The notes beneath the pieces were generated by a model. That model had not been told where the DNA came from. It was given only the letters and a program-made list of their open reading frames with translations, and did not search any database. Below are positions 1-64,000 of a DNA stretch of 64,000 nt, in pieces (within the stretch, counting starts at the first letter, position 1; every line of letters starts with the position of its first letter). Source of the DNA: Geosporobacter ferrireducens. Its GTDB lineage: Bacteria; Bacillota; Clostridia; Peptostreptococcales; Thermotaleaceae. The stretch is from assembly GCF_001750685.1 (NCBI RefSeq), contig NZ_CP017269.1, positions 248,001 through 312,000 on the forward strand, given 5' to 3'. The translations under genes were made by a program, and so were the position numbers.

Positions 1-424
1 TTACGCTTGAACTTGTTCCTATAGGAACATTGAACTTCCCTTCTTTATTTACTCGATAAATACCATTAAAACAAGTGCGATTAAGATAAATCAATCGAGC
101 GGCAATTTCAAATTCATCGTCTAATAACATATCTCTTACTTGGTAATAATATTCTTCTGAATGATATTGCTTATGAAATTGTAAATAACTTAAAACTCTC
201 TTATAATCCTTTTTAATTGCATTATATGTTATAGCCAATTCTTTATTTGTATCAGAAAGAATTGCCTTTAAAGGTTGAATCCCAAAAAATACAGCTCCTC
301 CACCTAAAAAAGGTTCAATGTAGCGATTATATTGTTGCGGAATAATATCTAAATGCGCTTGCACAAACCACCGCTTTCCACCAGGCCACTTTATAAATGG
401 AGCCACTTTTTTAGCTATAGACAT
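1..424 (-). CDS. Dam-type (D12 class) adenine-N6 DNA methyltransferase, C-terminus cut by window edge
   Basis: Transfers methyl from S-adenosylmethionine to adenine N6 in DNA. The ATG at 422-424 opens 141 codons that run off the left edge. Seen: near the N-terminus an FIKWPGGKR motif (residues 10-18) and an IEPFLGGGAVFF stretch, which form the SAM-binding motif of the D12/Dam family; further on a YLNRTCFNGIYRVN segment also typical of the family. The catalytic (D/N)PPY box would lie beyond the edge. No restriction endonuclease is seen to its right, so it is either an orphan methylase protecting the element or half of a restriction system continuing leftwards. Confidence 0.9.
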   Translation of the reverse strand, partial: MSIAKKVAPFIKWPGGKRWFVQAHLDIIPQQYNRYIEPFLGGGAVFFGIQPLKAILSDTNKELAITYNAIKKDYKRVLSYLQFHKQYHSEEYYYQVRDMLLDDEFEIAARLIYLNRTCFNGIYRVNKEGKFNVPIGTSSSV

Positions 425-584
425 TTATGTAACCCCTTTACTTTATCATCAAATATCATTTTTTCATTTTAAATTGTTGTCATTAATGTCCAACATCCAG
501 AACTCAAAACTTTACAGCATATTTCTCTTTTTTTACAAGCATCTCCAGGCTTGTCTGCCCCTCTAGGGATTGCCCACGCCCATT

Positions 585-987
585 CTAACCTAGTCTTTCT
601 AATTGTTTATGCATATCACCTGCAATTTTAACTTTACGTAATGTTAAATTTGAATATAACCTTCCATTCTCATAAATATTAATCACAATATCTTCCATTG
701 AATTAATTAACAGCACTTTGGCTATATTTTTTATAGTAAATATCGTAGCTCTGTTATTTAACTGATGCTCAAACATCGATATATTTAATTTCTCAAATAT
801 ATATTCGTGCCATGAAGAAAGATACTTCCTAATTTTATTTATAACTCAGATCTCCATAAACCACCCTCAATAGGTTTTGTAGGTGGAAACAAGCTATCAT
901 TATAGATTTTTCTATTAACAACTGATTTAAAATATTCCTGATTATATTCAATTCCTAATGATATAAACTTCTTACTAAAATCAAACA
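585..987 (-). pseudogene. Broken small gene of unknown function
   Basis: A start with a good ribosome-binding site (GGAGGATGAAAC before the ATG at 985-987) opens a 47-codon frame that stops at 844. A second frame continues without an ATG from about 840 down to 585 (includes SSWHEYIFEKL and a 63-residue tail). Together they look like one protein of about 130 residues with a frameshift near 845. The first part has a KPIEGGLW motif. I do not recognise the family. It sits beside a dead transposase in a decayed cargo region; two unrelated small ORFs are the alternative. Confidence 0.4.
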
Positions 988-1154
988 TGTTTCATCCTCC
1001 GACATATATTCACCTTAATTCTACATCATTCCATGAAATCTTTCAAAATTTTCATTCTGCACATTTCGACAATTAAACATAATAGAAAGCAACTACCTAA
1101 GCAGATGTCCTTTATCATGTCTAAATCTGATATTCTCCTACATACCTCTAACTT

Positions 1155-1675
1155 TTAGACAACTTTTCTAAGGTGATTTAATTCGTACTGGTTTGAGGTC
1201 AAACATCCTAATAAGAAATGAATTCTATGATGATTAAGCCAATTAACATGGTCTGATAATCGATATTGTAACTCTTCTAAGGATTCAAATATCTCGCCTT
1301 TGATAAATTCAGCTTTAATTAGTTTAAAGCTTGCTTCAGCTACAGCATTATCATAGGGACAACTCTTCATGCTGAGAGCACGTACAATACTAAAAGTTTC
1401 TAGGGTTTCCATCGATCAGTTGGTTTTTGAATTCGTTCCCACGGTCCGTATGGAATATCTGAATGTTATTCAGGTTTGTTCTAACACTGGCGAAAGCTTT
1501 GGACACCCGTTGAGCATCTTTATTTCTGCCGCAGCTATACCCAATAATTGCACGGTTAAAAAGATCGATTAGAACACACATGTAATTCCAGTTCATGCTA
1601 CTCTAATATAGGTTAAATCGCTTGCTACCATATTGAGATCGCGCTGTTGATGGAATTTACAGTTCGCTAAACTAG
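1155..1675 (-). pseudogene. IS3-family transposase (orfB) remnant with two frameshifts
   Basis: Three consecutive frames together spell the integrase core of an IS3/IS150-group transposase: SDLTYIRV (about 1610-1640), then NWNYMCVLIDLFNRAIIGYS and IFHTDRG (1390-1596), then CPYDNAVAEASFK and VNWLNHHRIH (1155-1412). The first D, the second D in HTDRG and the E in VAEA are the DDE residues. Frame breaks lie near 1595 and near 1410, so no active protein can be made. No terminal repeats could be fixed. The orfA part is absent. Confidence 0.85.
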
Positions 1676-1774
1676 CCAAAGCAGATTCATTACATTTTTC
1701 TACAAACTTAGAACTGCAGATGAAAGATATCTCTGCTTAAAAGAATATCTCAGACGAAATCCTATAGAACAGAA

Positions 1775-1798
1775 TAAGCCCTGGAATCCCAGGGCTTA
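1775..1798 (-). terminator. Rho-independent terminator after the YdjM-like gene
   Basis: A perfect 10-bp stem (TAAGCCCTGG with CCAGGGCTTA) and 4-nt loop lie about 30 bp past the stop at 1830. It ends the minus-strand run of genes from the FtsK ATPase to the YdjM-like protein. Confidence 0.75.
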
Positions 1799-1829
1799 AA
1801 TTTTATTTAAATGCTATTAAAAGTCTATT

Positions 1830-2849
1830 TTATATTAGCTTTATCGATCCATCAAAGATTACAAAAGACACAATCGATGTTACTAATAATGTCAATACAT
1901 ATCCCTTTTCAAAGATGTTTCCAAGTTTGGTACCTGTACTGATTAGTGGTACCCTAAGCCTAATATTTAAAACCTGGTATAGCAAACTATACAACTTAAA
2001 TTTTCTTAACCGCTTATGCAATCCTATCTTTTCTAAGATTCTTGGCAGCACCGATAGGGGGACCCCTTCCTTGGTAAAAATATCTGTAAAGTATAGATGG
2101 CTGATATACCCAATCATAAAGGCATATCTAAATTCCGGATAGCCTATCCTATTGGTTAAATAAGATACTGCAGCTGTAAAGATTAAAAATCCTTCTATGG
2201 AATGAAAAAAGCTTCTGTGGGGGAAAATTACGGCAGCAATAAATAAAGCTCCAACCAAATACAAGTATGGATCCTTTCCATGGGACGCGTTATATCCTAT
2301 GATCCATAGTCCTGCACCCCCATAAATTATAATCATCATCATTCTTTTTAGTAACGCGCTTCCTCTATTTATTCCTGTAGTAATACTGGTGTAGATATTT
2401 CCTATCAGTGGCAACTTTGTGAGTACTCGTGTTCCCTTTCTTCCGCATACCCCTAATATCAAAAAGAATGCTGCAGCTCCATAGGTAATTCCCTCGGCAT
2501 AGGGCTTTATATTATTAAAATACCAAAGCATTTTAATAATATCCCCTCGAAAAAACAAAATACCTGCCCCGATCCCAAGGGTAAATATTATAGATAATAG
2601 TTTTTTTAGTATGTCTTCCCCTGTATCCACTAATTTATTGGCGCTTCCTACTACGGGATTCATTTGATTAATCTTACTATGTTGACTGTCCACATCTGCC
2701 ATCAACGCTGCTGCCCCGGCGATACACGCAGCGGCTATATTGATCTCTCCTCTCCCTCCTCCGATCACTGGTAAATTTGCTATATGTGGCACTGTACTGG
2801 CCAATACGTAGCTTAGTACCCCCACTTGAAAATGGGTTCTTCCCATCAT
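1830..2849 (-). CDS. YdjM/DUF457-family membrane-bound metal-dependent hydrolase-like protein
   Basis: Integral membrane protein of 339 residues. Seen: the family's N-terminal GRTHFQVG with its conserved His, an ADVDSQHSKI acidic/His stretch near residue 55, an FPHRSFFHS motif near residue 210, and GYISHLYFTDIFTKEGV near residue 245, with about seven hydrophobic segments. These His/Asp residues are the presumed metal ligands of the YdjM family; true substrates are poorly known. The start has GGAGAGG upstream. It is the last gene before a terminator, 17 bp after the HD-GYP gene, so it is cargo co-transcribed with the DNA-processing genes. Confidence 0.82.
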   Translation of the reverse strand: MMGRTHFQVGVLSYVLASTVPHIANLPVIGGGRGEINIAAACIAGAAALMADVDSQHSKINQMNPVVGSANKLVDTGEDILKKLLSIIFTLGIGAGILFFRGDIIKMLWYFNNIKPYAEGITYGAAAFFLILGVCGRKGTRVLTKLPLIGNIYTSITTGINRGSALLKRMMMIIIYGGAGLWIIGYNASHGKDPYLYLVGALFIAAVIFPHRSFFHSIEGFLIFTAAVSYLTNRIGYPEFRYAFMIGYISHLYFTDIFTKEGVPLSVLPRILEKIGLHKRLRKFKLYSLLYQVLNIRLRVPLISTGTKLGNIFEKGYVLTLLVTSIVSFVIFDGSIKLI

Positions 2850-2866
2850 AAATACCTCTCCTTTCC

Positions 2867-3460
2867 CTAATTGAGACTTAGGTTTCTATCATACTCCGGC
2901 TTTAAATTTTTGCAATCAACAATCCTTAAGAAAGCTTCAAAGACTCGCCGATCGTATTTGTAAGATTCATTACTCATAATCTTTATCACCTCGTCAGTAC
3001 CATAAGCACGTCTGTAGTCTCTATTGGAGCTTAATGCATCAAATATATCTGAAACAACGATAATTTTCGATATCAATGGAATTTGTTTATCCGTTAATCC
3101 ATAATACCCACTACCATCTATCTTTTCATGATGATAAAGGATCATTTCACCATGCCTGCGTAGCTTCTTGTGCATTTTGGCTATTTGACTACTATAGAGA
3201 GCATGCAGCTTCATCTCTTCGTATTCATCCGCAGTCAGTTTTCCGGGCTTTCTAAGTATTTCTTTTTTGACCCATGCTTTCCCGTAGTCATGGATGCGGC
3301 TTGCAATGACTACATCCCTCTTTTCTATGTCACTTAGCTTTAGTTCCACCGCAACCCTATAAGCAATATTTCCTACCCGATGACCATGAGCTATAACATC
3401 TTTTGGAATAATCGTCTCCATCATTTGTGATATTTTAATTGCACCTTGTCTATCAATCAT
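2867..3460 (-). CDS. HD-GYP/HDIG-type metal-dependent phosphohydrolase
   Basis: A 197-residue single-domain protein of the HD-GYP superfamily, which usually degrades cyclic di-GMP. Seen in order: HGHRVGNIAYRVA, the metal-binding HD pair in SRIHDYGKAW, the KPGKLTADEYEEMKLH segment, the HHEKIDGSGYYGL loop and the SDIFDALSSNRDYR helix. The signature GYP reads GYY, so phosphodiesterase activity is plausible but not assured. No sensor or receiver domain is attached. It follows the Topo VI-A-like gene by 30 bp, with a GAGGAGGAGA ribosome-binding site. It may tune c-di-GMP, which often controls pili, or be a generic nucleotide phosphohydrolase. Confidence 0.83.
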   Translation of the reverse strand: MIDRQGAIKISQMMETIIPKDVIAHGHRVGNIAYRVAVELKLSDIEKRDVVIASRIHDYGKAWVKKEILRKPGKLTADEYEEMKLHALYSSQIAKMHKKLRRHGEMILYHHEKIDGSGYYGLTDKQIPLISKIIVVSDIFDALSSNRDYRRAYGTDEVIKIMSNESYKYDRRVFEAFLRIVDCKNLKPEYDRNLSLN

Positions 3461-3490
3461 TGTCTCCTCCTCTCTGGCATTAGCGTTTCT

Positions 3491-4627
3491 TTAAACTATA
3501 GATTCAAATATTTTCATGTTTTTCTGGATTAGCATCTTTATTTGCAATGCAGTCTTTTGGTTAACCACATCCCGCCAGCTTTCGCCCTCCTGGATGCCGT
3601 CTTTTACCTCTATATTTTCATGAGTCTTATTCTGATCAATCAGCTGCTTTGAAATATTTCTAACCAACTCGTCAAGCTCCAATCTCTTTATAATTTCATT
3701 TCTTACTTCTTCCTGAAGCTTTGTTTCTAACACCTTTTCTTTTTCCTTCTCGATTACTTCCACCGGTGGAAGAATCTTTTCTGTAAGCCCTAAATTCTTC
3801 AGTTTCATCTCAATATATGCAATAAGGTCATCTGGTCGAAAGGCGTTGAGCTCACATCGACTTCCTTTTAATACGCCGTTATATAAATTCGCACTTTTCC
3901 CAAGAAAAAAGCGCCTTTCAAGCCTTGAAAGACGACTCACAAATTCAGTTGGCGGAGTATACCGGATATTTACTTTTTCTATCTGCAGCTCTGCCTTTTT
4001 CACATCCTCTACACTTAAGCCAATATCTATGACCCTAATCTTATGCTTGCTGGTCCTAGTTTCATCGGCCAGGGTTCTACTAATTTCATGACCACTAATG
4101 TCGCAATCGTGCAAACATAAAATAGTCATATCCTCAAATTCCCTCTCAAAATCCGCCAAGAGTTCTTTTGCCGATCTATTGGCAAAGCCCTGGCTAGACA
4201 TTAGCGCCATATCATATTTTTCAGCCAGTTTTCCTGCTTGAAGCATTGGTAGTAACCCTGTCTTTTCAACATAGAGTATCTTATTAAATGTATAAGGTTC
4301 CGGTTTATAGGCTGCCACTTCTCTTGTTCCTAACGGAATCTCTCTTCCGGTGTGGGGCTCTATCAGAATTCCTCTAGCTTCATAGTAAAGGCCATCGATG
4401 GTTCCATATTGTTCTTGATACTCCGTAAGCAGTGGCGGGGTAAAATATTCGTAGCTTAATTCCTTGTTTGTATACATTTGGATGAGCGGTCTTACCTGGT
4501 AGTATAAACCTCTGGCACTAAAGGGATATTTTCCTCCACCACTAGCTCGAATAATTGCTTCCGGCATCACTGAAAATACAATTTTTTTCATCGTCGCAAT
4601 CTCATGATCATTCTTTTTCCATGTCAT
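3491..4627 (-). CDS. Stand-alone topoisomerase VI subunit A / Spo11-like protein (winged helix + TOPRIM)
   Basis: A 378-residue protein. Seen: an N-terminal segment with SARGLYYQVRP whose tandem Tyr42-Tyr43 matches the catalytic tyrosine of Topo VI-A/Spo11, and a TOPRIM domain with Glu121 (ILYVEKTG), a SSQGFANRSAKELL stretch, and Asp174-x-Asp176 (LCLHDCDISGHEI). Glu and Asp-x-Asp are the Mg-binding residues. The C-terminal 100 residues are charged and coiled-coil-like. Known family: Topo VI-A makes a tyrosine-linked double-strand break with subunit B; B-less relatives occur in bacterial mobile elements. No subunit B is present here. It lies about 140 bp downstream of the FtsK ATPase. Inference: it processes element DNA. 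Confidence 0.8.
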   Translation of the reverse strand: MTWKKNDHEIATMKKIVFSVMPEAIIRASGGGKYPFSARGLYYQVRPLIQMYTNKELSYEYFTPPLLTEYQEQYGTIDGLYYEARGILIEPHTGREIPLGTREVAAYKPEPYTFNKILYVEKTGLLPMLQAGKLAEKYDMALMSSQGFANRSAKELLADFEREFEDMTILCLHDCDISGHEISRTLADETRTSKHKIRVIDIGLSVEDVKKAELQIEKVNIRYTPPTEFVSRLSRLERRFFLGKSANLYNGVLKGSRCELNAFRPDDLIAYIEMKLKNLGLTEKILPPVEVIEKEKEKVLETKLQEEVRNEIIKRLELDELVRNISKQLIDQNKTHENIEVKDGIQEGESWRDVVNQKTALQIKMLIQKNMKIFESIV

Positions 4628-4767
4628 ATTTTCACCCCCGGATTCAGGTTCCCTTTTTTGTTCTCTCCCACCCCCTCAACCCTTAGTAAAATTAAGGGAG
4701 ATCTTCGAATAATACATCCCTATAATACAACCAATAATACAAGCTATAATACAACCTAAGTATACCT

Positions 4768-6786
4768 CTAGGAGGCTTCAAATTCGTCACAGAGCCTATA
4801 AAAAGCCTCCTCATCTATAACCCTATACCCTCTACCAGGAACTGACTCTATATGCTTTTCATTTACATACTTATCAAATACACTTTGTATGTCATTCTTG
4901 TTTTTCCGAAGCTTGGTCCTAATCTTATTCGCTGATACAATAATCTCTTTTCCGTCCGGCGTTTTATCAATTTCCTCTAAAATCTGAAGAGCAACCTGGT
5001 ATTCCAAATCACTTTTCTCTCCATGATCCTGATCAAACTCCTCCTCATCTGCTACTTCTTCTGTATCCACTTTTTCATATACATCTTCTGTCTCCCTAGT
5101 CGATTCTTCTGATACAGACTTTACTTTCTTTTTAGAAGCTTTATTATCTTCTTCCTGATTTTCCACGACCAAACTTGGATCAGCTAAAGCAGGATTTATG
5201 AATTCGGGTATTAATTCATTTGAGTTCTCTCTCCAATAACTGGCCAGATCCATAATGCTTTTCTCGACTTCACTATCTTTTATACTAACGGCTGCACCCT
5301 GGAATCTTAGATTTCCCTCCAATCTTCCTTCGATCCGAGCTACTCCGTCTCCAAAACCTCTCAGTTTAAAGTTCAATCCTTTTTCTGCGCCAAAGACCGT
5401 AGAATAATCTGATTGTGTTGTTAGGGAAAAACATATTCTGGTTGGAAGATTTCCCTTTAGCACTCCAGTGATAACATCTACTGAAGGCCTTTGAGTTGCG
5501 ATAACTAGATGTATTCCTGCTGCTCTGGCCAACTGCCCAAGTCTAACAAACAATGGTTCTAATACATCTTTTCCTCCTACCATCATTAAGTCATAATACT
5601 CGTCTACCACATCTACAATATACGGTAACCGCTGTTCTTTTGGGACCTTTTCATTGTAAGCTTCAATATTTCTTACCTTCACTTTTTCAAACAGCTTGTA
5701 TCGAAGATCCATCTCCTTTACCAGTTCTTGTTTCATCAAAACCGCTTTTTCAGCATCTTTTTCGATTCTTGCCACATGGGGCAGCGGCTCATAGATATGA
5801 AACTCCACTCGCTTTGGATCTGTTAGCAACAATCTTAATTCATCGGGTCCTGTAAGATAAGAAAGGGTTGAAATTAATGCATTTAACCATACGCTTTTCC
5901 CACTGTTTGTGGCCCCAGCAACCAATGCATGGGGAAACTTCGTTAGATCCGCAAAAACGATGTTTCCTTTCGGATCGATGCCGATGGGGATAGGTAGTAT
6001 CATTTTTCTTCTGGCCAATTTAAACTCTTTTGACTCCAATATACTCCGCAAATATACAGGTACTCTATTTTGACTCCCTACAATAATCCCGGCTCTTCCT
6101 GCTGCAGATCCTTTGATAATTTCTAAAGAAGGTACTCCTAGTGCAGCTTCAAGATCTTTTGCATATCCTTCTATGGTGCTTTGTTTTAATCCATTTGGCA
6201 GATCAATCTCAATTAAGGCACTAGAGGGTCCATCATTAACACTTACCACCTTTATGCCCTGGATCACTTCATCTGCCACACCCATTCTTTTAAAACCTTC
6301 AGGTAAACTCTTTGCAACTACGGCACCATTTTTTTCAAACTCCATCTTCGGTTGAGGTGGAAATATTTCCAAATTAGGTAAGCCCTTTAAGCCTTGGTTT
6401 CCTTTCGGATCTCCTTCATCATCCATCTCAAAATCCATATTTTCATCATTAAGACGTTTCAAGTTCTTTAGACTAAAGGATCCTGAGAGCATGGTCTTAA
6501 CACCTGTAAACATCTCCTTCCATATTTTCCCAATCATGTTGATCAACCACTCAAAAAGCTTTGTACGATTAAGCCATGCAAAGTACCCTGTAATAATCAT
6601 TACAAAGAGACTAAAGCCTACTTTCTGTCCTTCTATAGCGTAGCTTTTTAAATCCGGATAATTCTCGATAAAGCTGGTTCGCATTATAAAAATGGATCCT
6701 CCACCTACCATCAACGATATACAAGCTGTTTTTGCAAAGAAATCCGTGATGCTATCTGTAAATTTTTCTAATTCGTTTTTAGTCAT
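4768..6786 (-). CDS. FtsK/SpoIIIE-type DNA translocase, likely conjugative coupling protein
   Basis: A 672-residue membrane-anchored ATPase that would pump element DNA to the secretion channel. Seen: two hydrophobic segments in the first 75 residues; an FtsK motor with Walker A GATNSGKS at about residue 293, LLLTDPKRVEF, Walker B PYIVDVVDEY, and ATQRPSVDVITGVLKGNLPTRI; an acidic linker (about 535-600); and a C-terminal 75-residue segment that may be a winged helix. TcpA-like proteins of Gram-positive ICEs share this plan; chromosomal FtsK has four TM segments and a longer linker. The ribosome-binding site is AAAGGAGG. It heads the run down to the terminator at 1775. Confidence 0.9.
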   Translation of the reverse strand: MTKNELEKFTDSITDFFAKTACISLMVGGGSIFIMRTSFIENYPDLKSYAIEGQKVGFSLFVMIITGYFAWLNRTKLFEWLINMIGKIWKEMFTGVKTMLSGSFSLKNLKRLNDENMDFEMDDEGDPKGNQGLKGLPNLEIFPPQPKMEFEKNGAVVAKSLPEGFKRMGVADEVIQGIKVVSVNDGPSSALIEIDLPNGLKQSTIEGYAKDLEAALGVPSLEIIKGSAAGRAGIIVGSQNRVPVYLRSILESKEFKLARRKMILPIPIGIDPKGNIVFADLTKFPHALVAGATNSGKSVWLNALISTLSYLTGPDELRLLLTDPKRVEFHIYEPLPHVARIEKDAEKAVLMKQELVKEMDLRYKLFEKVKVRNIEAYNEKVPKEQRLPYIVDVVDEYYDLMMVGGKDVLEPLFVRLGQLARAAGIHLVIATQRPSVDVITGVLKGNLPTRICFSLTTQSDYSTVFGAEKGLNFKLRGFGDGVARIEGRLEGNLRFQGAAVSIKDSEVEKSIMDLASYWRENSNELIPEFINPALADPSLVVENQEEDNKASKKKVKSVSEESTRETEDVYEKVDTEEVADEEEFDQDHGEKSDLEYQVALQILEEIDKTPDGKEIIVSANKIRTKLRKNKNDIQSVFDKYVNEKHIESVPGRGYRVIDEEAFYRLCDEFEAS

Positions 6787-6803
6787 TTCTATAATCGCCT
6801 CCT

Positions 6804-7061
6804 TTAATGTGTAATAAGATATAATAGCTTAACAAGCTTTTGGCTTCCGGTAATTACCCATTCTTTAAATGTTGGCCAAGTAATGGTGGCCACCGCATCC
6901 ATAAGCAACAGAATTTCTCCGAATCGTGTTAGGAGAATAAACAGAATAAAAGCTAACAGTACATACCGCAGATATTTTTTGATTTCGTGGCTGATTATGT
7001 TAGAAAAAACTGCTGCACCGATAATGATACTGGTGATGATCACCGCCTTTTCCTGTGCCAT
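6804..7061 (-). CDS. Small membrane protein of unknown function
   Basis: An 85-residue protein with two or three hydrophobic segments (residues 7-21, 31-53, 75-83) split by a short basic loop. The ribosome-binding site is AGGTGAG, and the stop lies 17 bp before the FtsK gene, so the two are probably co-transcribed. Its position suggests a membrane partner of the coupling ATPase. No family is recognised. Confidence 0.7.
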   Translation of the reverse strand: MAQEKAVIITSIIIGAAVFSNIISHEIKKYLRYVLLAFILFILLTRFGEILLLMDAVATITWPTFKEWVITGSQKLVKLLYLITH

Positions 7062-7229
7062 AGACTCACCTGCCTTTTTGTTTAATAGTTAATATTTTTA
7101 AAGTTGTATTATCTTTGAAATTTAGCCATTAATATAACCTTTGTCCATAATCTTTTGATTGATTTTTTTGTACAAAATTTTTCTAGAATTATATTTTCGA
7201 TTTCTAAATCAAACAGCTCTGACTTCCTT

Positions 7230-7664
7230 TTATTTTTTTATTTCCGCTACTCTTTCTTTCCCAAAAACCTCTATGCAATCTCTAATAATATATCTATCTA
7301 TAGTAGCTACAAATATAAATAAAATCAGCCCTGCCCAAAGTACGCATTTCCATAATGCCATTTCTCCTACTATTTCAAAAAACACTAAAAACCCCACAGC
7401 TCCCGGGATCAGCAGCCATACTATTATCATTGCCAGCGGTACAAAAAGAGTAATTTTTTTTCTTAATTTCAGGCAAAGCAAAAAATATATCCCTAAAATA
7501 AAACCTATTGGAAAAATGCTAAAATCAAGAAAAGTCTTTAAAACATTAGCAAAGTCTTCCAAATCACCGACTAGCGAATAAATGTACGTTAACCCTTCAT
7601 ATTCTCCATATAGTAAAATCCATAACATAGCAATACTTACCAACTTCCAAATCGGCTTTTCCAT
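7230..7664 (-). CDS. Four-segment membrane protein of unknown function
   Basis: A 144-residue hydrophobic protein with segments near residues 6-25, 47-65, 74-96 and 104-125. The start has AAAGGAGG upstream. A 168-bp gap without a gene separates it from the next membrane gene. No domain is recognised. An opposite-strand frame covers the same bases but is rich in Ser/Lys and has no ribosome-binding site, so this strand is preferred. Confidence 0.65.
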   Translation of the reverse strand: MEKPIWKLVSIAMLWILLYGEYEGLTYIYSLVGDLEDFANVLKTFLDFSIFPIGFILGIYFLLCLKLRKKITLFVPLAMIIVWLLIPGAVGFLVFFEIVGEMALWKCVLWAGLILFIFVATIDRYIIRDCIEVFGKERVAEIKK

Positions 7665-7751
7665 ACAGCCTTACCCTCCTTTGATTTTCATGAAGAGTTG
7701 TATTAATCCTTTGAATTATCCAATACCCGCCTAATTAAAGGTAAAATTTAA

Positions 7752-7775
7752 AGAAGGGCTCTTTTGAACCCTTCT
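7752..7775 (-). terminator. Terminator after the HEPN gene
   Basis: AGAAGGG pairs with CCCTTCT around a short T-rich loop; on the minus strand the stem is followed by TTTAAATTTT. It lies 14 bp past the HEPN stop codon. Confidence 0.75.
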
Positions 7776-7788
7776 CACTCTTTTCATG

Positions 7789-8178
7789 CTATAATCCCAT
7801 TTTCTTCTTTGTAAACTCTACTACTCTTACTGCAGCTGCAAGCCCTTCCTTCGCATCATTATTTGTCACTTCTGTTCCTTCATCTGCAGGATACCTGGTT
7901 TCAATATAATAGTTGTTTAGTTCCCTCGCATCCGCCATGGTCTGTGAAAAATCCTTATCCAACCGCTGACATTCTCTACTTAAATATACTAGCGAGTGAC
8001 CTTCTGCTAACTTTTCGACTTTATGTAATAAATATGCCTTCAGCATCTTCTCTACCGCCTGTTGGCTGTGAAAAGCTACTAATTCATTGGCATCACCATG
8101 CTTTAACAGCGTTTGTGCACCTCTTAGGTCTTGCTCTGCTTTTCTTACCCAATCTTCAAATTTTTTACTATCAACCAT
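7789..8178 (-). CDS. HEPN domain protein, partner of an MNT nucleotidyltransferase
   Basis: A 129-residue helical protein. Seen: WVRKAEQDLRGAQTLL, then AFHSQQAVEKMLKAYLL and the YYIETRYPADE motif typical of HEPN proteins that accompany minimal nucleotidyltransferases. The R-x4-6-H ribonuclease motif of toxic HEPN proteins is not obvious. It overlaps the nucleotidyltransferase gene by 8 bp, so the two are translationally coupled. Known: HEPN/MNT pairs act as toxin-antitoxin modules, the MNT member often blocking HEPN by AMPylation. Here it probably stabilises the element, but toxicity is an inference. Confidence 0.88.
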   Translation of the reverse strand: MVDSKKFEDWVRKAEQDLRGAQTLLKHGDANELVAFHSQQAVEKMLKAYLLHKVEKLAEGHSLVYLSRECQRLDKDFSQTMADARELNNYYIETRYPADEGTEVTNNDAKEGLAAAVRVVEFTKKKMGL

Positions 8179-8497
8179 ATATCATCTCACCCTTCTTCTC
8201 TATCAAATTTGCGAAGGATCCTGGTGTCTTGACATGCTTATCCCACTCTTCCGGTGTATAAATTAACAAATCCACCGGCTGATCAAAATCCAGGCCGTCT
8301 TCTGCATAGATATATTCACTCATCACACCATTTAATTTTCTTTTATTATCCGTCTCAATAATCACACACAGATCAATGTCGCTTTTTTCTGTTGCGGTCC
8401 CTGCTGCACAGGATCCAAAGACAACTATAGCTTTTGGATGGAATCTCCTTGCTATTCCTTCTTTAAGATTTTCTATTTCTCTTTTAAAATTACGCAT
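8171..8497 (-). CDS. MNT-type nucleotidyltransferase, antitoxin of a HEPN/MNT pair
   Basis: A 108-residue minimal nucleotidyltransferase. Seen: VVFGSCAAGTATEKSDIDLCVI, which is the GS-x-x-x-G...S-D-(I/L)-D-(L/V) signature binding nucleotide and two Mg ions, and a third acidic strand near FDQPVDLLIY. Family role: AMPylation and neutralisation of the cognate HEPN toxin. The start is preceded by GTAGGGGTGG. It sits 13 bp after the 82-residue gene in one short operon that ends at the terminator at 7752. Confidence 0.9.
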   Translation of the reverse strand: MRNFKREIENLKEGIARRFHPKAIVVFGSCAAGTATEKSDIDLCVIIETDNKRKLNGVMSEYIYAEDGLDFDQPVDLLIYTPEEWDKHVKTPGSFANLIEKKGEMIYG

Positions 8498-8510
8498 GGC
8501 TATTCCACCC

Positions 8511-8759
8511 CTACATTTTTATTTGGTAACCAGAAAGCATTTTTTCCATTACTTTTAAACGCTTGCTTCCGACCCGCTGTTTGATCGTAGGATTCCATTC
8601 ATTGGCTCGAAACAATTTTTCTGCTTCATGATGCGCCCAATATGTCATATATTCATTGAGTTCTTTTTCTGTTATCCTCCTGGTCCAATAAGCATCTACA
8701 ACCTTGATGATTTCTTTCGCCAGGTTGAGGATAGAGCTCGGATGCCTTTGAATTTCCAT
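8511..8759 (-). CDS. Small conserved protein, possibly TIGR04540 family, first gene of the HEPN/MNT operon
   Basis: An 82-residue soluble protein with LAKEIIKVVDAYWTRRITEKE and a YWAHHEAEKLF segment; the ending KRLKVMEKMLSGYQ resembles the clostridial family I know as TIGR04540 (from memory). Function unknown. It is the first gene after the repeat array at 8784-8830, so it could be the operon's regulator or a third member of the module. Ribosome-binding site GGAGAGGTG. Confidence 0.65.
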   Translation of the reverse strand: MEIQRHPSSILNLAKEIIKVVDAYWTRRITEKELNEYMTYWAHHEAEKLFRANEWNPTIKQRVGSKRLKVMEKMLSGYQIKM

Positions 8760-8783
8760 CTTCCCAATAACACCTCTCCGACT

Positions 8784-8830
8784 TTGTACGTTTTTGTATT
8801 TTTTGTATGCTTATTGTATCATTTTTGTAT
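8784..8830 (-). promoter_or_regulatory. Five phased TTGTA(T/C) repeats upstream of the HEPN/MNT operon
   Basis: TTGTAC at 8784 and TTGTAT at 8794, 8803, 8814 and 8825 recur every 9-11 bp, that is, once per helical turn, immediately upstream of the 82-residue gene. On the coding strand they read as ATACAA and can also supply -10 elements. The layout suggests cooperative binding along one face of the DNA by an autoregulator. Confidence 0.5.
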
Positions 8831-8857
8831 GATTAATTTCAAGACATTTCTGATAAA

Positions 8858-8903
8858 TAAAGGAAGGGATGACTTCTAGATCCTCCTTCTATCCCTTCCT
8901 TTA
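8858..8903. terminator. Bidirectional-looking terminator after the surface-protein genes
   Basis: A perfect 13-bp inverted repeat (TAAAGGAAGGGAT at 8858-8870 with its complement at 8891-8903), 20-nt loop and T-rich flanks on both sides. It lies 28 bp past the stop of the 624-residue secreted protein and insulates that operon from the HEPN/MNT operon. Confidence 0.8.
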
Positions 8904-8931
8904 TTTTTTAATTAAAGGGGGGTTTTACGTT

Positions 8932-10806
8932 TTAGAGCTCCTGGTCAATTCTCCAGTCTCCTTCAATGCTTCCTACAACCTTTAAATAATCTCCGTCCCA
9001 GCCATACTTTGTATTAAAGTTTAGGTGTATACTTCCCTTATCTGCTGTAACTTCTGTATTGATTATTGTTCCTTTTTTCAGGAAAGGATCTGAATACCAT
9101 TCCAGCTTCCAGGTTGACTCATTCCCGTTCTCGGATTCTTTCACCATGTTAAGGGTTTTATTATATCCAGGATGGGATATTTTCATTTTTACAGAATCCG
9201 GATTTCCAATGGCGGTGATTTTAAAGGTCACATAGTATCCTGCCTTATAGCCTACCGGCACCTCTGGTGCATTATAATAAATTGGATATTTACCTGCATA
9301 TTCTTTATGGTTTACGATGTCTGTGATTCTCAGGTCCTTCAAGTCTAAGGTCTGCAAGAAGAAAGGTAGTGTCTTGATTTCTTCGTTTCCATTAGGAGTG
9401 GTGGCCCTAAATCTGGCTGTATAGTTTCCATCAGGCCTGAAAGGTACAGTATAATTTAACCTCCAGTACTTTATATCTCCTACTTGATTTACTAACTGCA
9501 TAGAAATTGGATTCCCATCAGAGAATACATCCACAGTTACAGCATTTGCGTATTTTGACGTAGTAGCCTCTATAGTAATTTCACTACTCGTAAATACTCG
9601 ATTTGGCATTTCAGGCATCAGATTGATCGGTGTTTTTACCCGGATAGACCAATTCTTCTCTAATACTAAGGTGCCTTGTGTTGCTGTAGCCTTAGCTGTA
9701 TAATTTCCGTCCGGCAGAGTTTCTGGAATTTGATAATTCCGGATGTCTTTCCAATGATGGTACAAAATATCTGTCTTTGTAATATCTGATGGCCTGTTTA
9801 AAGATCTGATATTTGTTTTTCGTACACCATCCTTATAGAGGGCAAAATCAATTCGATCCATAGGATGTGGCATGGTAACAATATCAGTTACTTTCAGCTC
9901 TTCCGAGGCCGGAATTCCTGCTGTGAAGATATCAAACTTTGCAAGCTCCGGATGCAGCTCGGCAAAGAGTTCCGGAGTAATGAGTCCTGTTATATTTGTA
10001 GATCCCTTTGCCCCGTAACAATCAGTTACAGTCAGTGTAAAAGCTGTTACCTCCTTACCATTGATTATCTTTGGCAAGGCAATATATTGATTTTCTTCTG
10101 GATACTTGTAAACACTGCCATCCTTTTGTTCATAAAACCATTCGTAGCGGTCAATTCCGTTATTTGCCCGGGAGTATTGAAAATCTCTGTCACGGCTATT
10201 TATTCCAGTGAGAATGTAGTGTGTTGCCGTTTCTAACATATAGATGACGGCATCAGGAGCATAATGGATTATGTAGGTTCTGGTTTTAGGTGTAGCCATC
10301 TTATTAAAAGGATCATTTTTCGTAGTGTCACTGCCCTGAACGGTGACTGTCCACTCCCCGCGCATTCCTGTTGTTGCTCTCTGAATAACATATGGATCTT
10401 GCATACTTGCTATGATCTTGTAGTTGTTATTGCCTTTCACATGCTTAGGATCTGGATTATCAAATATGCTGGGATTATGGGTATATTTTATTTGAAGGGT
10501 TCCGGCTTTAGGTTTCTTCTGTTCTTCATCTAAATCTGCGTTTTTCTTTAGCTTGTCTTGAGGGCTGATGCCTTCATAGTCCTTCTCTATGTCCTCAAAG
10601 AGCATCTCTATATCTATCGTATCTCCTACAAGATATATCAGCCCTTCCTGATCTCCCTTTTTCTGATTGACACCTAAAATGAAATTTATAATATTTTCTA
10701 TGTTCTTTGGATCTTTAGATTTATCGTATTGGGATTCTAAAGGAATAGCAAAGCTTGTAATGCTTAGACAAAATATTAGGAATATCGTTAATAGTATCTT
10801 TTTCAT
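8932..10806 (-). CDS. Secreted surface protein with Ig-like modules (624 aa)
   Basis: A cleavable signal peptide (MKKILLTIFLIF..., Ala-rich site near residue 20) precedes a long, mostly beta-type protein. Repeated patterns such as DGNYTAKATATQG and DGNYTARFRATTPNG mark at least two Ig/FN3-like modules in the second half. No LPXTG, SLH or lipobox is seen, so anchoring must be indirect. It is the last of four genes for exported proteins spaced by 15-29 bp. Inference: part of a surface complex used in cell contact. It recalls Athe_2463-type proteins of other thermophilic or alkaliphilic Clostridia, but that is a weak impression. Confidence 0.7.
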   Translation of the reverse strand: MKKILLTIFLIFCLSITSFAIPLESQYDKSKDPKNIENIINFILGVNQKKGDQEGLIYLVGDTIDIEMLFEDIEKDYEGISPQDKLKKNADLDEEQKKPKAGTLQIKYTHNPSIFDNPDPKHVKGNNNYKIIASMQDPYVIQRATTGMRGEWTVTVQGSDTTKNDPFNKMATPKTRTYIIHYAPDAVIYMLETATHYILTGINSRDRDFQYSRANNGIDRYEWFYEQKDGSVYKYPEENQYIALPKIINGKEVTAFTLTVTDCYGAKGSTNITGLITPELFAELHPELAKFDIFTAGIPASEELKVTDIVTMPHPMDRIDFALYKDGVRKTNIRSLNRPSDITKTDILYHHWKDIRNYQIPETLPDGNYTAKATATQGTLVLEKNWSIRVKTPINLMPEMPNRVFTSSEITIEATTSKYANAVTVDVFSDGNPISMQLVNQVGDIKYWRLNYTVPFRPDGNYTARFRATTPNGNEEIKTLPFFLQTLDLKDLRITDIVNHKEYAGKYPIYYNAPEVPVGYKAGYYVTFKITAIGNPDSVKMKISHPGYNKTLNMVKESENGNESTWKLEWYSDPFLKKGTIINTEVTADKGSIHLNFNTKYGWDGDYLKVVGSIEGDWRIDQEL

Positions 10807-10821
10807 TCTCTCACCTGCCTT

Positions 10822-12876
10822 CTAATTGAGGTCTTTTAGATATCTTTGGATATAGTTTTTTGTGTCATTATCGTTTCCGATGAAAAATAGATGCGTTCCT
10901 CTATTTTTGATCATGGAACGAATTTGTTCTAGTAACTCATTATTTCTTTGAGATTCTGTAATCTTAGTGTCTGTATCTATGATTAGAAATCTCAGGTCAC
11001 TTCCTGAATCTAGGAAGATGTGTTCTTGTATTCTATTTTTGATCATGGATAAAATGTCTGTAATAGTAAATTTACTTAAAGTTACGGTGCTACTTCCTCC
11101 ATGTGTATCAGCTACAGTAATAATGATATTGGTATATTCTCCATCTTCTGGAACATTGGTTCCTTGCCATTTTAAACTGTAATTATCTGCTGAAGGTTGT
11201 GTAGTTGGGGAAGTGGTGAGTGTAGTTGATGTGCTTTTTCCTCCCATAGTTGCACTTATAGTTAATTGTCCTCCATAGGAATCATATACTTTACCTGTCA
11301 GTTCAATCATTTCACCATAATTGGAGATATTTTTTCCCGCTGTTAAGCTAATGCTCGGCTTATAATTAACTACAATACAAGCAATATCCTTGACAGTTTC
11401 GCCCTCATGTTTCCCGTCATTTGCTGTTAGGCGAATATATACCTTCTGCTCATAGCGATTGGTTGAAGCATTCCAGGTTAAGGGCAGGCTTGATGTATTA
11501 TAGCTGTGGGTTACTAATGTGTTTGTTTTCGTTCCATTAGGCGTACCATTATACAGGTTACTGGCTCCTGCTGTAGTTCCAATTTGAATATTATATGTGA
11601 TGTTATCGCCTTCTCCATCGGATACATTGGCTTTAATACTGATATTATTACCCTTGTGAAGGACTTGATCTACTGTAGGCTCTGTTATGGTCACCATTGG
11701 AGGAGTATTAATTTTAAAGGTTTGGGTAGCTCCATAGCTGACGCCTAGCTCATTAATCACGTATGGTCTGACATAATAAGTGACGCCCGGTAGACAGTCT
11801 GTAATATTGCTGCTATATTGCCCTGTAGTCTCTCTGTATCCAAGTTTTGTCCTATAAGGCGCTAACTCGAAAGTTAAGTTTGATGTGCTCGTTGACCATA
11901 CATGACCATGTTCATCGGCTTCCGGTAGTCCTGGATTGGTGATGTTGGCCACAGCTGTAAAAGAATTTCCTCCTGTTTGTGTAACAGATACACTCTGTAC
12001 TGCTGCGGCTTCTCCTTTATAGCGCCTGTAGATTCTAACGTAATACTTATATTCATTTGTAGTCCATTTTGCAAATCTAATTGAGAAACTTTTTCCTACG
12101 GGAATATCGAATTCTCGCGGCGATATTTCTGTTTTGGATGTTGCATAGACTGAAAAATCACTTGGGCTTCCATACAGAAGAATTTTGTGCTCATATAACT
12201 TGGGATTGTAGCTCCCCACTCTCCCATAATTCACGTAATTTGATGCACTTCGGGTATATTGGACAATTTCCAAATTCAGGATTCCTGGACCAAAAATATC
12301 ACTTCTGTTACTATTGTTTGTTGTCCATTCTGCGCTAAACGGCCAGGAATATTTGATTTCCTTAGTTACATAAGTAGAACTGTCCGGGACATTGTAGGTC
12401 GATATCTGCGCATGCTCATGAACTAGTTCCCATCCCTGCGCTTCTATGTTATCTAGGTAATTTTGCGTAAACGTATTCGGCACATTCGATACGGTACCTA
12501 GATTTGAATTACTTAGGTTGGGATTTATTTTTGTTACTGTTTCATAGTTGCTGTTATTCATGGAGTTGGAGAGCCAATGAGTATTTCCATACCGGTCAAT
12601 TGCATCAAAGGCAGATATCCTATTTTTGCTATCTCGATATAGCGCAGTGATTTGCATTATACTATTATCTACAAAAACAAATTCCCCGATGGCCCTGCCC
12701 CCATAATTGGAGGGTTCATATAGTTGTATAATATCTTTATAGTTGAACCCTTTTGCAGGCCATGCCATATCCCTTGTGACATATACATAATTATAATCTG
12801 CAAATGCTTGAATTGCAGATATATTGATTAACATAATGACCATCAAAATGATGGTCATTATTCTTCTTTTTTTCAT
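10822..12876 (-). CDS. Secreted protein with fibronectin-like modules and C-terminal alpha/beta domain (684 aa)
   Basis: A signal peptide (residues 1-26, ending AFA-D) leads a protein whose centre has an FN3/Ig-like array: a GLPEADEHGHVWSTS segment, then TPPMVTITEPTVDQVLHKGNNI and VNYKPSISLTAGKNI, each opening a beta-sandwich. The last 75 residues (SMIKNRIQEHIFLDSGSDLRFLIIDTD...) look alpha/beta and repeat the phrase SMIKNR twice. The ribosome-binding site is AGAGGTGA. Fifteen bp separate it from the next surface gene. Function unknown; adhesion or scaffold is inferred. Confidence 0.7.
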   Translation of the reverse strand: MKKRRIMTIILMVIMLINISAIQAFADYNYVYVTRDMAWPAKGFNYKDIIQLYEPSNYGGRAIGEFVFVDNSIMQITALYRDSKNRISAFDAIDRYGNTHWLSNSMNNSNYETVTKINPNLSNSNLGTVSNVPNTFTQNYLDNIEAQGWELVHEHAQISTYNVPDSSTYVTKEIKYSWPFSAEWTTNNSNRSDIFGPGILNLEIVQYTRSASNYVNYGRVGSYNPKLYEHKILLYGSPSDFSVYATSKTEISPREFDIPVGKSFSIRFAKWTTNEYKYYVRIYRRYKGEAAAVQSVSVTQTGGNSFTAVANITNPGLPEADEHGHVWSTSTSNLTFELAPYRTKLGYRETTGQYSSNITDCLPGVTYYVRPYVINELGVSYGATQTFKINTPPMVTITEPTVDQVLHKGNNISIKANVSDGEGDNITYNIQIGTTAGASNLYNGTPNGTKTNTLVTHSYNTSSLPLTWNASTNRYEQKVYIRLTANDGKHEGETVKDIACIVVNYKPSISLTAGKNISNYGEMIELTGKVYDSYGGQLTISATMGGKSTSTTLTTSPTTQPSADNYSLKWQGTNVPEDGEYTNIIITVADTHGGSSTVTLSKFTITDILSMIKNRIQEHIFLDSGSDLRFLIIDTDTKITESQRNNELLEQIRSMIKNRGTHLFFIGNDNDTKNYIQRYLKDLN

Positions 12877-12905
12877 TCATTCACCTCTTTCTAATTTACC
12901 TCTAA

Positions 12906-15900
12906 CTAATTCTCAAGAACCTGTATGCTGTTATCTTTCTTGATGATGTAGACGATTGTACTCAGTTTGTTTAGTCCTAGTTGATTAAGAATTGTCTGAT
13001 AATCCAAAATTGCGTCATGAGTTTCTATAATCCAGACCTCATTTTTGTTCCCTCTCCGGGTCTCCAGAGTAATAACCGGTTGATGATTGTCAATATAGAT
13101 CACCTTTTTTGTATCTTCCAAGCCAAAGGTGTTTGCACTTAAAACCGGAATGCTCTCTCCTGGTATTTCAAAGTTAGGCGTTTTCGGCTTTTCCACCGCC
13201 ACAAACTCAAATTTGAAACGTCCCAGCACATTCTTTTCTTCATTGTCTATCACCATGATGAATTCTGCCTGGTTTTCTCCAAAAACACTCTTTTCGATAG
13301 AGAGATATTCCGCTAGACTGCGATCCTCCTTCATGATCCACTGCTCTCCGTCGTTGTATTCTCCGTTATTGTCTTTGTCATAATAGATCAAAAGCTTAGA
13401 TTTTTCCAGGTCAATCTCATCATCGGGAGAGTTATAGGTTGCAACCACTCGAAGTTTAGATTTTAGTTCATTTTCCGCTTCCCGGTAGACCACAGACTGC
13501 AATACATCAATGTCTACTGTAGGTTCCAGGTCTGGTTCAATATAGAATTCTTTCACTGCATATGGGCTGTTTTTCAGACCATTGAAAACAGTGTATCTCA
13601 CCCTTATATCCATAGATTTGTCTACCCGGAAGTCCTGAAACTTTTTCCCTCGGAACTCTACACCGCTGCCACCGGTGATTTTCTCTTCGCCTTTGATGTG
13701 CTGTATAAGGCTTGTATCTACTTCTCCACCGGGTCCTGTGATAGGTTCAATTACAAATTTGGTCCGCTCATGGTCAAACAGAATCGGATAGCGTTGCTGT
13801 AGCTCCTGATTGGTCACATTCACTGAATTGCTGCCGTCTAGGGTCTGCTTTTTGAACACCTTATCTTCCCCCACCTTTACAAAATCAGCCACAGGTGTCC
13901 CGCTGATGAACTCTACTTGCCTTTCTTTTGATGTTCTATATTCTCTTATAGTTAAATAACTCAATCTTCTTCTAAAACTATAGGTTTTTCCATCAGCCGT
14001 GTATTTTCCTTGCTCTAAGGTCTCTCCTTCTAACCATTTAGCACTGTTCTGTGCATAAATAAACCCTTCTCCATGTTTTTCAAGAATCTGAGCATTTGTC
14101 AATTCGACAGGTTCCACTTGCTTCAAATCATCTTTATTATTGGTATATTGATACATATTTTGGCTAAGGACAAATCGAGCATCCCCTTCCAGCTTCACGA
14201 TATATATCCCTGCATTTTGTGTAAATTTGTTTTCTTCATCAAGAGTTAATTCAGAGTATTCGGGATCGGATGTCCTTTTAATCATCCACTCTTTATTGAG
14301 AATGCTTTCAGAAAAATCTTTAACCTGGGCTAATTCACTTTCAAATAATCTTGTAGGTTCTAATAGAAAATCTAGTGTTGAATTGTTTTTGTAGAAATCT
14401 TTATCGCTTGTGGTATATCCAAGGTTATTTTTTGCATACTGCTTGAAAACTACAGCATTTGCCTTGAATCTCTCGTCAATAGCCATCTTTTCAGGAAGTT
14501 TTCCCGCTCCATTGGCTATCGAATTGCCATAGGCATCTATAATAGTCCATGCAGTATACTCCGTAGGAAAAATTGCTTCAACCTCTGGTCCTGTCAATTT
14601 ATTTACTGTGATATCTACCTCTCCATCCGCAGCTTCTCTGCTTGCATCAACAACCACTTTTATCTTTGGATAGGCATTTTCATAGATATATTGTTGTTCT
14701 ACCTTCTCACTTTCTAAATCTGCTGTATCAATGACCTTTACTTCGATTTTTTGTAGCTCATCAGGATCTCCTACAACGTCAAGCTTCCTCTCTATTGTTT
14801 CAAGGTTATTAAAAATAGGTTCAAAAACTTCATCGGTTTCGTTGTATCTATAGAGAGAAACAATAGATTTTTTGTAAGGCCGCTCCCCTTCATAGCTCCA
14901 GGTGATCGTATTCTTTATTGTTGGATGGGCCGTTGTGATTTCTTTTGGATAGAACATGTTTGGAAGTTGCAGCTCTGTTTCTGGTGGTTCCATCTGTATC
15001 TCAAATTCCACTTCACTGCTATCATTAGCATATTTGGTATTTTCTTCGATATCTCTTACTCCGACCCTCGCTTGTATAGGTATTTTCCCACTAGCATTTT
15101 CATGAGATTTTCGTATATTTAGATTTACCGTTACTTTGCTGCTAGATGTCCAATTTAGGTATGTCCAATCTCCTCCATTGATGCGGTAATAGAAAAGGTA
15201 GTCTTTTATGCCTTTTGATGAGGTACTACCCGATGCATCCAATTCCATATTAATCTGAACAGTTTCATTTTTGTAATATGCGTCGTATTTTATCGGCACC
15301 TTTCTTGGGTAGGGGTCGATCTTCAACTTCGCATTAATCTCTGCGTTGTCTGATGCCGGGGGCGGTTCTGGTGCTGGTTCTCCCTTTTTCTGTGCATATA
15401 CATCATGCTGAACCCAATTCGATGTAACACCCTTATTATTTGTAACCCTTAGCCTGTAACTCTTCCAACTTCCAGGAACAGAGTCGCTGAAGTTCTTTTG
15501 AGTTGATAAAGGCACCCAATCATTTCCTGTACTTCCTTGCCATTCCCAGGATATAATAGTAGTTCCTGCTGGTACGGTTGATTTATCAATTAGATTTACA
15601 CTGAAAGGAAACTCTTCAACTTGAATAGGGTTGTTTATATTATCTGTTACATTTTTATTATCATGGTGTATTTCAAACTCTGCCATTGGCTTTTCTTCTT
15701 CAACGATAATAATCAGCTCAACAAAGTACCATGTTACTGTTTTGCCAGGTAAATATCCCTCACCTATTGCACTATGAGACCCATTTTCACTCCATACATA
15801 TGTCCATTCTTTATAGGATTTATCTATTGCTACTTGTAAATAGACGTGATATTCTCCAGCTTCATCAAGATAGATTTCTTTTCCATTTAATGTGCCAAGA

Positions 15901-16244
15901 AATTCCTTTTTAAATCCGCTTGGAGATCTATATTGAAAATCATATATATGCATTCCTGCTGGGCCATAAAATGCAGCCCTATCTCCAACCTTTGCATAGC
16001 CTGTACTAACCTTATATCCTAGCTCTTTTCCTTCATACGCTACTATGGGATTCTTTGTATCTCCATTGATTTCAGCTCTCAGTGTTGCTTTAGGTTTTTT
16101 TATACCTGTTTCTTCTGGAATTTCTATTGCTCGCCAATTATCATGTGTACTTGCATAAGAGAATAACATACTTAATCCAAGACTTGATATTGTTAAAAGA
16201 AAGGCTAAAAGCATAGTCAAAATTCTTTTATTTATATTATCCAA
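12906..16244 (-). CDS. Very large secreted multidomain protein (1112 aa), TTG start
   Basis: An upstream ATG exists at 16298, but it overlaps the terminator hairpin; a TTG at 16242-16244 has AAAGGAGG 7 nt upstream and starts directly on a signal peptide (MDNINKRILTMLLAFLL...), so it is chosen. The mature part holds a PKD-like segment (WEWQGSTGNDW, residues about 230-290), a proline-rich spacer (GEPAPEPPPASD) and several Ig-like blocks up to residue 1000, then a 60-residue C-terminal domain. No wall-anchor motif. It precedes the 684-aa gene by 29 bp. Probably the main shaft of the surface assembly (inference). Confidence 0.7.
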   Translation of the reverse strand: MDNINKRILTMLLAFLLTISSLGLSMLFSYASTHDNWRAIEIPEETGIKKPKATLRAEINGDTKNPIVAYEGKELGYKVSTGYAKVGDRAAFYGPAGMHIYDFQYRSPSGFKKEFLGTLNGKEIYLDEAGEYHVYLQVAIDKSYKEWTYVWSENGSHSAIGEGYLPGKTVTWYFVELIIIVEEEKPMAEFEIHHDNKNVTDNINNPIQVEEFPFSVNLIDKSTVPAGTTIISWEWQGSTGNDWVPLSTQKNFSDSVPGSWKSYRLRVTNNKGVTSNWVQHDVYAQKKGEPAPEPPPASDNAEINAKLKIDPYPRKVPIKYDAYYKNETVQINMELDASGSTSSKGIKDYLFYYRINGGDWTYLNWTSSSKVTVNLNIRKSHENASGKIPIQARVGVRDIEENTKYANDSSEVEFEIQMEPPETELQLPNMFYPKEITTAHPTIKNTITWSYEGERPYKKSIVSLYRYNETDEVFEPIFNNLETIERKLDVVGDPDELQKIEVKVIDTADLESEKVEQQYIYENAYPKIKVVVDASREAADGEVDITVNKLTGPEVEAIFPTEYTAWTIIDAYGNSIANGAGKLPEKMAIDERFKANAVVFKQYAKNNLGYTTSDKDFYKNNSTLDFLLEPTRLFESELAQVKDFSESILNKEWMIKRTSDPEYSELTLDEENKFTQNAGIYIVKLEGDARFVLSQNMYQYTNNKDDLKQVEPVELTNAQILEKHGEGFIYAQNSAKWLEGETLEQGKYTADGKTYSFRRRLSYLTIREYRTSKERQVEFISGTPVADFVKVGEDKVFKKQTLDGSNSVNVTNQELQQRYPILFDHERTKFVIEPITGPGGEVDTSLIQHIKGEEKITGGSGVEFRGKKFQDFRVDKSMDIRVRYTVFNGLKNSPYAVKEFYIEPDLEPTVDIDVLQSVVYREAENELKSKLRVVATYNSPDDEIDLEKSKLLIYYDKDNNGEYNDGEQWIMKEDRSLAEYLSIEKSVFGENQAEFIMVIDNEEKNVLGRFKFEFVAVEKPKTPNFEIPGESIPVLSANTFGLEDTKKVIYIDNHQPVITLETRRGNKNEVWIIETHDAILDYQTILNQLGLNKLSTIVYIIKKDNSIQVLEN

Positions 16245-16278
16245 ATATATCCTCCTTTCATAATTAACCATATAAAAA

Positions 16279-16303
16279 AGAAGTTGAATCATATTCAACC
16301 TCT
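16279..16303 (-). terminator. Terminator between the SLH gene and the large surface-protein genes
   Basis: AGAAGTTGAA (16279-16288) pairs with TTCAACCTCT (one G-U), 5-nt loop, and TTTTTTATA follows on the minus strand. It lies just past the SLH gene stop and would reduce read-through into the three large secreted proteins. Confidence 0.75.
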
Positions 16304-16315
16304 TTTTAAAGACAA

Positions 16316-17377
16316 TTAATATTTACTTTCTACATATTTAAAGTTCTCTACTTTTACTGGATATTCTTTTGTGATGTCTCCCTTCTTGATATAGATTTTA
16401 AATTCAAAAACCATTCCATCTTTTAACTGAAATGTATTTATATATTTTTGTGCTACAAAGTATGGCGTTCTACCCAATGTATATATAGTAGGAATTTCTT
16501 TTTGACTAATTATAGACTGATCCATCCATACTGTTTTATCATGATAATACCACTTGCCTTCTACAGTCCATGATGGCTGTTCATAACTATTCAATTCTTC
16601 ATAGTTTGTACAGACTATTTTAAACTGTGTATCTGATGAATATCTAGCTATATTATTAATAGCTATTTGAAAATGTTTATTTTCCCACTCATCATGATAA
16701 TAAGTGACAACTTCAATATCTGGTTCAGGAATACCGTCTGTGACTACTGGCGGCAATGGATTGGGCTGTAGTTCTACATCTCCCGCTTCCTCTCGTATAT
16801 CCATCATCTTTGTAAGTACAACGGTAGCTTCCGCTCTAGTAGCATTACCCGCCGCTTTAAAGCTATTATCTGGATATCCGCCTATTATACCTAATTCAAC
16901 TGCTTTTTTCACAAATCCTTTCACGTCGCTTGGTATTTGCCCATTATCCGCAAAAGTAGTTTCTCCCGTACTTGCCTGTTCTCCTAATCCTCTGACAATC
17001 ATTCTAGCCATTTCACCACGGTTGATGTTTCTCTCATAATCATTAAATTCGCCTTTTGCAATAATTCCATATTCTATAGCTGTATCTATAGCCCCCTGAT
17101 ACCATGCTCCTGTTGACTGATTAATAGGTATCCCTGCTGTCTTTAGTACAAGGATCGTAAATTCCGATACCTTAATGTTATTATTAGGTTTGAATGTCCC
17201 ATCGGGATAACCTCCGATAATTCCCTTTTGAGTCAATGTAACAATAAACTCTTTTGCCCAATGGTTTGATATATCACTAAATTGAACAGTTCCATCGGGA
17301 GCTCTCTCTGCTAAACTCCCTATGCTCATGGATATAATCAAAAAAATACTTAATGCTATTCGTAAAAATCTTTTCAT
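16316..17377 (-). CDS. S-layer homology (SLH) domain surface protein
   Basis: An exported 353-residue protein anchored to secondary wall polymers. Seen: a signal peptide (1-23), then three SLH repeats: FSDISNHWAKEFIVTLTQKG with GGYPDGTFKPN; GAIDTAIEYGII with INRGEMARMIVRGL; and VKGFVKKAVELGIIGGYPDNSFKAAGNATRAEATVVL. The remaining 140 residues form an unrecognised domain. It is the only protein of the surface cluster with a wall-binding module, so it may anchor the three unanchored partners. Ribosome-binding site GGAAGGAGG. Confidence 0.9.
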   Translation of the reverse strand: MKRFLRIALSIFLIISMSIGSLAERAPDGTVQFSDISNHWAKEFIVTLTQKGIIGGYPDGTFKPNNNIKVSEFTILVLKTAGIPINQSTGAWYQGAIDTAIEYGIIAKGEFNDYERNINRGEMARMIVRGLGEQASTGETTFADNGQIPSDVKGFVKKAVELGIIGGYPDNSFKAAGNATRAEATVVLTKMMDIREEAGDVELQPNPLPPVVTDGIPEPDIEVVTYYHDEWENKHFQIAINNIARYSSDTQFKIVCTNYEELNSYEQPSWTVEGKWYYHDKTVWMDQSIISQKEIPTIYTLGRTPYFVAQKYINTFQLKDGMVFEFKIYIKKGDITKEYPVKVENFKYVESKY

Positions 17378-17400
17378 GTAATTTCCTCCTTCCTTTGTCT

Positions 17401-17805
17401 CTACTTTTTTGCCCGGCTGTTCTTTCTTAGTTTCTCCTGTGCCCGTTTCAGCTTATCTTCAGTTATATAACCGAGATTTACATATTGTGTATTCTCTAAA
17501 ATATATTTAACTGTAGATCTATACCACTTTCCACCCCGTTTTGTTTTTATATTTTCTTTTGTGAGCTCCTCAGTAATCTTTTGCAGAGACTTGTTTTCTT
17601 CCAAGTACATATCAAATATTTTTTTAATAGTCTCTGGATCATGTAAGGGCTTTTGGCCACCGATGCTCTCAAGTGCCTGATTTAATTCCTTTTTTAAGTA
17701 GGCATTTTCTTTAATTAATTCAGAAATATAATTTCTTAGCCTCTCTATGATGACGGCAGGATTATCATCATTTTTACTGCTAGCTTTGCTCTCTCTCTTT
17801 GACAA
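17401..17805 (-). CDS. Orphan recombinase-linker domain protein, TTG start
   Basis: A 134-residue protein. Its second half (ETIKKIFDMYLEENKSLQKITEELTKEN, GKWYRSTVKYILENTQYVN) matches the 'Recombinase' DNA-binding linker of large serine integrases, but the catalytic resolvase domain and the zinc ribbon are absent. The first half is a basic coiled coil. An ATG at 17826 translates the ribosome-binding site itself, so the TTG at 17803-17805 behind GGGGGAGG is chosen. Possible roles are DNA binding, excision control or a regulator. It precedes the SLH gene by 23 bp. Confidence 0.75.
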   Translation of the reverse strand: MSKRESKASSKNDDNPAVIIERLRNYISELIKENAYLKKELNQALESIGGQKPLHDPETIKKIFDMYLEENKSLQKITEELTKENIKTKRGGKWYRSTVKYILENTQYVNLGYITEDKLKRAQEKLRKNSRAKK

Positions 17806-17968
17806 ATCCCTACCTCCCCCCATCATTTATGTATAAATATTTATTGTACATTATATTGTACCATATAATGTAAACTTCTACAATGCTTTACAGTGTTAAT
17901 TTTCAGAAAACTCGTTCAAATTTTATATTTTTATATCTAAAACATGTGTATTTTAATCCTATTTATGG

Positions 17969-18070
17969 TATAATACAGTCAAAAGGTAATCGGAACCCCA
18001 GTGGTGAGGTTGCCAACATTAAGGATAATTTTTAACAATAACCACCTTGTTGGCAGCAGGGTGGTTATTT
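17969..18070 (+). ncRNA. Putative RNA antitoxin of a type I toxin-antitoxin locus
   Basis: An extended -10 (TGG then TATAAT at 17969-17974) is followed 8-11 nt later by a short transcript with no ORF, starting near 17981 with GGTAATCGGAA and GTGAGGTTGCC and ending in the shared hairpin at 18037-18069. The toxin transcript comes the opposite way and ends in the same hairpin, so the two RNAs overlap tail to tail, as in txpA/ratA and par (fst). Confidence 0.6.
18037..18069. terminator. Shared bidirectional terminator of the toxin/RNA locus
   Basis: AATAACCACC (18037-18046) pairs perfectly with GGTGGTTATT (18060-18069), with T-rich flanks in the plus direction. The toxin stop codon sits within its right arm. 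Confidence 0.8.
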
Positions 18071-18163
18071 CTTTTGGTTGTTATTCCTATCTAAGTAGGA
18101 GATAAGCGATATTACGAACACCGAAAACATTATCATTAACGATATTGCTTCATATGTGCTCAT
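18065..18163 (-). CDS. Putative holin-like toxin (type I toxin peptide)
   Basis: A 32-residue peptide: short start MSTYEAISLM, one hydrophobic segment (IMFSVFVISLISYL) and a basic, Asn-rich tail. This matches the 'putative holin-like toxin' family of Firmicutes, whose members damage the membrane when overproduced. The ribosome-binding site GGGAGGTGG lies 7 nt before the ATG. Its message begins near 18228 with the same leader as the facing RNA and ends at the hairpin at 18037. Likely an addiction module of the element. Confidence 0.82.
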   Translation of the reverse strand: MSTYEAISLMIMFSVFVISLISYLDRNNNQKK

Positions 18164-18302
18164 TAGCGCACCACCTCCCTTCTTTTGTGAAGTGAAGTGG
18201 CAACCTCACCCTGCTTTTTCCGATTACCTTATGTCTATTTTATCAGAATTCTTACACTGTTGCCATTATTTTCCGTTCCCCCTCTCTATATATTTTCCTT
18301 CT

Positions 18303-18755
18303 CTACTTTGGCCTAAATTGCACCTGACTTCCCGACAAATTGTCTACTAGAATCTCTTTTTTAAGAAATATCCCATCTCTTTTTACCCGATAAATTGCCA
18401 CAAACATAGGCTTTAGAATCGTATAAGCTCTTCCGGTTACTGGATGAACAAATTCAGAGGGTACCGTATTAATAGGAGCTGCATATATAATTCTTTCCTC
18501 GATCTGGCCAGCGGCCATTTGAAACTGCACGCCCATCATTTTTTTAAATTCTTCTACAGACTTTGTTTCATCAATCTTTATAATTCCCCTGGCATAATCA
18601 TCATCCCGGACAATTTCCATAGATGCAGCCTTAACACAAAAATCAATCCCTCCCTGATAATAAAGTTTTGTGTAGATAGAACCACCAATATCCACGACCA
18701 GGATCATGCAAGCAAAAAAGAGCAGCACTTTTTGTAAGAACTGAATCGTACTCAT
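18303..18755 (-). CDS. TadE-like pseudopilin or pilus-associated protein
   Basis: A 150-residue protein with one N-terminal hydrophobic helix (residues 9-26) and an exported domain. Size, single anchor and place at the end of the tad gene run suggest a TadE/TadF-type minor pilin. Its start overlaps the stop of the preceding gene by 4 bp (ATGA), so translation is coupled. No direct family signature is evident. Confidence 0.6.
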   Translation of the reverse strand: MSTIQFLQKVLLFFACMILVVDIGGSIYTKLYYQGGIDFCVKAASMEIVRDDDYARGIIKIDETKSVEEFKKMMGVQFQMAAGQIEERIIYAAPINTVPSEFVHPVTGRAYTILKPMFVAIYRVKRDGIFLKKEILVDNLSGSQVQFRPK

Positions 18756-19171
18756 GGTGTTACCTCATCAAAAAACTCCTCAGACTTTGCAACTCGGGAA
18801 TACCTGTAGTAAAATTTCTTGCTGGTCGGATCTAACCATTCAAAAACTGCTGAAATCATAGCCTTTGTATTTGTATCAATATTTAATCCGATCAGTATAT
18901 CGGTATCTTTCGATACCCCAGTCCCATAAGCTGCTGCAGGAGTGATTTCGATTTCTATTTTATCCCTATCAAATCCATATTTTTCTATTCTGTTTAACAG
19001 CCGCTCTACATCGACTGCTTCAAATTTCCCTTTGTTTGCCGCTGCCCGTAAGTACTCATCACCCAAATGGGTTAACAGAGACTGCTTAAAAAAATAAGTC
19101 CCTGTTGTAAATAGTAAAAGACTTAGAATTAACCAAACTGGCAGCCATTTAAGCTGCTCTAAGGTCGTCAT
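18752..19171 (-). CDS. Pilin-like protein with MTTxExLxW N-terminus (139 aa)
   Basis: Starts MTTLEQLKW and has one hydrophobic helix (residues 10-28) before a soluble alpha/beta domain. The first nine residues follow the same pattern as the three 72-residue pilin-like proteins upstream, so it is probably a minor pilin of the same fibre. It overlaps its neighbours by 4 bp and 23 bp; ribosome-binding site GGAGGCGG lies inside the upstream gene. Confidence 0.6.
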   Translation of the reverse strand: MTTLEQLKWLPVWLILSLLLFTTGTYFFKQSLLTHLGDEYLRAAANKGKFEAVDVERLLNRIEKYGFDRDKIEIEITPAAAYGTGVSKDTDILIGLNIDTNTKAMISAVFEWLDPTSKKFYYRYSRVAKSEEFFDEVTP

Positions 19172-19367
19172 CTAGCACCGCCTCCATAAATTCATCTACA
19201 CTCCGGTTATAATGGTTTGATACGCTGCCAGTGTTGAATTCTATCACATCTATTTCGTCATTTGCTTCTCCTGCTTTATTCAAGATTGGGGCTATAATAA
19301 ATGTTGCCACTGCTATGATCAGACCGAAAATCAGAATGAACCATATTAAGTTCTCTGTTGTTACCAT
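19149..19367 (-). CDS. Small pilin-like protein, third paralogue
   Basis: 72 residues: short polar start with Glu5 (MVTTENLIW), hydrophobic helix to about residue 27, then an acidic tail with HYN. It is clearly homologous to the two genes upstream but more diverged (about half identical). Flp-type pilins of tad systems have this size and layout. Confidence 0.7.
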   Translation of the reverse strand: MVTTENLIWFILIFGLIIAVATFIIAPILNKAGEANDEIDVIEFNTGSVSNHYNRSVDEFMEAVLDDDLRAA

Positions 19368-19420
19368 ATTTTCTTAATCCCCCCTTGAGATTTAATGGTG
19401 TCACAATCCTACACTCCTCT

Positions 19421-19639
19421 TTAAGCAGCTTTAAGACTATCATTTAAAACCTTCTCTGTAAGTTCGTCTATACCCAAATTGTAGTGGTTAGGTACGCTTC
19501 CAGTTTTGAATTCTATGCCGTTAATATCATCCTTTACGTCATCAGCTTTATTTAAGATTGGCGATATAATCAATGCTGCCACTGCTACCACCAATCCAAC
19601 TGTAATAATAAACCATGCTAATTTTTCTGTTGTTGTCAT
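19421..19639 (-). CDS. Small Flp-like pilin, second copy
   Basis: 72 residues beginning MTTTEKLAWFII with Glu at position 5, one hydrophobic helix, then NKADDVKDD and an EFKTGS-xxxHYNL segment. The copy at 19689 differs only in its C-terminal third, indicating recent tandem duplication. Expected to be a major subunit of the tad fibre. It has no long leader before the hydrophobic helix. Ribosome-binding site AAGGAGGAA. Confidence 0.75.
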   Translation of the reverse strand: MTTTEKLAWFIITVGLVVAVAALIISPILNKADDVKDDINGIEFKTGSVPNHYNLGIDELTEKVLNDSLKAA

Positions 19640-19688
19640 TTGTAAATTCCTCCTTGTAATTTAATAAATACTAGTTTTGACAGTCCGT

Positions 19689-19907
19689 TTAAGCAGCTCT
19701 AAGATTGTCACTTAAAACCTTCTCTGTAAGTTCGTCTATACTCAAGTTGTAGTGACTAGGTAAACTTCCGGTCTTAAATTCTATACCGTTAATATCATCC
19801 TTTACGTCATCAGCTTTATTTAAGATTGGCGATATAATCAATGCTGCCACTGCTACTACCAATCCAACCGTAATAATAAACCATGCTAATTTTTCTGTTG
19901 TTGTCAT
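19689..19907 (-). CDS. Small Flp-like pilin, first copy
   Basis: 72 residues, identical to the next copy for about the first 48 residues and then diverging at a few positions (LPSHYNLS against VPNHYNLG). It lies 23 bp after the TadC-like gene and has a strong GGGAGGAA site. The high copy number and strong translation signals fit a structural pilus subunit. Confidence 0.75.
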   Translation of the reverse strand: MTTTEKLAWFIITVGLVVAVAALIISPILNKADDVKDDINGIEFKTGSLPSHYNLSIDELTEKVLSDNLRAA

Positions 19908-19930
19908 TTTGTAAATTCCTCCCTTAATTT

Positions 19931-21025
19931 TTACATATTCTCATAAAAAATAATGATCATCGGCAGCAGTAATAGTTCAATGGCTGCGATAATCATTGGA
20001 AACCGAATCAACAGGATTCTTCTGTTTTTCTTATCAATCTTTTCCTTTGTTTGAGCCTGTTGGATGCTATTTTTAAGTCTTCTGGCAATTTCTAATATTT
20101 CAGCTGTAGATCGTTTATTCGTCTCAATTCCTAGCTTTAGGATATTAATAAACCTGCTAAATTCCTTATGTTCCACTTCTTTTTGCATTGTTTCTAGTGC
20201 TAGTCTTGCATTCTTTGGATAGATATTAACACAGCGGGTTAGGTAGGGATTAAACACTTTGGATTTTCTTTTTAGCTGCAGTAAAATTTGATAGATATTG
20301 ATATTCTCCTTCTTTAAAAGTAAAAGCGTTAATATCTCAAGTTTATTTAGTTCTATATTCATTAGCTGCTCAGTTTTCTTTGCTCTAATTCTTAATATTG
20401 TCTTTGGTAAAAGCATACCTAATGCAGCCAAAATCAGCGGCAAAGCAATTCTCATGTAGCTAATTTTTTGTTTGTTGCTTAGTTCTATTAGATTATAGTA
20501 TACCTTTTCTGCATAATACATGGTGTACTCTCGGTCCATTTCCTTTTGCGTTACCAGCTCAACCACTTCTTGTTGTAGTAGAGAATACTCCCCTCCTTTC
20601 ACATAAGCTTTATAATTAATTTTTTCATGGGCTTCCCGTGTCAGCTGATTTAACATGGCATCATCGTAGGCCGTCTGTGTTTGCTCTCCGACAATGCTAA
20701 AGTTAATTGATTTTTTATCAAATATCTCCTTTAATTCCAGCTGATATTGGGACCATACCAATAGGATTCCAATAACCAGGGCTATAAAAAATCCCGTAAG
20801 CTTTATAAGCTGCAATGCTTCTACACTAATCTTTACTCTTGCTCTTTCTAAGAGTTTTTCCTCTCTTTTATAAGCATCACTTTCTTTATTGGGTGTAACC
20901 CATTTTGTAAGTCTACAGTGTTCAATCTGATGAATACTTTCCCTGATCTCATCTTTATATTTGAACATTCTTTTGAAAACATCGATGAGAATTAAGATGA
21001 CTGCAGCTAACGTAAAATATTTCAT
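19931..21025 (-). CDS. TadC-like inner-membrane platform protein (type II secretion F family)
   Basis: A 364-residue membrane protein with hydrophobic segments near the N-terminus, about residue 77-97, about 190-206 and at the C-terminus. The cytoplasmic region between the last two (LNKLEILTLLLLKKENINIYQIL ... ARLALETMQKEVEH) has the GspF-like helical repeat. With the protein at 21636 it would form the two-part TadB/TadC platform around the ATPase. It is separated from TadB by two small unrelated ORFs. Confidence 0.7.
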   Translation of the reverse strand: MKYFTLAAVILILIDVFKRMFKYKDEIRESIHQIEHCRLTKWVTPNKESDAYKREEKLLERARVKISVEALQLIKLTGFFIALVIGILLVWSQYQLELKEIFDKKSINFSIVGEQTQTAYDDAMLNQLTREAHEKINYKAYVKGGEYSLLQQEVVELVTQKEMDREYTMYYAEKVYYNLIELSNKQKISYMRIALPLILAALGMLLPKTILRIRAKKTEQLMNIELNKLEILTLLLLKKENINIYQILLQLKRKSKVFNPYLTRCVNIYPKNARLALETMQKEVEHKEFSRFINILKLGIETNKRSTAEILEIARRLKNSIQQAQTKEKIDKKNRRILLIRFPMIIAAIELLLLPMIIIFYENM

Positions 21026-21120
21026 CGATTCACTTCACCTCTTGCTTTCACCTTCTAATTTTGGGTATTTTACTTTTGAAATTGCAAATTTTAGTTACTT
21101 ATGTTGAAATGAACTGTGAA

Positions 21121-21321
21121 CTACTTGTTTGAGCTTCTTAATAGTCTACCGTTTACAGTTATATCAAAATAGTCCCATTCGCATGTTCCATTCTTTTTCT
21201 TTGCATACTCTTCGTCAAACAGCTTGTGAGCTTGCTCTAAATCACAATTTATAACATTGCTTTTTTGCCCTTCACTTTCTTTGGAATCTGTAAAACAATA
21301 AAATACTACTTTTTTATCCAT
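21121..21321 (-). CDS. Small hypothetical protein within the tad operon
   Basis: 66 residues, soluble, charged (MDKKVVFYCFTDSKESEG...). The start has GGAGAGAA upstream. No family is recognised. With the next ORF it occupies the gap between the two platform genes and may be a later insertion. Confidence 0.5.
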   Translation of the reverse strand: MDKKVVFYCFTDSKESEGQKSNVINCDLEQAHKLFDEEYAKKKNGTCEWDYFDITVNGRLLRSSNK

Positions 21322-21369
21322 ATTATTCTCTCCTTCGTATTATCATTATAAGATGCAATAACATATTTA

Positions 21370-21612
21370 TTAATTGCATATAGCCCTAATTTTAAAGTTC
21401 ATTCCTTCACCAGCTATTCCTACTGTAATTACATTGATATTCTTATTGGGTTCATACAGATCAAATACTACAGATGCACTAGTTTTGCAATTTTCCCCAA
21501 TCAAGAGCCCTTCTACATCAGGTAAAAAGGTTTCAAAACCTGCAATAACTGTCTCCTTTTCAATTGGCTCATTCAGGTATCCCTCCTTTCGCAAAGTCTT
21601 TATATAATTCAT
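21370..21612 (-). CDS. Small hypothetical protein within the tad operon
   Basis: 80 residues with a beta-rich end (VITVGIAGEGMNFKIR). It begins 23 bp after the TadB-like gene, so it can be co-transcribed. Not recognised. Confidence 0.5.
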   Translation of the reverse strand: MNYIKTLRKEGYLNEPIEKETVIAGFETFLPDVEGLLIGENCKTSASVVFDLYEPNKNINVITVGIAGEGMNFKIRAICN

Positions 21613-21635
21613 CTCTATCTAAAGCCATAAAGAGC

Positions 21636-22601
21636 TCAACTTTTTTCAAAATAAAAGGTTAGAGATAGGCATATAATAATTGTTAGCACCGCAATACTGA
21701 TAGAGGCAATGCCTGCATACTGTTGAAAATAGATATTCATAGCCTCCGCTTTAAATATGGCAATATTAATTAGCACAACTATGCCTACAAAGGCTGCTAC
21801 TAGAAAGTTTACAGTCTTAGTGGCACTGATTTCTGCTCTTTGCTGTGCCTCCATAACCTGGTCCTCTAGCATCAGTAAACTAAATTCATTCAACTCTGGC
21901 CCAATATCTCCCACAGAATGATGGTTCATGATTAGAAGTTCTCCGAAAATATCGGTCCAGATATAATTGATTCGCTTACAAAACCGATAGACCGCTTTCT
22001 CTACATCGGTTTTATTTGCCAAGTCCCTGGCCAATCGCATAAATTGAAACCGCATTGGATTTTCAAGCTCTACATAGGTCTTCTGCAAGGCTTTATCTTT
22101 ATTTTTCTCTGCAGGATACTTTGAAATAAATACATTCACTGCATCAGGGAACTGATCTTTTAATACAGACATTTTCATATGCAGCAGGGAAAATAGTACT
22201 CCGTATGGAAAGAACAGCATCCCGATGGCTACCGGCACTACCAAATACCAAATTTTAATAACATATGCAAACACCACTATACAAAGCAGTGATAGGATGG
22301 ATAAAAAAAATATAGTCTTTACTGCAGCAATCCGGTTTTTATTCTCTGTATTTCCATTAATCACTCCATACTTTAGCTGAAGCTCTTCCTTTAACCCATC
22401 TAATACCTTTATTTTGCTGATACCTCTATCTACCTTTTCATAAAATTCATTTTTTAAAACTAAAACTTCCCCGCGTATCTGTGTATTTTGCTTTATGCTT
22501 CTGATCAGATTGATAAGTATCATACACCCGGAGAGCATCATCATAGCAATACCTAGGATCCTCATCCTGTCCAGATCCTTCAGCATACTAAAAATCAACA
22601 T
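21636..22601 (-). CDS. TadB-like inner-membrane platform protein
   Basis: A 321-residue protein with hydrophobic segments at about residues 14-34, 95-140 (double), 270-290 and 297-318, and a GspF-like helical domain between (FISKYPAEKNKDKALQKTYVELENP..., LLIMNHHSVGDIGPELNEFSLL). It lies 15 bp after the TadA ATPase gene. Works with TadA and the TadC-like protein to extrude pilin subunits. Confidence 0.75.
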   Translation of the reverse strand: MLIFSMLKDLDRMRILGIAMMMLSGCMILINLIRSIKQNTQIRGEVLVLKNEFYEKVDRGISKIKVLDGLKEELQLKYGVINGNTENKNRIAAVKTIFFLSILSLLCIVVFAYVIKIWYLVVPVAIGMLFFPYGVLFSLLHMKMSVLKDQFPDAVNVFISKYPAEKNKDKALQKTYVELENPMRFQFMRLARDLANKTDVEKAVYRFCKRINYIWTDIFGELLIMNHHSVGDIGPELNEFSLLMLEDQVMEAQQRAEISATKTVNFLVAAFVGIVVLINIAIFKAEAMNIYFQQYAGIASISIAVLTIIICLSLTFYFEKS

Positions 22602-22616
22602 TTCATCACCTTCTTC

Positions 22617-23915
22617 CTATAGCGCTACCTTTATTTTTTTCTTTTCAGGATCATAAAGCAGCTGCTCTTTTTCTTCTTCTGTCAAATTGTAATAATCCAT
22701 CCGCATCCGCTGGTCCTCTCCCTTGATCCCTCCAACTCTTTTATGTTCTTTCGTTTTTGGGTCCCAAATAAATAATGGGTTTCGGTAATAGGTTCTGCTC
22801 CTTCTATCAGCGACCAGTTCAGATATATCATCGATAATCCTTCGGCCACCTTCCAGCTGTCGGATTCTGTAGGTAATGGGAAACGCCTTTGCATACCGGT
22901 ACATCAGAAAATCAATGTCCATGGGAATACCATTTTCCAGATGCATCTGAGCAAATTCTTCCGGAAGGGATTCAGGATCAATCACATGAGCTGTAAGAAA
23001 GGTGCATCCAATACCACGCCTTGAGGCCTTTCCCGCTTCATTTATTTCCGCTCCCCTTGCTTCTCCAACAATAATTACATCCCGATTGGTTCTCAGTAAC
23101 CACTTGAAACAAGCTAGTAGATCAAACTGAGAAGATTCCTGAAGACTGATTATGTTTCTGTCCTTTAATAGCTCTTGAAGCTTTACTTCAAAATCCGGCT
23201 CTAGCGTACCAATTTTAAATTTAGGATTCAGAAGACTTACCAGGTACTTTAAGAAAGAAGATTTTCCCCGGTTGATTCCACCAATGATCGCAATAGCTGG
23301 TAGTATTTTAAATAAAATTTTTGTAAAGGATATCATCTCCTCTGTTAGTGCCCCGCTGGATATATAGGATTCTTCAGAAGGGGTAAAGGAGCTAAAAAGC
23401 TTAATAAACAGATAATTTTCATAACAGGAAGGTCTTACTCCTGCGGTAATCCGCTCGCCACTTACCCGCTTGCTTTCCATGAGACTATTTTCTGTATTGA
23501 TATCCGGCTTATTATCGTGCTGGATGGCCCTTCGGATAACCTCCTCGAACTCTTTTTCATCCTCAAAGGAAAGATCTAGCCGTTCCCATAATCCATTGCT
23601 TTTTTCTACTTCAATCCAGTCATAGCCAATACATTCAATATTGTTATATTGCTTCTTCCGGTTGGCTACCAGATCATGAATGACCGATAGTCCATACTCT
23701 TTTTTATAGATCTCATAGCTTAGGGTCTCAAGCCGTTCTCCTTCCATCCCATATTTTGCTAGTATTTCCCTGATGGCTCTGATCATATAATCTTCAGCCT
23801 GTTGATCCCCACTGCAGCAGCGAAAAATCATTTCTGAATGTTCTTCTCCCTCATACTCATCCAGCTCTTTTCGTACAATTTTCCTATAGCTTTTCAATTC
23901 ATCCTGCAAGTCCAT
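22617..23915 (-). CDS. TadA/CpaF-type secretion ATPase
   Basis: A 432-residue VirB11/PulE-superfamily ATPase that powers pilus assembly. Seen: Walker A GGINRGKSSF at about residue 215, an Asp/Glu box around ISLQESSQFDL, Walker B DVIIVGEARGAE, and a His box FLTAHVIDPESLPEEFAQM, all diagnostic of CpaF/TadA. The C-terminal ending YDLTE-like and KKKI tail are unremarkable. The gene sits 3 bp after the CpaB-like gene, in the order TadZ-CpaB-TadA-TadB typical of tad loci. Confidence 0.9.
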   Translation of the reverse strand: MDLQDELKSYRKIVRKELDEYEGEEHSEMIFRCCSGDQQAEDYMIRAIREILAKYGMEGERLETLSYEIYKKEYGLSVIHDLVANRKKQYNNIECIGYDWIEVEKSNGLWERLDLSFEDEKEFEEVIRRAIQHDNKPDINTENSLMESKRVSGERITAGVRPSCYENYLFIKLFSSFTPSEESYISSGALTEEMISFTKILFKILPAIAIIGGINRGKSSFLKYLVSLLNPKFKIGTLEPDFEVKLQELLKDRNIISLQESSQFDLLACFKWLLRTNRDVIIVGEARGAEINEAGKASRRGIGCTFLTAHVIDPESLPEEFAQMHLENGIPMDIDFLMYRYAKAFPITYRIRQLEGGRRIIDDISELVADRRSRTYYRNPLFIWDPKTKEHKRVGGIKGEDQRMRMDYYNLTEEEKEQLLYDPEKKKIKVAL

Positions 23916-23918
23916 TTT

Positions 23919-24659
23919 CTATTCACCATCCTTACGCTTGCCACTAATAATGACTTTGTCTGTATTCTCTGTAGATGGATCTTCGTCTACCTTTATTACA
24001 TTCCCATGCCTTTTTAAGTACAGCTTTCCTTTCTTCTTCACCTGATCTACTGCTGCATCCATCTCATTATCTAGTTTTACTAACACAGTTATAGGCTTGA
24101 AGGCGTTTTTATCCTTAGCATTCTGATGGGCTATATTGCTTTCATCAAATACATTTTTCAGTTCTACACCGGCGACAATCATCTCTGGTGCTGTCGGCAC
24201 GCCTCCGGTCTCTTCCAGACTTAGGGAAAGCATTACATCTACCACATCTCCAGGCTTTGCAGTTCCCCCTACCAAATCGGTGAATTTTTCAAAGGTAATG
24301 CCCACCTCCTTCTCCTCCGGCCTAAACCATTGTTCCTTCGTAGTTATTTCTGAAGCAGTAATTTCCTTGTCTGCGATTAGATCTGTTAGGGCTACCTTCC
24401 CAATGATTTCTGACATTTTGCTATAGCTTCCCTTATGCTTATACTTTTCATCGATTACTTTCTCTTTTAGGTGGGTGCCGGTTATTTCATCTCCTTTACT
24501 AATTTTTTGACTGGCTACGATTACCGTTGTCTGTTTGGGTATTTCTATACCCGCCAGCCTCGTTTGATAGTAGGTGATTGTCCCTCCCAAAAGCAATATA
24601 AAAAACGCTGTTAAAAGCGTCTTTGAAATGTTGTTGGCTATATTTTTGATTAACTTCAT
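23919..24659 (-). CDS. CpaB/RcpC-type pilus assembly protein with SAF domain
   Basis: 246 residues: an N-terminal membrane anchor (about 14-34), then the SAF domain (TTVIVASQKISKGDEITGTHLKEK ... IGKVALTDLIADKEIT), then an RcpC-like domain (GDVVDVMLSLS, ITVLVKLDNEMDAAV). CpaB proteins are periplasmic or wall-side parts of the Tad machine, proposed to bind wall polymers. It overlaps TadZ by 4 bp. Confidence 0.85.
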   Translation of the reverse strand: MKLIKNIANNISKTLLTAFFILLLGGTITYYQTRLAGIEIPKQTTVIVASQKISKGDEITGTHLKEKVIDEKYKHKGSYSKMSEIIGKVALTDLIADKEITASEITTKEQWFRPEEKEVGITFEKFTDLVGGTAKPGDVVDVMLSLSLEETGGVPTAPEMIVAGVELKNVFDESNIAHQNAKDKNAFKPITVLVKLDNEMDAAVDQVKKKGKLYLKRHGNVIKVDEDPSTENTDKVIISGKRKDGE

Positions 24660-26254
24660 TCCCTAACTCCTTTCCCTAAGCTAAAAATACTCCTGATTTT
24701 AATCCCTGCAAACCCTTTGGGCTGTCGCGCTTTCTTTTTCATGCCAAAACAAAAGGCTGCCAGCTCCTCAAAAGCTTCTTTTGTTGCCTCCTCACACTCT
24801 CCCCTGGCAACAGCTGACTGGCCATATCGAATATTCTTCACAGCCATTACAGGGTCCATGGGAACCGTCAGTTTTCCTGCAAAAGGGCCGCCTAGGAAGG
24901 ATGCAACCTTGTCTATATCAAACTCTTTGTTTTCAACATATTGATTTAATACCAGAATCATTTTTTCTGTCGGTACATTCATTTTGGTCAATTGCTTTAA
25001 AGCCGCCTTGTTTTCATCCATCATTCGGTAATCAAGGTTTTGTACCAGCAAAACCGTATCCGCCATCATTAGGATGTCCTTTACTAAGCCATCTTCTTCG
25101 ATGGCTCCTGTATCCACAAATACAACATCTCTTTCTCTCCTTAGCTGATCGATTAATGAGAGTAATCTTGCCTTATTCCTTTCAATCGGGATGGGATAAA
25201 ATTCATCATCATATTTTCGGCAAGTAAAGGTGATGAGTAATCCATCCAGAAAATCCTGGCCATACTCGTAGATATCGCCTAAAGCATCCTCCTCCAGGAT
25301 GGCTTTTAATCCTTCCCGCTTTTTTTCATCACGGATAAAACAATAATAGTATAGAGACCTGTTTTTAAGGTCTCCATCTACCAGTGCGGTTTTAATGTTT
25401 CTGCGGGCTACCGTATGGGCAAGATTATTCATGACATAGCTCTTCCCTGTAGGGGCTGCCGAGAAGACCGCTACAATTCTTTTTAAACCCTTATTAATTT
25501 TATAGATATATTCATCCTTTAAATCGTCAGGCGTTTCTTCCTTTTCCTTCTCTTTCTCCAGTTCTTTAAGCTTCTTTTCTGCTAGGGCACTTTGCTTTTC
25601 CAGCTCCTTTCTTAAGCGCATCTCCTCCGCAAGCTTCTTCCTGATTTTTTCGATCTCAGCGCGCTCTCTTTGCGGCTTTTCAGAAGACTGCTGTGGAGAT
25701 TGCTTATCCTTTCCTTGAAAGGCTTCCCGGAGCTTTGCAAGCTTACTGCCCAGTTTTTTAGGCCCTTTATTTTTTTCTCCTTCCTCCTCTTGTTTCTCTG
25801 GAGGATCTGATTGGATGGGAATGTGCCCATTTTCTTTTTCTTCTTCCAAGGCTGCATCCATATTGGCTATTTCCTCTACCATGATCTGAAGCCTTTCAAT
25901 GATCTGAAGAATTTGATCTTTTTCTGCATCCTGTTCTAGAAATTCTACTCCCAGCCGTTCCATCTCACCATAGAGCAGCTGGTTTAATCTTTCCGTATCA
26001 AAAGTCAGGATCCTATATTTCACCGGTATCTTTCGGATTAACTCCAACCAGCTTAATTCCCCTTCTAGCGCGGTTTCCGTCACTACAATGGACCACCCTG
26101 TGCCCTCTTTTACATACGCTAGAATCTCTTCCCTACTTTGAATCTGGCCTTTTATATCTATAATCGATATCTCTTGAATCTTTTGCAGCAGCTCTGTGTT
26201 TTTTAATCCCAGCAGAACAGCTATTTTTTTACCTTCTCCGCCTATTTGTTCCAA
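24656..26254 (-). CDS. TadZ/CpaE-like ParA-family ATPase, TTG start
   Basis: 532 residues. The N-terminal 125 residues look like a degenerate receiver domain; a highly charged coiled-coil linker follows (about 140-265); the last 260 residues are a MinD/ParA ATPase with AAPTGKSYVMNNLA, DGDLKNRS and VVFVDTGAI. The deviant Walker motif lacks the usual first lysine (KGG-x-GK(T/S)). CpaE/TadZ proteins place the pilus machine in the cell. The frame opens with a TTG behind GGAGGAAGAGG. It is the first gene of the tad operon. Confidence 0.82.
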   Translation of the reverse strand: MEQIGGEGKKIAVLLGLKNTELLQKIQEISIIDIKGQIQSREEILAYVKEGTGWSIVVTETALEGELSWLELIRKIPVKYRILTFDTERLNQLLYGEMERLGVEFLEQDAEKDQILQIIERLQIMVEEIANMDAALEEEKENGHIPIQSDPPEKQEEEGEKNKGPKKLGSKLAKLREAFQGKDKQSPQQSSEKPQRERAEIEKIRKKLAEEMRLRKELEKQSALAEKKLKELEKEKEKEETPDDLKDEYIYKINKGLKRIVAVFSAAPTGKSYVMNNLAHTVARRNIKTALVDGDLKNRSLYYYCFIRDEKKREGLKAILEEDALGDIYEYGQDFLDGLLITFTCRKYDDEFYPIPIERNKARLLSLIDQLRRERDVVFVDTGAIEEDGLVKDILMMADTVLLVQNLDYRMMDENKAALKQLTKMNVPTEKMILVLNQYVENKEFDIDKVASFLGGPFAGKLTVPMDPVMAVKNIRYGQSAVARGECEEATKEAFEELAAFCFGMKKKARQPKGFAGIKIRSIFSLGKGVRE

Positions 26255-26503
26255 TACCTCTTCCTCCTTTCTCCTCTTAGTTTTCTAAAAAATTATCGCA
26301 AGAAACAAACCTCGACTCATATTTTGCCACGGTTAAATTGACCTATCATATACGCCTCTCCATATAGAGCAAATAGTGAGGTTTTATTTATTAGACTCTA
26401 ATCACTAAAAATAACGGGTATTCGGATTTCTGTATTGAACACCCTATATTTTTTCATTTCCGCATTTCGTTACCAATGTTGAAATTTGTGCTAAGTTCAT
26501 CTT

Positions 26504-26704
26504 TTATTCATCTTCATATGGCAATGTTCCATCTTCTCTATAATTAGAAAAATGTACTGGTGAACCACTATCTCTAATTTCACTGCTTAAAGCATAACCA
26601 TCTACCATACTAAATATATTAACTAACCAGTCATAGAACCAGAATACGGCTACCTTCCACTTTTTCTCATTATTAACCACTATATATTCAATCTTGCCGA
26701 CAGC
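26504..26704 (-). pseudogene. Start-less open frame (67 codons), gene remnant
   Basis: Frame reads KIEYIVVNNEKKWKVAVFW... to a TLPYEDE end with no ATG and a stop directly upstream; it overlaps the end of the next small ORF. It may be the second half of one small protein split by a frameshift near 26700. Function unknown; 26255-26503 shows no gene or clear signal. Confidence 0.4.
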
Positions 26705-26834
26705 TTAATATAAGATTTAAGATATCCTCATTCGTAAATTCCCCGGACTCTTTCATTTCAATAAGAGTGTCCAATAAAATTAAAAACTTTAGGTATTCCT
26801 CTTTAGAAACTTTACGACCTGTCAATTCTTCCAT
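26688..26834 (-). CDS. 48-residue hypothetical protein
   Basis: Helical, acidic peptide MEELTGRKVSKEEYLKF... ending SCRQD. Possibly the first half of the start-less frame next to it. No good ribosome-binding site is visible, so it may not be expressed. Confidence 0.35.
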   Translation of the reverse strand: MEELTGRKVSKEEYLKFLILLDTLIEMKESGEFTNEDILNLILSCRQD

Positions 26835-26882
26835 TTTCCGCTTATACACTTTTTATCACACCTTAGTAATCAGACTAATATC

Positions 26883-27038
26883 TTATTTATCACCTCTTGT
26901 CACAATAAAAAATAACAAAGCAGCTGCCAGATATAAAAACGATATAACAAAACGACTAGGTTCATATATTCCAAATAATACAAACAAACCAAATATAGTG
27001 TATATAACACTACTCAAATATAAAACTTTAATTCCCAT
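26883..27038 (-). CDS. 51-residue two-helix membrane peptide
   Basis: Starts MGIKVLYLSS; hydrophobic helices at about 4-24 and 30-47, ending TRGDK. GAAGGGAGAAGG precedes the ATG. It belongs to a cluster of small membrane-protein genes between the tad and T4SS operons. Not recognised. Confidence 0.55.
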   Translation of the reverse strand: MGIKVLYLSSVIYTIFGLFVLFGIYEPSRFVISFLYLAAALLFFIVTRGDK

Positions 27039-27067
27039 ATTTCCTTCTCCCTTCATTCATTAATATC

Positions 27068-27310
27068 TTACTTTCTTCCAATAGTCTTATTATTTCTTCT
27101 CATAAGATACGCCAAGATTGGAAAGGATAAAGCGATACAAGCAAAAATACTAACAACAAATCTAAATCTAGGATTGTTAAACCATAGTTCCTTATATTCA
27201 ATGAATAAGTTACTGTATGCGCTAGGCGAAAATATATAAATTGTAAGTAAAATAGCAATCGTAAAACTTATTGATATAAGTCATAAGCCTTCATTCAATT
27301 GATTAAGCAT
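27068..27310 (-). pseudogene. Small membrane-protein gene with an in-frame TGA
   Basis: GGAGGG precedes an ATG at 27308-27310; codon 10 is TGA and the same frame continues for 70 codons as a two-helix membrane protein (ISISFTIAILLTIYIF ... FVVSIFACIALSFPILAYLM). The single nonsense codon suggests recent inactivation. Confidence 0.55.
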
Positions 27311-27599
27311 TCAATCACCCTCCTTCTAGGGCATCCTTTTCTAATTAACTGTAAATTTAAAGATTATAGCCCATAATCTCCTCCATACATCTCTAAATGT
27401 CCTTCCATAAAATCTAGTAACTCTTCAAAAAAAACTTCGTCATCATGCATCATTTCTACTGCTTTCTCTATTTGCTCTTGAGTAAAATGAATACCTTTTT
27501 CGTCTATCAAATTCTCGAATAAATGTAATGGACCCCTTTGTCAAGACACAAAATTGCACTTGATAAGTTAGTCCTCCTTCTCATATATTTTTAGGCATG

Positions 27600-28406
27600 C
27601 TAAGCAGCCATATAGACGTTATATGGGATCTGATAATCGAGAGATTGATGCTTTCTTTCACGGTTATAAAAGTCCATGTACTCATCTACAAGGGCTCTAA
27701 GCTCACCCACTGTTTCATAAGCATATAGATAAAGTTTCTCTTGTTTTATGTTGCGAAAGAACCGTTCTGTTATGGCATTATCTGTGGCTCTGCCTTTTGA
27801 GTCCATACTAATCTTGATCTCTTGCTCTTTCAGTAGGCTAATGTAGTCATTGCTTGTAAATTGGCTACCTTGATCGCTATTGATAATTTCAGGCTTAGCC
27901 TTTGTAAATCCCCTTTTTAGGCATCTGAGAATAAAATCACACTCAAGGGTATTGGACAGCTGATAGTCTATAATTGTCCGTGAGTACCAGTCTATGATGA
28001 CGAATAGGTACATATGTCCCTTTGGCATAGGAATGTAGGTAAGATCTACTCCCCACACTTGGTTTACACGGGTAATTGGAACATTTCTGAGCAAATAAGG
28101 GTATATTTTATGCTGACGATTTCTCTTACTGAGATTGGGACCTGGATAATGTATTTTTAATCTCATAAGTCTCATGTATTTCTGGATACGTTTACAGTTG
28201 ACTTCATAGCCAAGCCCCTTTAATTCCTCAACCATTCGGCGAGAGCCGTAGTAGGGATGCTTCATGTGTATCAGATCAATTAATTGCATCAGAAGTATCT
28301 GAGAGCCATCTTTTGGCTTAGGTTGATAGTATGTTCCGGTTCGATTGATCTGCAGCAGTTCACATTGCCTTTTGATACATATTTTCCTAAAGTCAGGCTC
28401 TAACAT
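27600..28406 (-). CDS. IS3-family transposase OrfB (DDE integrase)
   Basis: 268 residues with an N-terminal HTH_21-type region (MKHPYYGSRRMVEELK) and an integrase core: first Asp in WGVDLTYIPM, second in INSDQGSQFTS, Glu in AITERFFRNIKQE. It is normally made as an OrfAB fusion by frameshifting from orfA, which ends 22 bp upstream; as written it has its own ATG. Confidence 0.92.
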   Translation of the reverse strand: MLEPDFRKICIKRQCELLQINRTGTYYQPKPKDGSQILLMQLIDLIHMKHPYYGSRRMVEELKGLGYEVNCKRIQKYMRLMRLKIHYPGPNLSKRNRQHKIYPYLLRNVPITRVNQVWGVDLTYIPMPKGHMYLFVIIDWYSRTIIDYQLSNTLECDFILRCLKRGFTKAKPEIINSDQGSQFTSNDYISLLKEQEIKISMDSKGRATDNAITERFFRNIKQEKLYLYAYETVGELRALVDEYMDFYNRERKHQSLDYQIPYNVYMAA

Positions 28407-28428
28407 ATTCTTTCGCTCTTCAACGGAT

Positions 28429-28722
28429 TTATTTGAGGCCAGATTTTTTTTTCAACCAATCAACCTCTATGGTTAATTGGCCAATCTTTTTGAGTAATGC
28501 CTCCTTTTCTGCCTCAAGCTGCTGTTGTTCTTTATGAGCTTTGTCATCTGCACCCTTGAATGCATTCACCATGTTATCTAAGAATTGTTTTTTCCATCTT
28601 AGAATCTGGTTTGAATGGATCTCATAGGTTGAGCAGATTTCTGAGAGTGTTTTTTCTCCCTGGATTAGCTCCATTATTATTTTGGATTTCTCTTCTGGGG
28701 TAAATTGTCTTCGTTTTTTCAT
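28429..28722 (-). CDS. IS3-family transposase OrfA (HTH)
   Basis: 97 residues: HTH_Tnp_1 fold (FTPEEKSKIIMELIQGEKTLSEICSTYEIHSNQ opening, split here only by reading) followed by a leucine-zipper-like coiled coil that supports dimerisation. Binds the IS ends. The A-rich end (GLK with AAAAAAA upstream) is a likely -1 frameshift site. Confidence 0.9.
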   Translation of the reverse strand: MKKRRQFTPEEKSKIIMELIQGEKTLSEICSTYEIHSNQILRWKKQFLDNMVNAFKGADDKAHKEQQQLEAEKEALLKKIGQLTIEVDWLKKKSGLK

Positions 28723-28917
28723 AGTTTCATTATAACTTATTCTGACGTTTTTTGTGTCAAATCTACGGGTCCATTATAAAATGCTTCAATATAACTTTCA
28801 TTGCTTCTCTTGTATTCATTTTCACAGTCCCCTTTCTTATTGTACATTTTCACTATTGATCCGTAATAATACCTAATATTAAATTTTATAACCCTAGATT
28901 ATTTCACTATTAAAGTA

Positions 28918-29286
28918 CTAATAGGGAACGCTCCCTCTTGATGGCCAATTCTCCTGAATCGGCCTACTTTCTGTGGCCTGATCCATTTGAAAGATTTTTG
29001 TGATATTTTTAATCAGTTTATCTTGTCCTGTCTTTAGCAAGGTATACCAACCGCCTCCTAAAAACAATAATCCTACACAAAGGCCAATGGCGCACCATTT
29101 GTTATTCTCCTTTGTAAACAGTCGTCCCCTCCCTATGAATAAGGTCAAAACACCTATTAAAACATACATAACCGATGTAATGATGAGCAATCCTCCAATA
29201 ATCGTAATAAATGCTCCACCCACACTTATGATCCCCTCTATGGGTCTCCAGTTAAGATCTGGTGGAGGATTGACATATGGACTCAT
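28918..29286 (-). CDS. Small T4SS membrane protein (VirB2/pilin-like candidate)
   Basis: 122 residues with two hydrophobic helices (about 19-53 and 66-81) flanked by a Pro-rich start and a polar tail. It and the next gene share a two-helix GG-containing layout ('LGGGWYTLLK' here and 'TGGGWLSFIKLW' there), so they look like distant paralogues of the VirB2/TrbC size class. Last gene of the T4SS operon. Confidence 0.6.
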   Translation of the reverse strand: MSPYVNPPPDLNWRPIEGIISVGGAFITIIGGLLIITSVMYVLIGVLTLFIGRGRLFTKENNKWCAIGLCVGLLFLGGGWYTLLKTGQDKLIKNITKIFQMDQATESRPIQENWPSRGSVPY

Positions 29287-29337
29287 TTAGGTACACTTCC
29301 TTTCCTAAATCCCTAATAGAAAGCTTTATTTGGATTT

Positions 29338-29377
29338 AAAGGTAAAGATCTGCAAGCTGCTGCAGCTCTTTACCTTT
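29338..29377 (-). terminator. Hairpin between the two small T4SS genes
   Basis: AAAGGTAAAGA pairs with TCTTTACCTTT over 11 bp; the 18-nt loop itself holds GCTGCAGC. The following T-run is weak on the minus strand, so partial termination or transcript protection is likely. Confidence 0.55.
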
Positions 29378-29383
29378 TTTAGA

Positions 29384-29800
29384 TTAATTTTTCTCTTGAA
29401 AGATCTGTTCTGCAGGAGTTATTACTACACGGTCCCATAATTTTATAAAGCTTAACCATCCGCCACCGGTAATTAAAAGTCCAATAATCAACCCTGTGGC
29501 AAAGCGTTTTAACTCCTCTTTTCCAACCTTTCCTTTGCCGAAAAATTGCAGCAGTCCATGCCAGCCGATATACCCCAAAGCGGCTACAATACCAAGAATT
29601 CCTAGCACTAAAATAATTGTAGCACTAATGATCAATATCGGTCCCAATACGCCCCAGGCCATGGCATCATTGGCCTTCATAAGCTTTGCGAATTTGTCTA
29701 ATACACCTTCGTCAGCAAAACTTGTAATGGTTGAAGCGAACAATGCCATTAACGGAATCATTCCCAAGGTGATTCTTTCGAAGGCAATTCTTTTTTTCAT
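29384..29800 (-). CDS. VirB2-like T4SS subunit candidate with signal peptide
   Basis: 138 residues. N-terminal signal sequence (to about residue 29, SFA-D), then two hydrophobic helices (about 47-75 and 104-122) separated by a short basic loop, the plan of VirB2/TrbC pilins. Strong GGAGAAGGA site. Located after VirB4 in the T4SS operon. Confidence 0.65.
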   Translation of the reverse strand: MKKRIAFERITLGMIPLMALFASTITSFADEGVLDKFAKLMKANDAMAWGVLGPILIISATIILVLGILGIVAALGYIGWHGLLQFFGKGKVGKEELKRFATGLIIGLLITGGGWLSFIKLWDRVVITPAEQIFQEKN

Positions 29801-29866
29801 GATCCTTCTCCTTTCTTATTTTGCACCTTTCATTCTTCACATTGCAAAATCCAATGTCTCACACTT

Positions 29867-29974
29867 TTATTCTTTTTCTAACTCACCTCCTTTCTCCGCT
29901 ATGGCCATAATGCATTTTAAGAGAGCAAAATACAAAAAAATAAAAAAGATTATATCGACGATAATCATTTTCAT
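29867..29974 (-). CDS. 35-residue single-helix membrane peptide in the T4SS operon
   Basis: ATG at 29972-29974 behind GGGAAGGAGC; one hydrophobic helix (residues 3-20), then an acidic tail EKGGELEKE. It starts 19 bp after the VirB4 stop. Too short to place in a family, but the signals and spacing support expression. Confidence 0.6.
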   Translation of the reverse strand: MKMIIVDIIFFIFLYFALLKCIMAIAEKGGELEKE

Positions 29975-29992
29975 GCTCCTTCCCCTGAAGTT

Positions 29993-31816
29993 CTAGGCCA
30001 ATCCTCTGGTTTTACTAAGCTGTCTAAACTCGCTGTCCGGAAGCTTTAGGCGCAGGATGTCATACAGATCTCCGCGACTACTCTTCTCCCGGTAGATAAA
30101 GGAATATTTCGGTAAATTCAACCAAGCCTCAATCACTTCCCGGGGCATGTCCGCATTCCCGGCCAGCTTCTCAATCTTATCCCGCTCCAAGGCAAAGAAG
30201 AATTTGTATTTAGTATTGTCCCAGATTCCCTGTCCGCCTTCTGTATTAAATAAAATGGAAGGATCGTTAAAACCCATCAGTACCATATCATTAAATTTCC
30301 TTCCAGTTGTTACAGAGCGGTATAGGGGCGGCCAGGCGTATTGTTTACGGATCAGCCGCTGCAGCTCATCGTATACTTCCGCGGAGTAATGCTGCTTTTT
30401 GATTCGGTCTCTTTTAATCTGCTGCCAGGATAGGCCGGTGGCCATAACAATCTTAATCGCTCCAATGCTTTGATCAAATTCATTTTCTACGGAGCTGGCC
30501 ACATGGTAGACAACTAATTTTTTGTTTCTGATCCAATCAGAGTCTTGGGCCTGGGCAAACAGGTCACTGTTTGGACCTTCAAAAAAGGACCAGATATCCT
30601 CCGCCAGCTCCGCTGCCCCATCCTTAAAAGGGATGCTGCTGTCAGTGGATTTTGCATTTTTCTTAATCCGTTCATACAGGGGATGTAGGCCTACATCCGG
30701 ATCTCTTTTGTTCCAGGTCCTAGGATCCTTTTTTCGGATGCCCGCATCTCCCCACATTTTCATTAATGCGTATTCTAAGGCATTTCTCTTTTTGACCGTG
30801 AGATTCTCGCTCAAAAGACTGAAGGTTGCCCGGGTGTTTACGGTAGCTTCGTTATATCTGGCCATGTCAGCCTCCCTAGCTACCTCCTGTGAAGCTTTAT
30901 CCAGCATGCCTAGCTCCATTTCTTCTTCTATGGCGCGCTCAATGATGGTAGGATCTACATATTTACCGCTCCCCTCTGTAAGGTCTACCCACTCTCCTTT
31001 AACCTTTTTACATAGAGCCCGATACTCACCGTCTACATCATAGACATAAAGTTTAAAACCCTCTTCCAGCAGCCCTTCGCTATGACCTTTTATCGCCGTC
31101 GATTTTCCCTCTCCCGACAAGCCTACAAAAATTTGATTCTGATTGTCTTCTCCTCTTTTGTAATCCTTATACACCATCGAATTATCGTAAATCCTATGTC
31201 CTATGTAGGTCCCGAAGGCGTCGGAGATGGATCCGTCCAACATAGGGTAAACGGCCCCTACTGCATTTAAGTCCAATATTCTGCCCGGATGTCTTTTAAA
31301 GAGTTCATCTCCCCCTGCAATCCATGCAGCATCCAATCCGCTGTGCTGTTCGTTTGTCAGATCATCTAGGATAAATCCTTTAAATTCAAAATCATCCTTG
31401 AATTTTCTGACGCTTTCTTTAAATGCCTTTTGATTATTGCTGGCGATGGTGACGGTAACCCAAAAGTCTGCATATCTTCCTTTACTGGTACCATCACGAA
31501 AGTAGAGCAAAGCATTTAATGCCTTTTCTTCTTCTTCTCTTCCCTTATCACTGAGATTTTTGGTCTTATAGGCTTCTAAGTTTCTCTGGATACGATCCAT
31601 TTTCCATTTCATCTTCTGGTCAAACTTTACTTCTGCCGGCTTAAAGTGCTCTCCACAAATCACACTCACACCTGGAATGACATGCTCTCCATGGGTAATG
31701 CTATACATGAGGTTAGCCGTAACCGACTGGGGAAAATCCTTAATGAGAAAAGTCTTCACAAAGGAATCGTTGATTTCAAGATGCTTTGGTTTTACTTTTA
31801 CAGTGTTTTTGATCAT
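29993..31816 (-). CDS. VirB4-family T4SS ATPase
   Basis: 607-residue ATPase that energises assembly of the conjugation channel. Seen: Walker A GLSGEGKST at about residue 235, the following YVYDVDGEY strand, Walker B region KLVVYHVASS, and the family's YDELQRLIR and ATGLSW segments. It overlaps the PrgI-like gene by 4 bp (ATGA), a usual arrangement in Gram-positive ICEs. VirB4 is among the best markers of conjugative elements, so this fixes the element's type. Confidence 0.93.
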   Translation of the reverse strand: MIKNTVKVKPKHLEINDSFVKTFLIKDFPQSVTANLMYSITHGEHVIPGVSVICGEHFKPAEVKFDQKMKWKMDRIQRNLEAYKTKNLSDKGREEEEKALNALLYFRDGTSKGRYADFWVTVTIASNNQKAFKESVRKFKDDFEFKGFILDDLTNEQHSGLDAAWIAGGDELFKRHPGRILDLNAVGAVYPMLDGSISDAFGTYIGHRIYDNSMVYKDYKRGEDNQNQIFVGLSGEGKSTAIKGHSEGLLEEGFKLYVYDVDGEYRALCKKVKGEWVDLTEGSGKYVDPTIIERAIEEEMELGMLDKASQEVAREADMARYNEATVNTRATFSLLSENLTVKKRNALEYALMKMWGDAGIRKKDPRTWNKRDPDVGLHPLYERIKKNAKSTDSSIPFKDGAAELAEDIWSFFEGPNSDLFAQAQDSDWIRNKKLVVYHVASSVENEFDQSIGAIKIVMATGLSWQQIKRDRIKKQHYSAEVYDELQRLIRKQYAWPPLYRSVTTGRKFNDMVLMGFNDPSILFNTEGGQGIWDNTKYKFFFALERDKIEKLAGNADMPREVIEAWLNLPKYSFIYREKSSRGDLYDILRLKLPDSEFRQLSKTRGLA

Positions 31817-32682
31817 TTTTTCTCACCCCACCCCTTCATCGATTTTTTTCTATCTTCAATCCACCCTTTAAGCTTTTGCAGCCGGTTCTTTCTTTGAGAC
31901 TGCTCTTGTTCTCCCCGTTCCACTTTTGCATTAGGGGTCAGCTGCCAGGTCTCCAGTTCCTTTATGGCCTCGGCTCCCAGGTATACACTATTCTCGCCTT
32001 CAAAAGGTCCTAAAATATCCTGCAGGGTCAATTCCTCTTCGTCCCCTTTAGCCGTGCTTTCTCTTTTTACAATCCGAATGATATGCCTGGTTTTTTTTGC
32101 TTTTCTAGACTCTTTATAGTGGTGTTCAATTCTAGCATTCTCCAGCTCCCGGGAACCTTCCGGAAGGTCCTTTAATCGTGCGTAGCGCCTTTCTAAGGAT
32201 GCGGTATCCTCTGCAGTACAAATGCGGTATATGCTCACTTCCCCGCCAGCCTTTAGAATGGAAAATACATCCTGTGAAAAGATGTCCGCCCGCTTATCCT
32301 GTTTGTCTGTCTCGCATACCTCCCAGGGATCCGCTGCATATTCCATGATTACAGCTTCTGCTTTATTTTTAAGCTTGCAGACAGAGCCATATGCTGTAAT
32401 ACTACTGAGCTGCATCAGGTCATTGATTTTCTTTTTTGCTTTTTTGTAACTGTTTTTGGTACGCCGATATTTTGGCACCTCTAACACAAAGAACCCTGTT
32501 GTCATGAAAAAAGACAGAATCACAAGCAGAACCCCTATAAAGGGGTTCCTGATAATAAGGGCTGCTATAATGCTGATCACCAGCACCCCAAGGATCCATG
32601 GAAGACTTGTGATGGGTACCAGCTTTCCTAATTTAACGTCTTCTCTAATATCTGCTGGCATATATCGATTGCGCAGTCCCAT
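31813..32682 (-). CDS. PrgI-like T4SS inner-membrane protein with long cytoplasmic domain
   Basis: 289 residues. Two adjacent hydrophobic helices (about 28-45 and 48-68) precede VPKYRR, as in PrgI/VirB3-like proteins that pair with VirB4; the remaining 210 residues are charged and soluble, far longer than typical PrgI (about 120). The extra domain has no recognised relative. Confidence 0.65.
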   Translation of the reverse strand: MGLRNRYMPADIREDVKLGKLVPITSLPWILGVLVISIIAALIIRNPFIGVLLVILSFFMTTGFFVLEVPKYRRTKNSYKKAKKKINDLMQLSSITAYGSVCKLKNKAEAVIMEYAADPWEVCETDKQDKRADIFSQDVFSILKAGGEVSIYRICTAEDTASLERRYARLKDLPEGSRELENARIEHHYKESRKAKKTRHIIRIVKRESTAKGDEEELTLQDILGPFEGENSVYLGAEAIKELETWQLTPNAKVERGEQEQSQRKNRLQKLKGWIEDRKKSMKGWGEKK

Positions 32683-32704
32683 ATTTCCTTCTCCCTCCTC
32701 TACC

Positions 32705-34306
32705 CTATACCGGTAACGGACCCATGTAAGCCCCTTCCTCCGGTGGCTGTTTATCCTTTACTAAACGGCCCAGTTCTTTATCTAAATAATAAAAATCTCC
32801 TTCAGGAGAATCATAGTACCGGTCTTTTTGTTCATAGCTTTTTATGATGTCTCCTACCTGGGTACTGTAATCTTCATCAAAAATAAGCCCTTTCTGATGC
32901 TCCAGTTGAACCTTTTCTACCGAAACCTCCGGCAGGGCCTTTAAGATGTCCTGGTAGATATTTTCCAGATCCCGCTCATTCCTAAAGGCATATTGCAGCA
33001 GATTTTCTTTTGCTACCTGATCCTTCCCGTAGGCTTGTCCTTTTGAAATCTGTTTTAGATTCATTTCAGTTTGTGACACCTCCTGCAGCAGTTCTTCGAT
33101 TTTGCTCTTTCTGGATGCCAACAGGTGCTCTGTATCCTCAAAACCACCGGAATGTTTACTGGCCTCTGTACTCTCCTGTTGGGAAGAAGTCTCCCCTTGA
33201 TTTAAGCCCATCCGGTTTCTAATAGACTCTCCGGCTTTATCCAGATGCTCTCCAATGGTTTTTAATCCCTTCATAAAGGCTTTGCCTCCTAAAGTTACAG
33301 GATCCTTCACAGCCTGTATGAGCCAACGAAACCATATCCATATGGCTAAAGCGATTCCTACCGTAAAGAGAATACAGGCAATAATTTGGGGAATAATTCT
33401 GGCAAAATCCTCACTTTCTGCAGCATATACCGAAAACAGCCAAGCAAGGGTGGTAATCAGTGTAATCATTACAGAGCGGACATACAGATTCAAAAGCCCG
33501 ACGGCCGGTTCCATATTGCCAGTATAGGCACATCCAGCAATCCACAAGCAACACAAGCCACCCAGTCCCCCGACGACAAAATAACGAATAATCCCAAACA
33601 CCCCGGTCAGCCCCATGACACCCATGGCCCAGAGCATAACAAAAAGACCTCCGCCTCCGTTTTCCGTGAAGGTTTTATAAAAGGGTTCGTTTTTGCTCAG
33701 GTCTGCCCCAAAGGCGATCTTCATCAAGCCTACTCCCGTAAAGCTGCTAAAGCCTATGTCTCCTCCGGTATTTTCCTGTGTCAGTATACTGCTCTCTGCC
33801 TTCTCATACTTTTCTTCCAAAGTAGGCTGTGCAATAGATGAAAAGGCCATATTGCTCATTTCAATAATCCAATCCCCGCTATATAAAGATAGGGATGCAG
33901 CAATAAAGCTGATTAAAAAAGCACTGAATATTCTTTTGTGGCCTTCTGATCCGGTAATTACCTTCAAAAGCGAATATCCCCCGCCGATGACAATCAGAAT
34001 AATGGCCGGCATATAGGTTAGCCACCAAAGGCTTACAATCCACTTATATCCTATTAGCTTAGGGGTTTGAAAAACCCACTGGTTCATCAGACCGGAAGTA
34101 GCATTCAATACATCTTCCAAAGCTTCTCCGTTGGTTTTTTCCAGGGCCTTTGTAAACCAGCTCTTCTCTTGTGGATTTTCTTGCGGGTTTTCTTGTAGGT
34201 TCTCATCCCTCGGCCCTGTATCCCCGTAAGCAACAGTAGTAAGAAAGATTACTAACAGCACTGCAAGAATTATTCGAGCTCTAATTTTGTTTTTAAAAAA
34301 TATCAC
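32705..34306 (-). CDS. VirB6/TrbL-like polytopic T4SS protein, GTG start
   Basis: 533 residues: signal sequence (to about residue 29), about seven hydrophobic helices between 85 and 350, then a long charged cytoplasmic tail with coiled coil (SRKSKIEELLQEVSQTEMNL). VirB6 proteins form the inner-membrane part of the channel. The GTG is preceded by AAAGGAGG. Nineteen bp separate it from the M23 gene. Confidence 0.75.
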   Translation of the reverse strand: MIFFKNKIRARIILAVLLVIFLTTVAYGDTGPRDENLQENPQENPQEKSWFTKALEKTNGEALEDVLNATSGLMNQWVFQTPKLIGYKWIVSLWWLTYMPAIILIVIGGGYSLLKVITGSEGHKRIFSAFLISFIAASLSLYSGDWIIEMSNMAFSSIAQPTLEEKYEKAESSILTQENTGGDIGFSSFTGVGLMKIAFGADLSKNEPFYKTFTENGGGGLFVMLWAMGVMGLTGVFGIIRYFVVGGLGGLCCLWIAGCAYTGNMEPAVGLLNLYVRSVMITLITTLAWLFSVYAAESEDFARIIPQIIACILFTVGIALAIWIWFRWLIQAVKDPVTLGGKAFMKGLKTIGEHLDKAGESIRNRMGLNQGETSSQQESTEASKHSGGFEDTEHLLASRKSKIEELLQEVSQTEMNLKQISKGQAYGKDQVAKENLLQYAFRNERDLENIYQDILKALPEVSVEKVQLEHQKGLIFDEDYSTQVGDIIKSYEQKDRYYDSPEGDFYYLDKELGRLVKDKQPPEEGAYMGPLPV

Positions 34307-34325
34307 ATTCCCATTCCTCCTTTTA

Positions 34326-35936
34326 CTAGTTTATTAGCGGCTGAGGATCTATGGCCTTTCCCTGATACCGGATCTCAAAATGCAAATGGGGTCCTGTACT
34401 TCTTCCTGTAGAGCCCACCGCAGCAACCACCTGTCCGGTTTTTACCATATCTCCCTTCTTTACATAGAATTTATTCAGATGGGCATAGTAGGTCTCAAAA
34501 TCTTGATATCCCTCTTCTGTATGTTGAATAATCAACAGATTGCCGTAGCTTCCCATCCCTCCCGCATAGATAACTTTTCCGGCAGCTGCACCATGCACCG
34601 GCGTGTTCATAGGTGCACCGATATCGATTCCGTTATGAAACCTTCTATCTTTTAAGGTCGGGTGAATTCTATAGCCAAATTTTGAAGTAATGGGATATTT
34701 GCTACCCAGAGGTCTTAGAAACCGGCCTGGTGGAATAACCAGCTCGCCTAAATCAATATCCTCGCCTGGACTAGGATAGATGGTATCGGGCTGAATGTTC
34801 ATAGCTTCGGCCAAGAGTTCTAAAAATGGTTTATTATTGGGTATTACCTGGGCCAATTCATAGATTAAATAAGGATCTGCATCGGTATCTAACCGGTTAT
34901 TTGACAAAAAAGAAAAAAAGTTGTAGTTATCCGTTGTTGTTAAAACATCTAACACATCCTTTTCCACTTTCCTTCTTGTTTCCATCCAGGTAGTACTGGT
35001 ATAATGATCCGTTACCGTTCTTGAAGTTTTGTATTTTTTCCCATCCTTACCTGTACGGGTGGTAGTCACCACACGGGTCTGGGTCCAGGATCTTTTTTCC
35101 GGATATGGCTGACTTTTTATCCAACCGGTATCCTCCTGCACCTCCCGCTTATATTTAAAGGCGTAATCCTTAAACATAGTGGAAATATGGTTTGGATAAG
35201 GCAGCGGATAGGAGTATCTGTAATCTGTCTGTTCATCTGTATTTTCTACCATAACACCGTTGCAGGTGACAATCCTTCTGAGATAGGTAGATTCCCAGAT
35301 AGTCTCCTCATATTGAAAACTGTCATCATCAATCTTATAATAGGTCTCTCCTTTTTCTAAATCCTGATCTACAGTATATTTAAAGCTCCAGTCAAACACA
35401 GTTTCCAGGCCATCCTGATCTACTTTTTTTTCAGCCTGTTTTAATAGTGCAGTATCCTTTTCCTTGTCCGATGTCTCATTGATCACATCAACACCTACCA
35501 GTGCCTGCTTAAATAACCGGTAGGGATAGGTTTCATTCCACAGATTCAGCGTATATTCATACCGATCCGGCTTTGATGATGTATCCAGCCATTCATGATG
35601 CTGCCCTTCTGATACCTTCTTCCAAACCTTTCTTTTGATGACAGCATCCTGGGGAATACTTTTATTTTCAAGTAAAGCATATGCAGCGACCTTCTTCGGG
35701 TGCACGCTGATCCCCTGTTCTTCTAATTGATCTGCCTGGAGGTCTTCTACTTCCTTACTCCACGCTATCTGTTCCTGATTTGTACTTCCCGCTATAGAAA
35801 AGAGTTCCTCTACTGCCAGAATTGGCATGGCATTAAGAATATTTCCCGTGAATATGATCGCAATAATTATGATGAAAATAACGGGTACTATCCACATTAG
35901 CGATCTATTTTTATCCCTCAAAGCATTTACCCCCAC
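34326..35936 (-). CDS. M23 metallopeptidase, T4SS cell-wall hydrolase
   Basis: 536 residues. One N-terminal TM helix (about 14-32), a long exported middle region, and a C-terminal lysostaphin-type peptidase with FHNGIDIGAP (about residue 436; His and Asp ligands), YYAHLNKF and GPHLHFEIR (about 517). M23 enzymes cut peptide cross-links and open the wall for the conjugation channel, in place of the VirB1 transglycosylase. GTG start overlaps the upstream gene by 10 bp; a TTG five codons later behind GGGGGT is an alternative. Confidence 0.88.
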   Translation of the reverse strand: MGVNALRDKNRSLMWIVPVIFIIIIAIIFTGNILNAMPILAVEELFSIAGSTNQEQIAWSKEVEDLQADQLEEQGISVHPKKVAAYALLENKSIPQDAVIKRKVWKKVSEGQHHEWLDTSSKPDRYEYTLNLWNETYPYRLFKQALVGVDVINETSDKEKDTALLKQAEKKVDQDGLETVFDWSFKYTVDQDLEKGETYYKIDDDSFQYEETIWESTYLRRIVTCNGVMVENTDEQTDYRYSYPLPYPNHISTMFKDYAFKYKREVQEDTGWIKSQPYPEKRSWTQTRVVTTTRTGKDGKKYKTSRTVTDHYTSTTWMETRRKVEKDVLDVLTTTDNYNFFSFLSNNRLDTDADPYLIYELAQVIPNNKPFLELLAEAMNIQPDTIYPSPGEDIDLGELVIPPGRFLRPLGSKYPITSKFGYRIHPTLKDRRFHNGIDIGAPMNTPVHGAAAGKVIYAGGMGSYGNLLIIQHTEEGYQDFETYYAHLNKFYVKKGDMVKTGQVVAAVGSTGRSTGPHLHFEIRYQGKAIDPQPLIN

Positions 35937-36571
35937 ATCCTAATATTATCCGCGGGAAATAAGGATAATTGTACGCCTTCCAATGGTTCTTGTGTCTCTT
36001 CCTTCTCCACCTGAACTTTCTTTTTTTCTGGCTTTAAGATTCTGCCCTCTATAGCTGTAACCGCATCATAGTTCTTTCTTGCTCCAATTACTTCTATTGC
36101 TGCTCCAAATCCTAGCTTATTTAAAGCATTTTTGATCTTGGAGCAGGTGCTCTCTTTCAATGCCCTGCCATCATAGTTATGAATGTTATATTTATGCTCT
36201 TCCAGGGTTAGGATTACTTTGCAGCAGGCTCTTTCATCTCCTTCATTTTTTTCCTCTGTGCAGAGATTTGAACTGATTCTTTCTGTGCAAGTTAAGCCTG
36301 CTTTTTCCAATATATCTGAGAGTGCTTTTATCTCTTGCCTCTCTAAGGGATAGGTATAGGCTCCATAAGCAGCTCTCTTTCCAACACGGTACATCCGTCC
36401 ATCAATCAACAGATAGACGCCTTTCGTTTCTTCTGTCTTATGGCTATAGTAATTAATGCCTTGTTCCAGCTTTCTCTTGTATTGGCACTCCCTGCGAATT
36501 TCTTCTATGCTTTGGATGCAGCTTTCTTGATCAGAGCATTCCTGATACTGACTGCAGCAGCTAACGGTCAT
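35927..36571 (-). CDS. Cys-rich hypothetical protein upstream of the T4SS genes
   Basis: 214 residues, soluble. The first 30 residues hold six cysteines (SCCSQYQECSDQESCIQS...), suggesting metal binding; the rest is mixed alpha/beta. The end (EGVQLSLFPADN) has a QLSLF peptide resembling the beta-clamp-binding consensus QL(S/D)LF, so a link to replication is possible. No family is recognised. It lies between the rep gene and the M23 gene. Confidence 0.6.
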   Translation of the reverse strand: MTVSCCSQYQECSDQESCIQSIEEIRRECQYKRKLEQGINYYSHKTEETKGVYLLIDGRMYRVGKRAAYGAYTYPLERQEIKALSDILEKAGLTCTERISSNLCTEEKNEGDERACCKVILTLEEHKYNIHNYDGRALKESTCSKIKNALNKLGFGAAIEVIGARKNYDAVTAIEGRILKPEKKKVQVEKEETQEPLEGVQLSLFPADNIRMWG

Positions 36572-36591
36572 GCTACTCCCCTCCTCATTTG

Positions 36592-37575
36592 TTAGAGATA
36601 TCCGTTGTGCAAATCGTAAGAAACCTCAGCATATACGCCCAGTGTACATTCGCTGACTGCGTTATATATACAGGACTGCAGATAACTTTTTGGACTTTTA
36701 ATTCTTTCTCGTTGGGAAGCCTCCCTATATTTGTCTAAGGCATATTCGATGATATAAGGCTTTAGCTTTATCAGCGCTTCCTTTACAGCCTTTCCGGGGA
36801 TCCATCTTTGCTGTACCTTAAGTTCCTTAGCAAAGTACATGTCTACCACAGCCTGTTTAACCGCATCTATTAAATCACTGTAGGTGCTGTACCTTTTCAG
36901 ATGATCGAATTCACAGCTTAAAAAGATCCTCTCCAGTTCTTTGTCTTCCGTCCTTCTGTCAGGGTTCTTTTCTTTAGGACTGACTGAAGGAACTATAAAT
37001 ATATCTGTAGTAATCTCTGTGTAGTCTCTGGTATTGGTAAGGACAGATTGTCCAACTCCATGAGGACAAGTTGTCCTATTGGATAAGGACAACTTGTCCT
37101 CATGAGCATTTCCAATGGTTTCACCACTGGACAATTTGTCCTCATGGGTGTTTTCAATAGTTTTAGCGTTTTTATTTTCAATCGAAGTTTTTTCTTTCAG
37201 AGATACTTTTTTTTCATTCTTTTTTTCTAATGCATCTAGAAGGATGTAGTCAATCCTATACCATTTTGTCTTATCATATTTTTTAACATTGTATCGATCG
37301 GTACTAATGAGTATCCCCAGAGATTCAAGATTACGGATCGTCCGCTGAATGGTTTTCGTACTCCAAAATGGAAACTGAGTGCGCCAATCCCCATAGCTGT
37401 TATAGACCCAGTAATACCCATCTTTATAGCAGTCCTTAGCCTGAGCCTTTTCTTTCAACCGAATCCAGTAATTGATCTGTTGTAGTACAATGGCTTCATT
37501 CAAACCCACCACTATTGCCAGTTGTGGCAGCAATACCAAAGGCTGCTCATCTAGTAACAGCTTACTTCCATTCAT
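36592..37575 (-). CDS. Plasmid/phage-type replication initiator protein
   Basis: 327 residues. The N-terminus (LLLDEQPLVLLPQLAIVVGLNEAIVLQQINYWI ... read in two parts) with WVYNSYGDWRTQFPFWSTKTIQRTIRNLE is the winged-helix initiator/DnaD-like start common in Firmicutes plasmids, ICEs and phages. The centre (about residues 135-185) is low complexity with two HEDKLS repeats, and the C-terminal 110 residues resemble a DnaD-like helical domain. The low-complexity part coincides with four palindromes (37041-37141), so the origin may lie inside the gene. Ribosome-binding site AAAGGGGGTG. Confidence 0.78.
   Translation of the reverse strand: MNGSKLLLDEQPLVLLPQLAIVVGLNEAIVLQQINYWIRLKEKAQAKDCYKDGYYWVYNSYGDWRTQFPFWSTKTIQRTIRNLESLGILISTDRYNVKKYDKTKWYRIDYILLDALEKKNEKKVSLKEKTSIENKNAKTIENTHEDKLSSGETIGNAHEDKLSLSNRTTCPHGVGQSVLTNTRDYTEITTDIFIVPSVSPKEKNPDRRTEDKELERIFLSCEFDHLKRYSTYSDLIDAVKQAVVDMYFAKELKVQQRWIPGKAVKEALIKLKPYIIEYALDKYREASQRERIKSPKSYLQSCIYNAVSECTLGVYAEVSYDLHNGYL
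37041..37141. repeat. Four GGACA-N3-TGTCC palindromes and a 19-bp hairpin inside the rep gene, candidate replication origin
   Basis: 13-bp palindromes at 37041-37053, 37064-37076, 37087-37099 and 37129-37141 share GGACA-NNN-TGTCC. The middle two lie in a perfect 19-bp inverted repeat (37059-37077 with 37086-37104, 8-nt loop). They fall in the low-complexity part of the initiator. Some plasmid rep genes (RepA_N type) carry the origin inside the gene, which this resembles. Confidence 0.8.
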
Positions 37576-37593
37576 CCTAGCACCCCCTTTATG

Positions 37594-37747
37594 AAGGTAT
37601 TACCTTTTCTGTTAAAGCGCTTTAGGTATAACTTTTTTACCAGATATTCTTTTATGGACCTGATATCTTCTTACTGGAGAAGGTATTACCTTTTTATCAT
37701 TTTACATTGCTCTACATGATGAATTTCAGGAGAAAAAGTAATACCTT
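37594..37747. repeat. Three AAGGTAnTACCTT palindromes between parR and rep
   Basis: Copies at 37594-37606 and 37680-37692 (identical) and 37735-37747 (one mismatch), plus a weak copy near 37622-37635. They fill the only non-coding gap of the replication/partition module (37576-37794) and could be the partition centromere, initiator iterons or an autoregulatory operator for rep. Confidence 0.7.
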
Positions 37748-37794
37748 TAATCTATTTTTCTGAAAAAAAAATAAACCCATCCTATCATGAGTTC

Positions 37795-38136
37795 TTATTT
37801 TCTGTTAACCGACTGCAGCATTCGTTTCAAATGCTCTATATCTACAATTTCTCCATAGTTTTGGGGTAAAGTTTTAGGCCTTATGTCACTTTTTTCATCT
37901 TTTGCTTGAAATATAGGGGATTGACATAAAGTTTCTTCTTTAAATTGACTTATTGCTTTTTGACCTTGTATTGTGTCCAGCATGAATTGAAGTTTGAGAG
38001 CTTTGGTTATCAACCCATTAATACTATGCTGCCTATTTATCCACTGATAGAAAAATCTCCCCTCATCTCCTTTCAGGACCGGCACCTTATAACTTATGAT
38101 AGAGCCTTTCGTTAGCTTTTTCTTTCTTATGGACAT
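37795..38136 (-). CDS. ParR-like DNA-binding partner of the actin-like ParM
   Basis: 113 residues, basic N-terminus (MSIRKKKLTKGS) and a short helix pair (NGLITKALKLQF) that could be a ribbon-helix-helix. The family is not proved by sequence, but the gene follows parM with its start inside the parM 3' end, exactly where ParR/Alp7R genes lie. It would bind the nearby palindromes and couple them to the filament. A TTG at 38145 is an alternative start. Confidence 0.65.
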   Translation of the reverse strand: MSIRKKKLTKGSIISYKVPVLKGDEGRFFYQWINRQHSINGLITKALKLQFMLDTIQGQKAISQFKEETLCQSPIFQAKDEKSDIRPKTLPQNYGEIVDIEHLKRMLQSVNRK

Positions 38137-38137
38137 T

Positions 38138-39304
38138 TTATTCAACCCCTAGGCACTCATCATATTCATCTGCATCGAATATCTCTGTTGATGCTCTTTC
38201 TTCTAATATTTCATTGATCTTTGTCTCTAAAAAATACCCTCTTGCATCCTCAAACAAAGGATCCATAGACAATTTTGTCGAGACTCCAGGTATAAAGTTT
38301 TCCAATCGTTCTTCGATGAAAGTAATTCCTCCCCCCGAAAAATATACAGCCCCTGCTTCTCCCGGAACAATGCCTCTTAATTCAAGCTGGTCAAAGAATC
38401 TTGTTTTCAGTAAAGCCAGCATATCCTCCATGGGTCTTTTACTAATACTCTCCAAATCTATGATATTTCCTTTATAACTTACCTTTTTATATTTTCTGAT
38501 TAGAAAATCCAGCTTTATTTTGGAAATATCGTATCCGTAATCCTTATACAATTGACTTCTCACTTGATTTAAGGCGTTAGCTGTTCCTACACTAATACCA
38601 AAAAAACCAGAAGAATCAAAGGTCATGTCCGGAAGCATCATTGCCACATCAGTAGTAGAGGATCCTATGTTTATACAAATGATCTTGTGGCCCTTTTCAA
38701 ATGCCCGAGTAATCTCCTCTTTCCTGCTCAAATCTTCTCCATAGGCCATTGAGATCATAGAGGCAGTTCCTTCAGGCTTAAAATACATCTTGGGAATCAC
38801 CACCTCAACTTCCGCTCCCTTAAATATTGGATGTAGGAATCTAACCTTATAGGGTTTTCTCATAATCTGTGCAAACTTCTCCAATACCTCGGAGTTTTCG
38901 AAATATTCCTCTGTGGGAGATCCGGTTCCCAATCTGAAAGCTGCTTTTTTATGTAAGTCTCTAACATCGAACTGTGAAAGCGCTAAATGGGTTACCATCT
39001 TTATGATCTCATCATAATTATGGTCTTCATACTCAAATTTAGGTATTCCACTGGCAGCCCACCGCAGATCTCCTCGATGGTGCTTGTAGGCCATTCCTCC
39101 GACAAAATATCTGCCTAAAAATTCTTCTTCCTGATAAACCTCCACATCCAAAAAATTTATGGTCTCACCCACTTCTTCTTCTAAATTTCTTCTTTCATAG
39201 CCGGAACAGATCGCATTCATATTAATGATTTTATGACCGCTGTCAATATACAGTTTGTTATTCAACCGGCCCGGGTCCCAACCCGCATTGATAAGATGGC
39301 TCAT
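38138..39304 (-). CDS. ParM/Alp7A-type actin-like segregation ATPase
   Basis: 388 residues. Seen: phosphate loop 1 near INAGWDPGRLNNK (Asp of the actin fold), the second phosphate-loop motif INIGSSTTDVAM, and the adenosine motif AVYFSGGGITFIEE, as in bacterial plasmid actins. The frame is open further to 39364, but GGGAAGGAGAA precedes the ATG at 39302-39304, which also avoids overlap with the upstream HTH gene. ParM filaments push plasmid copies apart. On an ICE it would help only if the excised circle replicates, which fits the initiator next door. Confidence 0.88.
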   Translation of the reverse strand: MSHLINAGWDPGRLNNKLYIDSGHKIINMNAICSGYERRNLEEEVGETINFLDVEVYQEEEFLGRYFVGGMAYKHHRGDLRWAASGIPKFEYEDHNYDEIIKMVTHLALSQFDVRDLHKKAAFRLGTGSPTEEYFENSEVLEKFAQIMRKPYKVRFLHPIFKGAEVEVVIPKMYFKPEGTASMISMAYGEDLSRKEEITRAFEKGHKIICINIGSSTTDVAMMLPDMTFDSSGFFGISVGTANALNQVRSQLYKDYGYDISKIKLDFLIRKYKKVSYKGNIIDLESISKRPMEDMLALLKTRFFDQLELRGIVPGEAGAVYFSGGGITFIEERLENFIPGVSTKLSMDPLFEDARGYFLETKINEILEERASTEIFDADEYDECLGVE

Positions 39305-39329
39305 ATATATTCTCCTTCCCAAATGAAAA

Positions 39330-39692
39330 TTAATGTCTATCTGCTGATAGCACCATAACGTCAATAATATGTTGTTTCTTTAGCAATGCAGCTTCGATAA
39401 AGCTTCCTTCAGCAGAAACTCTTTTTCTCTTTTCTTTTACCCAGCTTTTCTGATAGACTTTCCGTTTTTCTTGATTATCCGCCTTTCTTTTTACCTTTTC
39501 TTCTTCAAAGCCCGGCTGCTTTGTTAAATAGGTAGATATGGTTTTTCTTGTCACTCCTAGCGTTTCCGCAATCTTTCCGATTTTTAACCCTTCTTGAAAG
39601 AAAAGCGTTTTTGCCTCTTCCTGCCAGGGTTGTTGATTACCTATTTTTGTCGACGGTTTTTTGAGCATAGAAATACTTTGGCAGCATCCCAT
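39330..39692 (-). CDS. Small HTH DNA-binding protein upstream of parM
   Basis: 120 residues. A resolvase/Hin-type helix-turn-helix (EGLKIGKIAETLGVTRKT, residues about 33-50) precedes a very basic region (KRKADNQEKRKVYQKSWVKEKRKR). A longer frame begins at 39710, but AAAGGGGGATC suits the ATG at 39690-39692. Its place 25 bp before parM suggests a regulator of the partition/replication module. Confidence 0.7.
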   Translation of the reverse strand: MGCCQSISMLKKPSTKIGNQQPWQEEAKTLFFQEGLKIGKIAETLGVTRKTISTYLTKQPGFEEEKVKRKADNQEKRKVYQKSWVKEKRKRVSAEGSFIEAALLKKQHIIDVMVLSADRH

Positions 39693-39760
39693 AGCAGATC
39701 CCCCTTTCATTGGTTGTAGATATTTTAAAATTCAGCGATACTCTTATTCTGCAATATATG

Positions 39761-39988
39761 CTAAAACCATGTACCGTTTGGAAGATAATGCAGCCATTCT
39801 CCATTTTTAAAAATTACCTTTAAATGGTGTTTGCATTCTTGTACCTGTACCGGAACCCAATCTTCCCTGCACGCTAATTCATGCCATGTGTTATGCCTTT
39901 TATAAACCTCTCCAAACAGTTTTTTCGCACTCTCAGATAATTTGTCATACCCTTTTACTTCATTTAAATTTATATCAACGTAACTCAC
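39761..39988 (-). CDS. 75-residue hypothetical protein, GTG start
   Basis: Soluble protein with a KKLFGEVYKRHNTWHELACREDW-like helix (read in two parts) and a Trp-rich C-terminus (GEWLHYLPNGTWF). A 21-codon open frame with its own ATG (start 40049-40051) ends on the TGA that overlaps this GTG, so translation may be coupled. No family recognised. Confidence 0.55.
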   Translation of the reverse strand: MSYVDINLNEVKGYDKLSESAKKLFGEVYKRHNTWHELACREDWVPVQVQECKHHLKVIFKNGEWLHYLPNGTWF

Positions 39989-40089
39989 TGCAATCCCTCT
40001 ATCCTTACTTCAAATATTATAGGTATTTCTAAGTCATTCAGCTCAGCCATATCAACTTCGCCTTTTCTAAATATCCTCCCTTAACCTCC

Positions 40090-40797
40090 TTATGCTCCCC
40101 CCATAGCTTCAGTTAATCTCAAAGTTCCATCTATTTCGCCTTCTGTAATTTTATCTGAAATGCTGAATTTCCCTCCCTCTTCAAATCCTTTCTCGAAAAC
40201 CTTTGAATGTCCCTGAAAGGTTGTATTGGTGTCAATAATTCTCATAAATTTCTTCTTTGAATATGCCTCAACGACCTCACTGTCTTTTACCAACACTAAA
40301 CCCCATTCCTGATTAGCCTTTTTCTGTTCATCAAATTTTTTTCTGAGTCCAGATATAAAGCCAATCGCATAGTCATTTTCTAGTCCTCTGGTGCTGTATC
40401 CATCTTTTGCATATTGATACCGTAACTTTTTCACAACACTGTCAATACAGTCAACTGCATATTCTAATACAATATTGCATACTGCAACATCTTCTTCTCT
40501 TCCAAAGAAAGTGATTGTGTGGGTATATCTGGTTTTAAAGAAATGATAGCAGCCAAAGTTTTCGGCGATCAACTCTGCCAGTTTGGACTTCCATTTTGCT
40601 TTTGTAAAAGAAACTGTACTCTTTTTCTCCTGAATTGCGCTGTTGAACGTTTTAAACTCCCTAACTTCTTTTAGCGATAATTTATGTTTGATAAGCATCT
40701 GCTGTGCCTTTAGCATGGACACCTGTGCCTCATGCTCATTACTGCTTTCGCTTAATGCCAAAAGCTTCTGTATTTTCTCAACGATTTTAATATCCAT
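40090..40797 (-). CDS. DUF2786-containing protein
   Basis: 235 residues with an N-terminal DUF2786 domain (IVEKIQKLLALSESSNEHEA ... QQMLIKHKLSL), found in many phage and plasmid proteins of unknown role, then an alpha-helical remainder with GYSTRGLENDYAIGFISGLR. The open frame extends to 40839 but that ATG has no ribosome-binding site; the ATG at 40795-40797 follows GTAGGTG. It belongs to the lead region between the repressors and the partition genes. Confidence 0.82.
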   Translation of the reverse strand: MDIKIVEKIQKLLALSESSNEHEAQVSMLKAQQMLIKHKLSLKEVREFKTFNSAIQEKKSTVSFTKAKWKSKLAELIAENFGCYHFFKTRYTHTITFFGREEDVAVCNIVLEYAVDCIDSVVKKLRYQYAKDGYSTRGLENDYAIGFISGLRKKFDEQKKANQEWGLVLVKDSEVVEAYSKKKFMRIIDTNTTFQGHSKVFEKGFEEGGKFSISDKITEGEIDGTLRLTEAMGGA

Positions 40798-40890
40798 GTC
40801 ACACCTACTTTCCTTTTTTACTCTTTGAACGGAGATCAAATAATATGCTTAAATTATGCCTCAGAAGAGATTGTATTCTTCTGCCTATTA

Positions 40891-41034
40891 TCATGAGGCG
40901 AATTGTAAAGCCCCTGTGATAGCTTGTCCTTCTGTAAAATTTAATGCTTTTTTTCCTTTAATACAATGAGAACATAACTTATTACATCTGTACTTTTGAT
41001 GATCGAATCTATACAACGATGTATCCTTTGCCAA
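40891..41034 (-). CDS. Possible 47-residue Cys-containing peptide, uncertain start
   Basis: An open frame with a YRCNKLCSHC cluster (Cx3Cx2C) and ending GALQFAS. It has no ATG; a TTG at 41032-41034 is the only start. It may be a remnant of a zinc-binding protein. The rest of 40840-41200 shows no gene. Confidence 0.35.
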   Translation of the reverse strand: MAKDTSLYRFDHQKYRCNKLCSHCIKGKKALNFTEGQAITGALQFAS

Positions 41035-41200
41035 TAGTTCTTTCTATCTATCACATTCTGCTATTACAACTTGAATTCTTTTTCTCTCTTTTTCCATCTT
41101 TATTTCCTTGCATAAGAATCTCTCATGTCAGCCTTCTATATTACACAATTACAAAAATGTTTATCAGTCCCCCTTTTATTTCTGCGCGCAAATTATCGCA

Positions 41201-41383
41201 TCAAGCACAGTTATTAGTAATCTCATCTATATTGATGCTAATCGGTGCAGCCAGTTTCATGGCATACTCCATCAGGCAACGGTTATGTACTACCCCACCA
41301 TCTTCACAAAGCTGGACTTTTTCCCCTTTATAAATTGCTTCTCCACAATGATCACAGTTTGCGACTGTAATAGATTTTTTCAT
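41201..41383 (-). CDS. Small zinc-ribbon-like protein
   Basis: 60 residues with CDHCGEAIYKGEKVQLCEDG and HNRC, a Cys2...Cys/His/Cys pattern expected to bind one zinc. The ribosome-binding site is GGAGGGG. It lies 20 bp after the 183-residue XRE regulator, so they probably share a message. Likely a small regulator or nucleic acid binder. Confidence 0.6.
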   Translation of the reverse strand: MKKSITVANCDHCGEAIYKGEKVQLCEDGGVVHNRCLMEYAMKLAAPISINIDEITNNCA

Positions 41384-41403
41384 TTTACACCCCTCCTAGA
41401 TAA

Positions 41404-41955
41404 TTATTTCTCTATCATACTGCCTTGCTCATCTGACTCTACAGAGCTGTTTTCTTTAAATCTACTATTGATCCTATTTTCCAGCAGCTCCATATCTACA
41501 TCATACTGTTCAATCATAACCACTAAGTTAAGCTTGATTACAGCAAGTAAGTCTGCTATCTGCTCTTGGCTTACCATAATTCGTTCCAATTCCTGAGTTG
41601 TAATTGGTGTATCTGATCCTTTATCTTTTAAAAAGTTTTGCAATTCCTGCGTATGTCTTATGAGCTCCTTTGCTCTTTCAATCAATATATCTAGAATAGC
41701 AAAAATGCTTTCATCCTCATTCTTAAGGATTGGAACATTGAAAAACTCTGATTTTGTCTCATAAACATACTGATTTAAAAGCCGCGGATTCTTTAAAACT
41801 ACTGATGCTCTCCTTATAACATCTTCAGGTATTTGCCTTTTTTTATTCTCATATAATGACCACGTTGCCTGCGTAACTCCTACCCGTTTGGCTAACACCT
41901 TTTGAGATAATCCATATTGTATTCTGGCTTCTTTTAGCAACTGGGCAAAAAACAT
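41404..41955 (-). CDS. XRE-family transcriptional regulator with long C-terminal domain
   Basis: 183 residues: an N-terminal Cro/CI helix-turn-helix (ARIQYGLSQKVLAKRVGVTQ ... WSLYEN), then an alpha-helical domain with coiled-coil character (about 75-160). Such proteins dominate ICE control regions. It has no peptidase domain of the LexA type. Start at 41953-41955 with AAGGGAAG upstream. The 200 bp before it hold no gene, but an AT-rich promoter-like stretch. Confidence 0.82.
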   Translation of the reverse strand: MFFAQLLKEARIQYGLSQKVLAKRVGVTQATWSLYENKKRQIPEDVIRRASVVLKNPRLLNQYVYETKSEFFNVPILKNEDESIFAILDILIERAKELIRHTQELQNFLKDKGSDTPITTQELERIMVSQEQIADLLAVIKLNLVVMIEQYDVDMELLENRINSRFKENSSVESDEQGSMIEK

Positions 41956-42150
41956 CCTCTTTACTTCCCTTCTTCAACTTAGATTGTGAATTTTCCTATT
42001 TATATAACAAATTGTCATATAAATTGAATGTTTCTATCTGCCTTAAATTGCTATACTTAAGATAGAAATTACTCTCAGTTCAGTACCCGCCTTTACTAGA
42101 TATTAAAAAATTTCCCATCTTTCTAGGTGTCTTTAAATAAAAGGCACCTC

Positions 42151-42306
42151 CTACCCGATTCCTTTTTCTTCTTGCTTCGTTTTGGCTGTATATCTTCTCT
42201 GTAATGCTCTTCTGATAATTGATTTGAACTCTTTCATTCGTTGTTCGGTTTCCTCATCTGGTTCTACTTTCACAAGAACCAGTTTCAGTTCAGGTAATCT
42301 TGACAT
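42151..42306 (-). CDS. 51-residue basic protein in the repressor operon
   Basis: MSRLPELKLVLVKVEPDEETEQRM... ending KTKQEEKGIG; helical and basic in its second half, with a perfect GGAGGTAAG site. It begins 11 bp after the XRE gene and is co-transcribed from the promoter at 42599-42627. Function unknown. Confidence 0.65.
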   Translation of the reverse strand: MSRLPELKLVLVKVEPDEETEQRMKEFKSIIRRALQRRYTAKTKQEEKGIG

Positions 42307-42317
42307 ATTCTTACCTC

Positions 42318-42557
42318 CTATGCGGATTGATCTTCATCCAACAATTTGTTGTTTTCGTTTGCAAAAAAAATATCTTCGACTTTTCTATCAAAATACTTCG
42401 CAATTTTAGCAGCAAGATCTAAAGATGGTGTCCTCACGCCTTGTTCAATCATTCCATAATAACTTGTTGTAACTCCAAGAGATTTAGCTACATCCAGCTG
42501 ATTTAAATTTTTCTTTTTCCTCATATTAATTAGTTCAGTGCGTTGAACTCTATCCAC
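42318..42557 (-). CDS. Small XRE-family regulator
   Basis: 79 residues: a Cro/CI helix-turn-helix (RKKKNLNQLDVAKSLGVTTS, YYGMIEQGVRTPSL). Divergent from the XRE gene at 42716 across four shared operators, so the pair is set like a phage repressor/Cro switch, with this one in the Cro position. Ribosome-binding site AGGAGGTG. Confidence 0.85.
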   Translation of the reverse strand: MDRVQRTELINMRKKKNLNQLDVAKSLGVTTSYYGMIEQGVRTPSLDLAAKIAKYFDRKVEDIFFANENNKLLDEDQSA

Positions 42558-42573
42558 ACTTACACCTCCTTAC

Positions 42574-42678
42574 ACAACTTAATGTTGTTCTTGTTTTAAT
42601 TCTAGACAACATTTTGTTGTTTGTCAACAGCCAATTCAACTTTTTGTTGTATTTATTTTTTATCCAACTATCTGTTGT
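42574..42678. promoter_or_regulatory. Four CAAC-N5-GTTG operators in a divergent repressor region
   Basis: 15-bp palindromes at 42574-42588, 42606-42620, 42636-42650 and 42664-42678 share CAAC-NNNNN-GTTG; the first two are ACAAC-N5-GTTGT. They occur only between the two divergent XRE genes. Confidence 0.85.
42599..42627 (-). promoter_or_regulatory. Promoter of the minus-strand XRE gene
   Basis: TTGACA (minus strand, 42622-42627), 17-bp spacer, TAGAAT (42599-42604). The spacer contains operator 2, so binding there blocks this promoter. Confidence 0.8.
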
Positions 42679-42683
42679 ATAAT
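42678..42683 (+). promoter_or_regulatory. -10 box of the plus-strand XRE gene
   Basis: TATAAT abuts operator 4 (42664-42678). No good -35 is visible, so this promoter is likely weak or activated. The gene starts 33 bp downstream. Confidence 0.65.
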
Positions 42684-42715
42684 ATGTATAAGAAAATATC
42701 GGTGGTGAAGCATTC

Positions 42716-43090
42716 ATGTTAAGTGAAAGACTGAAACAATTAAGAACGGAAAATGATTTACTTCAAAAAGATGTAGCTGATAAAATAAATATTACAACTA
42801 GTGCATATGGATTCTATGAACAAGGTAAAAGAACTCCAGATGCAGAAACATTACAGAAACTCGCGGATTTTTTTAATGTATCTGTTGATTATCTTCTAGG
42901 TAGGACAAACGAAAAGAATTCTATGAATATTAAGGAATCACCGGAAAAGAGGTACGGCTTCGCTACCAAGGCCTATCACAATCTAGATGTTGGTGGGTTG
43001 TCAGATGAGGATATCGCTAAAGTTGAAGAGTATATTGAGTTGCTGAAGCAGAAGTACAATCCCGACGGGACTTTGAAGAAGAAAGACTAG
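42716..43090 (+). CDS. XRE-family repressor (ICE master regulator candidate)
   Basis: 124 residues. HTH (MLSERLKQLRTENDLLQKDV, TSAYGFYEQGKRTPDAETLQ) and a short C-terminal region (SDEDIAKVEEYIELLKQKY). It resembles ImmR-type repressors, and an ImmA-like gene lies 940 bp downstream, so it may keep the element silent until cleaved. It is followed directly by a terminator. Confidence 0.85.
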   Translation: MLSERLKQLRTENDLLQKDVADKINITTSAYGFYEQGKRTPDAETLQKLADFFNVSVDYLLGRTNEKNSMNIKESPEKRYGFATKAYHNLDVGGLSDEDIAKVEEYIELLKQKYNPDGTLKKKD

Positions 43091-43109
43091 AAGACCAAAT
43101 TTTGGTCTT
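43091..43109 (+). terminator. Terminator of the plus-strand XRE gene
   Basis: AAGACCAAAATTTTGGTCTT hairpin followed by a T-run, starting on the base after the stop codon. Confidence 0.85.
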
Positions 43110-43197
43110 TTTTTATTTTATGCGACAATTTTTACCTGATTTCTACATGGAATATTAGCTATAATATTGTAAAATCTCTTTTGAAGGAGGATACTAT

Positions 43198-43287
43198 ATG
43201 CGTACAACAGAAAAACTCTCAGCGGATATACCAGTGTACTGTACGATCATAGCTTGGTCACTTATAATTTGCTCTAAAGATGGATAA
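43198..43287 (+). CDS. 29-residue hydrophobic peptide
   Basis: ATG at 43198 behind GAAGGAGGA: MRTTEKLSADIPVYC, then a hydrophobic stretch (TIIAWSLIIC), ending SKDG. It ends 1 bp before the facing antitoxin-like gene. It could be a toxin or a leader peptide; no family is recognised. Confidence 0.5.
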   Translation: MRTTEKLSADIPVYCTIIAWSLIICSKDG

Positions 43288-43288
43288 A

Positions 43289-43537
43289 TCATTTCGCAAG
43301 CTCCTTATAAGCTTCAAAGTTTTTGAACAACATCTTTTTACTTACTTCTTCCCAAGCTTTTTCTTCTTCATTATTTTCTACGGTTTGAGCAATTTCCTCG
43401 AAATCTATAACAAGATACTTTGGTTTATTTTGCTTTAAAATAATAACCATCTTTTCTTCGTCAACAATTTTAGTAACTTTTGAGAAGTTTTGATTCGCTT
43501 CTGTAATGCTAACTTGTCTCTTAGGATTGATTAACAT
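43289..43537 (-). CDS. Phd/YefM-type antitoxin without an obvious toxin
   Basis: 82 residues. The N-terminus (VSITEANQNFSKVTKIVDEEK ... VIILKQNKPKYLVI) is the Phd/YefM fold, which binds DNA and neutralises a Doc or RelE-family toxin. No toxin gene follows; the only ORF beside it is the facing 29-residue peptide. It is thus an orphan antitoxin or the remainder of a lost pair. AGAGGTG precedes the ATG at 43535-43537. Confidence 0.78.
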   Translation of the reverse strand: MLINPKRQVSITEANQNFSKVTKIVDEEKMVIILKQNKPKYLVIDFEEIAQTVENNEEEKAWEEVSKKMLFKNFEAYKELAK

Positions 43538-43599
43538 TTTCAACACCTCTTATATTTTATATTTTAACATATGAATAGGAGAAATTATACCTATTTACT

Positions 43600-43880
43600 T
43601 AACGTGCGAAAAAGCTAAGTTTTTTACCCATTTATTGTCTTAGCGTGGGATTTTCCGACTTTGCTGGTACTACCTCTTCTTAACGGTTTCGTAATGATAA
43701 CTGGAGCGTCGCATAATTTCATGGCTAGAACACCCTTCCACATCATGCATTCTTCTGATATATTTAATATCGTCCATTGATAACATCCTCTCTGTTCCTC
43801 CTTCAGTTCGTCAAACAAACTAAAGGATAACTTAATTTGAGGGGTGTTACAGTGGACTTTTTGCATCACAGACTGTTACA
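43600..43880 (-). pseudogene. IS21-family transposase (istA) remnant
   Basis: The frame 43670-43786 encodes LSMDDIKYIRRMHDVEG and HEIMRRSSYHYETVKK, which is the N-terminal HTH start of IstA, and stops after 38 codons. Nothing of the integrase core or istB remains. The flanks look like IS21 end sequence but termini were not fixed. Confidence 0.65.
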
Positions 43881-44027
43881 CTTTTATATTACATTAAACA
43901 ATGATATTGATTGTATTCTAAATAAATACTCGAAATTATAATAATTGTCATGCTCTAGTAAGAAAGCTTTTGTTATTTGGAAAAATATGCTACAATTAGA
44001 ACATATGTTCCATCCGGAGGTACTACT

Positions 44028-44540
44028 ATGCTTACAACAGATGAATTAGAATCCGTTATAACGAAATGTCATATAATTAAAAGCTTTTGTCCCTTACCTG
44101 AATCCACCCTTGGGTATTATTATTATGATGGAGACTATTATTGTATCCTGATCAATGAAAGTATTAGAAATGATGAAAGACTTTATAGAATAGTTCTAGC
44201 GGAGGAAATTGGTCATTATCGGACCACCATTGGGGATATTACACCTAGAAAATATATGTGTTATCGTGATCGCTTGTTAGTGGATAAGAAAGAACTGCAG
44301 GCACTCAGGTGGGCAACAGACCTTTTGATACCTACAGATACACTATTGAAAATTATTAGAGAGAAAACTGCATCCACAGTTCAGGAACTGATTGACTACT
44401 TTTTCGTTACTTATGATTTTTTTATGCATAAATTAGATTTCATGGCCAAACAAAAAGACATGTGGGATATTGATGAGGAAAGAGTTTTGTGTCTATACAA
44501 CCTCCCCTCCGTATTTATTCATCAAAAACCAAAACTTTAA
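44028..44540 (+). CDS. ImmA/IrrE-type metallopeptidase
   Basis: 170 residues. The motif LAEEIGHYRT (about residue 62) is the family's zinc-peptidase helix, here with the variant EExxH common in phage and ICE members. Known: ImmA cleaves the element's XRE repressor after DNA damage or cell signalling and induces excision. The open frame begins at 43977, but the ATG at 44028 follows GGAGG. TACAAT at 43991 is a -10 candidate. It lies 20 bp before the recombinase gene. Confidence 0.82.
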   Translation: MLTTDELESVITKCHIIKSFCPLPESTLGYYYYDGDYYCILINESIRNDERLYRIVLAEEIGHYRTTIGDITPRKYMCYRDRLLVDKKELQALRWATDLLIPTDTLLKIIREKTASTVQELIDYFFVTYDFFMHKLDFMAKQKDMWDIDEERVLCLYNLPSVFIHQKPKL

Positions 44541-44560
44541 AATAAAAGGAGGTATGATTC

Positions 44561-46237
44561 ATGGCTACAGCAGGTATTTATGTACGAAAGTCCAAAGCTA
44601 CCGATAAAGGTGAATCTATAGAGAATCAAACAAAACGTGGGATATCCCTCTGTGAAATGCGTGGATGGGACTACATAATCTACGAAGACTATGACTTCTC
44701 TGGAAAGACTTTGGACAGACCAGATTTTGAAAGAATGATGAAAGACGCTAAGAATAGAAATATTGATTATATTATTTGTTACAAGCTAGATAGGATCTCT
44801 AGAAGCGTAAATGACTTTTCCTCCCTAGTTGAAGAATTAGACAGCCTCGGTGTAGGTTTTATTTGCATTAAAGATAACTTTGATACTACAAGTCCAATGG
44901 GTAGAGCTATGATGTATATTACCGCAGTATTTGCCCAACTAGAGCGTGAAACAATTGCCGAACGTGTTAGAGATAATATGATTGATCGAGCTAAAATGGG
45001 CAAATGGAATGGTGGGCCTGTTCCCTTTGGCTTCGACGTACAGAGAGATACCATTGTCACTAATGGGCGTAATAAGAAAACTTCAGCACTTACCATTAAT
45101 GTAGAAGAAGCTAAACTAGTTAAATTGTTTTATGAATGGTATATCCAAGATGAAGGGTCTATTCGCAGCAATACTTTCAGAGCAAATGATCCTATCAATG
45201 GATATAAAACAAAACATGGAGCTCTATGGAGTGATAATCAAATGTCGCGACTGCTACAAAATCCTATATATTGTATAGCCGATCAAGAGGCATATGAATA
45301 TTTTTCTACTCAAACTAAGGTTCAGATAATCAATCGTAGAGAAGATTTTGATGGTAGCCACGGCTTAATGTTTTATAATCGCAGAAAGCCGCACAAGAAA
45401 ACCTCCAGGGAGAGGGATGAAGAAGAATGGATTTTAGTAATTGGTGATCACCAAGGTATTATTCCCGGGGAAATGTATAAAAAGCTACAAAATAAGCTAC
45501 ATATCAACAAAATAAAAGCGCCTAGACATGGTCAGGGTCTTTCTTCCCCGCTTACTGGTTTAGTAAGATGTGGCAGATGTGGTGCAGCTATGTCAGTTTT
45601 CACTTCCAGAAAATCTAAGGATAAATCACAAGGGTTCTGGGCTTACTTCAGATGTATCTGCAGAGAACAAAAATCAAAATTATTATGTGATAATACAAAC
45701 GTAAGAGCTGATCTTCTGGAACAAATAGTAGTTGGACATATTAGCGGTCTGTGTAATAACAAAAACTTTATTACAGAGCTTCTAGAGGGCTCAAACGATG
45801 AGTTAGAGAACAATCGTATACCGCTTATTGCTAAAAGAAATAAATTACAATTAGAATTAGATGTTAATGATAAAGAAATGAAAAACCTAGTTATTGCGCT
45901 TGGTAAAGGTATTCTTCCTGAAATAGTTATTCAAAGCCGCTATAAGGAATTAGAAGATCAAAAAAAAGCATTAAAAAAACAACTTCAAGAAGTTGCCCTC
46001 GAATTAGAAAACAATTATTCTGAAACCTATAATATTGATATGGTAATGAAATACATAAATACTTTTAATGAGACCTATGAATATCTTACGATTGAAGAAA
46101 AGAAAAAACTGCTTAAGCAAATTGTTAAGGAAGTAAAAGTAGATAAGGATAAAGTTGAACTAACACTTTATTTTCTTCCCACTCAAGAGTTTAATGATTT
46201 ATCACTTTGCTCATACAAGGACAAGGATTCATACTAG
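44561..46237 (+). CDS. Large serine recombinase (integrase of the element)
   Basis: 558 residues. Resolvase domain with the catalytic Ser11 (IYVRKSK), [13 protein letters not shown] and [10 protein letters not shown]; the Recombinase linker with LLQNPIYC; a zinc ribbon ([13 protein letters not shown] ... CDNTNV); then a coiled-coil end. These enzymes integrate elements at short att sites by 2-bp crossover. The last seven residues (YKDKDSY) and the stop are read from comM sequence, so the C-terminus changes on excision. Strong AAAAGGAGG site. Confidence 0.95.
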
Positions 46238-47276
46238 CAATCAGCATAAATTTGGAAGGATAGGTCAAAGAGGCATTTACTCTTGATATCGTAACAATTT
46301 CATCTTCTATCGGCTGTCTTAGAACTTCTAATACACTTCTATGAAACTCCGACAACTCATCCAAAAATAAAACACCATAGTGGGCCAGGGAAACTTCACC
46401 CGGTTTTGGTATCCTTCCACCACCTACCAAAGAAACCGCTGATATAGTATGATGCGGGGCTCGAAAAGGCCTGCTGCAAATAAGAGATCTACCATCATTT
46501 AGTAATCCCGCTATGCTGTAAATTTTTGTGACCTCCAGAGATTCTTCATAGGTCATATCTGGCAAAATCGTAGGAAATCTCCTGGCCAACATCGTTTTTC
46601 CCGCTCCAGGTGGACCAATCATCAGCAGATTATGACCACCGGCTGCAGCAATCTGAAAAGCGCGTTTTACTACTTCCTGTCCAACCACATCACCAAAGTC
46701 CTCTTCATAACAATTTAATTCTTGCGTATTCGAATTAGCGTTTATAAAAATGGGTGCCTGCACCTCAGTACCTTGTAAGTGATCTATAATTTCTGATAGA
46801 TTTTCAAAAGGGAATATGTCGACATCTGGAATAACAGATACTTCTTTTGCATTCGCTTTCGGAAGAATAATCTTTTTAATCCCCCAGTCTCTAAAAGCAA
46901 TTACCAGTGGCAGAGCTCCATTAATTCTATTTAGTTTCCCATTTAGTGACATTTCACCGATAAATCCATATTCCCTTATATCCTGATTTTTAATCTGTTC
47001 AGATGCCTCAAGTATTCCGAGTGCCATCGGTAAATCTAAATGGCTTCCTTCTTTTCTGGTATCTGCAGGTGCAAGATTTATTGTTATTCTTTTTATCGGA
47101 AACTCATAACCAGAGTTCTTAATAGCAGAACGTATTCTTTCTTTAGACTCTTTAACGGTTGCATCAGGTAAACCTACTGTGGTCAGTGATGGTAATCCAT
47201 TAGATATATCCACTTCAACCTCAATAATATTTCCATCTAGTCCACACAAAACGCAGCTGTTGATCTTAGATAACAT
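46191..47276 (-). pseudogene. comM: comM (YifB-family Mg-chelatase-like ATPase), interrupted by the element
   Basis: 361 codons of a gene normally about 500-510 codons. Intact: the N-terminal domain (FVDISNGLP-like start, [26 protein letters not shown]), Walker A GPPGAGKT at about residue 226 and Walker [12 protein letters not shown] near 305. After SMNPCPC the frame runs into element DNA and adds MSKVINH before a stop. The C-terminal third is lost here and should lie at the far element end. ComM helps branch migration in natural transformation. Confidence 0.93.
46215..46229. other. Right attachment site (att) core region in comM
   Basis: Fifteen bases encode comM NPCPC on the minus strand and recombinase residues on the plus strand; beyond 46214 comM similarity ends. 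It contains the tandem ACAAGG-ACAAGG. The exact 2-bp crossover cannot be set from one end. Confidence 0.7.
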
Positions 47277-47376
47277 ATATACGCCTCCTGAAAAAGCAAT
47301 TCAGCATCATTCTGCTTATATACTTCCATAAATTTCTATATTTTCCTTCTAATTGATCGAATATTTTCAATAAATA

Positions 47377-47406
47377 AAAAAATCTCCCGAATAATGGAGA
47401 TTTTTT
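47377..47406 (-). terminator. Terminator after yraN
   Basis: AAAAAATCTCC pairs perfectly with GGAGATTTTTT; the loop is 8 nt. It overlaps the yraN stop and separates it from comM. Confidence 0.85.
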
Positions 47407-47764
47407 AAACAATATTTTTAACATGATGAATTTCAGAAAGATTTTCTCCCTCGAATAGAACCTCAACAGCATCAAAGCGGTAACTGCAATCCCCCAATTG
47501 TTTAGCTTTTAAATAATTTAAAGCTGTACGTACCATATGCTCTCGTTTTTTATAATTTATAGATTCAATGGGTCTTCCAAAGGCAAGACCTGATCTCGTT
47601 TTTACTTCAACAAATATATATGTTTTCCCATCATAAGCGATGATGTCCACTTCTCCCATACAGCACCGGTAATTCATATCCAAGATTTTATATCCCCTCT
47701 TCTCTAAGTGAGAGGCTGCCAGCCTTTCACCTAGGGCTCCCAATAGCTTTCGTTTTTTCGTCAT
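47405..47764 (-). CDS. yraN: YraN/UPF0102-family predicted endonuclease
   Basis: 119 residues: LGALGERLAASHLEKRGYKILDMNYRC opening (read here in parts) and GEVDIIAYDGKTYIFVEVKTR, the E-x-D...E-V-K core of the Holliday-resolvase/restriction fold. Almost always found between rnhB and comM. Biochemical role unsettled. Six bp separate it from the FlhB-like gene. Confidence 0.9.
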   Translation of the reverse strand: MTKKRKLLGALGERLAASHLEKRGYKILDMNYRCCMGEVDIIAYDGKTYIFVEVKTRSGLAFGRPIESINYKKREHMVRTALNYLKAKQLGDCSYRFDAVEVLFEGENLSEIHHVKNIV

Positions 47765-47770
47765 TTGCTT

Positions 47771-48055
47771 CTACTCCTTTGTATCAAGGGTTATGATAAA
47801 AGCTAATATCTCTGCTACCACATGATAGAGTTCCGGAGGAATTTCATCTCCAATCGATAAGTTATAAAGCTGCCTCGCCAGCTTTTCATCTTGATAGGTA
47901 GGAATTTCATGCACTTCTGCTATTGATTTTATCTTTTGCGCAATTTCTCCCTTACCTTTAGCTACTACTTTTGGCGCATGATCTTTTTCTTCATTGTATT
48001 GTATTGCTGCTACAATTTCACTTTTCTCTTTCATGTCTTTCATGGCTACACCCAC
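47771..48055 (-). CDS. FlhB C-terminal-domain-like protein (YlqH type)
   Basis: 94 residues similar to the cytoplasmic C-domain of FlhB/EscU: AAIQYNEEKDHAPKVVAKG, AEVHEIPTYQDEKLARQLYN, LYHVVAEILAFI. The NPTH autocleavage motif and the TM part are missing. Such stand-alone homologues sit in this gene cluster in Bacilli and Clostridia; their role is not well known. Overlaps the FliK-like gene by 10 bp. Confidence 0.85.
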   Translation of the reverse strand: MGVAMKDMKEKSEIVAAIQYNEEKDHAPKVVAKGKGEIAQKIKSIAEVHEIPTYQDEKLARQLYNLSIGDEIPPELYHVVAEILAFIITLDTKE

Positions 48056-49605
48056 AAATCTACAAAATTATGTTTTTTCTGATTGAACAGCGCTTCTTGC
48101 TCCAGTACAGTTATTAAGTCTAATTTATCTTTAAAAATACTATAGTTGGTATCGACTTTTGTAAAACCCAGCGTTTTTAAAGCCGTGTGCAAACTACTTT
48201 CATGCTTTACCACATAATTTTTCACCTGCTCGCTTATCAACCGAAAATTTACTGCTACATATTTTTCTTTAATCTCAATAAAGGCTTGTACTGTATCTAG
48301 TGATTTGGTATCTAATGAAATAAATATTTTTAAATCTGATGGATTCAACGAAGAATTCTTTTTCTTTTTATTGCATAGAACGATTTCTAGGTTTCTCTGT
48401 TCTCCTTTTATTTGAATAGGCAGCTGCAAAAACCCTTGATAGTCATTGATTTTATTGATAAAGTCAATTCCGCTTTTTAGTGAATCTAATTGCTGGATCA
48501 CTTCTTTCCCAATTTTCACGGCTCCATTTTCTGCTAAATCCTTTATGTTCTGAATAGTGTTATACAGTTCTTTTATAACCTCTTTAACACTTTCTTTGTC
48601 TTGAATCAGCGAGGGTTTTATCCGGCTTCCTATATCTTCAAGATTTTTAACGAGCTGTTCAATTTCTTTTTGACCTTTTAATGCTCCTACGATATCCTCT
48701 AGTTGCTTTCCTACAGGAGCGGTATGAAATAGAATCTGGTTGATATTGCTGGCATTTTGTATATTCCCTTGAAAATTATTCTTTAATAGAAATATGATTT
48801 TCTCATAGGTCATATTTTGAAGATTAAATCCTGTTTTTGGCACTGGTCTTTTGGCTTCCGATTCTCCACTGCTATATTCAATTGCCGGTTTTTCCATTGT
48901 TCCTTCTGCTGGTTTTTCCGCTATTTCAACAGAGCCTTTTGTCATCTTATTTGCAATTTTACTCTCCACATTGAGCAGCACTGTCTCCCCTGTTTTTTCC
49001 TTTGTCTCATTGAATCCAGTCTCAGTTCCGGAATGATTTACAGTTGCTTTTACACCATGTTCCGGATTAATTTCTGTACTCAGAACTCTTTTTAAAACCG
49101 TTTGAATAGAATGCTCAGATAAATCATCTTCCCCTTTCAAAGGCAAAAGGTGCATCCAGTCCGATACTTTTTCATAAGCTGTTTTTAAGCTGGATATCTC
49201 TTTTAGGGTATTTGCCTGGATGGGTAATTGAAAGCGGATCATTTCCTTTACAATCTCAATTTTTTCCTTGTCAGGAGTTAAACCCATTTTTTCTAGCAAG
49301 GATGTAATTTTTTGCTCAGCCACCCTAATTGCTTCAGCATCATCAAGAACAGGTTTGAGTAGAATTTGATGATCTTGTATTTCTTTTACTAAAAAATCAC
49401 ACAGCTGTCCAGTCTTCAAGGGTAATGGCATTGTTAGTTTTGCTTGTACAGTCTCCCCGTTTCCCAGATTTAATAAAACAATCTCCCCTGCAATTTGATT
49501 AATCTTTGCACGAATTGTCTGCCCCTCTTTAAGGGAGCCACTGGATTCTTCTTTGTTCTGTTGTGATGGAATATTAAATGTTAAACATTCATTATGAATT
49601 TTCAT
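48046..49605 (-). CDS. FliK-like hypothetical protein (YlqG position)
   Basis: 519 residues. The N-terminal 100 residues form a small beta domain, the middle is low complexity, and the last 130 (SLDTVQAFIEIKEKYVAVNFRLISEQVK ... LKTLGFTKVD, read in parts) resemble the FliK hook-length-control C-terminal domain. Its coupling to an FlhB-C-like gene is notable, because FliK acts on FlhB in flagella. Role here unknown. Confidence 0.65.
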   Translation of the reverse strand: MKIHNECLTFNIPSQQNKEESSGSLKEGQTIRAKINQIAGEIVLLNLGNGETVQAKLTMPLPLKTGQLCDFLVKEIQDHQILLKPVLDDAEAIRVAEQKITSLLEKMGLTPDKEKIEIVKEMIRFQLPIQANTLKEISSLKTAYEKVSDWMHLLPLKGEDDLSEHSIQTVLKRVLSTEINPEHGVKATVNHSGTETGFNETKEKTGETVLLNVESKIANKMTKGSVEIAEKPAEGTMEKPAIEYSSGESEAKRPVPKTGFNLQNMTYEKIIFLLKNNFQGNIQNASNINQILFHTAPVGKQLEDIVGALKGQKEIEQLVKNLEDIGSRIKPSLIQDKESVKEVIKELYNTIQNIKDLAENGAVKIGKEVIQQLDSLKSGIDFINKINDYQGFLQLPIQIKGEQRNLEIVLCNKKKKNSSLNPSDLKIFISLDTKSLDTVQAFIEIKEKYVAVNFRLISEQVKNYVVKHESSLHTALKTLGFTKVDTNYSIFKDKLDLITVLEQEALFNQKKHNFVDLWV

Positions 49606-49616
49606 CGTAAAAACTC

Positions 49617-50387
49617 CTATAAATTTTGTAAAAAGGATTTTCTATGGATTGGGGTTATACCATGTTTTTCAATGCTCTCGTAATGTTCCTTGGTGCCATA
49701 CCCCTTGTGTGAAACAAATCCGTATTCTGGAAAAACTTCATGATACTGATTCATAATTCTATCCCTGGTTACTTTTGCAATAATCGATGCAGCTGCAATA
49801 CTGATGCTTTTCTGGTCACCCTTTATGACCGATTGTTGTTTAATCTTTATATCGGTTAATTTTACTGCATCGATAAGCAGAAAATCTGATTTTATTTCAA
49901 GATTTTTTACAGCCTCTCCCATAGCTCTTTTGGTGGCACGCAGAATATTAATTTCATCGATCACATTGTTTTCTACAATGCCTACACCGACTGCCAAAGC
50001 TTTTTCATTTATGATATCATATAGTTTCTCCCTTTTCTTTTCCGAAATTTTTTTTGAATCATTGATTCCATCTATAAACAAATCGAAGGGTAAAATAACT
50101 GCAGCTGCAACTACAGGCCCTGCAAGGGGACCTCTTCCCGCTTCATCTAATCCGGCAATCATTCTATACCCTTCTTTAGCCAGCTCCTTTTCATAAAACC
50201 ATAAGGATTCTACCCGTTCTTTCTCTGTTGAAAGCTTTTCCAACTTTTTTTGAAGCTTTAGTCCTATTTTTTGCACTGCACTTCTTTCATCCTCCATCAG
50301 TTTTGGTATATACAACTTATAGTGCTCACTTACTTGATCTTTTAAAAAGGCTTCGATCTCTTTCCCTGTCATCGCTTTAAAATCCAT
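49617..50387 (-). CDS. rnhB: Ribonuclease HII
   Basis: 256 residues. Removes ribonucleotides from DNA and RNA:DNA hybrids. Seen: an N-terminal extension of about 75 residues typical of Firmicutes, then IAGLDEAGRGPLAGPVVAA with the first acidic pair, GINDSKK, and ASIIAKVTRDRIM. It lies 11 bp before the FliK-like gene. Confidence 0.95.
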   Translation of the reverse strand: MDFKAMTGKEIEAFLKDQVSEHYKLYIPKLMEDERSAVQKIGLKLQKKLEKLSTEKERVESLWFYEKELAKEGYRMIAGLDEAGRGPLAGPVVAAAVILPFDLFIDGINDSKKISEKKREKLYDIINEKALAVGVGIVENNVIDEINILRATKRAMGEAVKNLEIKSDFLLIDAVKLTDIKIKQQSVIKGDQKSISIAAASIIAKVTRDRIMNQYHEVFPEYGFVSHKGYGTKEHYESIEKHGITPIHRKSFLQNL

Positions 50388-50480
50388 GTTTTTCTTGTTC
50401 CTCCTGCCCTTCGTCTTTTAACTATTATACCATAATCCTTATCTAATCAAGTAAAATAAGCTTAGAGGTGCAAAATAAAA

Positions 50481-50504
50481 AAGCACTATGCTTCAATAGT
50501 GCTT
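50481..50504 (-). terminator. Terminator after rbgA
   Basis: AAGCACTAT pairs with ATAGTGCTT, followed by TTTTTTATTTT on the minus strand; it overlaps the rbgA stop. Confidence 0.85.
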
Positions 50505-51355
50505 ATATAATCTTCCGGTTTTTCTAATGTAATTTTTCCTATTTTTCCACTTCTAAATTCGTCTAGAATCAGATTTGCAGTTCTGGCATAATCAATTCTT
50601 CCACCTGAAAAAATACACCCTCTATTCTTTGCGATTCCTTCTAAATTCTCCAAATCTTCTTGGAAAATTTCTGATAGCTTATATCTTTCCTGAATCTGAT
50701 CGGTATATTCTCTTACAAGATAGGCCACAAGATGCAATGCTATGGTTTCTATATCCAGCACTTCATCTTTTATCGCACCAGTAAAAGCTAGTTTAAACCC
50801 TACCTGTTGATCTTCAAACTTTGGCCATAGAATTCCGGGTGTATCCAGCAGTTCAATATTGCCTCTTAGCCGTACCCACTGCTTCCCCTTTGTAACACCC
50901 GGTTTATCCCCCGTTTTTGCACTTTTTTTACCTGTTAGTCTATTAATAATTGAAGACTTTCCAACATTAGGAATGCCTACGATCATAGATCTTACAGCTC
51001 TTTTTCTCATACCTTTATTTACAAGTGCATCCATTTTTTCTTTTGCAGCAGCTTCTACTAATGCAGTCATTTTATCTAAGCCTTCACCAGTCATTGAGTT
51101 TACTGGAATCGCATTAATTCCTTGTGCTGCAAAGTAGTTTATCCATCTCCTTGTGACCTGTGGGTCCGCTAAATCACTCTTATTTAGAACTATCACCCTA
51201 GGTTTTCTTTCAACCAGTTCATCAATCTGAGGATTTCTACTGCTCATAGGAATTCTGGCGTCCAGCAGTTCAATGACTACATCTACCAGCTTGAGGTTCT
51301 CCTGAATAAGCTCTTTCGTTTTCTTCATATGTCCTGGATACCAATTGATATGCAC
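50486..51355 (-). CDS. rbgA: Ribosome biogenesis GTPase A (YlqF), GTG start
   Basis: About 289 residues. A circularly permuted GTPase needed for late 50S assembly. Seen: INWYPGHMKKTKE start, G4 NKSDL, G1 GIPNVGKSS, G3 DTPGIL in that permuted order, and the C-terminal RNA-binding region. The frame is open to 51403, but the family starts directly before the WYPGHM motif, so the GTG at 51353-51355 is preferred. Confidence 0.93.
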   Translation of the reverse strand: MHINWYPGHMKKTKELIQENLKLVDVVIELLDARIPMSSRNPQIDELVERKPRVIVLNKSDLADPQVTRRWINYFAAQGINAIPVNSMTGEGLDKMTALVEAAAKEKMDALVNKGMRKRAVRSMIVGIPNVGKSSIINRLTGKKSAKTGDKPGVTKGKQWVRLRGNIELLDTPGILWPKFEDQQVGFKLAFTGAIKDEVLDIETIALHLVAYLVREYTDQIQERYKLSEIFQEDLENLEGIAKNRGCIFSGGRIDYARTANLILDEFRSGKIGKITLEKPEDYISTIEA

Positions 51356-51378
51356 AACAATCACCACACATTTTATAT

Positions 51379-51891
51379 TTATTGTATTTTGGACAGGGGC
51401 CAAATCTTTAATAATGCTCTTCCTTTAACATGATAGACGGGAACAAATCCTACATCTTCAAACCTGCTGTCTTTACTATTATTTCTATTATCCCCTAAAA
51501 CAAAAATTGTATTTTCAGGGACGATTCTTTTATGAAAATCTCCAAGAGTTACCTCAAGAATATAAGGTTCATCTAAGGGTACATTATCGACAAACACCCT
51601 GCCATCGGTAATCTCAACCGTGTTTCCCTCGACAGCAATAACTCTTTTGATAAAATTATATTTTGGTTCATGGGGATACCGAAATACAACGATATCTCCC
51701 GCTTTAGGCTTATGTATTAAATATCCTGCTTTATATACAATCAGTCTTTCATGATTGGCTAATGTAGGCATCATAGAATTTCCGTCAACTTGAATCAAAT
51801 CAAACAAAAATGCTTTGATTAAGATTGCCAAAACAACCGCAATTGCAATTGTTTCTAACCATTCTCTTAATTCATTTTTTGATTTGTTCAT
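51379..51891 (-). CDS. lepB: Signal peptidase I
   Basis: 170 residues, one N-terminal TM helix (about 13-33). Catalytic Ser39 in GNSMMPTL and Lys82 in FIKRVIAVEG, and GDNRNNSKDSR at the C-terminus. Cleaves signal peptides of exported proteins; the surface proteins of the element would need it. Confidence 0.95.
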   Translation of the reverse strand: MNKSKNELREWLETIAIAVVLAILIKAFLFDLIQVDGNSMMPTLANHERLIVYKAGYLIHKPKAGDIVVFRYPHEPKYNFIKRVIAVEGNTVEITDGRVFVDNVPLDEPYILEVTLGDFHKRIVPENTIFVLGDNRNNSKDSRFEDVGFVPVYHVKGRALLKIWPLSKIQ

Positions 51892-51927
51892 AAAAAGACT
51901 TCACCTCATTTTTAGACCCATATTAAT

Positions 51928-51952
51928 AAAGGGACTGAAAATCAGTCCCTTT
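51928..51952 (-). terminator. Terminator after rplS
   Basis: AAAGGGACTGA pairs perfectly with TCAGTCCCTTT, loop of 3 nt; it overlaps the rplS stop by two bases. Confidence 0.9.
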
Positions 51953-52298
51953 AGAAAAACTTTTTCTCTTTAATTTTTGCTGCTTTACCAGTTCTTTCAC
52001 GAAGATAATTTAACTTCGCTCTACGCACTTTACCTCTCTTCACGATTTCGATCTTATCAATCTTTGGTGAATGTAAAGGTAATGTTCTCTCAACGCCTAC
52101 ACCGTAAGAAATTCTTCTTACTGTAAAGGTTTCACTGGCCCCGCCATTTTGTCTCTTTAAGATAACACCTTCGAAAACCTGAATTCTTTCTCTATTACCT
52201 TCTTTTACTTTTAAGTGAACTTTTACTGTGTCATCAATTGCAAAATTAGGAATATCTGACTTCATATTTTCTTGCTCAATCGCACGAATAATATCCAT
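51951..52298 (-). CDS. rplS: 50S ribosomal protein L19
   Basis: 115 residues: [36 protein letters not shown] and [17 protein letters not shown] longer frame starts at 52367, but GGAAGGAGG lies before the ATG at 52296-52298 and the product matches family length. Confidence 0.96.
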
Positions 52299-52312
52299 AA
52301 TTGCCCCTCCTT

Positions 52313-52375
52313 CCTTCCTAGACGTTCTTGCTACCTTATTAGCAGAGGACCGTCCGTAATGCCACAAGTCATTAT
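52313..52375 (-). promoter_or_regulatory. Possible L19 leader RNA
   Basis: Between trmD and rplS the transcript can form TGCTA/TAGCA (52329-52344) and a small GGACCGTCC hairpin (52347-52355). The L19 leader of Firmicutes lies at this place; identity is from position and is not certain. Confidence 0.4.
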
Positions 52376-52402
52376 ATCACAATACCAATGAGAAGACAAT
52401 GC

Positions 52403-53149
52403 CTATTTCTCTAATATTTCTTTCATTAGTTTGCGGATCATTTGTTTTTCCTTTTCAGGTAACCCTGGATTTTGTATGTATTTTTCCAATAGATCCGGCC
52501 GATTTCGAATTGTAAGCTTTAGTGCCTCTGTTTTTCTCCACGCCTCAATATTTTTATGATTCCCGGACAACAACGTTTCTGGCACCTTGAGCCCACGGTA
52601 TTCACTAGGTCTTGTATATTGCGGATACTCCAATAATCCGGAATAAAAAGATTCGTCCATAAAGGATTCGCTTTGGCTTAATACACCCGGGATCATTCTT
52701 GCTACTGCATCGATTACCACCATAGCCGGAAGCTCTCCCCCGGTTAATACATAATCTCCTATGGAAATCTCATCAGTCACCCAATAATCCAGTACTCTTT
52801 GATCGATTCCCTCATAATGCCCGCAAAGAAAGACCAGATGTTCTTCTTTAGATAACGCTATGGCCATCTCCTGATGAAAGGTTTTTCCTTTGGGAGACAT
52901 ATAAAGAATTCTTGCTTTTTCTACTCCGATAGATTCAAGCGCATTGAAAATAGGTTCAGGCTGCATCACCATCCCCGCACCCCCACCATAGGGATAATCA
53001 TCTACTCGCTTATGTTTATTTTCGGCATAGTCTCGAATATTATAAACCTGTATATTTAAGATTTCCTTTTCTCTGGCCCTGCCAATAATACTTTCTCCTA
53101 GAGGAGCCTCAAACATATGGGGAAAAAGTGTTAATATATCAATTTTCAT
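52403..53149 (-). CDS. trmD: tRNA (guanine37-N1)-methyltransferase
   Basis: 248 residues of the SPOUT family. Seen: MKIDILTLFPHMFEAPL start, the cofactor knot LCGHYEGIDQRVLDYWVTDEISIGDYVLTGGELP (read in parts) and RPSEYRGLKVPETLLSGNH. Overlaps rimM by 4 bp. Confidence 0.96.
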   Translation of the reverse strand: MKIDILTLFPHMFEAPLGESIIGRAREKEILNIQVYNIRDYAENKHKRVDDYPYGGGAGMVMQPEPIFNALESIGVEKARILYMSPKGKTFHQEMAIALSKEEHLVFLCGHYEGIDQRVLDYWVTDEISIGDYVLTGGELPAMVVIDAVARMIPGVLSQSESFMDESFYSGLLEYPQYTRPSEYRGLKVPETLLSGNHKNIEAWRKTEALKLTIRNRPDLLEKYIQNPGLPEKEKQMIRKLMKEILEK

Positions 53150-53658
53150 TCTAAAAAACCCTCAATCAATTGCACCGTAATCTTTTTTTCTTTCATATCT
53201 ACTTCTTTAATAAACTCACCTACTGCTGGAATCAAAATACTTTTTTCAGGATTTTTATGATAGGTTATTTCATAGATGTCATTACCTGCTGACTGTATTA
53301 CCTCTTTAAGTACACCAAGATATTCATGCTCTTGCGTGTAGACCTCCATACCAATCAAATCCACAATATAATAAGTATCCTCAGGCAATATTCGAGAGAA
53401 CGCTTTAGGAATTGTCAGATATTTCGTTTTAAACTTTTCAGCTTCGTTGATATCATCTATCCCTTTTAGCTTTAGAATCACAAGTTCATTCTTATATCTT
53501 ACTTTTTCGATAAAATACTTTTTATCTGTGTCCTCACCCATATAAACCCAATCAATTTCTTCAAATCTTTCTTTATAATCCGTTAAAGGATATATCCTCA
53601 TCTCCCCGCGAATTCCTTGTGTATTCACGATCTGCCCTACTCTAAGCAGTTTATTCAT
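53146..53658 (-). CDS. rimM: 16S rRNA processing protein RimM
   Basis: 170 residues; RVGQIVNTQGIRGEMRIYPLTD start of the RimM barrel and a PRC-barrel end (YYIVDLIGMEVYTQE ... ILIPAVGEFIKEVD). Helps 30S maturation with rpsP products. Confidence 0.94.
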   Translation of the reverse strand: MNKLLRVGQIVNTQGIRGEMRIYPLTDYKERFEEIDWVYMGEDTDKKYFIEKVRYKNELVILKLKGIDDINEAEKFKTKYLTIPKAFSRILPEDTYYIVDLIGMEVYTQEHEYLGVLKEVIQSAGNDIYEITYHKNPEKSILIPAVGEFIKEVDMKEKKITVQLIEGFLE

Positions 53659-53750
53659 AAGCTCACCTGCCTCTTGTTACATCCTGAGCGAATCTACTTT
53701 TATCAGTATTTCCATGGCTCTCTTTTTGTATACAAAGATGAAATAGAATA

Positions 53751-53776
53751 AAAGGATTAGGCAGACCTAATCCTTT
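53751..53776 (-). terminator. Hairpin after khpA
   Basis: AAAGGATTAGG and CCTAATCCTTT form a perfect 11-bp stem with a 4-nt loop. It lies between khpA and rimM and would allow partial termination, so that rimM-trmD are lower expressed. Confidence 0.8.
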
Positions 53777-53780
53777 CATT

Positions 53781-54011
53781 TTATTGAATAATTTCTACAA
53801 CTACTCTTTTATTATCCTTGGTAGCGGCGGCCTTTACAACAGTTCTGATCGCTTTGGCAATCCTTCCCTGCTTACCGATCACCTTTCCCATGTCTTCAGC
53901 AGCAACCTTTAATTCTACAATTAAAGATTGCTTTCCTTCAATTTCATTTACAAAAACTTCGTCTGGGTTATCTACTAATGCTTTAGCGATTACTTTTACT
54001 AATTCACCCAT
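53781..54011 (-). CDS. khpA: KH-domain RNA-binding protein (YlqC/KhpA)
   Basis: 76 residues: KVAAEDMGKVIGKQGRIAKAIRTVV contains the GxxG loop (read in two parts). Works with KhpB in RNA-level control of cell division and wall growth in Gram-positives. Position between rpsP and rimM is conserved. Confidence 0.93.
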   Translation of the reverse strand: MGELVKVIAKALVDNPDEVFVNEIEGKQSLIVELKVAAEDMGKVIGKQGRIAKAIRTVVKAAATKDNKRVVVEIIQ

Positions 54012-54034
54012 TTTTACACACCCCCTGAAAGCGA

Positions 54035-54304
54035 TTATGCTTTCTTAGACTGCTCGAACTTTTCAATAACGCCATATTTTTTGAATAGGTCTCTTACAGT
54101 ATCTGTAGGTTGCGCACCTGTCTTTAACCACTTAATTGCTTTTTCATCATCAATTCTTACTTCAGCTGGATCTGCAACTGGGTTGTAATATCCTAGCTCT
54201 TCGATGAATCTGCCATCTCTAGGTGAACGAGAATCTGCAACTACAAGTCTATAGAAAGGCTTCTTTTTAGCTCCCATTCTTTTCAATCTAATTTTTACCG
54301 CCAC
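54035..54304 (-). CDS. rpsP: 30S ribosomal protein S16, GTG start
   Basis: 89 residues starting [23 protein letters not shown] at 54313 lies within the ribosome-binding site AAAGGAGGTG; the GTG at 54302-54304 gives the family start. Confidence 0.95.
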
Positions 54305-54337
54305 ATTCTTCACCTCCTTTAAATATCCTGTAATGAT

Positions 54338-55684
54338 TTATCTTCCAAGAAATGGAAATTTCATTTTGCCACCCTTTTTCATGCCTTTTTCCATATCGGC
54401 AAATTGCTTCATCATTTTTCTTGTCTGCTCAAACTGCTTTAATAAATTATTTACTTTTTGTACCGTCGTACCACTGCCTAAAGCAATTCGTTTTCTCCTA
54501 CTGCCATTGATAATCGACGGGTTCTTTCTCTCCGCTTTTGTCATTGATTTAATAATGGCTTCAATATGAACAAGCTCTTTTTCATCTACTTCTAGATTTT
54601 TAAGCTGCTTTGAATTTGCACCGGGAATCATTTCCAAAAGCTGGCTCAAAGGCCCCATATTCTTCATCTGTTGAAGTTGATCCAAAAAATCATCAAATGT
54701 AAAATCTTGTGATTTTATCTTCTTTTCTAACTCTCTTGCTTTTTTCTCATCAAAGTTTGCCTGGGCTTTTTCAATAAGGCTTAAAATGTCTCCCATGCCC
54801 AAAATTCTTGAAGCCATTCTATCCGGGAAAAAAGGTTCCAAGTCATTGAGTTTTTCCCCCATACCAATAAACTTGATAGGTTTATTGGTAACAGCTCGTA
54901 CAGAGAGGGCAGCGCCGCCCCTTGTATCCCCGTCCAGCTTCGTCAGAATTACTCCGTCAATCCCGAGTTTTTCATTAAATATTTCTGCCACATTGACTGC
55001 ATCCTGCCCTGTCATAGCATCCAAAACTAATAGGATCTCATGAGGTTTGACTTCTTGCTTTATATTCTGAAGTTCTTCCATAAGATTCTCATCTACATGA
55101 AGTCTTCCGGCGGTATCAATAATGACTAAGTCATTTCCATGCTTTACTGCGTGTTCTACACCAGCCTTTGCAATATGAACAGGATTTACTTTATCTCCAA
55201 GTGAGAAAACCGGCAAATCTAATTGTCCTCCAACAACCTGCAACTGCTTGATCGCAGCAGGACGGTAAATATCCCCGGCTATAAGGAGAGGTCTCTTGCC
55301 TGACTTTTTCAAGAATCCCCCTAATTTTCCGCCGGTTGTAGTTTTACCCGCACCTTGCAACCCTACCAACATGATAACCGTAGGCGGTTTCGAAGAAAAT
55401 GCAATTTTACTCTGTGTTGTCCCCATTAATGCAGTTAATTCTTCATTGACAATCTTTATAACCTGTTGTCCCGGAGTAAGACTTTCTAATACCTCATTTC
55501 CCACAGCTCTATCTTTAACTTTATCTATAAAATCCTTTACAACCTTGAAGTTTACATCCGCTTCCAGAAGAGCTAGCTTTACTTCGCGCATCGCTTCTTT
55601 AACGTCTTTTTCTGTAAGTTTGCCCTTGCCCTTCAGCTTTTGCAGTGCTCCTTGGAGTTTATCAGCCAACCCTTCAAAAACCAT
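54338..55684 (-). CDS. ffh: Signal recognition particle protein Ffh
   Basis: 448 residues. NG GTPase domain with GLQGAGKTTTGGKLG, DTAGRLHVDE and TKLDGDTRGG, then a methionine-rich M domain (MKQFADMEKGMKKGGKM). Binds signal sequences and 4.5S/6S RNA and docks on FtsY, encoded 480 bp upstream. The gene lies 12 bp after ylxM. Confidence 0.97.
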   Translation of the reverse strand: MVFEGLADKLQGALQKLKGKGKLTEKDVKEAMREVKLALLEADVNFKVVKDFIDKVKDRAVGNEVLESLTPGQQVIKIVNEELTALMGTTQSKIAFSSKPPTVIMLVGLQGAGKTTTGGKLGGFLKKSGKRPLLIAGDIYRPAAIKQLQVVGGQLDLPVFSLGDKVNPVHIAKAGVEHAVKHGNDLVIIDTAGRLHVDENLMEELQNIKQEVKPHEILLVLDAMTGQDAVNVAEIFNEKLGIDGVILTKLDGDTRGGAALSVRAVTNKPIKFIGMGEKLNDLEPFFPDRMASRILGMGDILSLIEKAQANFDEKKARELEKKIKSQDFTFDDFLDQLQQMKNMGPLSQLLEMIPGANSKQLKNLEVDEKELVHIEAIIKSMTKAERKNPSIINGSRRKRIALGSGTTVQKVNNLLKQFEQTRKMMKQFADMEKGMKKGGKMKFPFLGR

Positions 55685-55696
55685 TTTGTTACCTCC

Positions 55697-56074
55697 CTAA
55701 GGGCTATTTTCCAATATGTGTATAGCAATAGATCTAACTTTTTTTATTTCTTCTTGAAAATCACGCATATCATTCTTTGAGAGATCAATATGGTGTTCTA
55801 TTTTTTCTGCGATTTCAAGAATCTTCTCTATATCTCTCTGTGTATTAATAAATTTTTCAACCAATCCTAATTTTTCTTCGTACTCGAATAGTACTTTCTC
55901 AGTTCTTTTTATCGTATCATATACAGCTTGACGGCTTACGCTTAGTTGTTCAGATATTTCTCCTAATGAATAATCGTTATTGTAATAGAGTTGTACTACC
56001 TCTTGCTGTTTTTCCGTAAGCAGCTGTCCATAAAAATCATATAGAAGGCTAATTTGGAGCATTTTATCAAACAT
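55697..56074 (-). CDS. ylxM: YlxM, SRP-associated HTH protein
   Basis: 125 residues. MLQISLLYDFYGQLLTEKQQ and SLGEISEQLSVSRQAVYDTIKR (sigma-70 region 4-like HTH). Adjacent to ffh in nearly all Firmicutes and reported to modulate SRP. Transcribed from the promoter at 56128-56156. Confidence 0.94.
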   Translation of the reverse strand: MFDKMLQISLLYDFYGQLLTEKQQEVVQLYYNNDYSLGEISEQLSVSRQAVYDTIKRTEKVLFEYEEKLGLVEKFINTQRDIEKILEIAEKIEHHIDLSKNDMRDFQEEIKKVRSIAIHILENSP

Positions 56075-56094
56075 CTGAACACTTCCTTACTGAT

Positions 56095-56126
56095 ACATGT
56101 GTAAAGGTTTTTTGCTTTACACATGT
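56095..56126 (-). promoter_or_regulatory. Perfect 12-bp hairpin at the 5' end of the ylxM-ffh transcript
   Basis: ACATGTGTAAAG and CTTTACACATGT with an 8-nt loop, starting near the expected transcription start. It may protect the mRNA or be a protein-binding site. Confidence 0.6.
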
Positions 56127-56127
56127 A

Positions 56128-56156
56128 ATTCTACCTTACATTGACATTCTTGTCAA
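56128..56156 (-). promoter_or_regulatory. Sigma-A promoter of ylxM-ffh
   Basis: TTGACA, 17-bp spacer, TAGAAT on the minus strand, in the 89-bp gap between ftsY and ylxM. The -35 is part of an inverted repeat TTGACA-N4-TGTCAA. Confidence 0.8.
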
Positions 56157-56163
56157 CGTTTTT

Positions 56164-57327
56164 TTATACATCATCGCCAAATAAAGCATTTACAAAAGCC
56201 CGCGGTTCAAAAACCTGCAAGTCATTCATCCCTTCTCCTACGCCGATCAATTTTACAGGTACATTTAATTCAGAACTAATGGCTAAAACAACACCTCCTT
56301 TAGCCGTACCATCCAACTTTGTCAGTATAATGCCATTAATATCTACCACCTCTTTAAAGGTTTTCGCCTGTTGTATAGCATTTTGTCCTGTTGTAGCATC
56401 TAAAACCAGCAGAATGTCCTTTGTAGCATCTCCATATTCCTTTTCCAAAACCTTGCTAACTTTTCCTAATTCATTCATTAGATTTTTTTTGTTATGCAGT
56501 CTACCTGCAGTGTCGCAAATCAATACATCGATTTTTCTAGCCTTTGCAGACTGTATTGCATCAAATAAGACTGCTGCCGGATCTGCACCTTCTTGATGCT
56601 TTATAACATCTACACCGACCCGGTTGCCCCAAATTTCTAGCTGATCTATGGCCGCAGCTCTAAAAGTATCTCCAGCAGCTAGCAGTACTTTTTTTCCTTG
56701 GCTTTTAATACGATGTGCAATTTTTCCAATCGAAGTTGTCTTACCAACCCCATTTACTCCAACAATTAGCAATATGGCTGGAGCAGGTTGGATTCCTAAC
56801 TGATGCGCGTCACCAAAATCTAATATCTCTATCAATATCTCCTTGAGCAATCCTTTTAGTTCAGAAGCTTCAGTGATTTTTTTCTCCTTCGCTTCTACTT
56901 TTAGTTTTTCGATAATTTTCATTGTTGTATTAATGCCCACATCAGAAGTAATCAAAATTTCTTCAATTTCTTCGAATAATTCATCATCAACTTTTTTATA
57001 GGTCTTCAAAACCTGGTCTACCTTGTCTGCTATGCCTTGTCTTGTTTTGGTCAATCCTTCTTTTAGACGGGCGAAAAATCCTGATTTTTCTGGAATCTCT
57101 TCTCCTGCTTGCTGAATCTCTACAGGCGACTCTTTCTCTTCTATAGAATCTGCTGCCTGCCATTCTTCTCCAATGAGATCTTCTTCTGCAAGATCTTCTC
57201 CTATATAATGCTCTCCATTCACTTCGTCATCCTCAACGATTTCTTCAGCTTCTATAATCTCTTCCAATTTTTGTTCTTCTTTTTTATCTTCATCTTTTTT
57301 TAATTTAGACAGTATTTTCTTAAACAT
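56164..57327 (-). CDS. ftsY: Signal recognition particle receptor FtsY
   Basis: 387 residues. An acidic, Glu-rich N-terminal A domain (to about 85), then the NG domain with GVNGVGKTTSIGKIA (about 192), DTAGRLHNKK and TKLDGTAKGG. Membrane receptor for Ffh-bound ribosomes. 14 bp after smc. Confidence 0.97.
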   Translation of the reverse strand: MFKKILSKLKKDEDKKEEQKLEEIIEAEEIVEDDEVNGEHYIGEDLAEEDLIGEEWQAADSIEEKESPVEIQQAGEEIPEKSGFFARLKEGLTKTRQGIADKVDQVLKTYKKVDDELFEEIEEILITSDVGINTTMKIIEKLKVEAKEKKITEASELKGLLKEILIEILDFGDAHQLGIQPAPAILLIVGVNGVGKTTSIGKIAHRIKSQGKKVLLAAGDTFRAAAIDQLEIWGNRVGVDVIKHQEGADPAAVLFDAIQSAKARKIDVLICDTAGRLHNKKNLMNELGKVSKVLEKEYGDATKDILLVLDATTGQNAIQQAKTFKEVVDINGIILTKLDGTAKGGVVLAISSELNVPVKLIGVGEGMNDLQVFEPRAFVNALFGDDV

Positions 57328-57341
57328 TTTAACCCTCCAAT

Positions 57342-60300
57342 TTAGCTCGCTTTATCTGTTAGCTTTACAGATACTAATTTTGAAACACCATATTCTTGCA
57401 TGGTAACACCATATAGCGCATCTACACATTCCATGGTACCTTTTCTATGGGTTACTACAATAAACTGCGTATCCTTTGAAAATTCTTTTAAAAAATCAGC
57501 GTATCGATAAACATTTGCATCATCTAATGCTGCTTCAATTTCATCTAATATACAGAATGGTGTAGGTTTTACCTTTAATATTGCAAATAGAAGTGAAATC
57601 GCTGTCAGTGCTCTTTCTCCGCCGGATAATAAAGACAAATGCTGCAGCTTTTTACCTGGGGGCTGTGCATTAATTTCAATACCCGTAGTTAATATTTCAC
57701 TCTCATCTACCAGCTTCAGTTCAGCCTTTCCACCTCCAAATAATTGTTTGAATACCTGATCAAAGTTTTCTCTAATCTTTTCAAAATATACAATAAATTG
57801 CTCTTTCATTGTCGTTTCCATTTCTTTGATAACACCATGGAGAGATTCCTTCGCATGGATTAAATCAAAACGCTGGTTTGTTAGAAATTCGTACCTTTCT
57901 ATAACCTCTTGATATTCTTGTATGGCATCTAGATTGACTGCGCCTAGTTCTTTAATTTTCTCCTTAAGAATCTTAATTTTTTTCGTGGATTCTCCCATAA
58001 GAATATTGTCTTTTTTATATTCCATAGCTTCTAGATAGGTCATTTCATAATCTTCCCAAAGCTTATTACAGTAAGATTCCTGTTGGATTTCCAATCTCGT
58101 TCGTTTTACTTCAATCTTATAGCGGCTGTCCTGTAGTTCACTAGTGATTTCGTTGATTTTTTCCAATTGTTCAGCAACTGCATCAAACCTTTTGCTAACA
58201 TCGGCTTTGTCCCCTCTGAGCTGTGTTAGATTAAATTCATACTGCTGACGCAAAACATCTATATCTTTACTTTCAATCGCAAGTCTGTCTAGCTGTTTTT
58301 CATAGGATAACTTGTTCTGAAGTAATGCTTCAATCTCCATTTCTTTTTTCACCTTTAAATCCAGTGACTCTGCATTCCTTCTTTCAATCTCTTCAATCTG
58401 GTGCTCTAAGTTCTGTATCTGCTGTTTTAAGGACGCCATTTTTATCTTTATTCCGGTTAATTGCTCGGACATTTCTTCTTTTTTGCTCTTTTGCAGATCA
58501 TATTGATCTTTATCCACAGAAACCAATTTTTGCAGCGTATCTTGATCTTTCTGAAGCTGCTCGATCTCTCTTTCTTTTATCTCCAGTGAAACCGTAATGT
58601 TTTCCTGTTCTTCCATAAGCTGTTGAATTTCTTTTTCACTTTTCATTATTTGTTCCAGATACATCTTTTCTTCTTTTTTCAACTGCTCATAATCGTTTTT
58701 TTCGTGGATTACATGAATCTCCGCATTTTTTAGTTCACTTTCTGCTGCTTGAATTTGATTTTCTAAGCTGTGAATAAGGGTTTCTTTGCTTGAAAACTGC
58801 CTTTCATAATCCTCATAGTTTTTCCGCTCCAGAGATATTTCCTGCTCCAATTCGTCAATTTCTCTTCTTCGACTCAGAAAATTTACTGTTTTAGCATGAT
58901 AACTTCCGCCAGTAATGGATCCACCAGGATTAATAATATCTCCCTCCAAGGAAACAATTTTAAGTTTATGCCCTGTGGCCTTCGCTATGACTATACCATT
59001 TTCAATCTTATCAACTAATATTACTTTCCCCAGAAGATATTGAAAAATGTCTTTATAATAAGCATCATATCGAATGACCTCGCTGGCATACCCCACAAAG
59101 CCCTTCATTCTTCGGATATCTTCTTTTGTTGCTGCAGATACAAAGCTGCCTATACGTATGCTGTCTATAGGTAAAAAAGTTACTCTGCCCAGGTTGTTTT
59201 TTTTCAGGTGTCCTATAACTCTATTTGCATCTTCCGCTCTTTGACAAACAATATTTTGCAGTGAGCTCCCTAATGCAACTTCAATAGCTACTTCTAGTTC
59301 TTTTGGAACTTCTATGAGTTCTGCTACAACCCCATAAATGTTTTTTCCCAATTCTGCATTCTTTTTTGTTTCCTGCAATGTATTTTTAACACTTTTATTA
59401 AATCCTTCATAATCTTTTTGCATCTCTTCCAGCAAATTCTTCTTAGTCTGTTTTTCTTGCATCTTTTGTTTCGCATATTCACACTTCTTCTTCATTTCCA
59501 CAGCCAGCTGCTTTGCTTTTCCCAAATCTATTCTTAATTCCGCTAACGCTCGTTTGCTACTTTCTAATTGCTGTGTCTTTGCCCCAAGATTTCCAAGGAT
59601 CTTTTCTATATTTACTGCAGTGTTTTGCTGCTTCTCTTTAATTTCCTCTATTTCTATAGAAAGCTGCTGGCATCGTTTCGAAAGATTGCTCCTTAAAGAA
59701 ATGAGACTGTTCATTTCACTTTTCTTATTGGCGCTTTGATTCAATAGCTCAATCATATTTCCTGTAGAATGCTCAATATCCTGCTCATGTCTTACTAATA
59801 ACTGAATAAACTGCTCCAATTCCTTCTCTTTCTCATATACTTCTTGTTTTCCATCCTTCAGTTGCATCTTATAATTCTCTAATTCCTGAAGCTTTTCACC
59901 TAACTGGTTTTCAACAGATTTTTTTTCATTTTCTATCTGAGTAATCTCCAGATTCAATCTTGCAACGTACTCTGCAACATTAGAAACCTTCTCGTGGTAT
60001 AGGCTAATTTCTCCATCCTTTTTTTCTAGTAGATTCGTTGCTTCAAAAATATTGCTTTGCAACTGTTGTATTCTATTTTCTAAACATTCTATTTCTACCT
60101 TTAAACCTTTGTGCTGCTCATCAATTTGTTTTTTATCATGAGTATAATGCTGCAATTGCCCAAGAATAACCTCTTCCTGCTCCTTCATCGTCTCGATTTT
60201 GTTTCTTAGATCATCCAGCTCATGGATGTAAAGATTGATCTCTACATCTTTTAATTCTTCCCTTAGTTGAATAAAATTCTTTGCCTTTTCACTTTGAATA

Positions 60301-60932
60301 CGCAGAGGATCAATCCGGTTCTCCAACTCCTGTATAATATCATCGACTCTGGTTAAATTTTGATTTGTGTTTTCTAGCTTCTTTTCGGCTTCTTCTTTTC
60401 TAGTTTTATATTTAACAATTCCTGCTGCCTCTTCAAATATTAATCTTCGATCCTCTGATTTATTGCTTAGTATTTCATCAATCCGCCCTTGGCCAATAAT
60501 AGAATAGCCATCTATCCCTATTCCTGTATCCATAAGCATTTCCCGAATATCCTTTAGTCTACAGGGAGTCTTATTGATTAAATACTCACTTTCTCCAGAA
60601 CGATAAACTCTTCTGGTAACTGTAACCTCTGCATAATCGATGGGTAATATATTTTCCGAATTATCAAGTGTCATAGATACTTCTGCCATTCCCACCGGTT
60701 TTCTTTGCGTAGTTCCTGCAAATATAATATCCTCCATCTTGCTTCCACGAAGGGTTTTTGCGCTCTGTTCTCCCAATACCCAGCGTACTGCATCAGAAAT
60801 ATTGCTTTTACCGCTTCCATTAGGCCCTACGATTCCAGTAACTCCTTTTTCAAATTCCACTTCAACTCTATCTGCAAAGGATTTAAATCCATGAATTTCC
60901 ACTTTTTTAAGATACAAGCCAAATCCCCCCAT
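57342..60932 (-). CDS. smc: Chromosome segregation protein SMC
   Basis: 1196 residues. N-terminal Walker A GPNGSGKSNISDAVRW, long coiled coil, hinge at about 515-670 (GSSLQNIVCQRAEDANRVIG, GGSITGGSYH), second coiled coil, then the ABC signature LSGGERALTAISLLFAIL and Walker B FCILDEIEAALDDANV. Condenses and segregates the chromosome with ScpA and ScpB. The frame begins at MGGFGLYLKKVEIHGFKSFA; the family usually begins at YLKKVEI, so the start may lie a few codons inward. Confidence 0.97.
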   Translation of the reverse strand: MGGFGLYLKKVEIHGFKSFADRVEVEFEKGVTGIVGPNGSGKSNISDAVRWVLGEQSAKTLRGSKMEDIIFAGTTQRKPVGMAEVSMTLDNSENILPIDYAEVTVTRRVYRSGESEYLINKTPCRLKDIREMLMDTGIGIDGYSIIGQGRIDEILSNKSEDRRLIFEEAAGIVKYKTRKEEAEKKLENTNQNLTRVDDIIQELENRIDPLRIQSEKAKNFIQLREELKDVEINLYIHELDDLRNKIETMKEQEEVILGQLQHYTHDKKQIDEQHKGLKVEIECLENRIQQLQSNIFEATNLLEKKDGEISLYHEKVSNVAEYVARLNLEITQIENEKKSVENQLGEKLQELENYKMQLKDGKQEVYEKEKELEQFIQLLVRHEQDIEHSTGNMIELLNQSANKKSEMNSLISLRSNLSKRCQQLSIEIEEIKEKQQNTAVNIEKILGNLGAKTQQLESSKRALAELRIDLGKAKQLAVEMKKKCEYAKQKMQEKQTKKNLLEEMQKDYEGFNKSVKNTLQETKKNAELGKNIYGVVAELIEVPKELEVAIEVALGSSLQNIVCQRAEDANRVIGHLKKNNLGRVTFLPIDSIRIGSFVSAATKEDIRRMKGFVGYASEVIRYDAYYKDIFQYLLGKVILVDKIENGIVIAKATGHKLKIVSLEGDIINPGGSITGGSYHAKTVNFLSRRREIDELEQEISLERKNYEDYERQFSSKETLIHSLENQIQAAESELKNAEIHVIHEKNDYEQLKKEEKMYLEQIMKSEKEIQQLMEEQENITVSLEIKEREIEQLQKDQDTLQKLVSVDKDQYDLQKSKKEEMSEQLTGIKIKMASLKQQIQNLEHQIEEIERRNAESLDLKVKKEMEIEALLQNKLSYEKQLDRLAIESKDIDVLRQQYEFNLTQLRGDKADVSKRFDAVAEQLEKINEITSELQDSRYKIEVKRTRLEIQQESYCNKLWEDYEMTYLEAMEYKKDNILMGESTKKIKILKEKIKELGAVNLDAIQEYQEVIERYEFLTNQRFDLIHAKESLHGVIKEMETTMKEQFIVYFEKIRENFDQVFKQLFGGGKAELKLVDESEILTTGIEINAQPPGKKLQHLSLLSGGERALTAISLLFAILKVKPTPFCILDEIEAALDDANVYRYADFLKEFSKDTQFIVVTHRKGTMECVDALYGVTMQEYGVSKLVSVKLTDKAS

Positions 60933-60968
60933 TTTTTTCTTACACCTATGATGCTCAAATATGAATAC

Positions 60969-61017
60969 AATACAGTTTAAAACCTATCCATCCTAAGGAT
61001 AGGCTTTAAACTGTATT
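60969..61017 (-). terminator. 21-bp stem between the radical SAM gene and smc
   Basis: 60969-60989 and 60997-61017 pair over 21 bp with one mismatch and a 7-nt loop. It overlaps the radical SAM stop codon (61006-61008), so termination happens right after it. Confidence 0.8.
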
Positions 61018-62085
61018 GGAAGCGTATTCTTTCATACTATAAGAGATGGGCACTTTTTCATCTGCAGTGATCTGAATAGTCCCCTTGTTTAATTCATTAT
61101 TCCTGACAATCTTTATCCTTTTAATATTAAAGTTCTTCTGAAGTTCAATCACATTTCTTCTTTTCTGTCCCGCTAGAGCAGAAATGTCTGCATCGTTTCC
61201 TTTTATCTCTACAATGTCCAGATGCTCTATTCGATGATATCGGAAGATTTTCTCTAGCATATGCCTATAAATCTCCGTTTCAACCATTTGGCGGAAAGCT
61301 GGATGCACAGGCCCTGCAATTACCGCTTTGCCTAAAGCCACATCTTCCGTAGGCTGAAGGCCCAGCCGAATAATTGGAATATCATGCTTTAAAAATTTAA
61401 GCGCCAGTGTTTCTGCGTAAAGCAATGCGTCGGCAAGGGTTAATGGCACATAGAGCCCCTTCTGGAATAATACTTCCAAATAGGTATCCCGTATAATTAA
61501 CGTAGGATATATTCTTACAAAATCAGGAGTTAATGCAATAATTTGATCAGCGGTATAAATGGATTTTTCCAAAGTATCCTCCGGCAACCCAATCATCATC
61601 TGCAATCCCAATTGTATTCCACGTGATTTTATCAAAGTTGCAGCATAAATCACATCCTCTGGCAGATGTCCCCTGCAGCTTGCCTTTAGTACATCTATAT
61701 CCATAGACTGTACACCTAATTCAATAACAGTAACTCCAAAAGATGATAATCTTTCAATAATTGATTCGCTAATATAATCCGGCCTTGTAGAGATCCGAAT
61801 TTCCTGGATAAAACCCTTCTTTTTCCAATTAAAGGCAACTGTCAATAATTCTTCCTGATACTGCTGTTCAATACCTGTAAAACTTCCCCCGTAAAATGCT
61901 ATTTCTATTGTTTTCTGTCCATCCGGTTTTATGGTATCTAAAAAATTAAGAATTTGACGGTCTACCATTTCACCGGTTATTTCGCATGGATAACCGGTTA
62001 TTTTTTTTTGATTGCAGAATACACAGTCATGGGGACACCCGCGATGTGGCACAAATACAGGTATGATATAATGTCTTTTTCCCAT
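61006..62085 (-). CDS. Elp3-type radical SAM protein without acetyltransferase domain
   Basis: 359 residues. Radical SAM Cys17-x3-Cys21-x2-Cys24 (RGCPHDCVFCNQ), AFYGGSFTG, ELGVQSMD and GLPEDTLE follow the Elp3-like pattern, but the protein lacks the C-terminal GNAT domain. It is conserved next to rnc and smc in Clostridia; substrate unknown, possibly tRNA. Starts one base after rnc ends. Confidence 0.88.
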   Translation of the reverse strand: MGKRHYIIPVFVPHRGCPHDCVFCNQKKITGYPCEITGEMVDRQILNFLDTIKPDGQKTIEIAFYGGSFTGIEQQYQEELLTVAFNWKKKGFIQEIRISTRPDYISESIIERLSSFGVTVIELGVQSMDIDVLKASCRGHLPEDVIYAATLIKSRGIQLGLQMMIGLPEDTLEKSIYTADQIIALTPDFVRIYPTLIIRDTYLEVLFQKGLYVPLTLADALLYAETLALKFLKHDIPIIRLGLQPTEDVALGKAVIAGPVHPAFRQMVETEIYRHMLEKIFRYHRIEHLDIVEIKGNDADISALAGQKRRNVIELQKNFNIKRIKIVRNNELNKGTIQITADEKVPISYSMKEYASNTV

Positions 62086-62796
62086 CTATTGTACCTCTTT
62101 CAACGCTTCTTTCGCAGCACTTTGTTCTGCCTCTTTCTTGCTTCTTCCAATACCAGTCCCAAGAATTTTCTCTCCTACCTTTACATGGACGTGAAAAATT
62201 TTATTATGGTCAGGTCCCTCTTCATGAATGACCTCATATAAAATTCTTTCAGAATTTTCGCTTTGAATATACTCCTGCAAATGGGTCTTATAATCTTGAT
62301 AGACTCTTCCGCTTATGGCATCCTCAATGGTATCCTTTAAACTTTTTAAGATAAACCTTTGTGCTTGTCCCAAACCACCATCTAAATAAATAGCACCAAT
62401 AATTGCTTCAAAGGTATCTGCTAAAATAGAAACCCGCTCTCTTCCGCCTGTCACTTCCTCTCCTTTGCCTAGGAGAATATATTTTCCGATATTTAAATTT
62501 TTGGAACAATTTGCGAGAGATGGCTCACAGACAATACTCGCTCTTATTTTTGTAAGCTCTCCTTCTTGAAACGTATTGAGCTTATTGTATAAATGCTCAC
62601 TAATGACAATACTCAAGACTGCATCTCCTAAAAATTCAAGTCTCTCATTATAGGCAATATTTTTTTTCTTATTTTCATTTGCATAGGAGCTATGGGTTAA
62701 AGATTCAAACAGCAAATGAATATCCTGAAAATAATACCCGATTTTTTCCTCTAACTCCTTCATAGTTTCATTTTTACTACAGGTTTTGCTAAGCAT
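62086..62796 (-). CDS. rnc: Ribonuclease III
   Basis: 236 residues. Catalytic domain with ERLEFLGDAVLSIVISEHLY and ADTFEAIIGAIYLDGG, then a double-stranded RNA-binding domain (about 163-232). Cuts double-stranded RNA, including rRNA precursors and, plausibly, the toxin/RNA duplex of the type I locus. Confidence 0.96.
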   Translation of the reverse strand: MLSKTCSKNETMKELEEKIGYYFQDIHLLFESLTHSSYANENKKKNIAYNERLEFLGDAVLSIVISEHLYNKLNTFQEGELTKIRASIVCEPSLANCSKNLNIGKYILLGKGEEVTGGRERVSILADTFEAIIGAIYLDGGLGQAQRFILKSLKDTIEDAISGRVYQDYKTHLQEYIQSENSERILYEVIHEEGPDHNKIFHVHVKVGEKILGTGIGRSKKEAEQSAAKEALKEVQ

Positions 62797-62905
62797 TTGA
62801 AGCCTCCTGATCTATATTATACGAATGATTCATTTTCTCTATATATTTTACACTTTTTCCTCTTATTTTAAAAGCACCATTTCATATCCCAATAAATAAG
62901 AAAGG

Positions 62906-62931
62906 AAAAGAGAACCTCTTGGTTCTCTTTT
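62906..62931 (-). terminator. Terminator after fabF
   Basis: AAAAGAGAACC and GGTTCTCTTTT form a perfect 11-bp stem, 4-nt loop; T-rich flank on the minus strand. Confidence 0.85.
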
Positions 62932-64000
62932 ATTCCTTATATTTTTTCAATATAATTGTAGCATTATGCCCTCCAAAGCCCAGGGAATTTGATAAAGCTA
63001 CATTTACCTCTTTTGTCTTTGCTTTGTTCGCCACATAATCCAAGTCACATTCCGGATCAGGATTCTCTAAATTGATGGTAGGCGGAACAATTCCCTTCGT
63101 AATAGCCATTATGCAGGCAATTGCCTCAACACCACCAGCTGCTCCCAGCAAGTGTCCTGTCATTGATTTTGTAGAACTGACCGCGAGTTCATATGCGTGC
63201 TGTTCAAATACAGATTTGATCGCCATTGTTTCAAATTTATCATTATAAGGTGTTGATGTTCCGTGAGCATTAATATAATCTACATCATTTGGTGATAATC
63301 CTGCATCTTTTAATGCATTTTTCATCGCTCTTGCAGCACCTTCCCCTCCTGGTGCCGGCGCGGTAATATGATAAGCATCCGCACTCATTCCATAACCTAC
63401 AATCTCTGCGTAGATGGGTGCACCACGCTTTATTGCATGTTCTAACTCCTCTAGTATCAAAATTCCGGCACCTTCACCCATTACGAAGCCGTCCCGGTTC
63501 TTATCAAATGGACTGCTTGCTTTTTGAGGATTTTCATTTCTAGTGGACATGGCTTTCATAGCGCAAAATCCCGCTATCGCTAAAGGTGTAATTGAGGCTT
63601 CTGCACCACCGGTAATCATTATATCAGCCTCTCCACCCTGAATTATTCTGAAGGCTTCACCAACTGAATTCGTTGAAGAAGCACATGCGGTTACAACGGT
63701 TGTGTTAGGCCCCTTTGCTCCAAAAGTCATAGAAACCTGCCCCGCTCCTATATTAGAAATCATCATTGGAATAAAAAATGGACTTACCCGGTTTGGACCT
63801 TTTTCTGCTAATTTTTCATATTCCTTTTCCAAGGTTTCAATTCCACCAATTCCAGATCCCAGAACAACACCAAAACGGTTTTGATCTATTGCATCTGTAT
63901 CTAGTTTAGCATCTTCAATAGCTAATTTAGATGCAGCTACAGCGAATTGGGTAAATCGGTCCATCCGCTTTGCTTCTTTTTTATCAATATACACATTCGG
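62930..64000 (-). CDS. fabF: Beta-ketoacyl-ACP synthase II, N-terminus cut by window edge
   Basis: About 356 visible residues of roughly 412. Condenses malonyl-ACP with acyl-ACP in fatty-acid elongation. Catalytic triad visible: Cys in [11 protein letters not shown], His in [11 protein letters not shown], His in [14 protein letters not shown]. The frame runs off the right edge upstream of the [12 protein letters not shown] segment, so an internal GTG start is not the true start. Confidence 0.95.

What the first reader, a model, noticed from the sequence alone, without database searches (positions are those of the whole stretch)
3491..6786. B-less Topo VI-A/Spo11-like protein beside the coupling ATPase, with no relaxase in view
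The 378-aa protein keeps the tandem YY (Tyr42-Tyr43) and the TOPRIM acids (Glu121, Asp174, Asp176), so it could form a covalent tyrosine-DNA bond. It follows the FtsK-like gene, and none of the other visible proteins shows relaxase motifs. Known: subunit-B-less Topo VI-A relatives exist in bacterial mobile elements (the so-called Mini-A type, from memory), of unknown use. Inference: it may start or process DNA for transfer in place of a relaxase.
Basis: partly seen in the sequence, partly recalled or inferred. Interest (0 to 1): 0.85.

Follow-up and report, generated by a model that had tools for sequence, protein, structure and literature searches.

The report
Orphan topoisomerase VIII cutter beside FtsK
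A mobile DNA element in a bacterium carries the DNA-cutting half of a rare topoisomerase (type VIII) without its energy-supplying half, next to its DNA-pumping motor; this is an unusual solo form, but sister elements that also lack the usual transfer-starting enzyme do not have it, so it is probably an accessory part rather than the missing starter.

Summary
Window 3491-4627(-) encodes an intact 378-aa Topo VI-A/Spo11-type protein (Tyr42-Tyr43, Glu121, Asp174, Asp176). The model (pLDDT 82) matches Topo VI-A (Z 16.8), Spo11 and JetD/MksG. It follows ftsK in a 95.3-kb element inserted in comM. I read the whole element. It has no recognisable HUH, Rep_trans or Mob_Pre relaxase and no GHKL B subunit, and the host genome has no topo VIII B.

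Two parts of the interpretation change. First, the protein is not Mini-A. A tree puts it with topo VIII (100/100), and about 20 relatives sampled are fused B-A proteins; one more reads as two frames. A solo topo VIII-A is therefore rare. Second, eight sister transfer modules lack it; three (G029, G057, G842) have FtsK with no topo-A behind it. Four Paenibacillus replicons with this module lack both it and the relaxase families tested. The transfer system is thus relaxase-poor without it.

Most likely it is an accessory Tyr-dependent DNA cleaver captured by the transfer operon. A conserved tyrosine recombinase (TcpM-type candidate) or TraB-like double-strand transfer by FtsK are better general candidates for starting transfer. 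No function has been shown.

The parts
3491..4627 (-). topA-like gene: stand-alone topoisomerase VIII A subunit (Topo VI-A/Spo11 superfamily), 378 aa
4499..4504 (-). codons of Tyr42-Tyr43 (RGLYYQV motif; Tyr43 is the expected catalytic residue)
   Evidence: Tyr43 invariant, Tyr42 at least 90% in 44 sequences; catalytic assignment from knowledge of Topo VI-A/Spo11
4265..4267 (-). codon of TOPRIM Glu121
   Evidence: invariant
4100..4108 (-). codons of TOPRIM Asp174-x-Asp176
   Evidence: invariant
4768..6786 (-). FtsK/SpoIIIE-type membrane-anchored ATPase, presumed coupling/DNA motor; C-terminal region looks like a winged helix (by eye)
   Evidence: PF01580 E 4.5e-50; homologous in 7 sister modules
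4708..4756 (.). 12-bp tandem repeat, 4 copies, in the 140-bp ftsK-topA gap; possible protein-binding site (operator or cis transfer site, unresolved)
2867..3460 (-). HD-GYP/HD_5 protein, follows topA by 30 bp; in sister elements follows ftsK directly
   Evidence: PF13487 7.8e-25
1830..2849 (-). YdjM-type membrane protein, last gene of the FtsK-topA-HD-GYP-YdjM run
   Evidence: PF04307 1.2e-13
29993..31816 (-). VirB4-like ATPase
   Evidence: PF19044 1.8e-5; 54-26% identical homologues in sister elements
32705..34306 (-). VirB6-like polytopic membrane protein (assignment by position and hydrophobicity)
   Evidence: homologues in sister elements; no Pfam hit
34326..35936 (-). M23 peptidase, presumed cell-wall hydrolase of the transfer system
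   Evidence: PF01551 2.8e-34
22617..23915 (-). TadA/VirB11-type secretion ATPase
   Evidence: PF00437 1.1e-8
23919..24659 (-). CpaB/RcpC-like pilus assembly protein
   Evidence: PF08666 2.9e-6, PF16976 1.8e-5
24656..26254 (-). CpaE-like ParA-type ATPase
   Evidence: weak PF13614; homologues in G043 and G029
44561..46237 (+). large serine recombinase, presumed integrase of the element
   Evidence: PF00239 6.8e-40, PF07508, PF13408
46219..46227 (.). 9-bp core GGACAAGGA at the element's right end (left copy in L002:10949 = C1:198949); right boundary of the 95.3-kb element
   Evidence: joining the flanks restores comM

Best explanation
The gene encodes the DNA-cleaving A subunit of the topoisomerase VIII lineage, living without its GHKL ATPase partner. 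It was captured by one member of a family of relaxase-poor transfer elements (FtsK motor, VirB4, M23 hydrolase, Tad-like pilus genes) and sits in the operon-like run ftsK-topA-HD-GYP-ydjM. Shown by computation: the fold, the catalytic residues, the topo VIII ancestry, the absence of a B subunit in the genome, the absence of recognisable relaxases in the element, and the absence of the gene from sister elements. Inferred: it forms a dimer and uses Tyr43 to make 5'-tyrosyl-linked, mostly double-strand cleavages in DNA, as Topo VI-A, Spo11 and topo VIII do, and does so without ATP-driven strand passage. Also inferred: it serves the element as an accessory DNA-processing or unlinking enzyme at or near the FtsK motor, and is not the general starter of transfer in this family.
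For: Fold and residues: (nearest solved folds Topo VI-A, Spo11, then JetD and MksG, which act without a GHKL B subunit; the last point is from general knowledge and abstracts). Ancestry: topo VIII side of the tree at 100/100; 32-38% identity to topo VIII A regions; its own branch is short (0.52), suggesting constraint rather than decay. Solo state: relatives sampled are fused frames of about 685-966 aa, apart from one with a split frame, one partial and two cut at a record end; no B in own genome with working controls. Accessory: topo-A absent from G029, G043, G057, pAP1, pY5S7-2, P. bovis, P. cellulosilyticus and from the closest VirB4 relative's contig, G842; relaxase families absent from the four Paenibacillus records.
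Against: No activity has been shown. Topo VIII enzymes tested so far had weak activity (PMC7614492, PMC8185306). Topo VI-A normally needs B for efficient cleavage, so a solo A could be inactive or could need an unknown partner. Nothing shows that it meets FtsK or element DNA. Only one example of the solo form was found, so no conservation argument for the pairing is possible.
Confidence: 0.5

Rival explanations
1. One reading: the protein starts transfer in place of a relaxase, cutting the element (probably both strands) and staying bound through Tyr43, then handing the DNA to FtsK.
For: Intact catalytic residues, position directly behind ftsK and a 12-bp repeat array, no HUH/Rep_trans/Mob_Pre relaxase in the whole element.
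Against: Sister elements with the same transfer module lack topA as well as these relaxase families, so another starter must exist in the family. Topo VI-A type enzymes make double-strand breaks, not strand-specific nicks.
Confidence: 0.13
2. Transfer is started by something else and topA is unrelated to it. Candidates are the family-conserved tyrosine recombinase (TcpM/MOBM-like relaxase) or TraB-like double-stranded transfer by FtsK from clustered short repeats. TopA would then be cargo, for example a nuclease against competing DNA as in Wadjet JetD/MksG.
For: A ~310-aa tyrosine recombinase is shared by the own element (L003:13609-14541), G057, pAP1 and pY5S7-2, and a weaker match lies on the G842 contig. 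TcpM of pCW3 is a tyrosine-recombinase relaxase working with an FtsK-like TcpA, and TraB moves dsDNA via 8-bp clt repeats (PMC12857230). Inverted arrays of TGGTTCCC-like repeats lie directly behind ftsK in G029, G057, pAP1 and P. cellulosilyticus. The element carries defence genes.
Against: The tyrosine recombinase could be an ordinary Xer-type resolvase; in pY5S7-2 the array lies near Agr genes, so the repeats may be operators; topA sits inside the transfer run, not in the defence part.
Confidence: 0.27
3. An active topoisomerase in which the A subunit borrows another ATPase (a divergent GHKL protein or the FtsK motor) to relax or unlink the element's DNA.
For: Close relation to fused ATP-dependent topo VIII.
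Against: No topo VIII B in the genome; no conserved partner gene.
Confidence: 0.05
4. A recent leftover of a truncated fused topo VIII, expressed but without function.
For: Unique among relatives in lacking the B half; absent from sister elements.
Against: Frame intact, all catalytic and fold-defining positions kept, short branch, own start close to the A-domain boundary, no B relic visible in the 140-bp gap.
Confidence: 0.05

Closest known systems
Topoisomerase VIII (e.g. Paenibacillus polymyxa pPPM1a, WP_014600290.1)
   Same: A region about 35% identical, same Tyr/TOPRIM motifs, carried by plasmids and integrated elements
   Different: Known relatives sampled here are fused GHKL-B plus A proteins of about 685-966 aa; this one is the A part alone and no B exists in the genome
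Mini-A (e.g. Pseudomonas phage NP1)
   Same: Stand-alone Topo VI-A relative without B, in a mobile element; shares the invariant catalytic residues
   Different: About 20% identical, separate clade with 100/100 support, about 300 aa; not the family of this protein
Spo11 and Wadjet JetD / MksG nuclease
   Same: Same fold (Z 11.4-12.3); JetD and MksG are known to work without a GHKL B subunit
   Different: Not linked to SMC (Jet/Mks) genes; keeps the Tyr and TOPRIM set of topoisomerases
TcpA/TcpM system of pCW3 and TraB/clt of Streptomyces
   Same: FtsK-like coupling motor; TcpM is a tyrosine-recombinase relaxase and TraB needs no relaxase
   Different: No TcpM identity test was made; this family adds VirB4, M23 and Tad-like pilus genes, and one member adds topo VIII-A
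pXO16 (tip locus) of Bacillus thuringiensis
   Same: Conjugative plasmid with T4SS-like ATPases in which no relaxase or oriT has been identified (PMC9673590)
   Different: Not among the plasmid records hit by this element's VirB4 or topA

Membership tests
Type IIB topoisomerase A subunit superfamily (Topo VI-A/Spo11) | TOPRIM domain with Glu and Asp-x-Asp | tested here: met
   Pfam PF21180 above cut-off, PDB profile hits, invariant residues, Z 14.3-16.8 to Topo VI-A
Type IIB topoisomerase A subunit superfamily (Topo VI-A/Spo11) | 5Y-CAP domain with catalytic tyrosine | tested here: met
   Invariant Arg39/Tyr43; model residues 4-98 form three helices and two strands as in a winged helix; Foldseek alignments to Topo VI-A span 304-328 columns, more than TOPRIM alone. 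The CAP part was not superposed on its own
Topoisomerase VIII | A domain of topo VIII type | tested here: met
   Groups with topo VIII at 100/100, apart from Mini-A; 32-38% identity
Topoisomerase VIII | GHKL B domain, fused or encoded separately | tested here: not met
   Open frame of 394 aa only; no B in the genome, with controls ringing
Topoisomerase VIII | DNA cleavage or relaxation activity | not testable with these tools
   needs purified protein
Mini-A | Groups with phage/archaeal-virus Mini-A in sequence trees | tested here: not met
   Ten Mini-A form a separate clade, 100/100; no tblastn hit in 50,697 phage records
Mini-A | No B subunit | tested here: met
Conjugative relaxase (HUH, Rep_trans, Mob_Pre) | Relaxase domain in the element | tested here: not met
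   Pfam scans of 39 element proteins and PF03432, PF02486, PF01076 genome searches; divergent families such as MOBM not excluded
MOBM relaxase (TcpM type) | Tyrosine-recombinase-like protein with relaxase function, conserved in the transfer element | tested here: inconclusive
   A conserved tyrosine recombinase exists; no comparison with TcpM made
Integrated conjugative-type element | Defined ends, integrase, coupling ATPase and VirB4 | tested here: met
   comM halves and 9-bp core, serine recombinase, FtsK, VirB4; actual transfer not shown

The most novel reading that the evidence does not exclude
In this element a solo topo VIII-A acts like a bacterial Spo11: it cuts element DNA near the repeats behind ftsK, stays bound to the 5' ends, and feeds a double-stranded, protein-capped end to the FtsK motor, giving relaxase-free conjugation by a topoisomerase-derived starter.
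Probability: 0.1. Interest if true: 0.88.

Novelty: new variant of a known kind. Interest (0 to 1): 0.5.

Why it matters
Topo VIII and Mini-A have no known biological role. A natural solo topo VIII-A inside a defined transfer operon gives a genetically simple place to ask what the A subunit does without its ATPase, and whether Spo11-like cutting can arise from a topoisomerase in bacteria. The wider result may matter more: a family of plasmids and integrated elements in Bacillota has a conserved VirB4, FtsK, M23 and Tad-like module but no recognised relaxase, which makes the open question of how such elements (pXO16 is another case) start DNA transfer directly testable.

Tried and rejected
Mini-A membership: rejected by tree and searches. 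A canonical relaxase left of the window: rejected by reading the whole element to its left end. An HUH motif scan of all six frames gave only shadow frames and a chance match in an 827-aa protein. A separate B subunit in the genome: none. A first structure prediction with 9 sequences was poor (pLDDT 59.5) and was replaced by one with 44. The viral structure library gave no match under E 0.001. A single-protein scan of genome and viral collections found nothing; alignment A1 was too diverse to scan. The idea that the 392-aa gene behind ftsK in P. bovis is a diverged topA: rejected, no profile hit. The idea that TGGTTCCC arrays behind ftsK in sister elements are clt-like transfer sites: left open, because they may be operators; the own element has a different repeat and no such array. 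pXO16 itself was not fetched; it is only known not to be among the records hit.

Full report
What is there. Window 3491-4627 (-) holds an intact 378-aa gene directly behind ftsK (4768-6786) and before an HD-GYP gene (2867-3460) and a YdjM-type membrane protein gene (1830-2849), all on one strand. The gaps are 140 bp (ftsK-topA) and 30 bp (topA-HD-GYP). No terminator-like site was found on the coding strand in the ftsK-topA gap; two hairpins lie inside topA.

Whole element. The window is C1:248001-312000 of a 5.8-Mb genome. The comM gene is split: its N-terminal part is at window 46191-47276 and its C-terminal part at L002:10471-10968. Both junctions carry GGACAAGGA, and joining the flanks there restores a complete ComM reading frame. 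The element is therefore about 95.3 kb (C1:198949-294219), with a large serine recombinase at its right end. The only PF03432 protein of the genome is at C1:712401, outside the element. Large repetitive proteins (Rhs-like, subtilase) and transposases were not scanned.

Fold. Pfam and PDB profile searches place the protein with Topo VI-A. A model built on 44 sequences has pLDDT 81.8 and pTM 0.73. Its four Foldseek matches under E 0.001 are Topo VI-A chains. The TOPRIM half aligns to Topo VI-A at Z 14.3-16.8, Spo11 at 11.8-12.3, JetD at 11.5 and the MksG nuclease at 11.4. Whole-chain rmsd is large (about 16 A), consistent with a different domain arrangement in the model. Arg39, Tyr43, Glu121, Lys122, Asp174, Asp176 and Gly179 are invariant across topo VIII-A and Mini-A.

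Which family. tblastn against plasmids hits only the A part of large proteins; reading those frames shows GHKL-B plus A fusions, i.e. topo VIII, except two cut by record ends. Further relatives from 84,980 genomes, from 394 genomes of the order and from 398 genomes of the phylum have open frames of 685-945 aa, apart from one with 536 aa (L036) and one whose N part reads as a separate 225-aa frame (G738). A further 391 genomes of the class gave none. The window's frame is 394 aa. In a tree with ten phage Mini-A, the protein is on the topo VIII side at 100/100; whether it is sister to all topo VIII or nested among them is not resolved (88/77, two long branches).

Is it the starter of transfer? 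The element's VirB4 led to a family of related modules: plasmids pAP1, pY5S7-2 and that of P. bovis, a P. cellulosilyticus replicon, and contigs of G029, G043, G057 and G842. They share VirB4 and, in most, VirB6-like protein, M23 hydrolase, FtsK and TadA-like ATPase; the Paenibacillus plasmids are also annotated with CpaB and DUF4320 genes. None of the seven tested by profile has a topo-A, nor has the G842 contig. The four Paenibacillus records also lack the three relaxase families, and PLSDB types them as non-mobilizable. In G029 and G057 HD-GYP follows FtsK directly, so topA looks like an insertion at this spot. Whatever starts transfer in this family does not need topA. A tyrosine recombinase is shared by the own element, G057, pAP1 and pY5S7-2; literature gives TcpM as a tyrosine-recombinase relaxase beside an FtsK-like TcpA, and TraB as a relaxase-free dsDNA motor that binds 8-bp clt repeats (PMC12857230). 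These are leads, not tests.

Repeats. Behind ftsK, four relatives carry facing arrays of TGGTTCCC-like units with 12-14 bp spacing. In the own element the same spot holds a different 12-bp repeat, four copies at 4708-4756, next to topA. In pY5S7-2 the array lies elsewhere, near Agr quorum-sensing genes, so an operator is as likely as a transfer site.

Mechanism. Best supported: a Tyr43-dependent, ATP-uncoupled DNA cleaver from the topo VIII lineage, expressed with the transfer operon and accessory to it. Shown: fold, residues, ancestry, solo state, context, absence in sisters. Inferred: dimerisation, double-strand cleavage, 5'-tyrosyl link, work near FtsK. The relaxase-substitute reading remains possible for this one element (0.13).

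Known background. [quoted passage not shown]). The original description (lqz021) was not available. Relaxase-less conjugation is already reported for pXO16 (PMC9673590).

Noticed in passing
L003:13609-14541 (C1:221609-222541): Tyrosine recombinase, 310 aa, conserved in sister elements G057, pAP1 and pY5S7-2 and matched on the G842 contig; candidate MOBM-type relaxase or resolvase of the relaxase-poor family.
   Followed up: partly
L014:19650-19830, L017:19180-19320, L023:2540-2660, L029:14315-14415, L015:3120-3270: Facing arrays of TGGTTCCC-like repeats with 12-14 bp spacing, directly behind ftsK in four of the five; operator or clt/oriT-like site.
   Followed up: partly
L003:1183-7548: 2121-aa protein matching Avs3a (PADLOC, E 2.9e-155), an anti-phage STAND ATPase, inside the element.
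   Followed up: no
L004:16246-19590 and L002:14503-17052: HerA-type ATPase next to a 448-aa protein without Pfam hit (NurA-like by position), and a NERD+UvrD helicase (PADLOC C3a187): further candidate defence genes.
   Followed up: no
L004:1886-2209, L004:14994-15269 and L004:15322-15609: Duplicated small gene and a truncated second copy of the YdjM gene flank about 13 kb (Rhs-like, subtilase-like and IS genes), as if the conserved dam-small gene-YdjM run had been duplicated and split by an insertion.
   Followed up: no
window 7789-8497: HEPN plus nucleotidyltransferase (MNT) gene pair, a toxin-antitoxin-like module with homologues in three sister elements.
   Followed up: no
window 19420-19930: Tandem duplication, period 268 bp, 1.9 copies, 92% matching, next to the Tad-like genes.
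   Followed up: no
Viral contigs: At least 597 IMG/VR stretches encode phage Mini-A relatives of the NP1 protein, so Mini-A is a common phage family and very distinct from topo VIII-A.
   Followed up: partly
G738:C2:518468-520656: A second topo VIII of one genome whose N part lies in a separate 225-aa frame, a split or broken gene.
   Followed up: no

Follow-up and report, generated by a model that had tools for sequence, protein, structure and literature searches.

Palindromes inside a replication initiator gene as the initiator's very probable binding sites and a likely origin of a 95-kb integrative element

Introduction

Initiator genes that carry the origin used by their own product are already known in kind. 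In phage lambda, oriLambda comprises four iterons inside O, whose starts are 20, 24 and 23 bp apart and which occupy more than one reading frame. The gene for the SPP1 initiator gp38 (gene 38) carries the origin that the protein binds, oriL (PMC6316719), and in phage 80alpha ori is embedded in the replisome-organizer gene, ORF20, deletion of which cannot be complemented in trans (PMC5499656). Among plasmids, pSK41 rep has four boxes in the centre of the gene, in the DNA that encodes the linker (PMC5703833); the RepA_N initiators to which it belongs (pSK41, pTZ2162) are ~320 aa long, with a winged-helix N-domain.

Here we compare with these systems an initiator gene from Geosporobacter ferrireducens. 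It lies in a 64,000-nt stretch of contig NZ_CP017269.1 (positions 248,001 to 312,000), which we call the window and whose own numbering is used below. An original prediction, made from the sequence alone, had placed either the oriV of a mobile element or the initiator's own binding site in a cluster of palindromes inside this gene. The analysis below supports that placement, the binding through covariation and the origin activity by inference only.

Results

Domains and kinship of the initiator

The initiator gene (36592-37575, minus strand) is an open reading frame of 327 codons, encoding a protein of 327 aa. AlphaFold (AF2) confidently predicts a winged helix over residues ~1-135, with a recognition helix that begins at residue 73 (residues 73-86; 37318-37359, minus strand), placed from the AF2 helix and from the covariation of residues 74 and 77 described below. 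The linker at residues 138-189 is modeled as disordered (pLDDT below 50 over 138-148 and 150-189), and the C-terminal part, ~207-326, is helical and DUF6017-like, as judged from the AF2 model and a weak Pfam match (E 1.6e-4, below the cut-off).

By sequence, the N-terminal winged helix matches phage DnaD-like helicase loaders or replisome organizers (PHROG 6493, 11233 and 428; E 4.6e-35 to 7e-18). The helicase-loader match at E 4.6e-35 spans residues 4-155, and PHROG 6493 matches the N-terminal winged helix of 48/48 aligned relatives. Unlike these phage loaders, the window initiator resides on an integrative conjugative element and has the DUF6017-like C-terminal domain. O-like PHROGs match the same protein more weakly (E 9e-10). 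SPP1 gp38 and 80alpha ORF20 share the layout, but sequence kinship with gp38 and membership of ORF20 in the window initiator's family are not established.

The original prediction had also invoked RepA_N plasmids. By sequence this failed: Pfam gave no PF06970 match to the initiator up to E 1, and none in the whole genome, and we reject RepA_N membership on that basis while retaining the resemblance in fold. In a fold search with the N-domain, the best four chains were all N-domains of RepA_N initiators (4PQL, 4PT7, 5KBJ and 4PTA, one of them a DNA complex; Z 9.0-9.6, rmsd 4.0-4.6 over 105-113 residues), making these the closest solved fold, with DnaD at Z 7.6. Rows within 1 Z were tied with some unrelated winged helices; with such middling matches close behind the RepA_N chains, the fold alone is little proof. 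No significant PDB sequence match to the N-domain was found, and the fold search with the C-domain, whose query model was of moderate confidence only, returned no clear match, the pSK41 Rep C-domain fold included. A phage-like N-domain has been reported for the Rep of pUSA03-type plasmids (PMC5703833); we discarded that Rep as a yardstick, as it has no palindromic site like those of the window gene, nor is it closely related.

One gene in our collection (L006 and L509, the same gene; G009:C14) joins a RepA_N N-domain to a C-domain like that of the window initiator, and its linker contains five TGAAAGAATCTTTCA-type 15-bp palindromes at 23-bp spacing. The N-domain and origin might conceivably swap as one module. 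Among the 11 usable genes in a survey of RepA_N linkers, spaced palindromes were clear only in this one, a picture too patchy to generalize.

Four palindromes in the DNA encoding the linker

The window contains GGACA-N3-TGTCC four times, all within 37041-37141, against an expectation of 0.02 copies from dinucleotide shuffles, and the whole 5.8-Mb genome has just two further copies, each single and isolated. On the coding strand, these 13-bp sites encode EDKLS (site 1, GGACAATTTGTCC, 37129-37141), EDKLS again (site 2, GGACAACTTGTCC, 37087-37099), RTTCP (site 3, GGACAAGTTGTCC, 37064-37076) and GQSVL (site 4, GGACAGATTGTCC, 37041-37053), so that all three frames are used; the sites themselves are assigned no strand. 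Their starts on the coding strand are separated by 42, 23 and 23 bp, and all of the encoded residues fall inside the disordered linker. Shuffling the codon order of the gene yielded at most 1 site (in 3/5000 shuffles), and synonymous recoding of the linker protein yielded a mean of 0.10 and a maximum of 2 sites in 20,000 trials. These sites and the domain layout around them are shown by computation.

The array resembles that of lambda in having four sites at comparable intervals in more than one frame, and the lambda iteron consensus is close to CCTCA-N3-CGAGG; the lambda iterons are, however, longer (18 bp) and less symmetric, and there the helicase is recruited through phage P. The SPP1 sites differ in being direct repeats. 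The window gene fits the description of the lambda O type, with multiple DNA-conserved sites inside a coding sequence, and, like RepA_N genes, it has its binding boxes mid-gene, in the part that codes for the linker.

Most of what had been claimed for this cluster held. The four palindromes are exactly where predicted, far beyond chance, and two of them do lie within a perfect 19-bp hairpin: 19-nt arms at 37059-37077 and 37086-37104 are 100% complementary around an 8-nt loop, because each of these palindromes, together with its CATGA flanks, is an inverted copy of the other. The claimed HEDKLS repeats held only in part, since two of the sites encode RTTCP and GQSVL instead. The suggestion that DNA function shapes the codons held as well, with the protein repeats a by-product of the DNA rather than a separate constraint.

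Adjoining the array is an A+T-rich coding stretch (37141-37245, no strand assigned; 67-77% A+T in 60-nt windows, codons ~111-145). We regard it as a candidate unwinding element, a role that is inferred and weakly supported: upstream of the arrays the family mean is only 63% A+T, and support for such an element across the family as a whole is weak.

DNA is kept while the protein drifts

The closest relative is the initiator of Thermotalea metallivorans (L002/L020), with 62% amino acid identity. The original prediction held that homologues should show conserved DNA with drifting protein, and that absence of the palindromes from close homologues would count against it. The Thermotalea gene retains all four, spaced 42, 22 and 23 bp apart versus 42, 23 and 23 bp in the window, and all 40 palindrome arm bases are invariant in the DNA alignment. 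A one-base deletion before site 3 is compensated by a one-base insertion after site 4, such that these two sites are read in a different frame in the Thermotalea gene. Over the 69 nt in between, the DNA is 75% identical and the encoded proteins have no meaningful alignment. The conservation is thus of DNA, as the computation shows directly, and protein-level repeats are ruled out as its cause. The corresponding Thermotalea stretch no longer forms the perfect 19-bp pairing, and the hairpin is therefore rejected as the conserved unit. In blastn searches, similarity of the linker DNA reaches plasmids of Fructilactobacillus and Staphylococcus.

Arrays in the wider family

To look beyond this pair, we scanned 238 non-redundant initiator genes drawn from 477 loci. 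A prior core-free scan over spacer lengths had pointed to odd palindromes centred on 3 bp, and the survey scan made no assumption about the three bases ahead of the CA/TG core, the form common to the family being xxxCA-N3-TGxxx. With the array score threshold set at the level that no codon shuffle reached (0/714), repeated xxxCA-N3-TGxxx arrays were found in the linkers of 151/238 relatives (63%). Spacings were 22-23 bp in 230/353 cases and 45-46 bp in 52/353, and the arrays used two or three reading frames in 125/151 genes. The restriction to the linker is complete for perfect sites, with 223 in the linkers of these 151 loci and 0 elsewhere in them, including upstream of the gene.

For the remaining 37% of relatives, some of them truncated, divergent or with another motif, the site caller detected no array; it presumes a CA/TG core, and families with other cores are consequently missed. 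Phage-borne relatives, from Bacillota and others, have the same kind of in-linker palindromes, and a viral scan with the full-length initiator found one relative. In four genes (L097, L013, L138 and L156), the arrays mix GGA and GGT half-sites inside one site (GGACAAAATGACC); these may be intermediates in a change of specificity.

Half-site bases covary with the recognition helix

The variable half-site triplets differ by lineage (GGA, GGT, GCT, GAT, TGA, TGT, GTT, GTG, GGG, CGA, ACC and others), and they track the recognition helix, whose pattern is F-W-S-73-74-T-x-77-R. Base 3, next to the CA, is A with K or R at residue 74 (31/31) and G with D74 (13/13); it is mostly T when residue 74 is S, A, P, V or M, and C with N or R. 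The window initiator, with K74 and a GGACA half-site, is consistent with this pattern. Residue 74 ranks top of 113 columns for covariation with bases 3 and 2, as does residue 77 for base 1, the outermost, and these rankings hold after thinning to 75% and 60% identity.

As some loci are redundant or related, we also compared 86 disjoint sister pairs. Where base 2 had changed, residue 74 had changed in 26/26 pairs, versus 19/54 without a base change (p 3e-9); for base 3 the corresponding counts were 21/22 and 18/47 (p 3e-6). Base 1 was weaker in this test, residue 77 reaching p 4e-3 without being the top column. Thinning and sister pairs reduce the effect of kinship but do not fully remove it.

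In cross-validated prediction drawing only on relatives below 60% identity, residue 74 gave the correct base 3 for 69/76 thinned relatives (majority baseline 43, next best column 46), and residue 77 the correct base 1 for 65/83, versus a baseline of 61/83. Genes fetched later were consistent with the pattern: L520 (S74, GGT), L523 (R74 and E77, CGA) and L525 (K74 and E77, mixed CGA/GGA). L480 has E74, a residue outside the rule, and a GGT half-site.

Based on this covariation, we conclude that the four palindromes are almost certainly bound by the initiator that this gene itself encodes, without support as yet from any binding experiment. T73, K74 and Q77 are its putative base readers, predicted from the model and the covariation in the absence of binding data. 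The covariation, itself shown only by computation, is evidence of recognition and not evidence that the bound DNA is an origin.

The element and its neighboring genes

The initiator gene lies in an element of 95,269 bp, whose insertion point is the NPCPCG motif of a Mg-chelatase (ComM/YifB-like) gene. The end of a serine recombinase gene (44561-46237) adjoins the interrupted gene, the second half of which is 95 kb from the first; a 9-bp direct repeat, GGACAAGGA, bounds the element at both junctions (window 46219-46227 and G000:C1:198949), and joining the flanks restores an uninterrupted 519-aa Mg-chelatase frame. The element includes conjugation-type genes for a TraG-like P-loop protein (just under the cut-off), FtsK/SpoIIIE and T2SSE, as well as an IS-type rve (DDE) transposase gene (27600-28406, minus strand). 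With integrase, attachment duplication and conjugation genes all present, we classify it as an integrative and conjugative element, its transfer being inferred.

Upstream of rep are a small ORF (37795-38145, minus strand) and an adjoining ParM-like actin gene (38138-39364, minus strand), which probably form a partition pair. The ParM-like gene has a 71% identical, similarly placed counterpart in the Thermotalea element (G015:C16), and its conserved position beside rep fits a plasmid-like replicating phase. Between the partition genes and rep, AAGGTATTACCTT palindromes are repeated at 37593-37608, 37679-37694 and 37731-37747; they could be a centromere or an operator.

Discussion

Taken together, we consider it likely that the palindromes are both the initiator's iteron-like sites and the core of the oriV of this ~95-kb element. 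The origin activity is inferred by analogy with lambda O, SPP1 gene 38, 80alpha ORF20 and pSK41 rep, which are laid out alike.

The alternative that survives best is that the initiator does bind these sites, but that they act only as an operator or road-block or to control copy number, the true oriV being at another location. The evidence for binding, from the array survey and the covariation alike, cannot separate an origin from an operator. We nevertheless think this alternative unlikely: the sites are mid-gene, far from the promoter; the rest of each locus, the region upstream of the gene included, has none; SPP1 (PMC6316719) and pSK41 (PMC5703833) have in-gene sites that are the origin; and 80alpha ORF20 cannot be complemented in trans (PMC5499656).

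Binding by another protein, either a host or an element regulator, is very unlikely. GGACA-N3-TGTCC might, we infer, suit many dimeric regulators, but no result favors this explanation, the half-site bases covary with the initiator's own recognition helix above all other columns, and the sites are confined to the initiator linker across the 151 loci, the genome having only its two isolated others. We give equally little credence to the hairpin as an RNA or single-strand structure, such as a rolling-circle or single-strand origin: the perfect 19-bp stem at 37059-37104 speaks for it, but the conserved unit is the 13-bp site, the closest relative's stretch pairs imperfectly, and the family's arrays are built of 13-bp units at 22-23 bp. 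That the palindromes are a by-product of protein repeats or low-complexity coding is all but excluded, for although sites 1 and 2 share both a frame and the peptide EDKLS, three frames are in use, synonymous recodings average only 0.10 sites, and in the Thermotalea relative the equivalent DNA is translated in a different frame.

In the mechanism that we propose for the origin reading, the origin core would lie in the DNA coding for the initiator's disordered linker, and each 13-bp odd palindrome would be bound by winged-helix domains, one per half-site, GGACAANTTGTCC being the sequence that the N-terminal domain would bind. The variable bases flanking the invariant CA...TG would be read by residues 74 and 77, in the opening part of the recognition helix. 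Binding would be cooperative at four sites that lie on one face of the DNA helix, at intervals of about two or four turns, and would build a nucleoprotein complex; this may open the neighboring A+T-rich stretch (up to 77% A+T, though not strong across the family), and the C-terminal domain may recruit the host helicase or primase. Dimeric binding, melting, recruitment and origin activity are all inferred, with no binding or replication experiment behind them. Other such integrative elements use rolling-circle replication that starts at oriT. Given this, and the chromosomal integration of the 95-kb element, an oriV need not be used.

A bolder reading, which we also consider likely, is that of a broad initiator family of phages, plasmids and integrative conjugative elements, with the origin in the linker DNA and a compact recognition code. 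Under the proposed code, residue 74 would set the base next to CA (A with K/R, G with D, T with S/A/P/V/M, C with N/R). The outer base would be tracked by residue 77 (G with K/R, C with E). We found no earlier report of such a code in the literature searched, which did not cover subscription papers.

If this is true, the initiator alone would suffice, in this family, to find the origin and predict part of its sequence, and many unannotated phages, phage-plasmids and integrative conjugative elements could be assigned their origins and incompatibility groups from sequence. New origin specificities, and with them new compatibility groups, would come from paired changes inside a single gene. Because site and reader share that gene and the site is not tied to the protein's reading frame, the family would offer a clean natural system of protein-DNA co-evolution, and what looked like an oddity of a coding sequence would become a testable rule.
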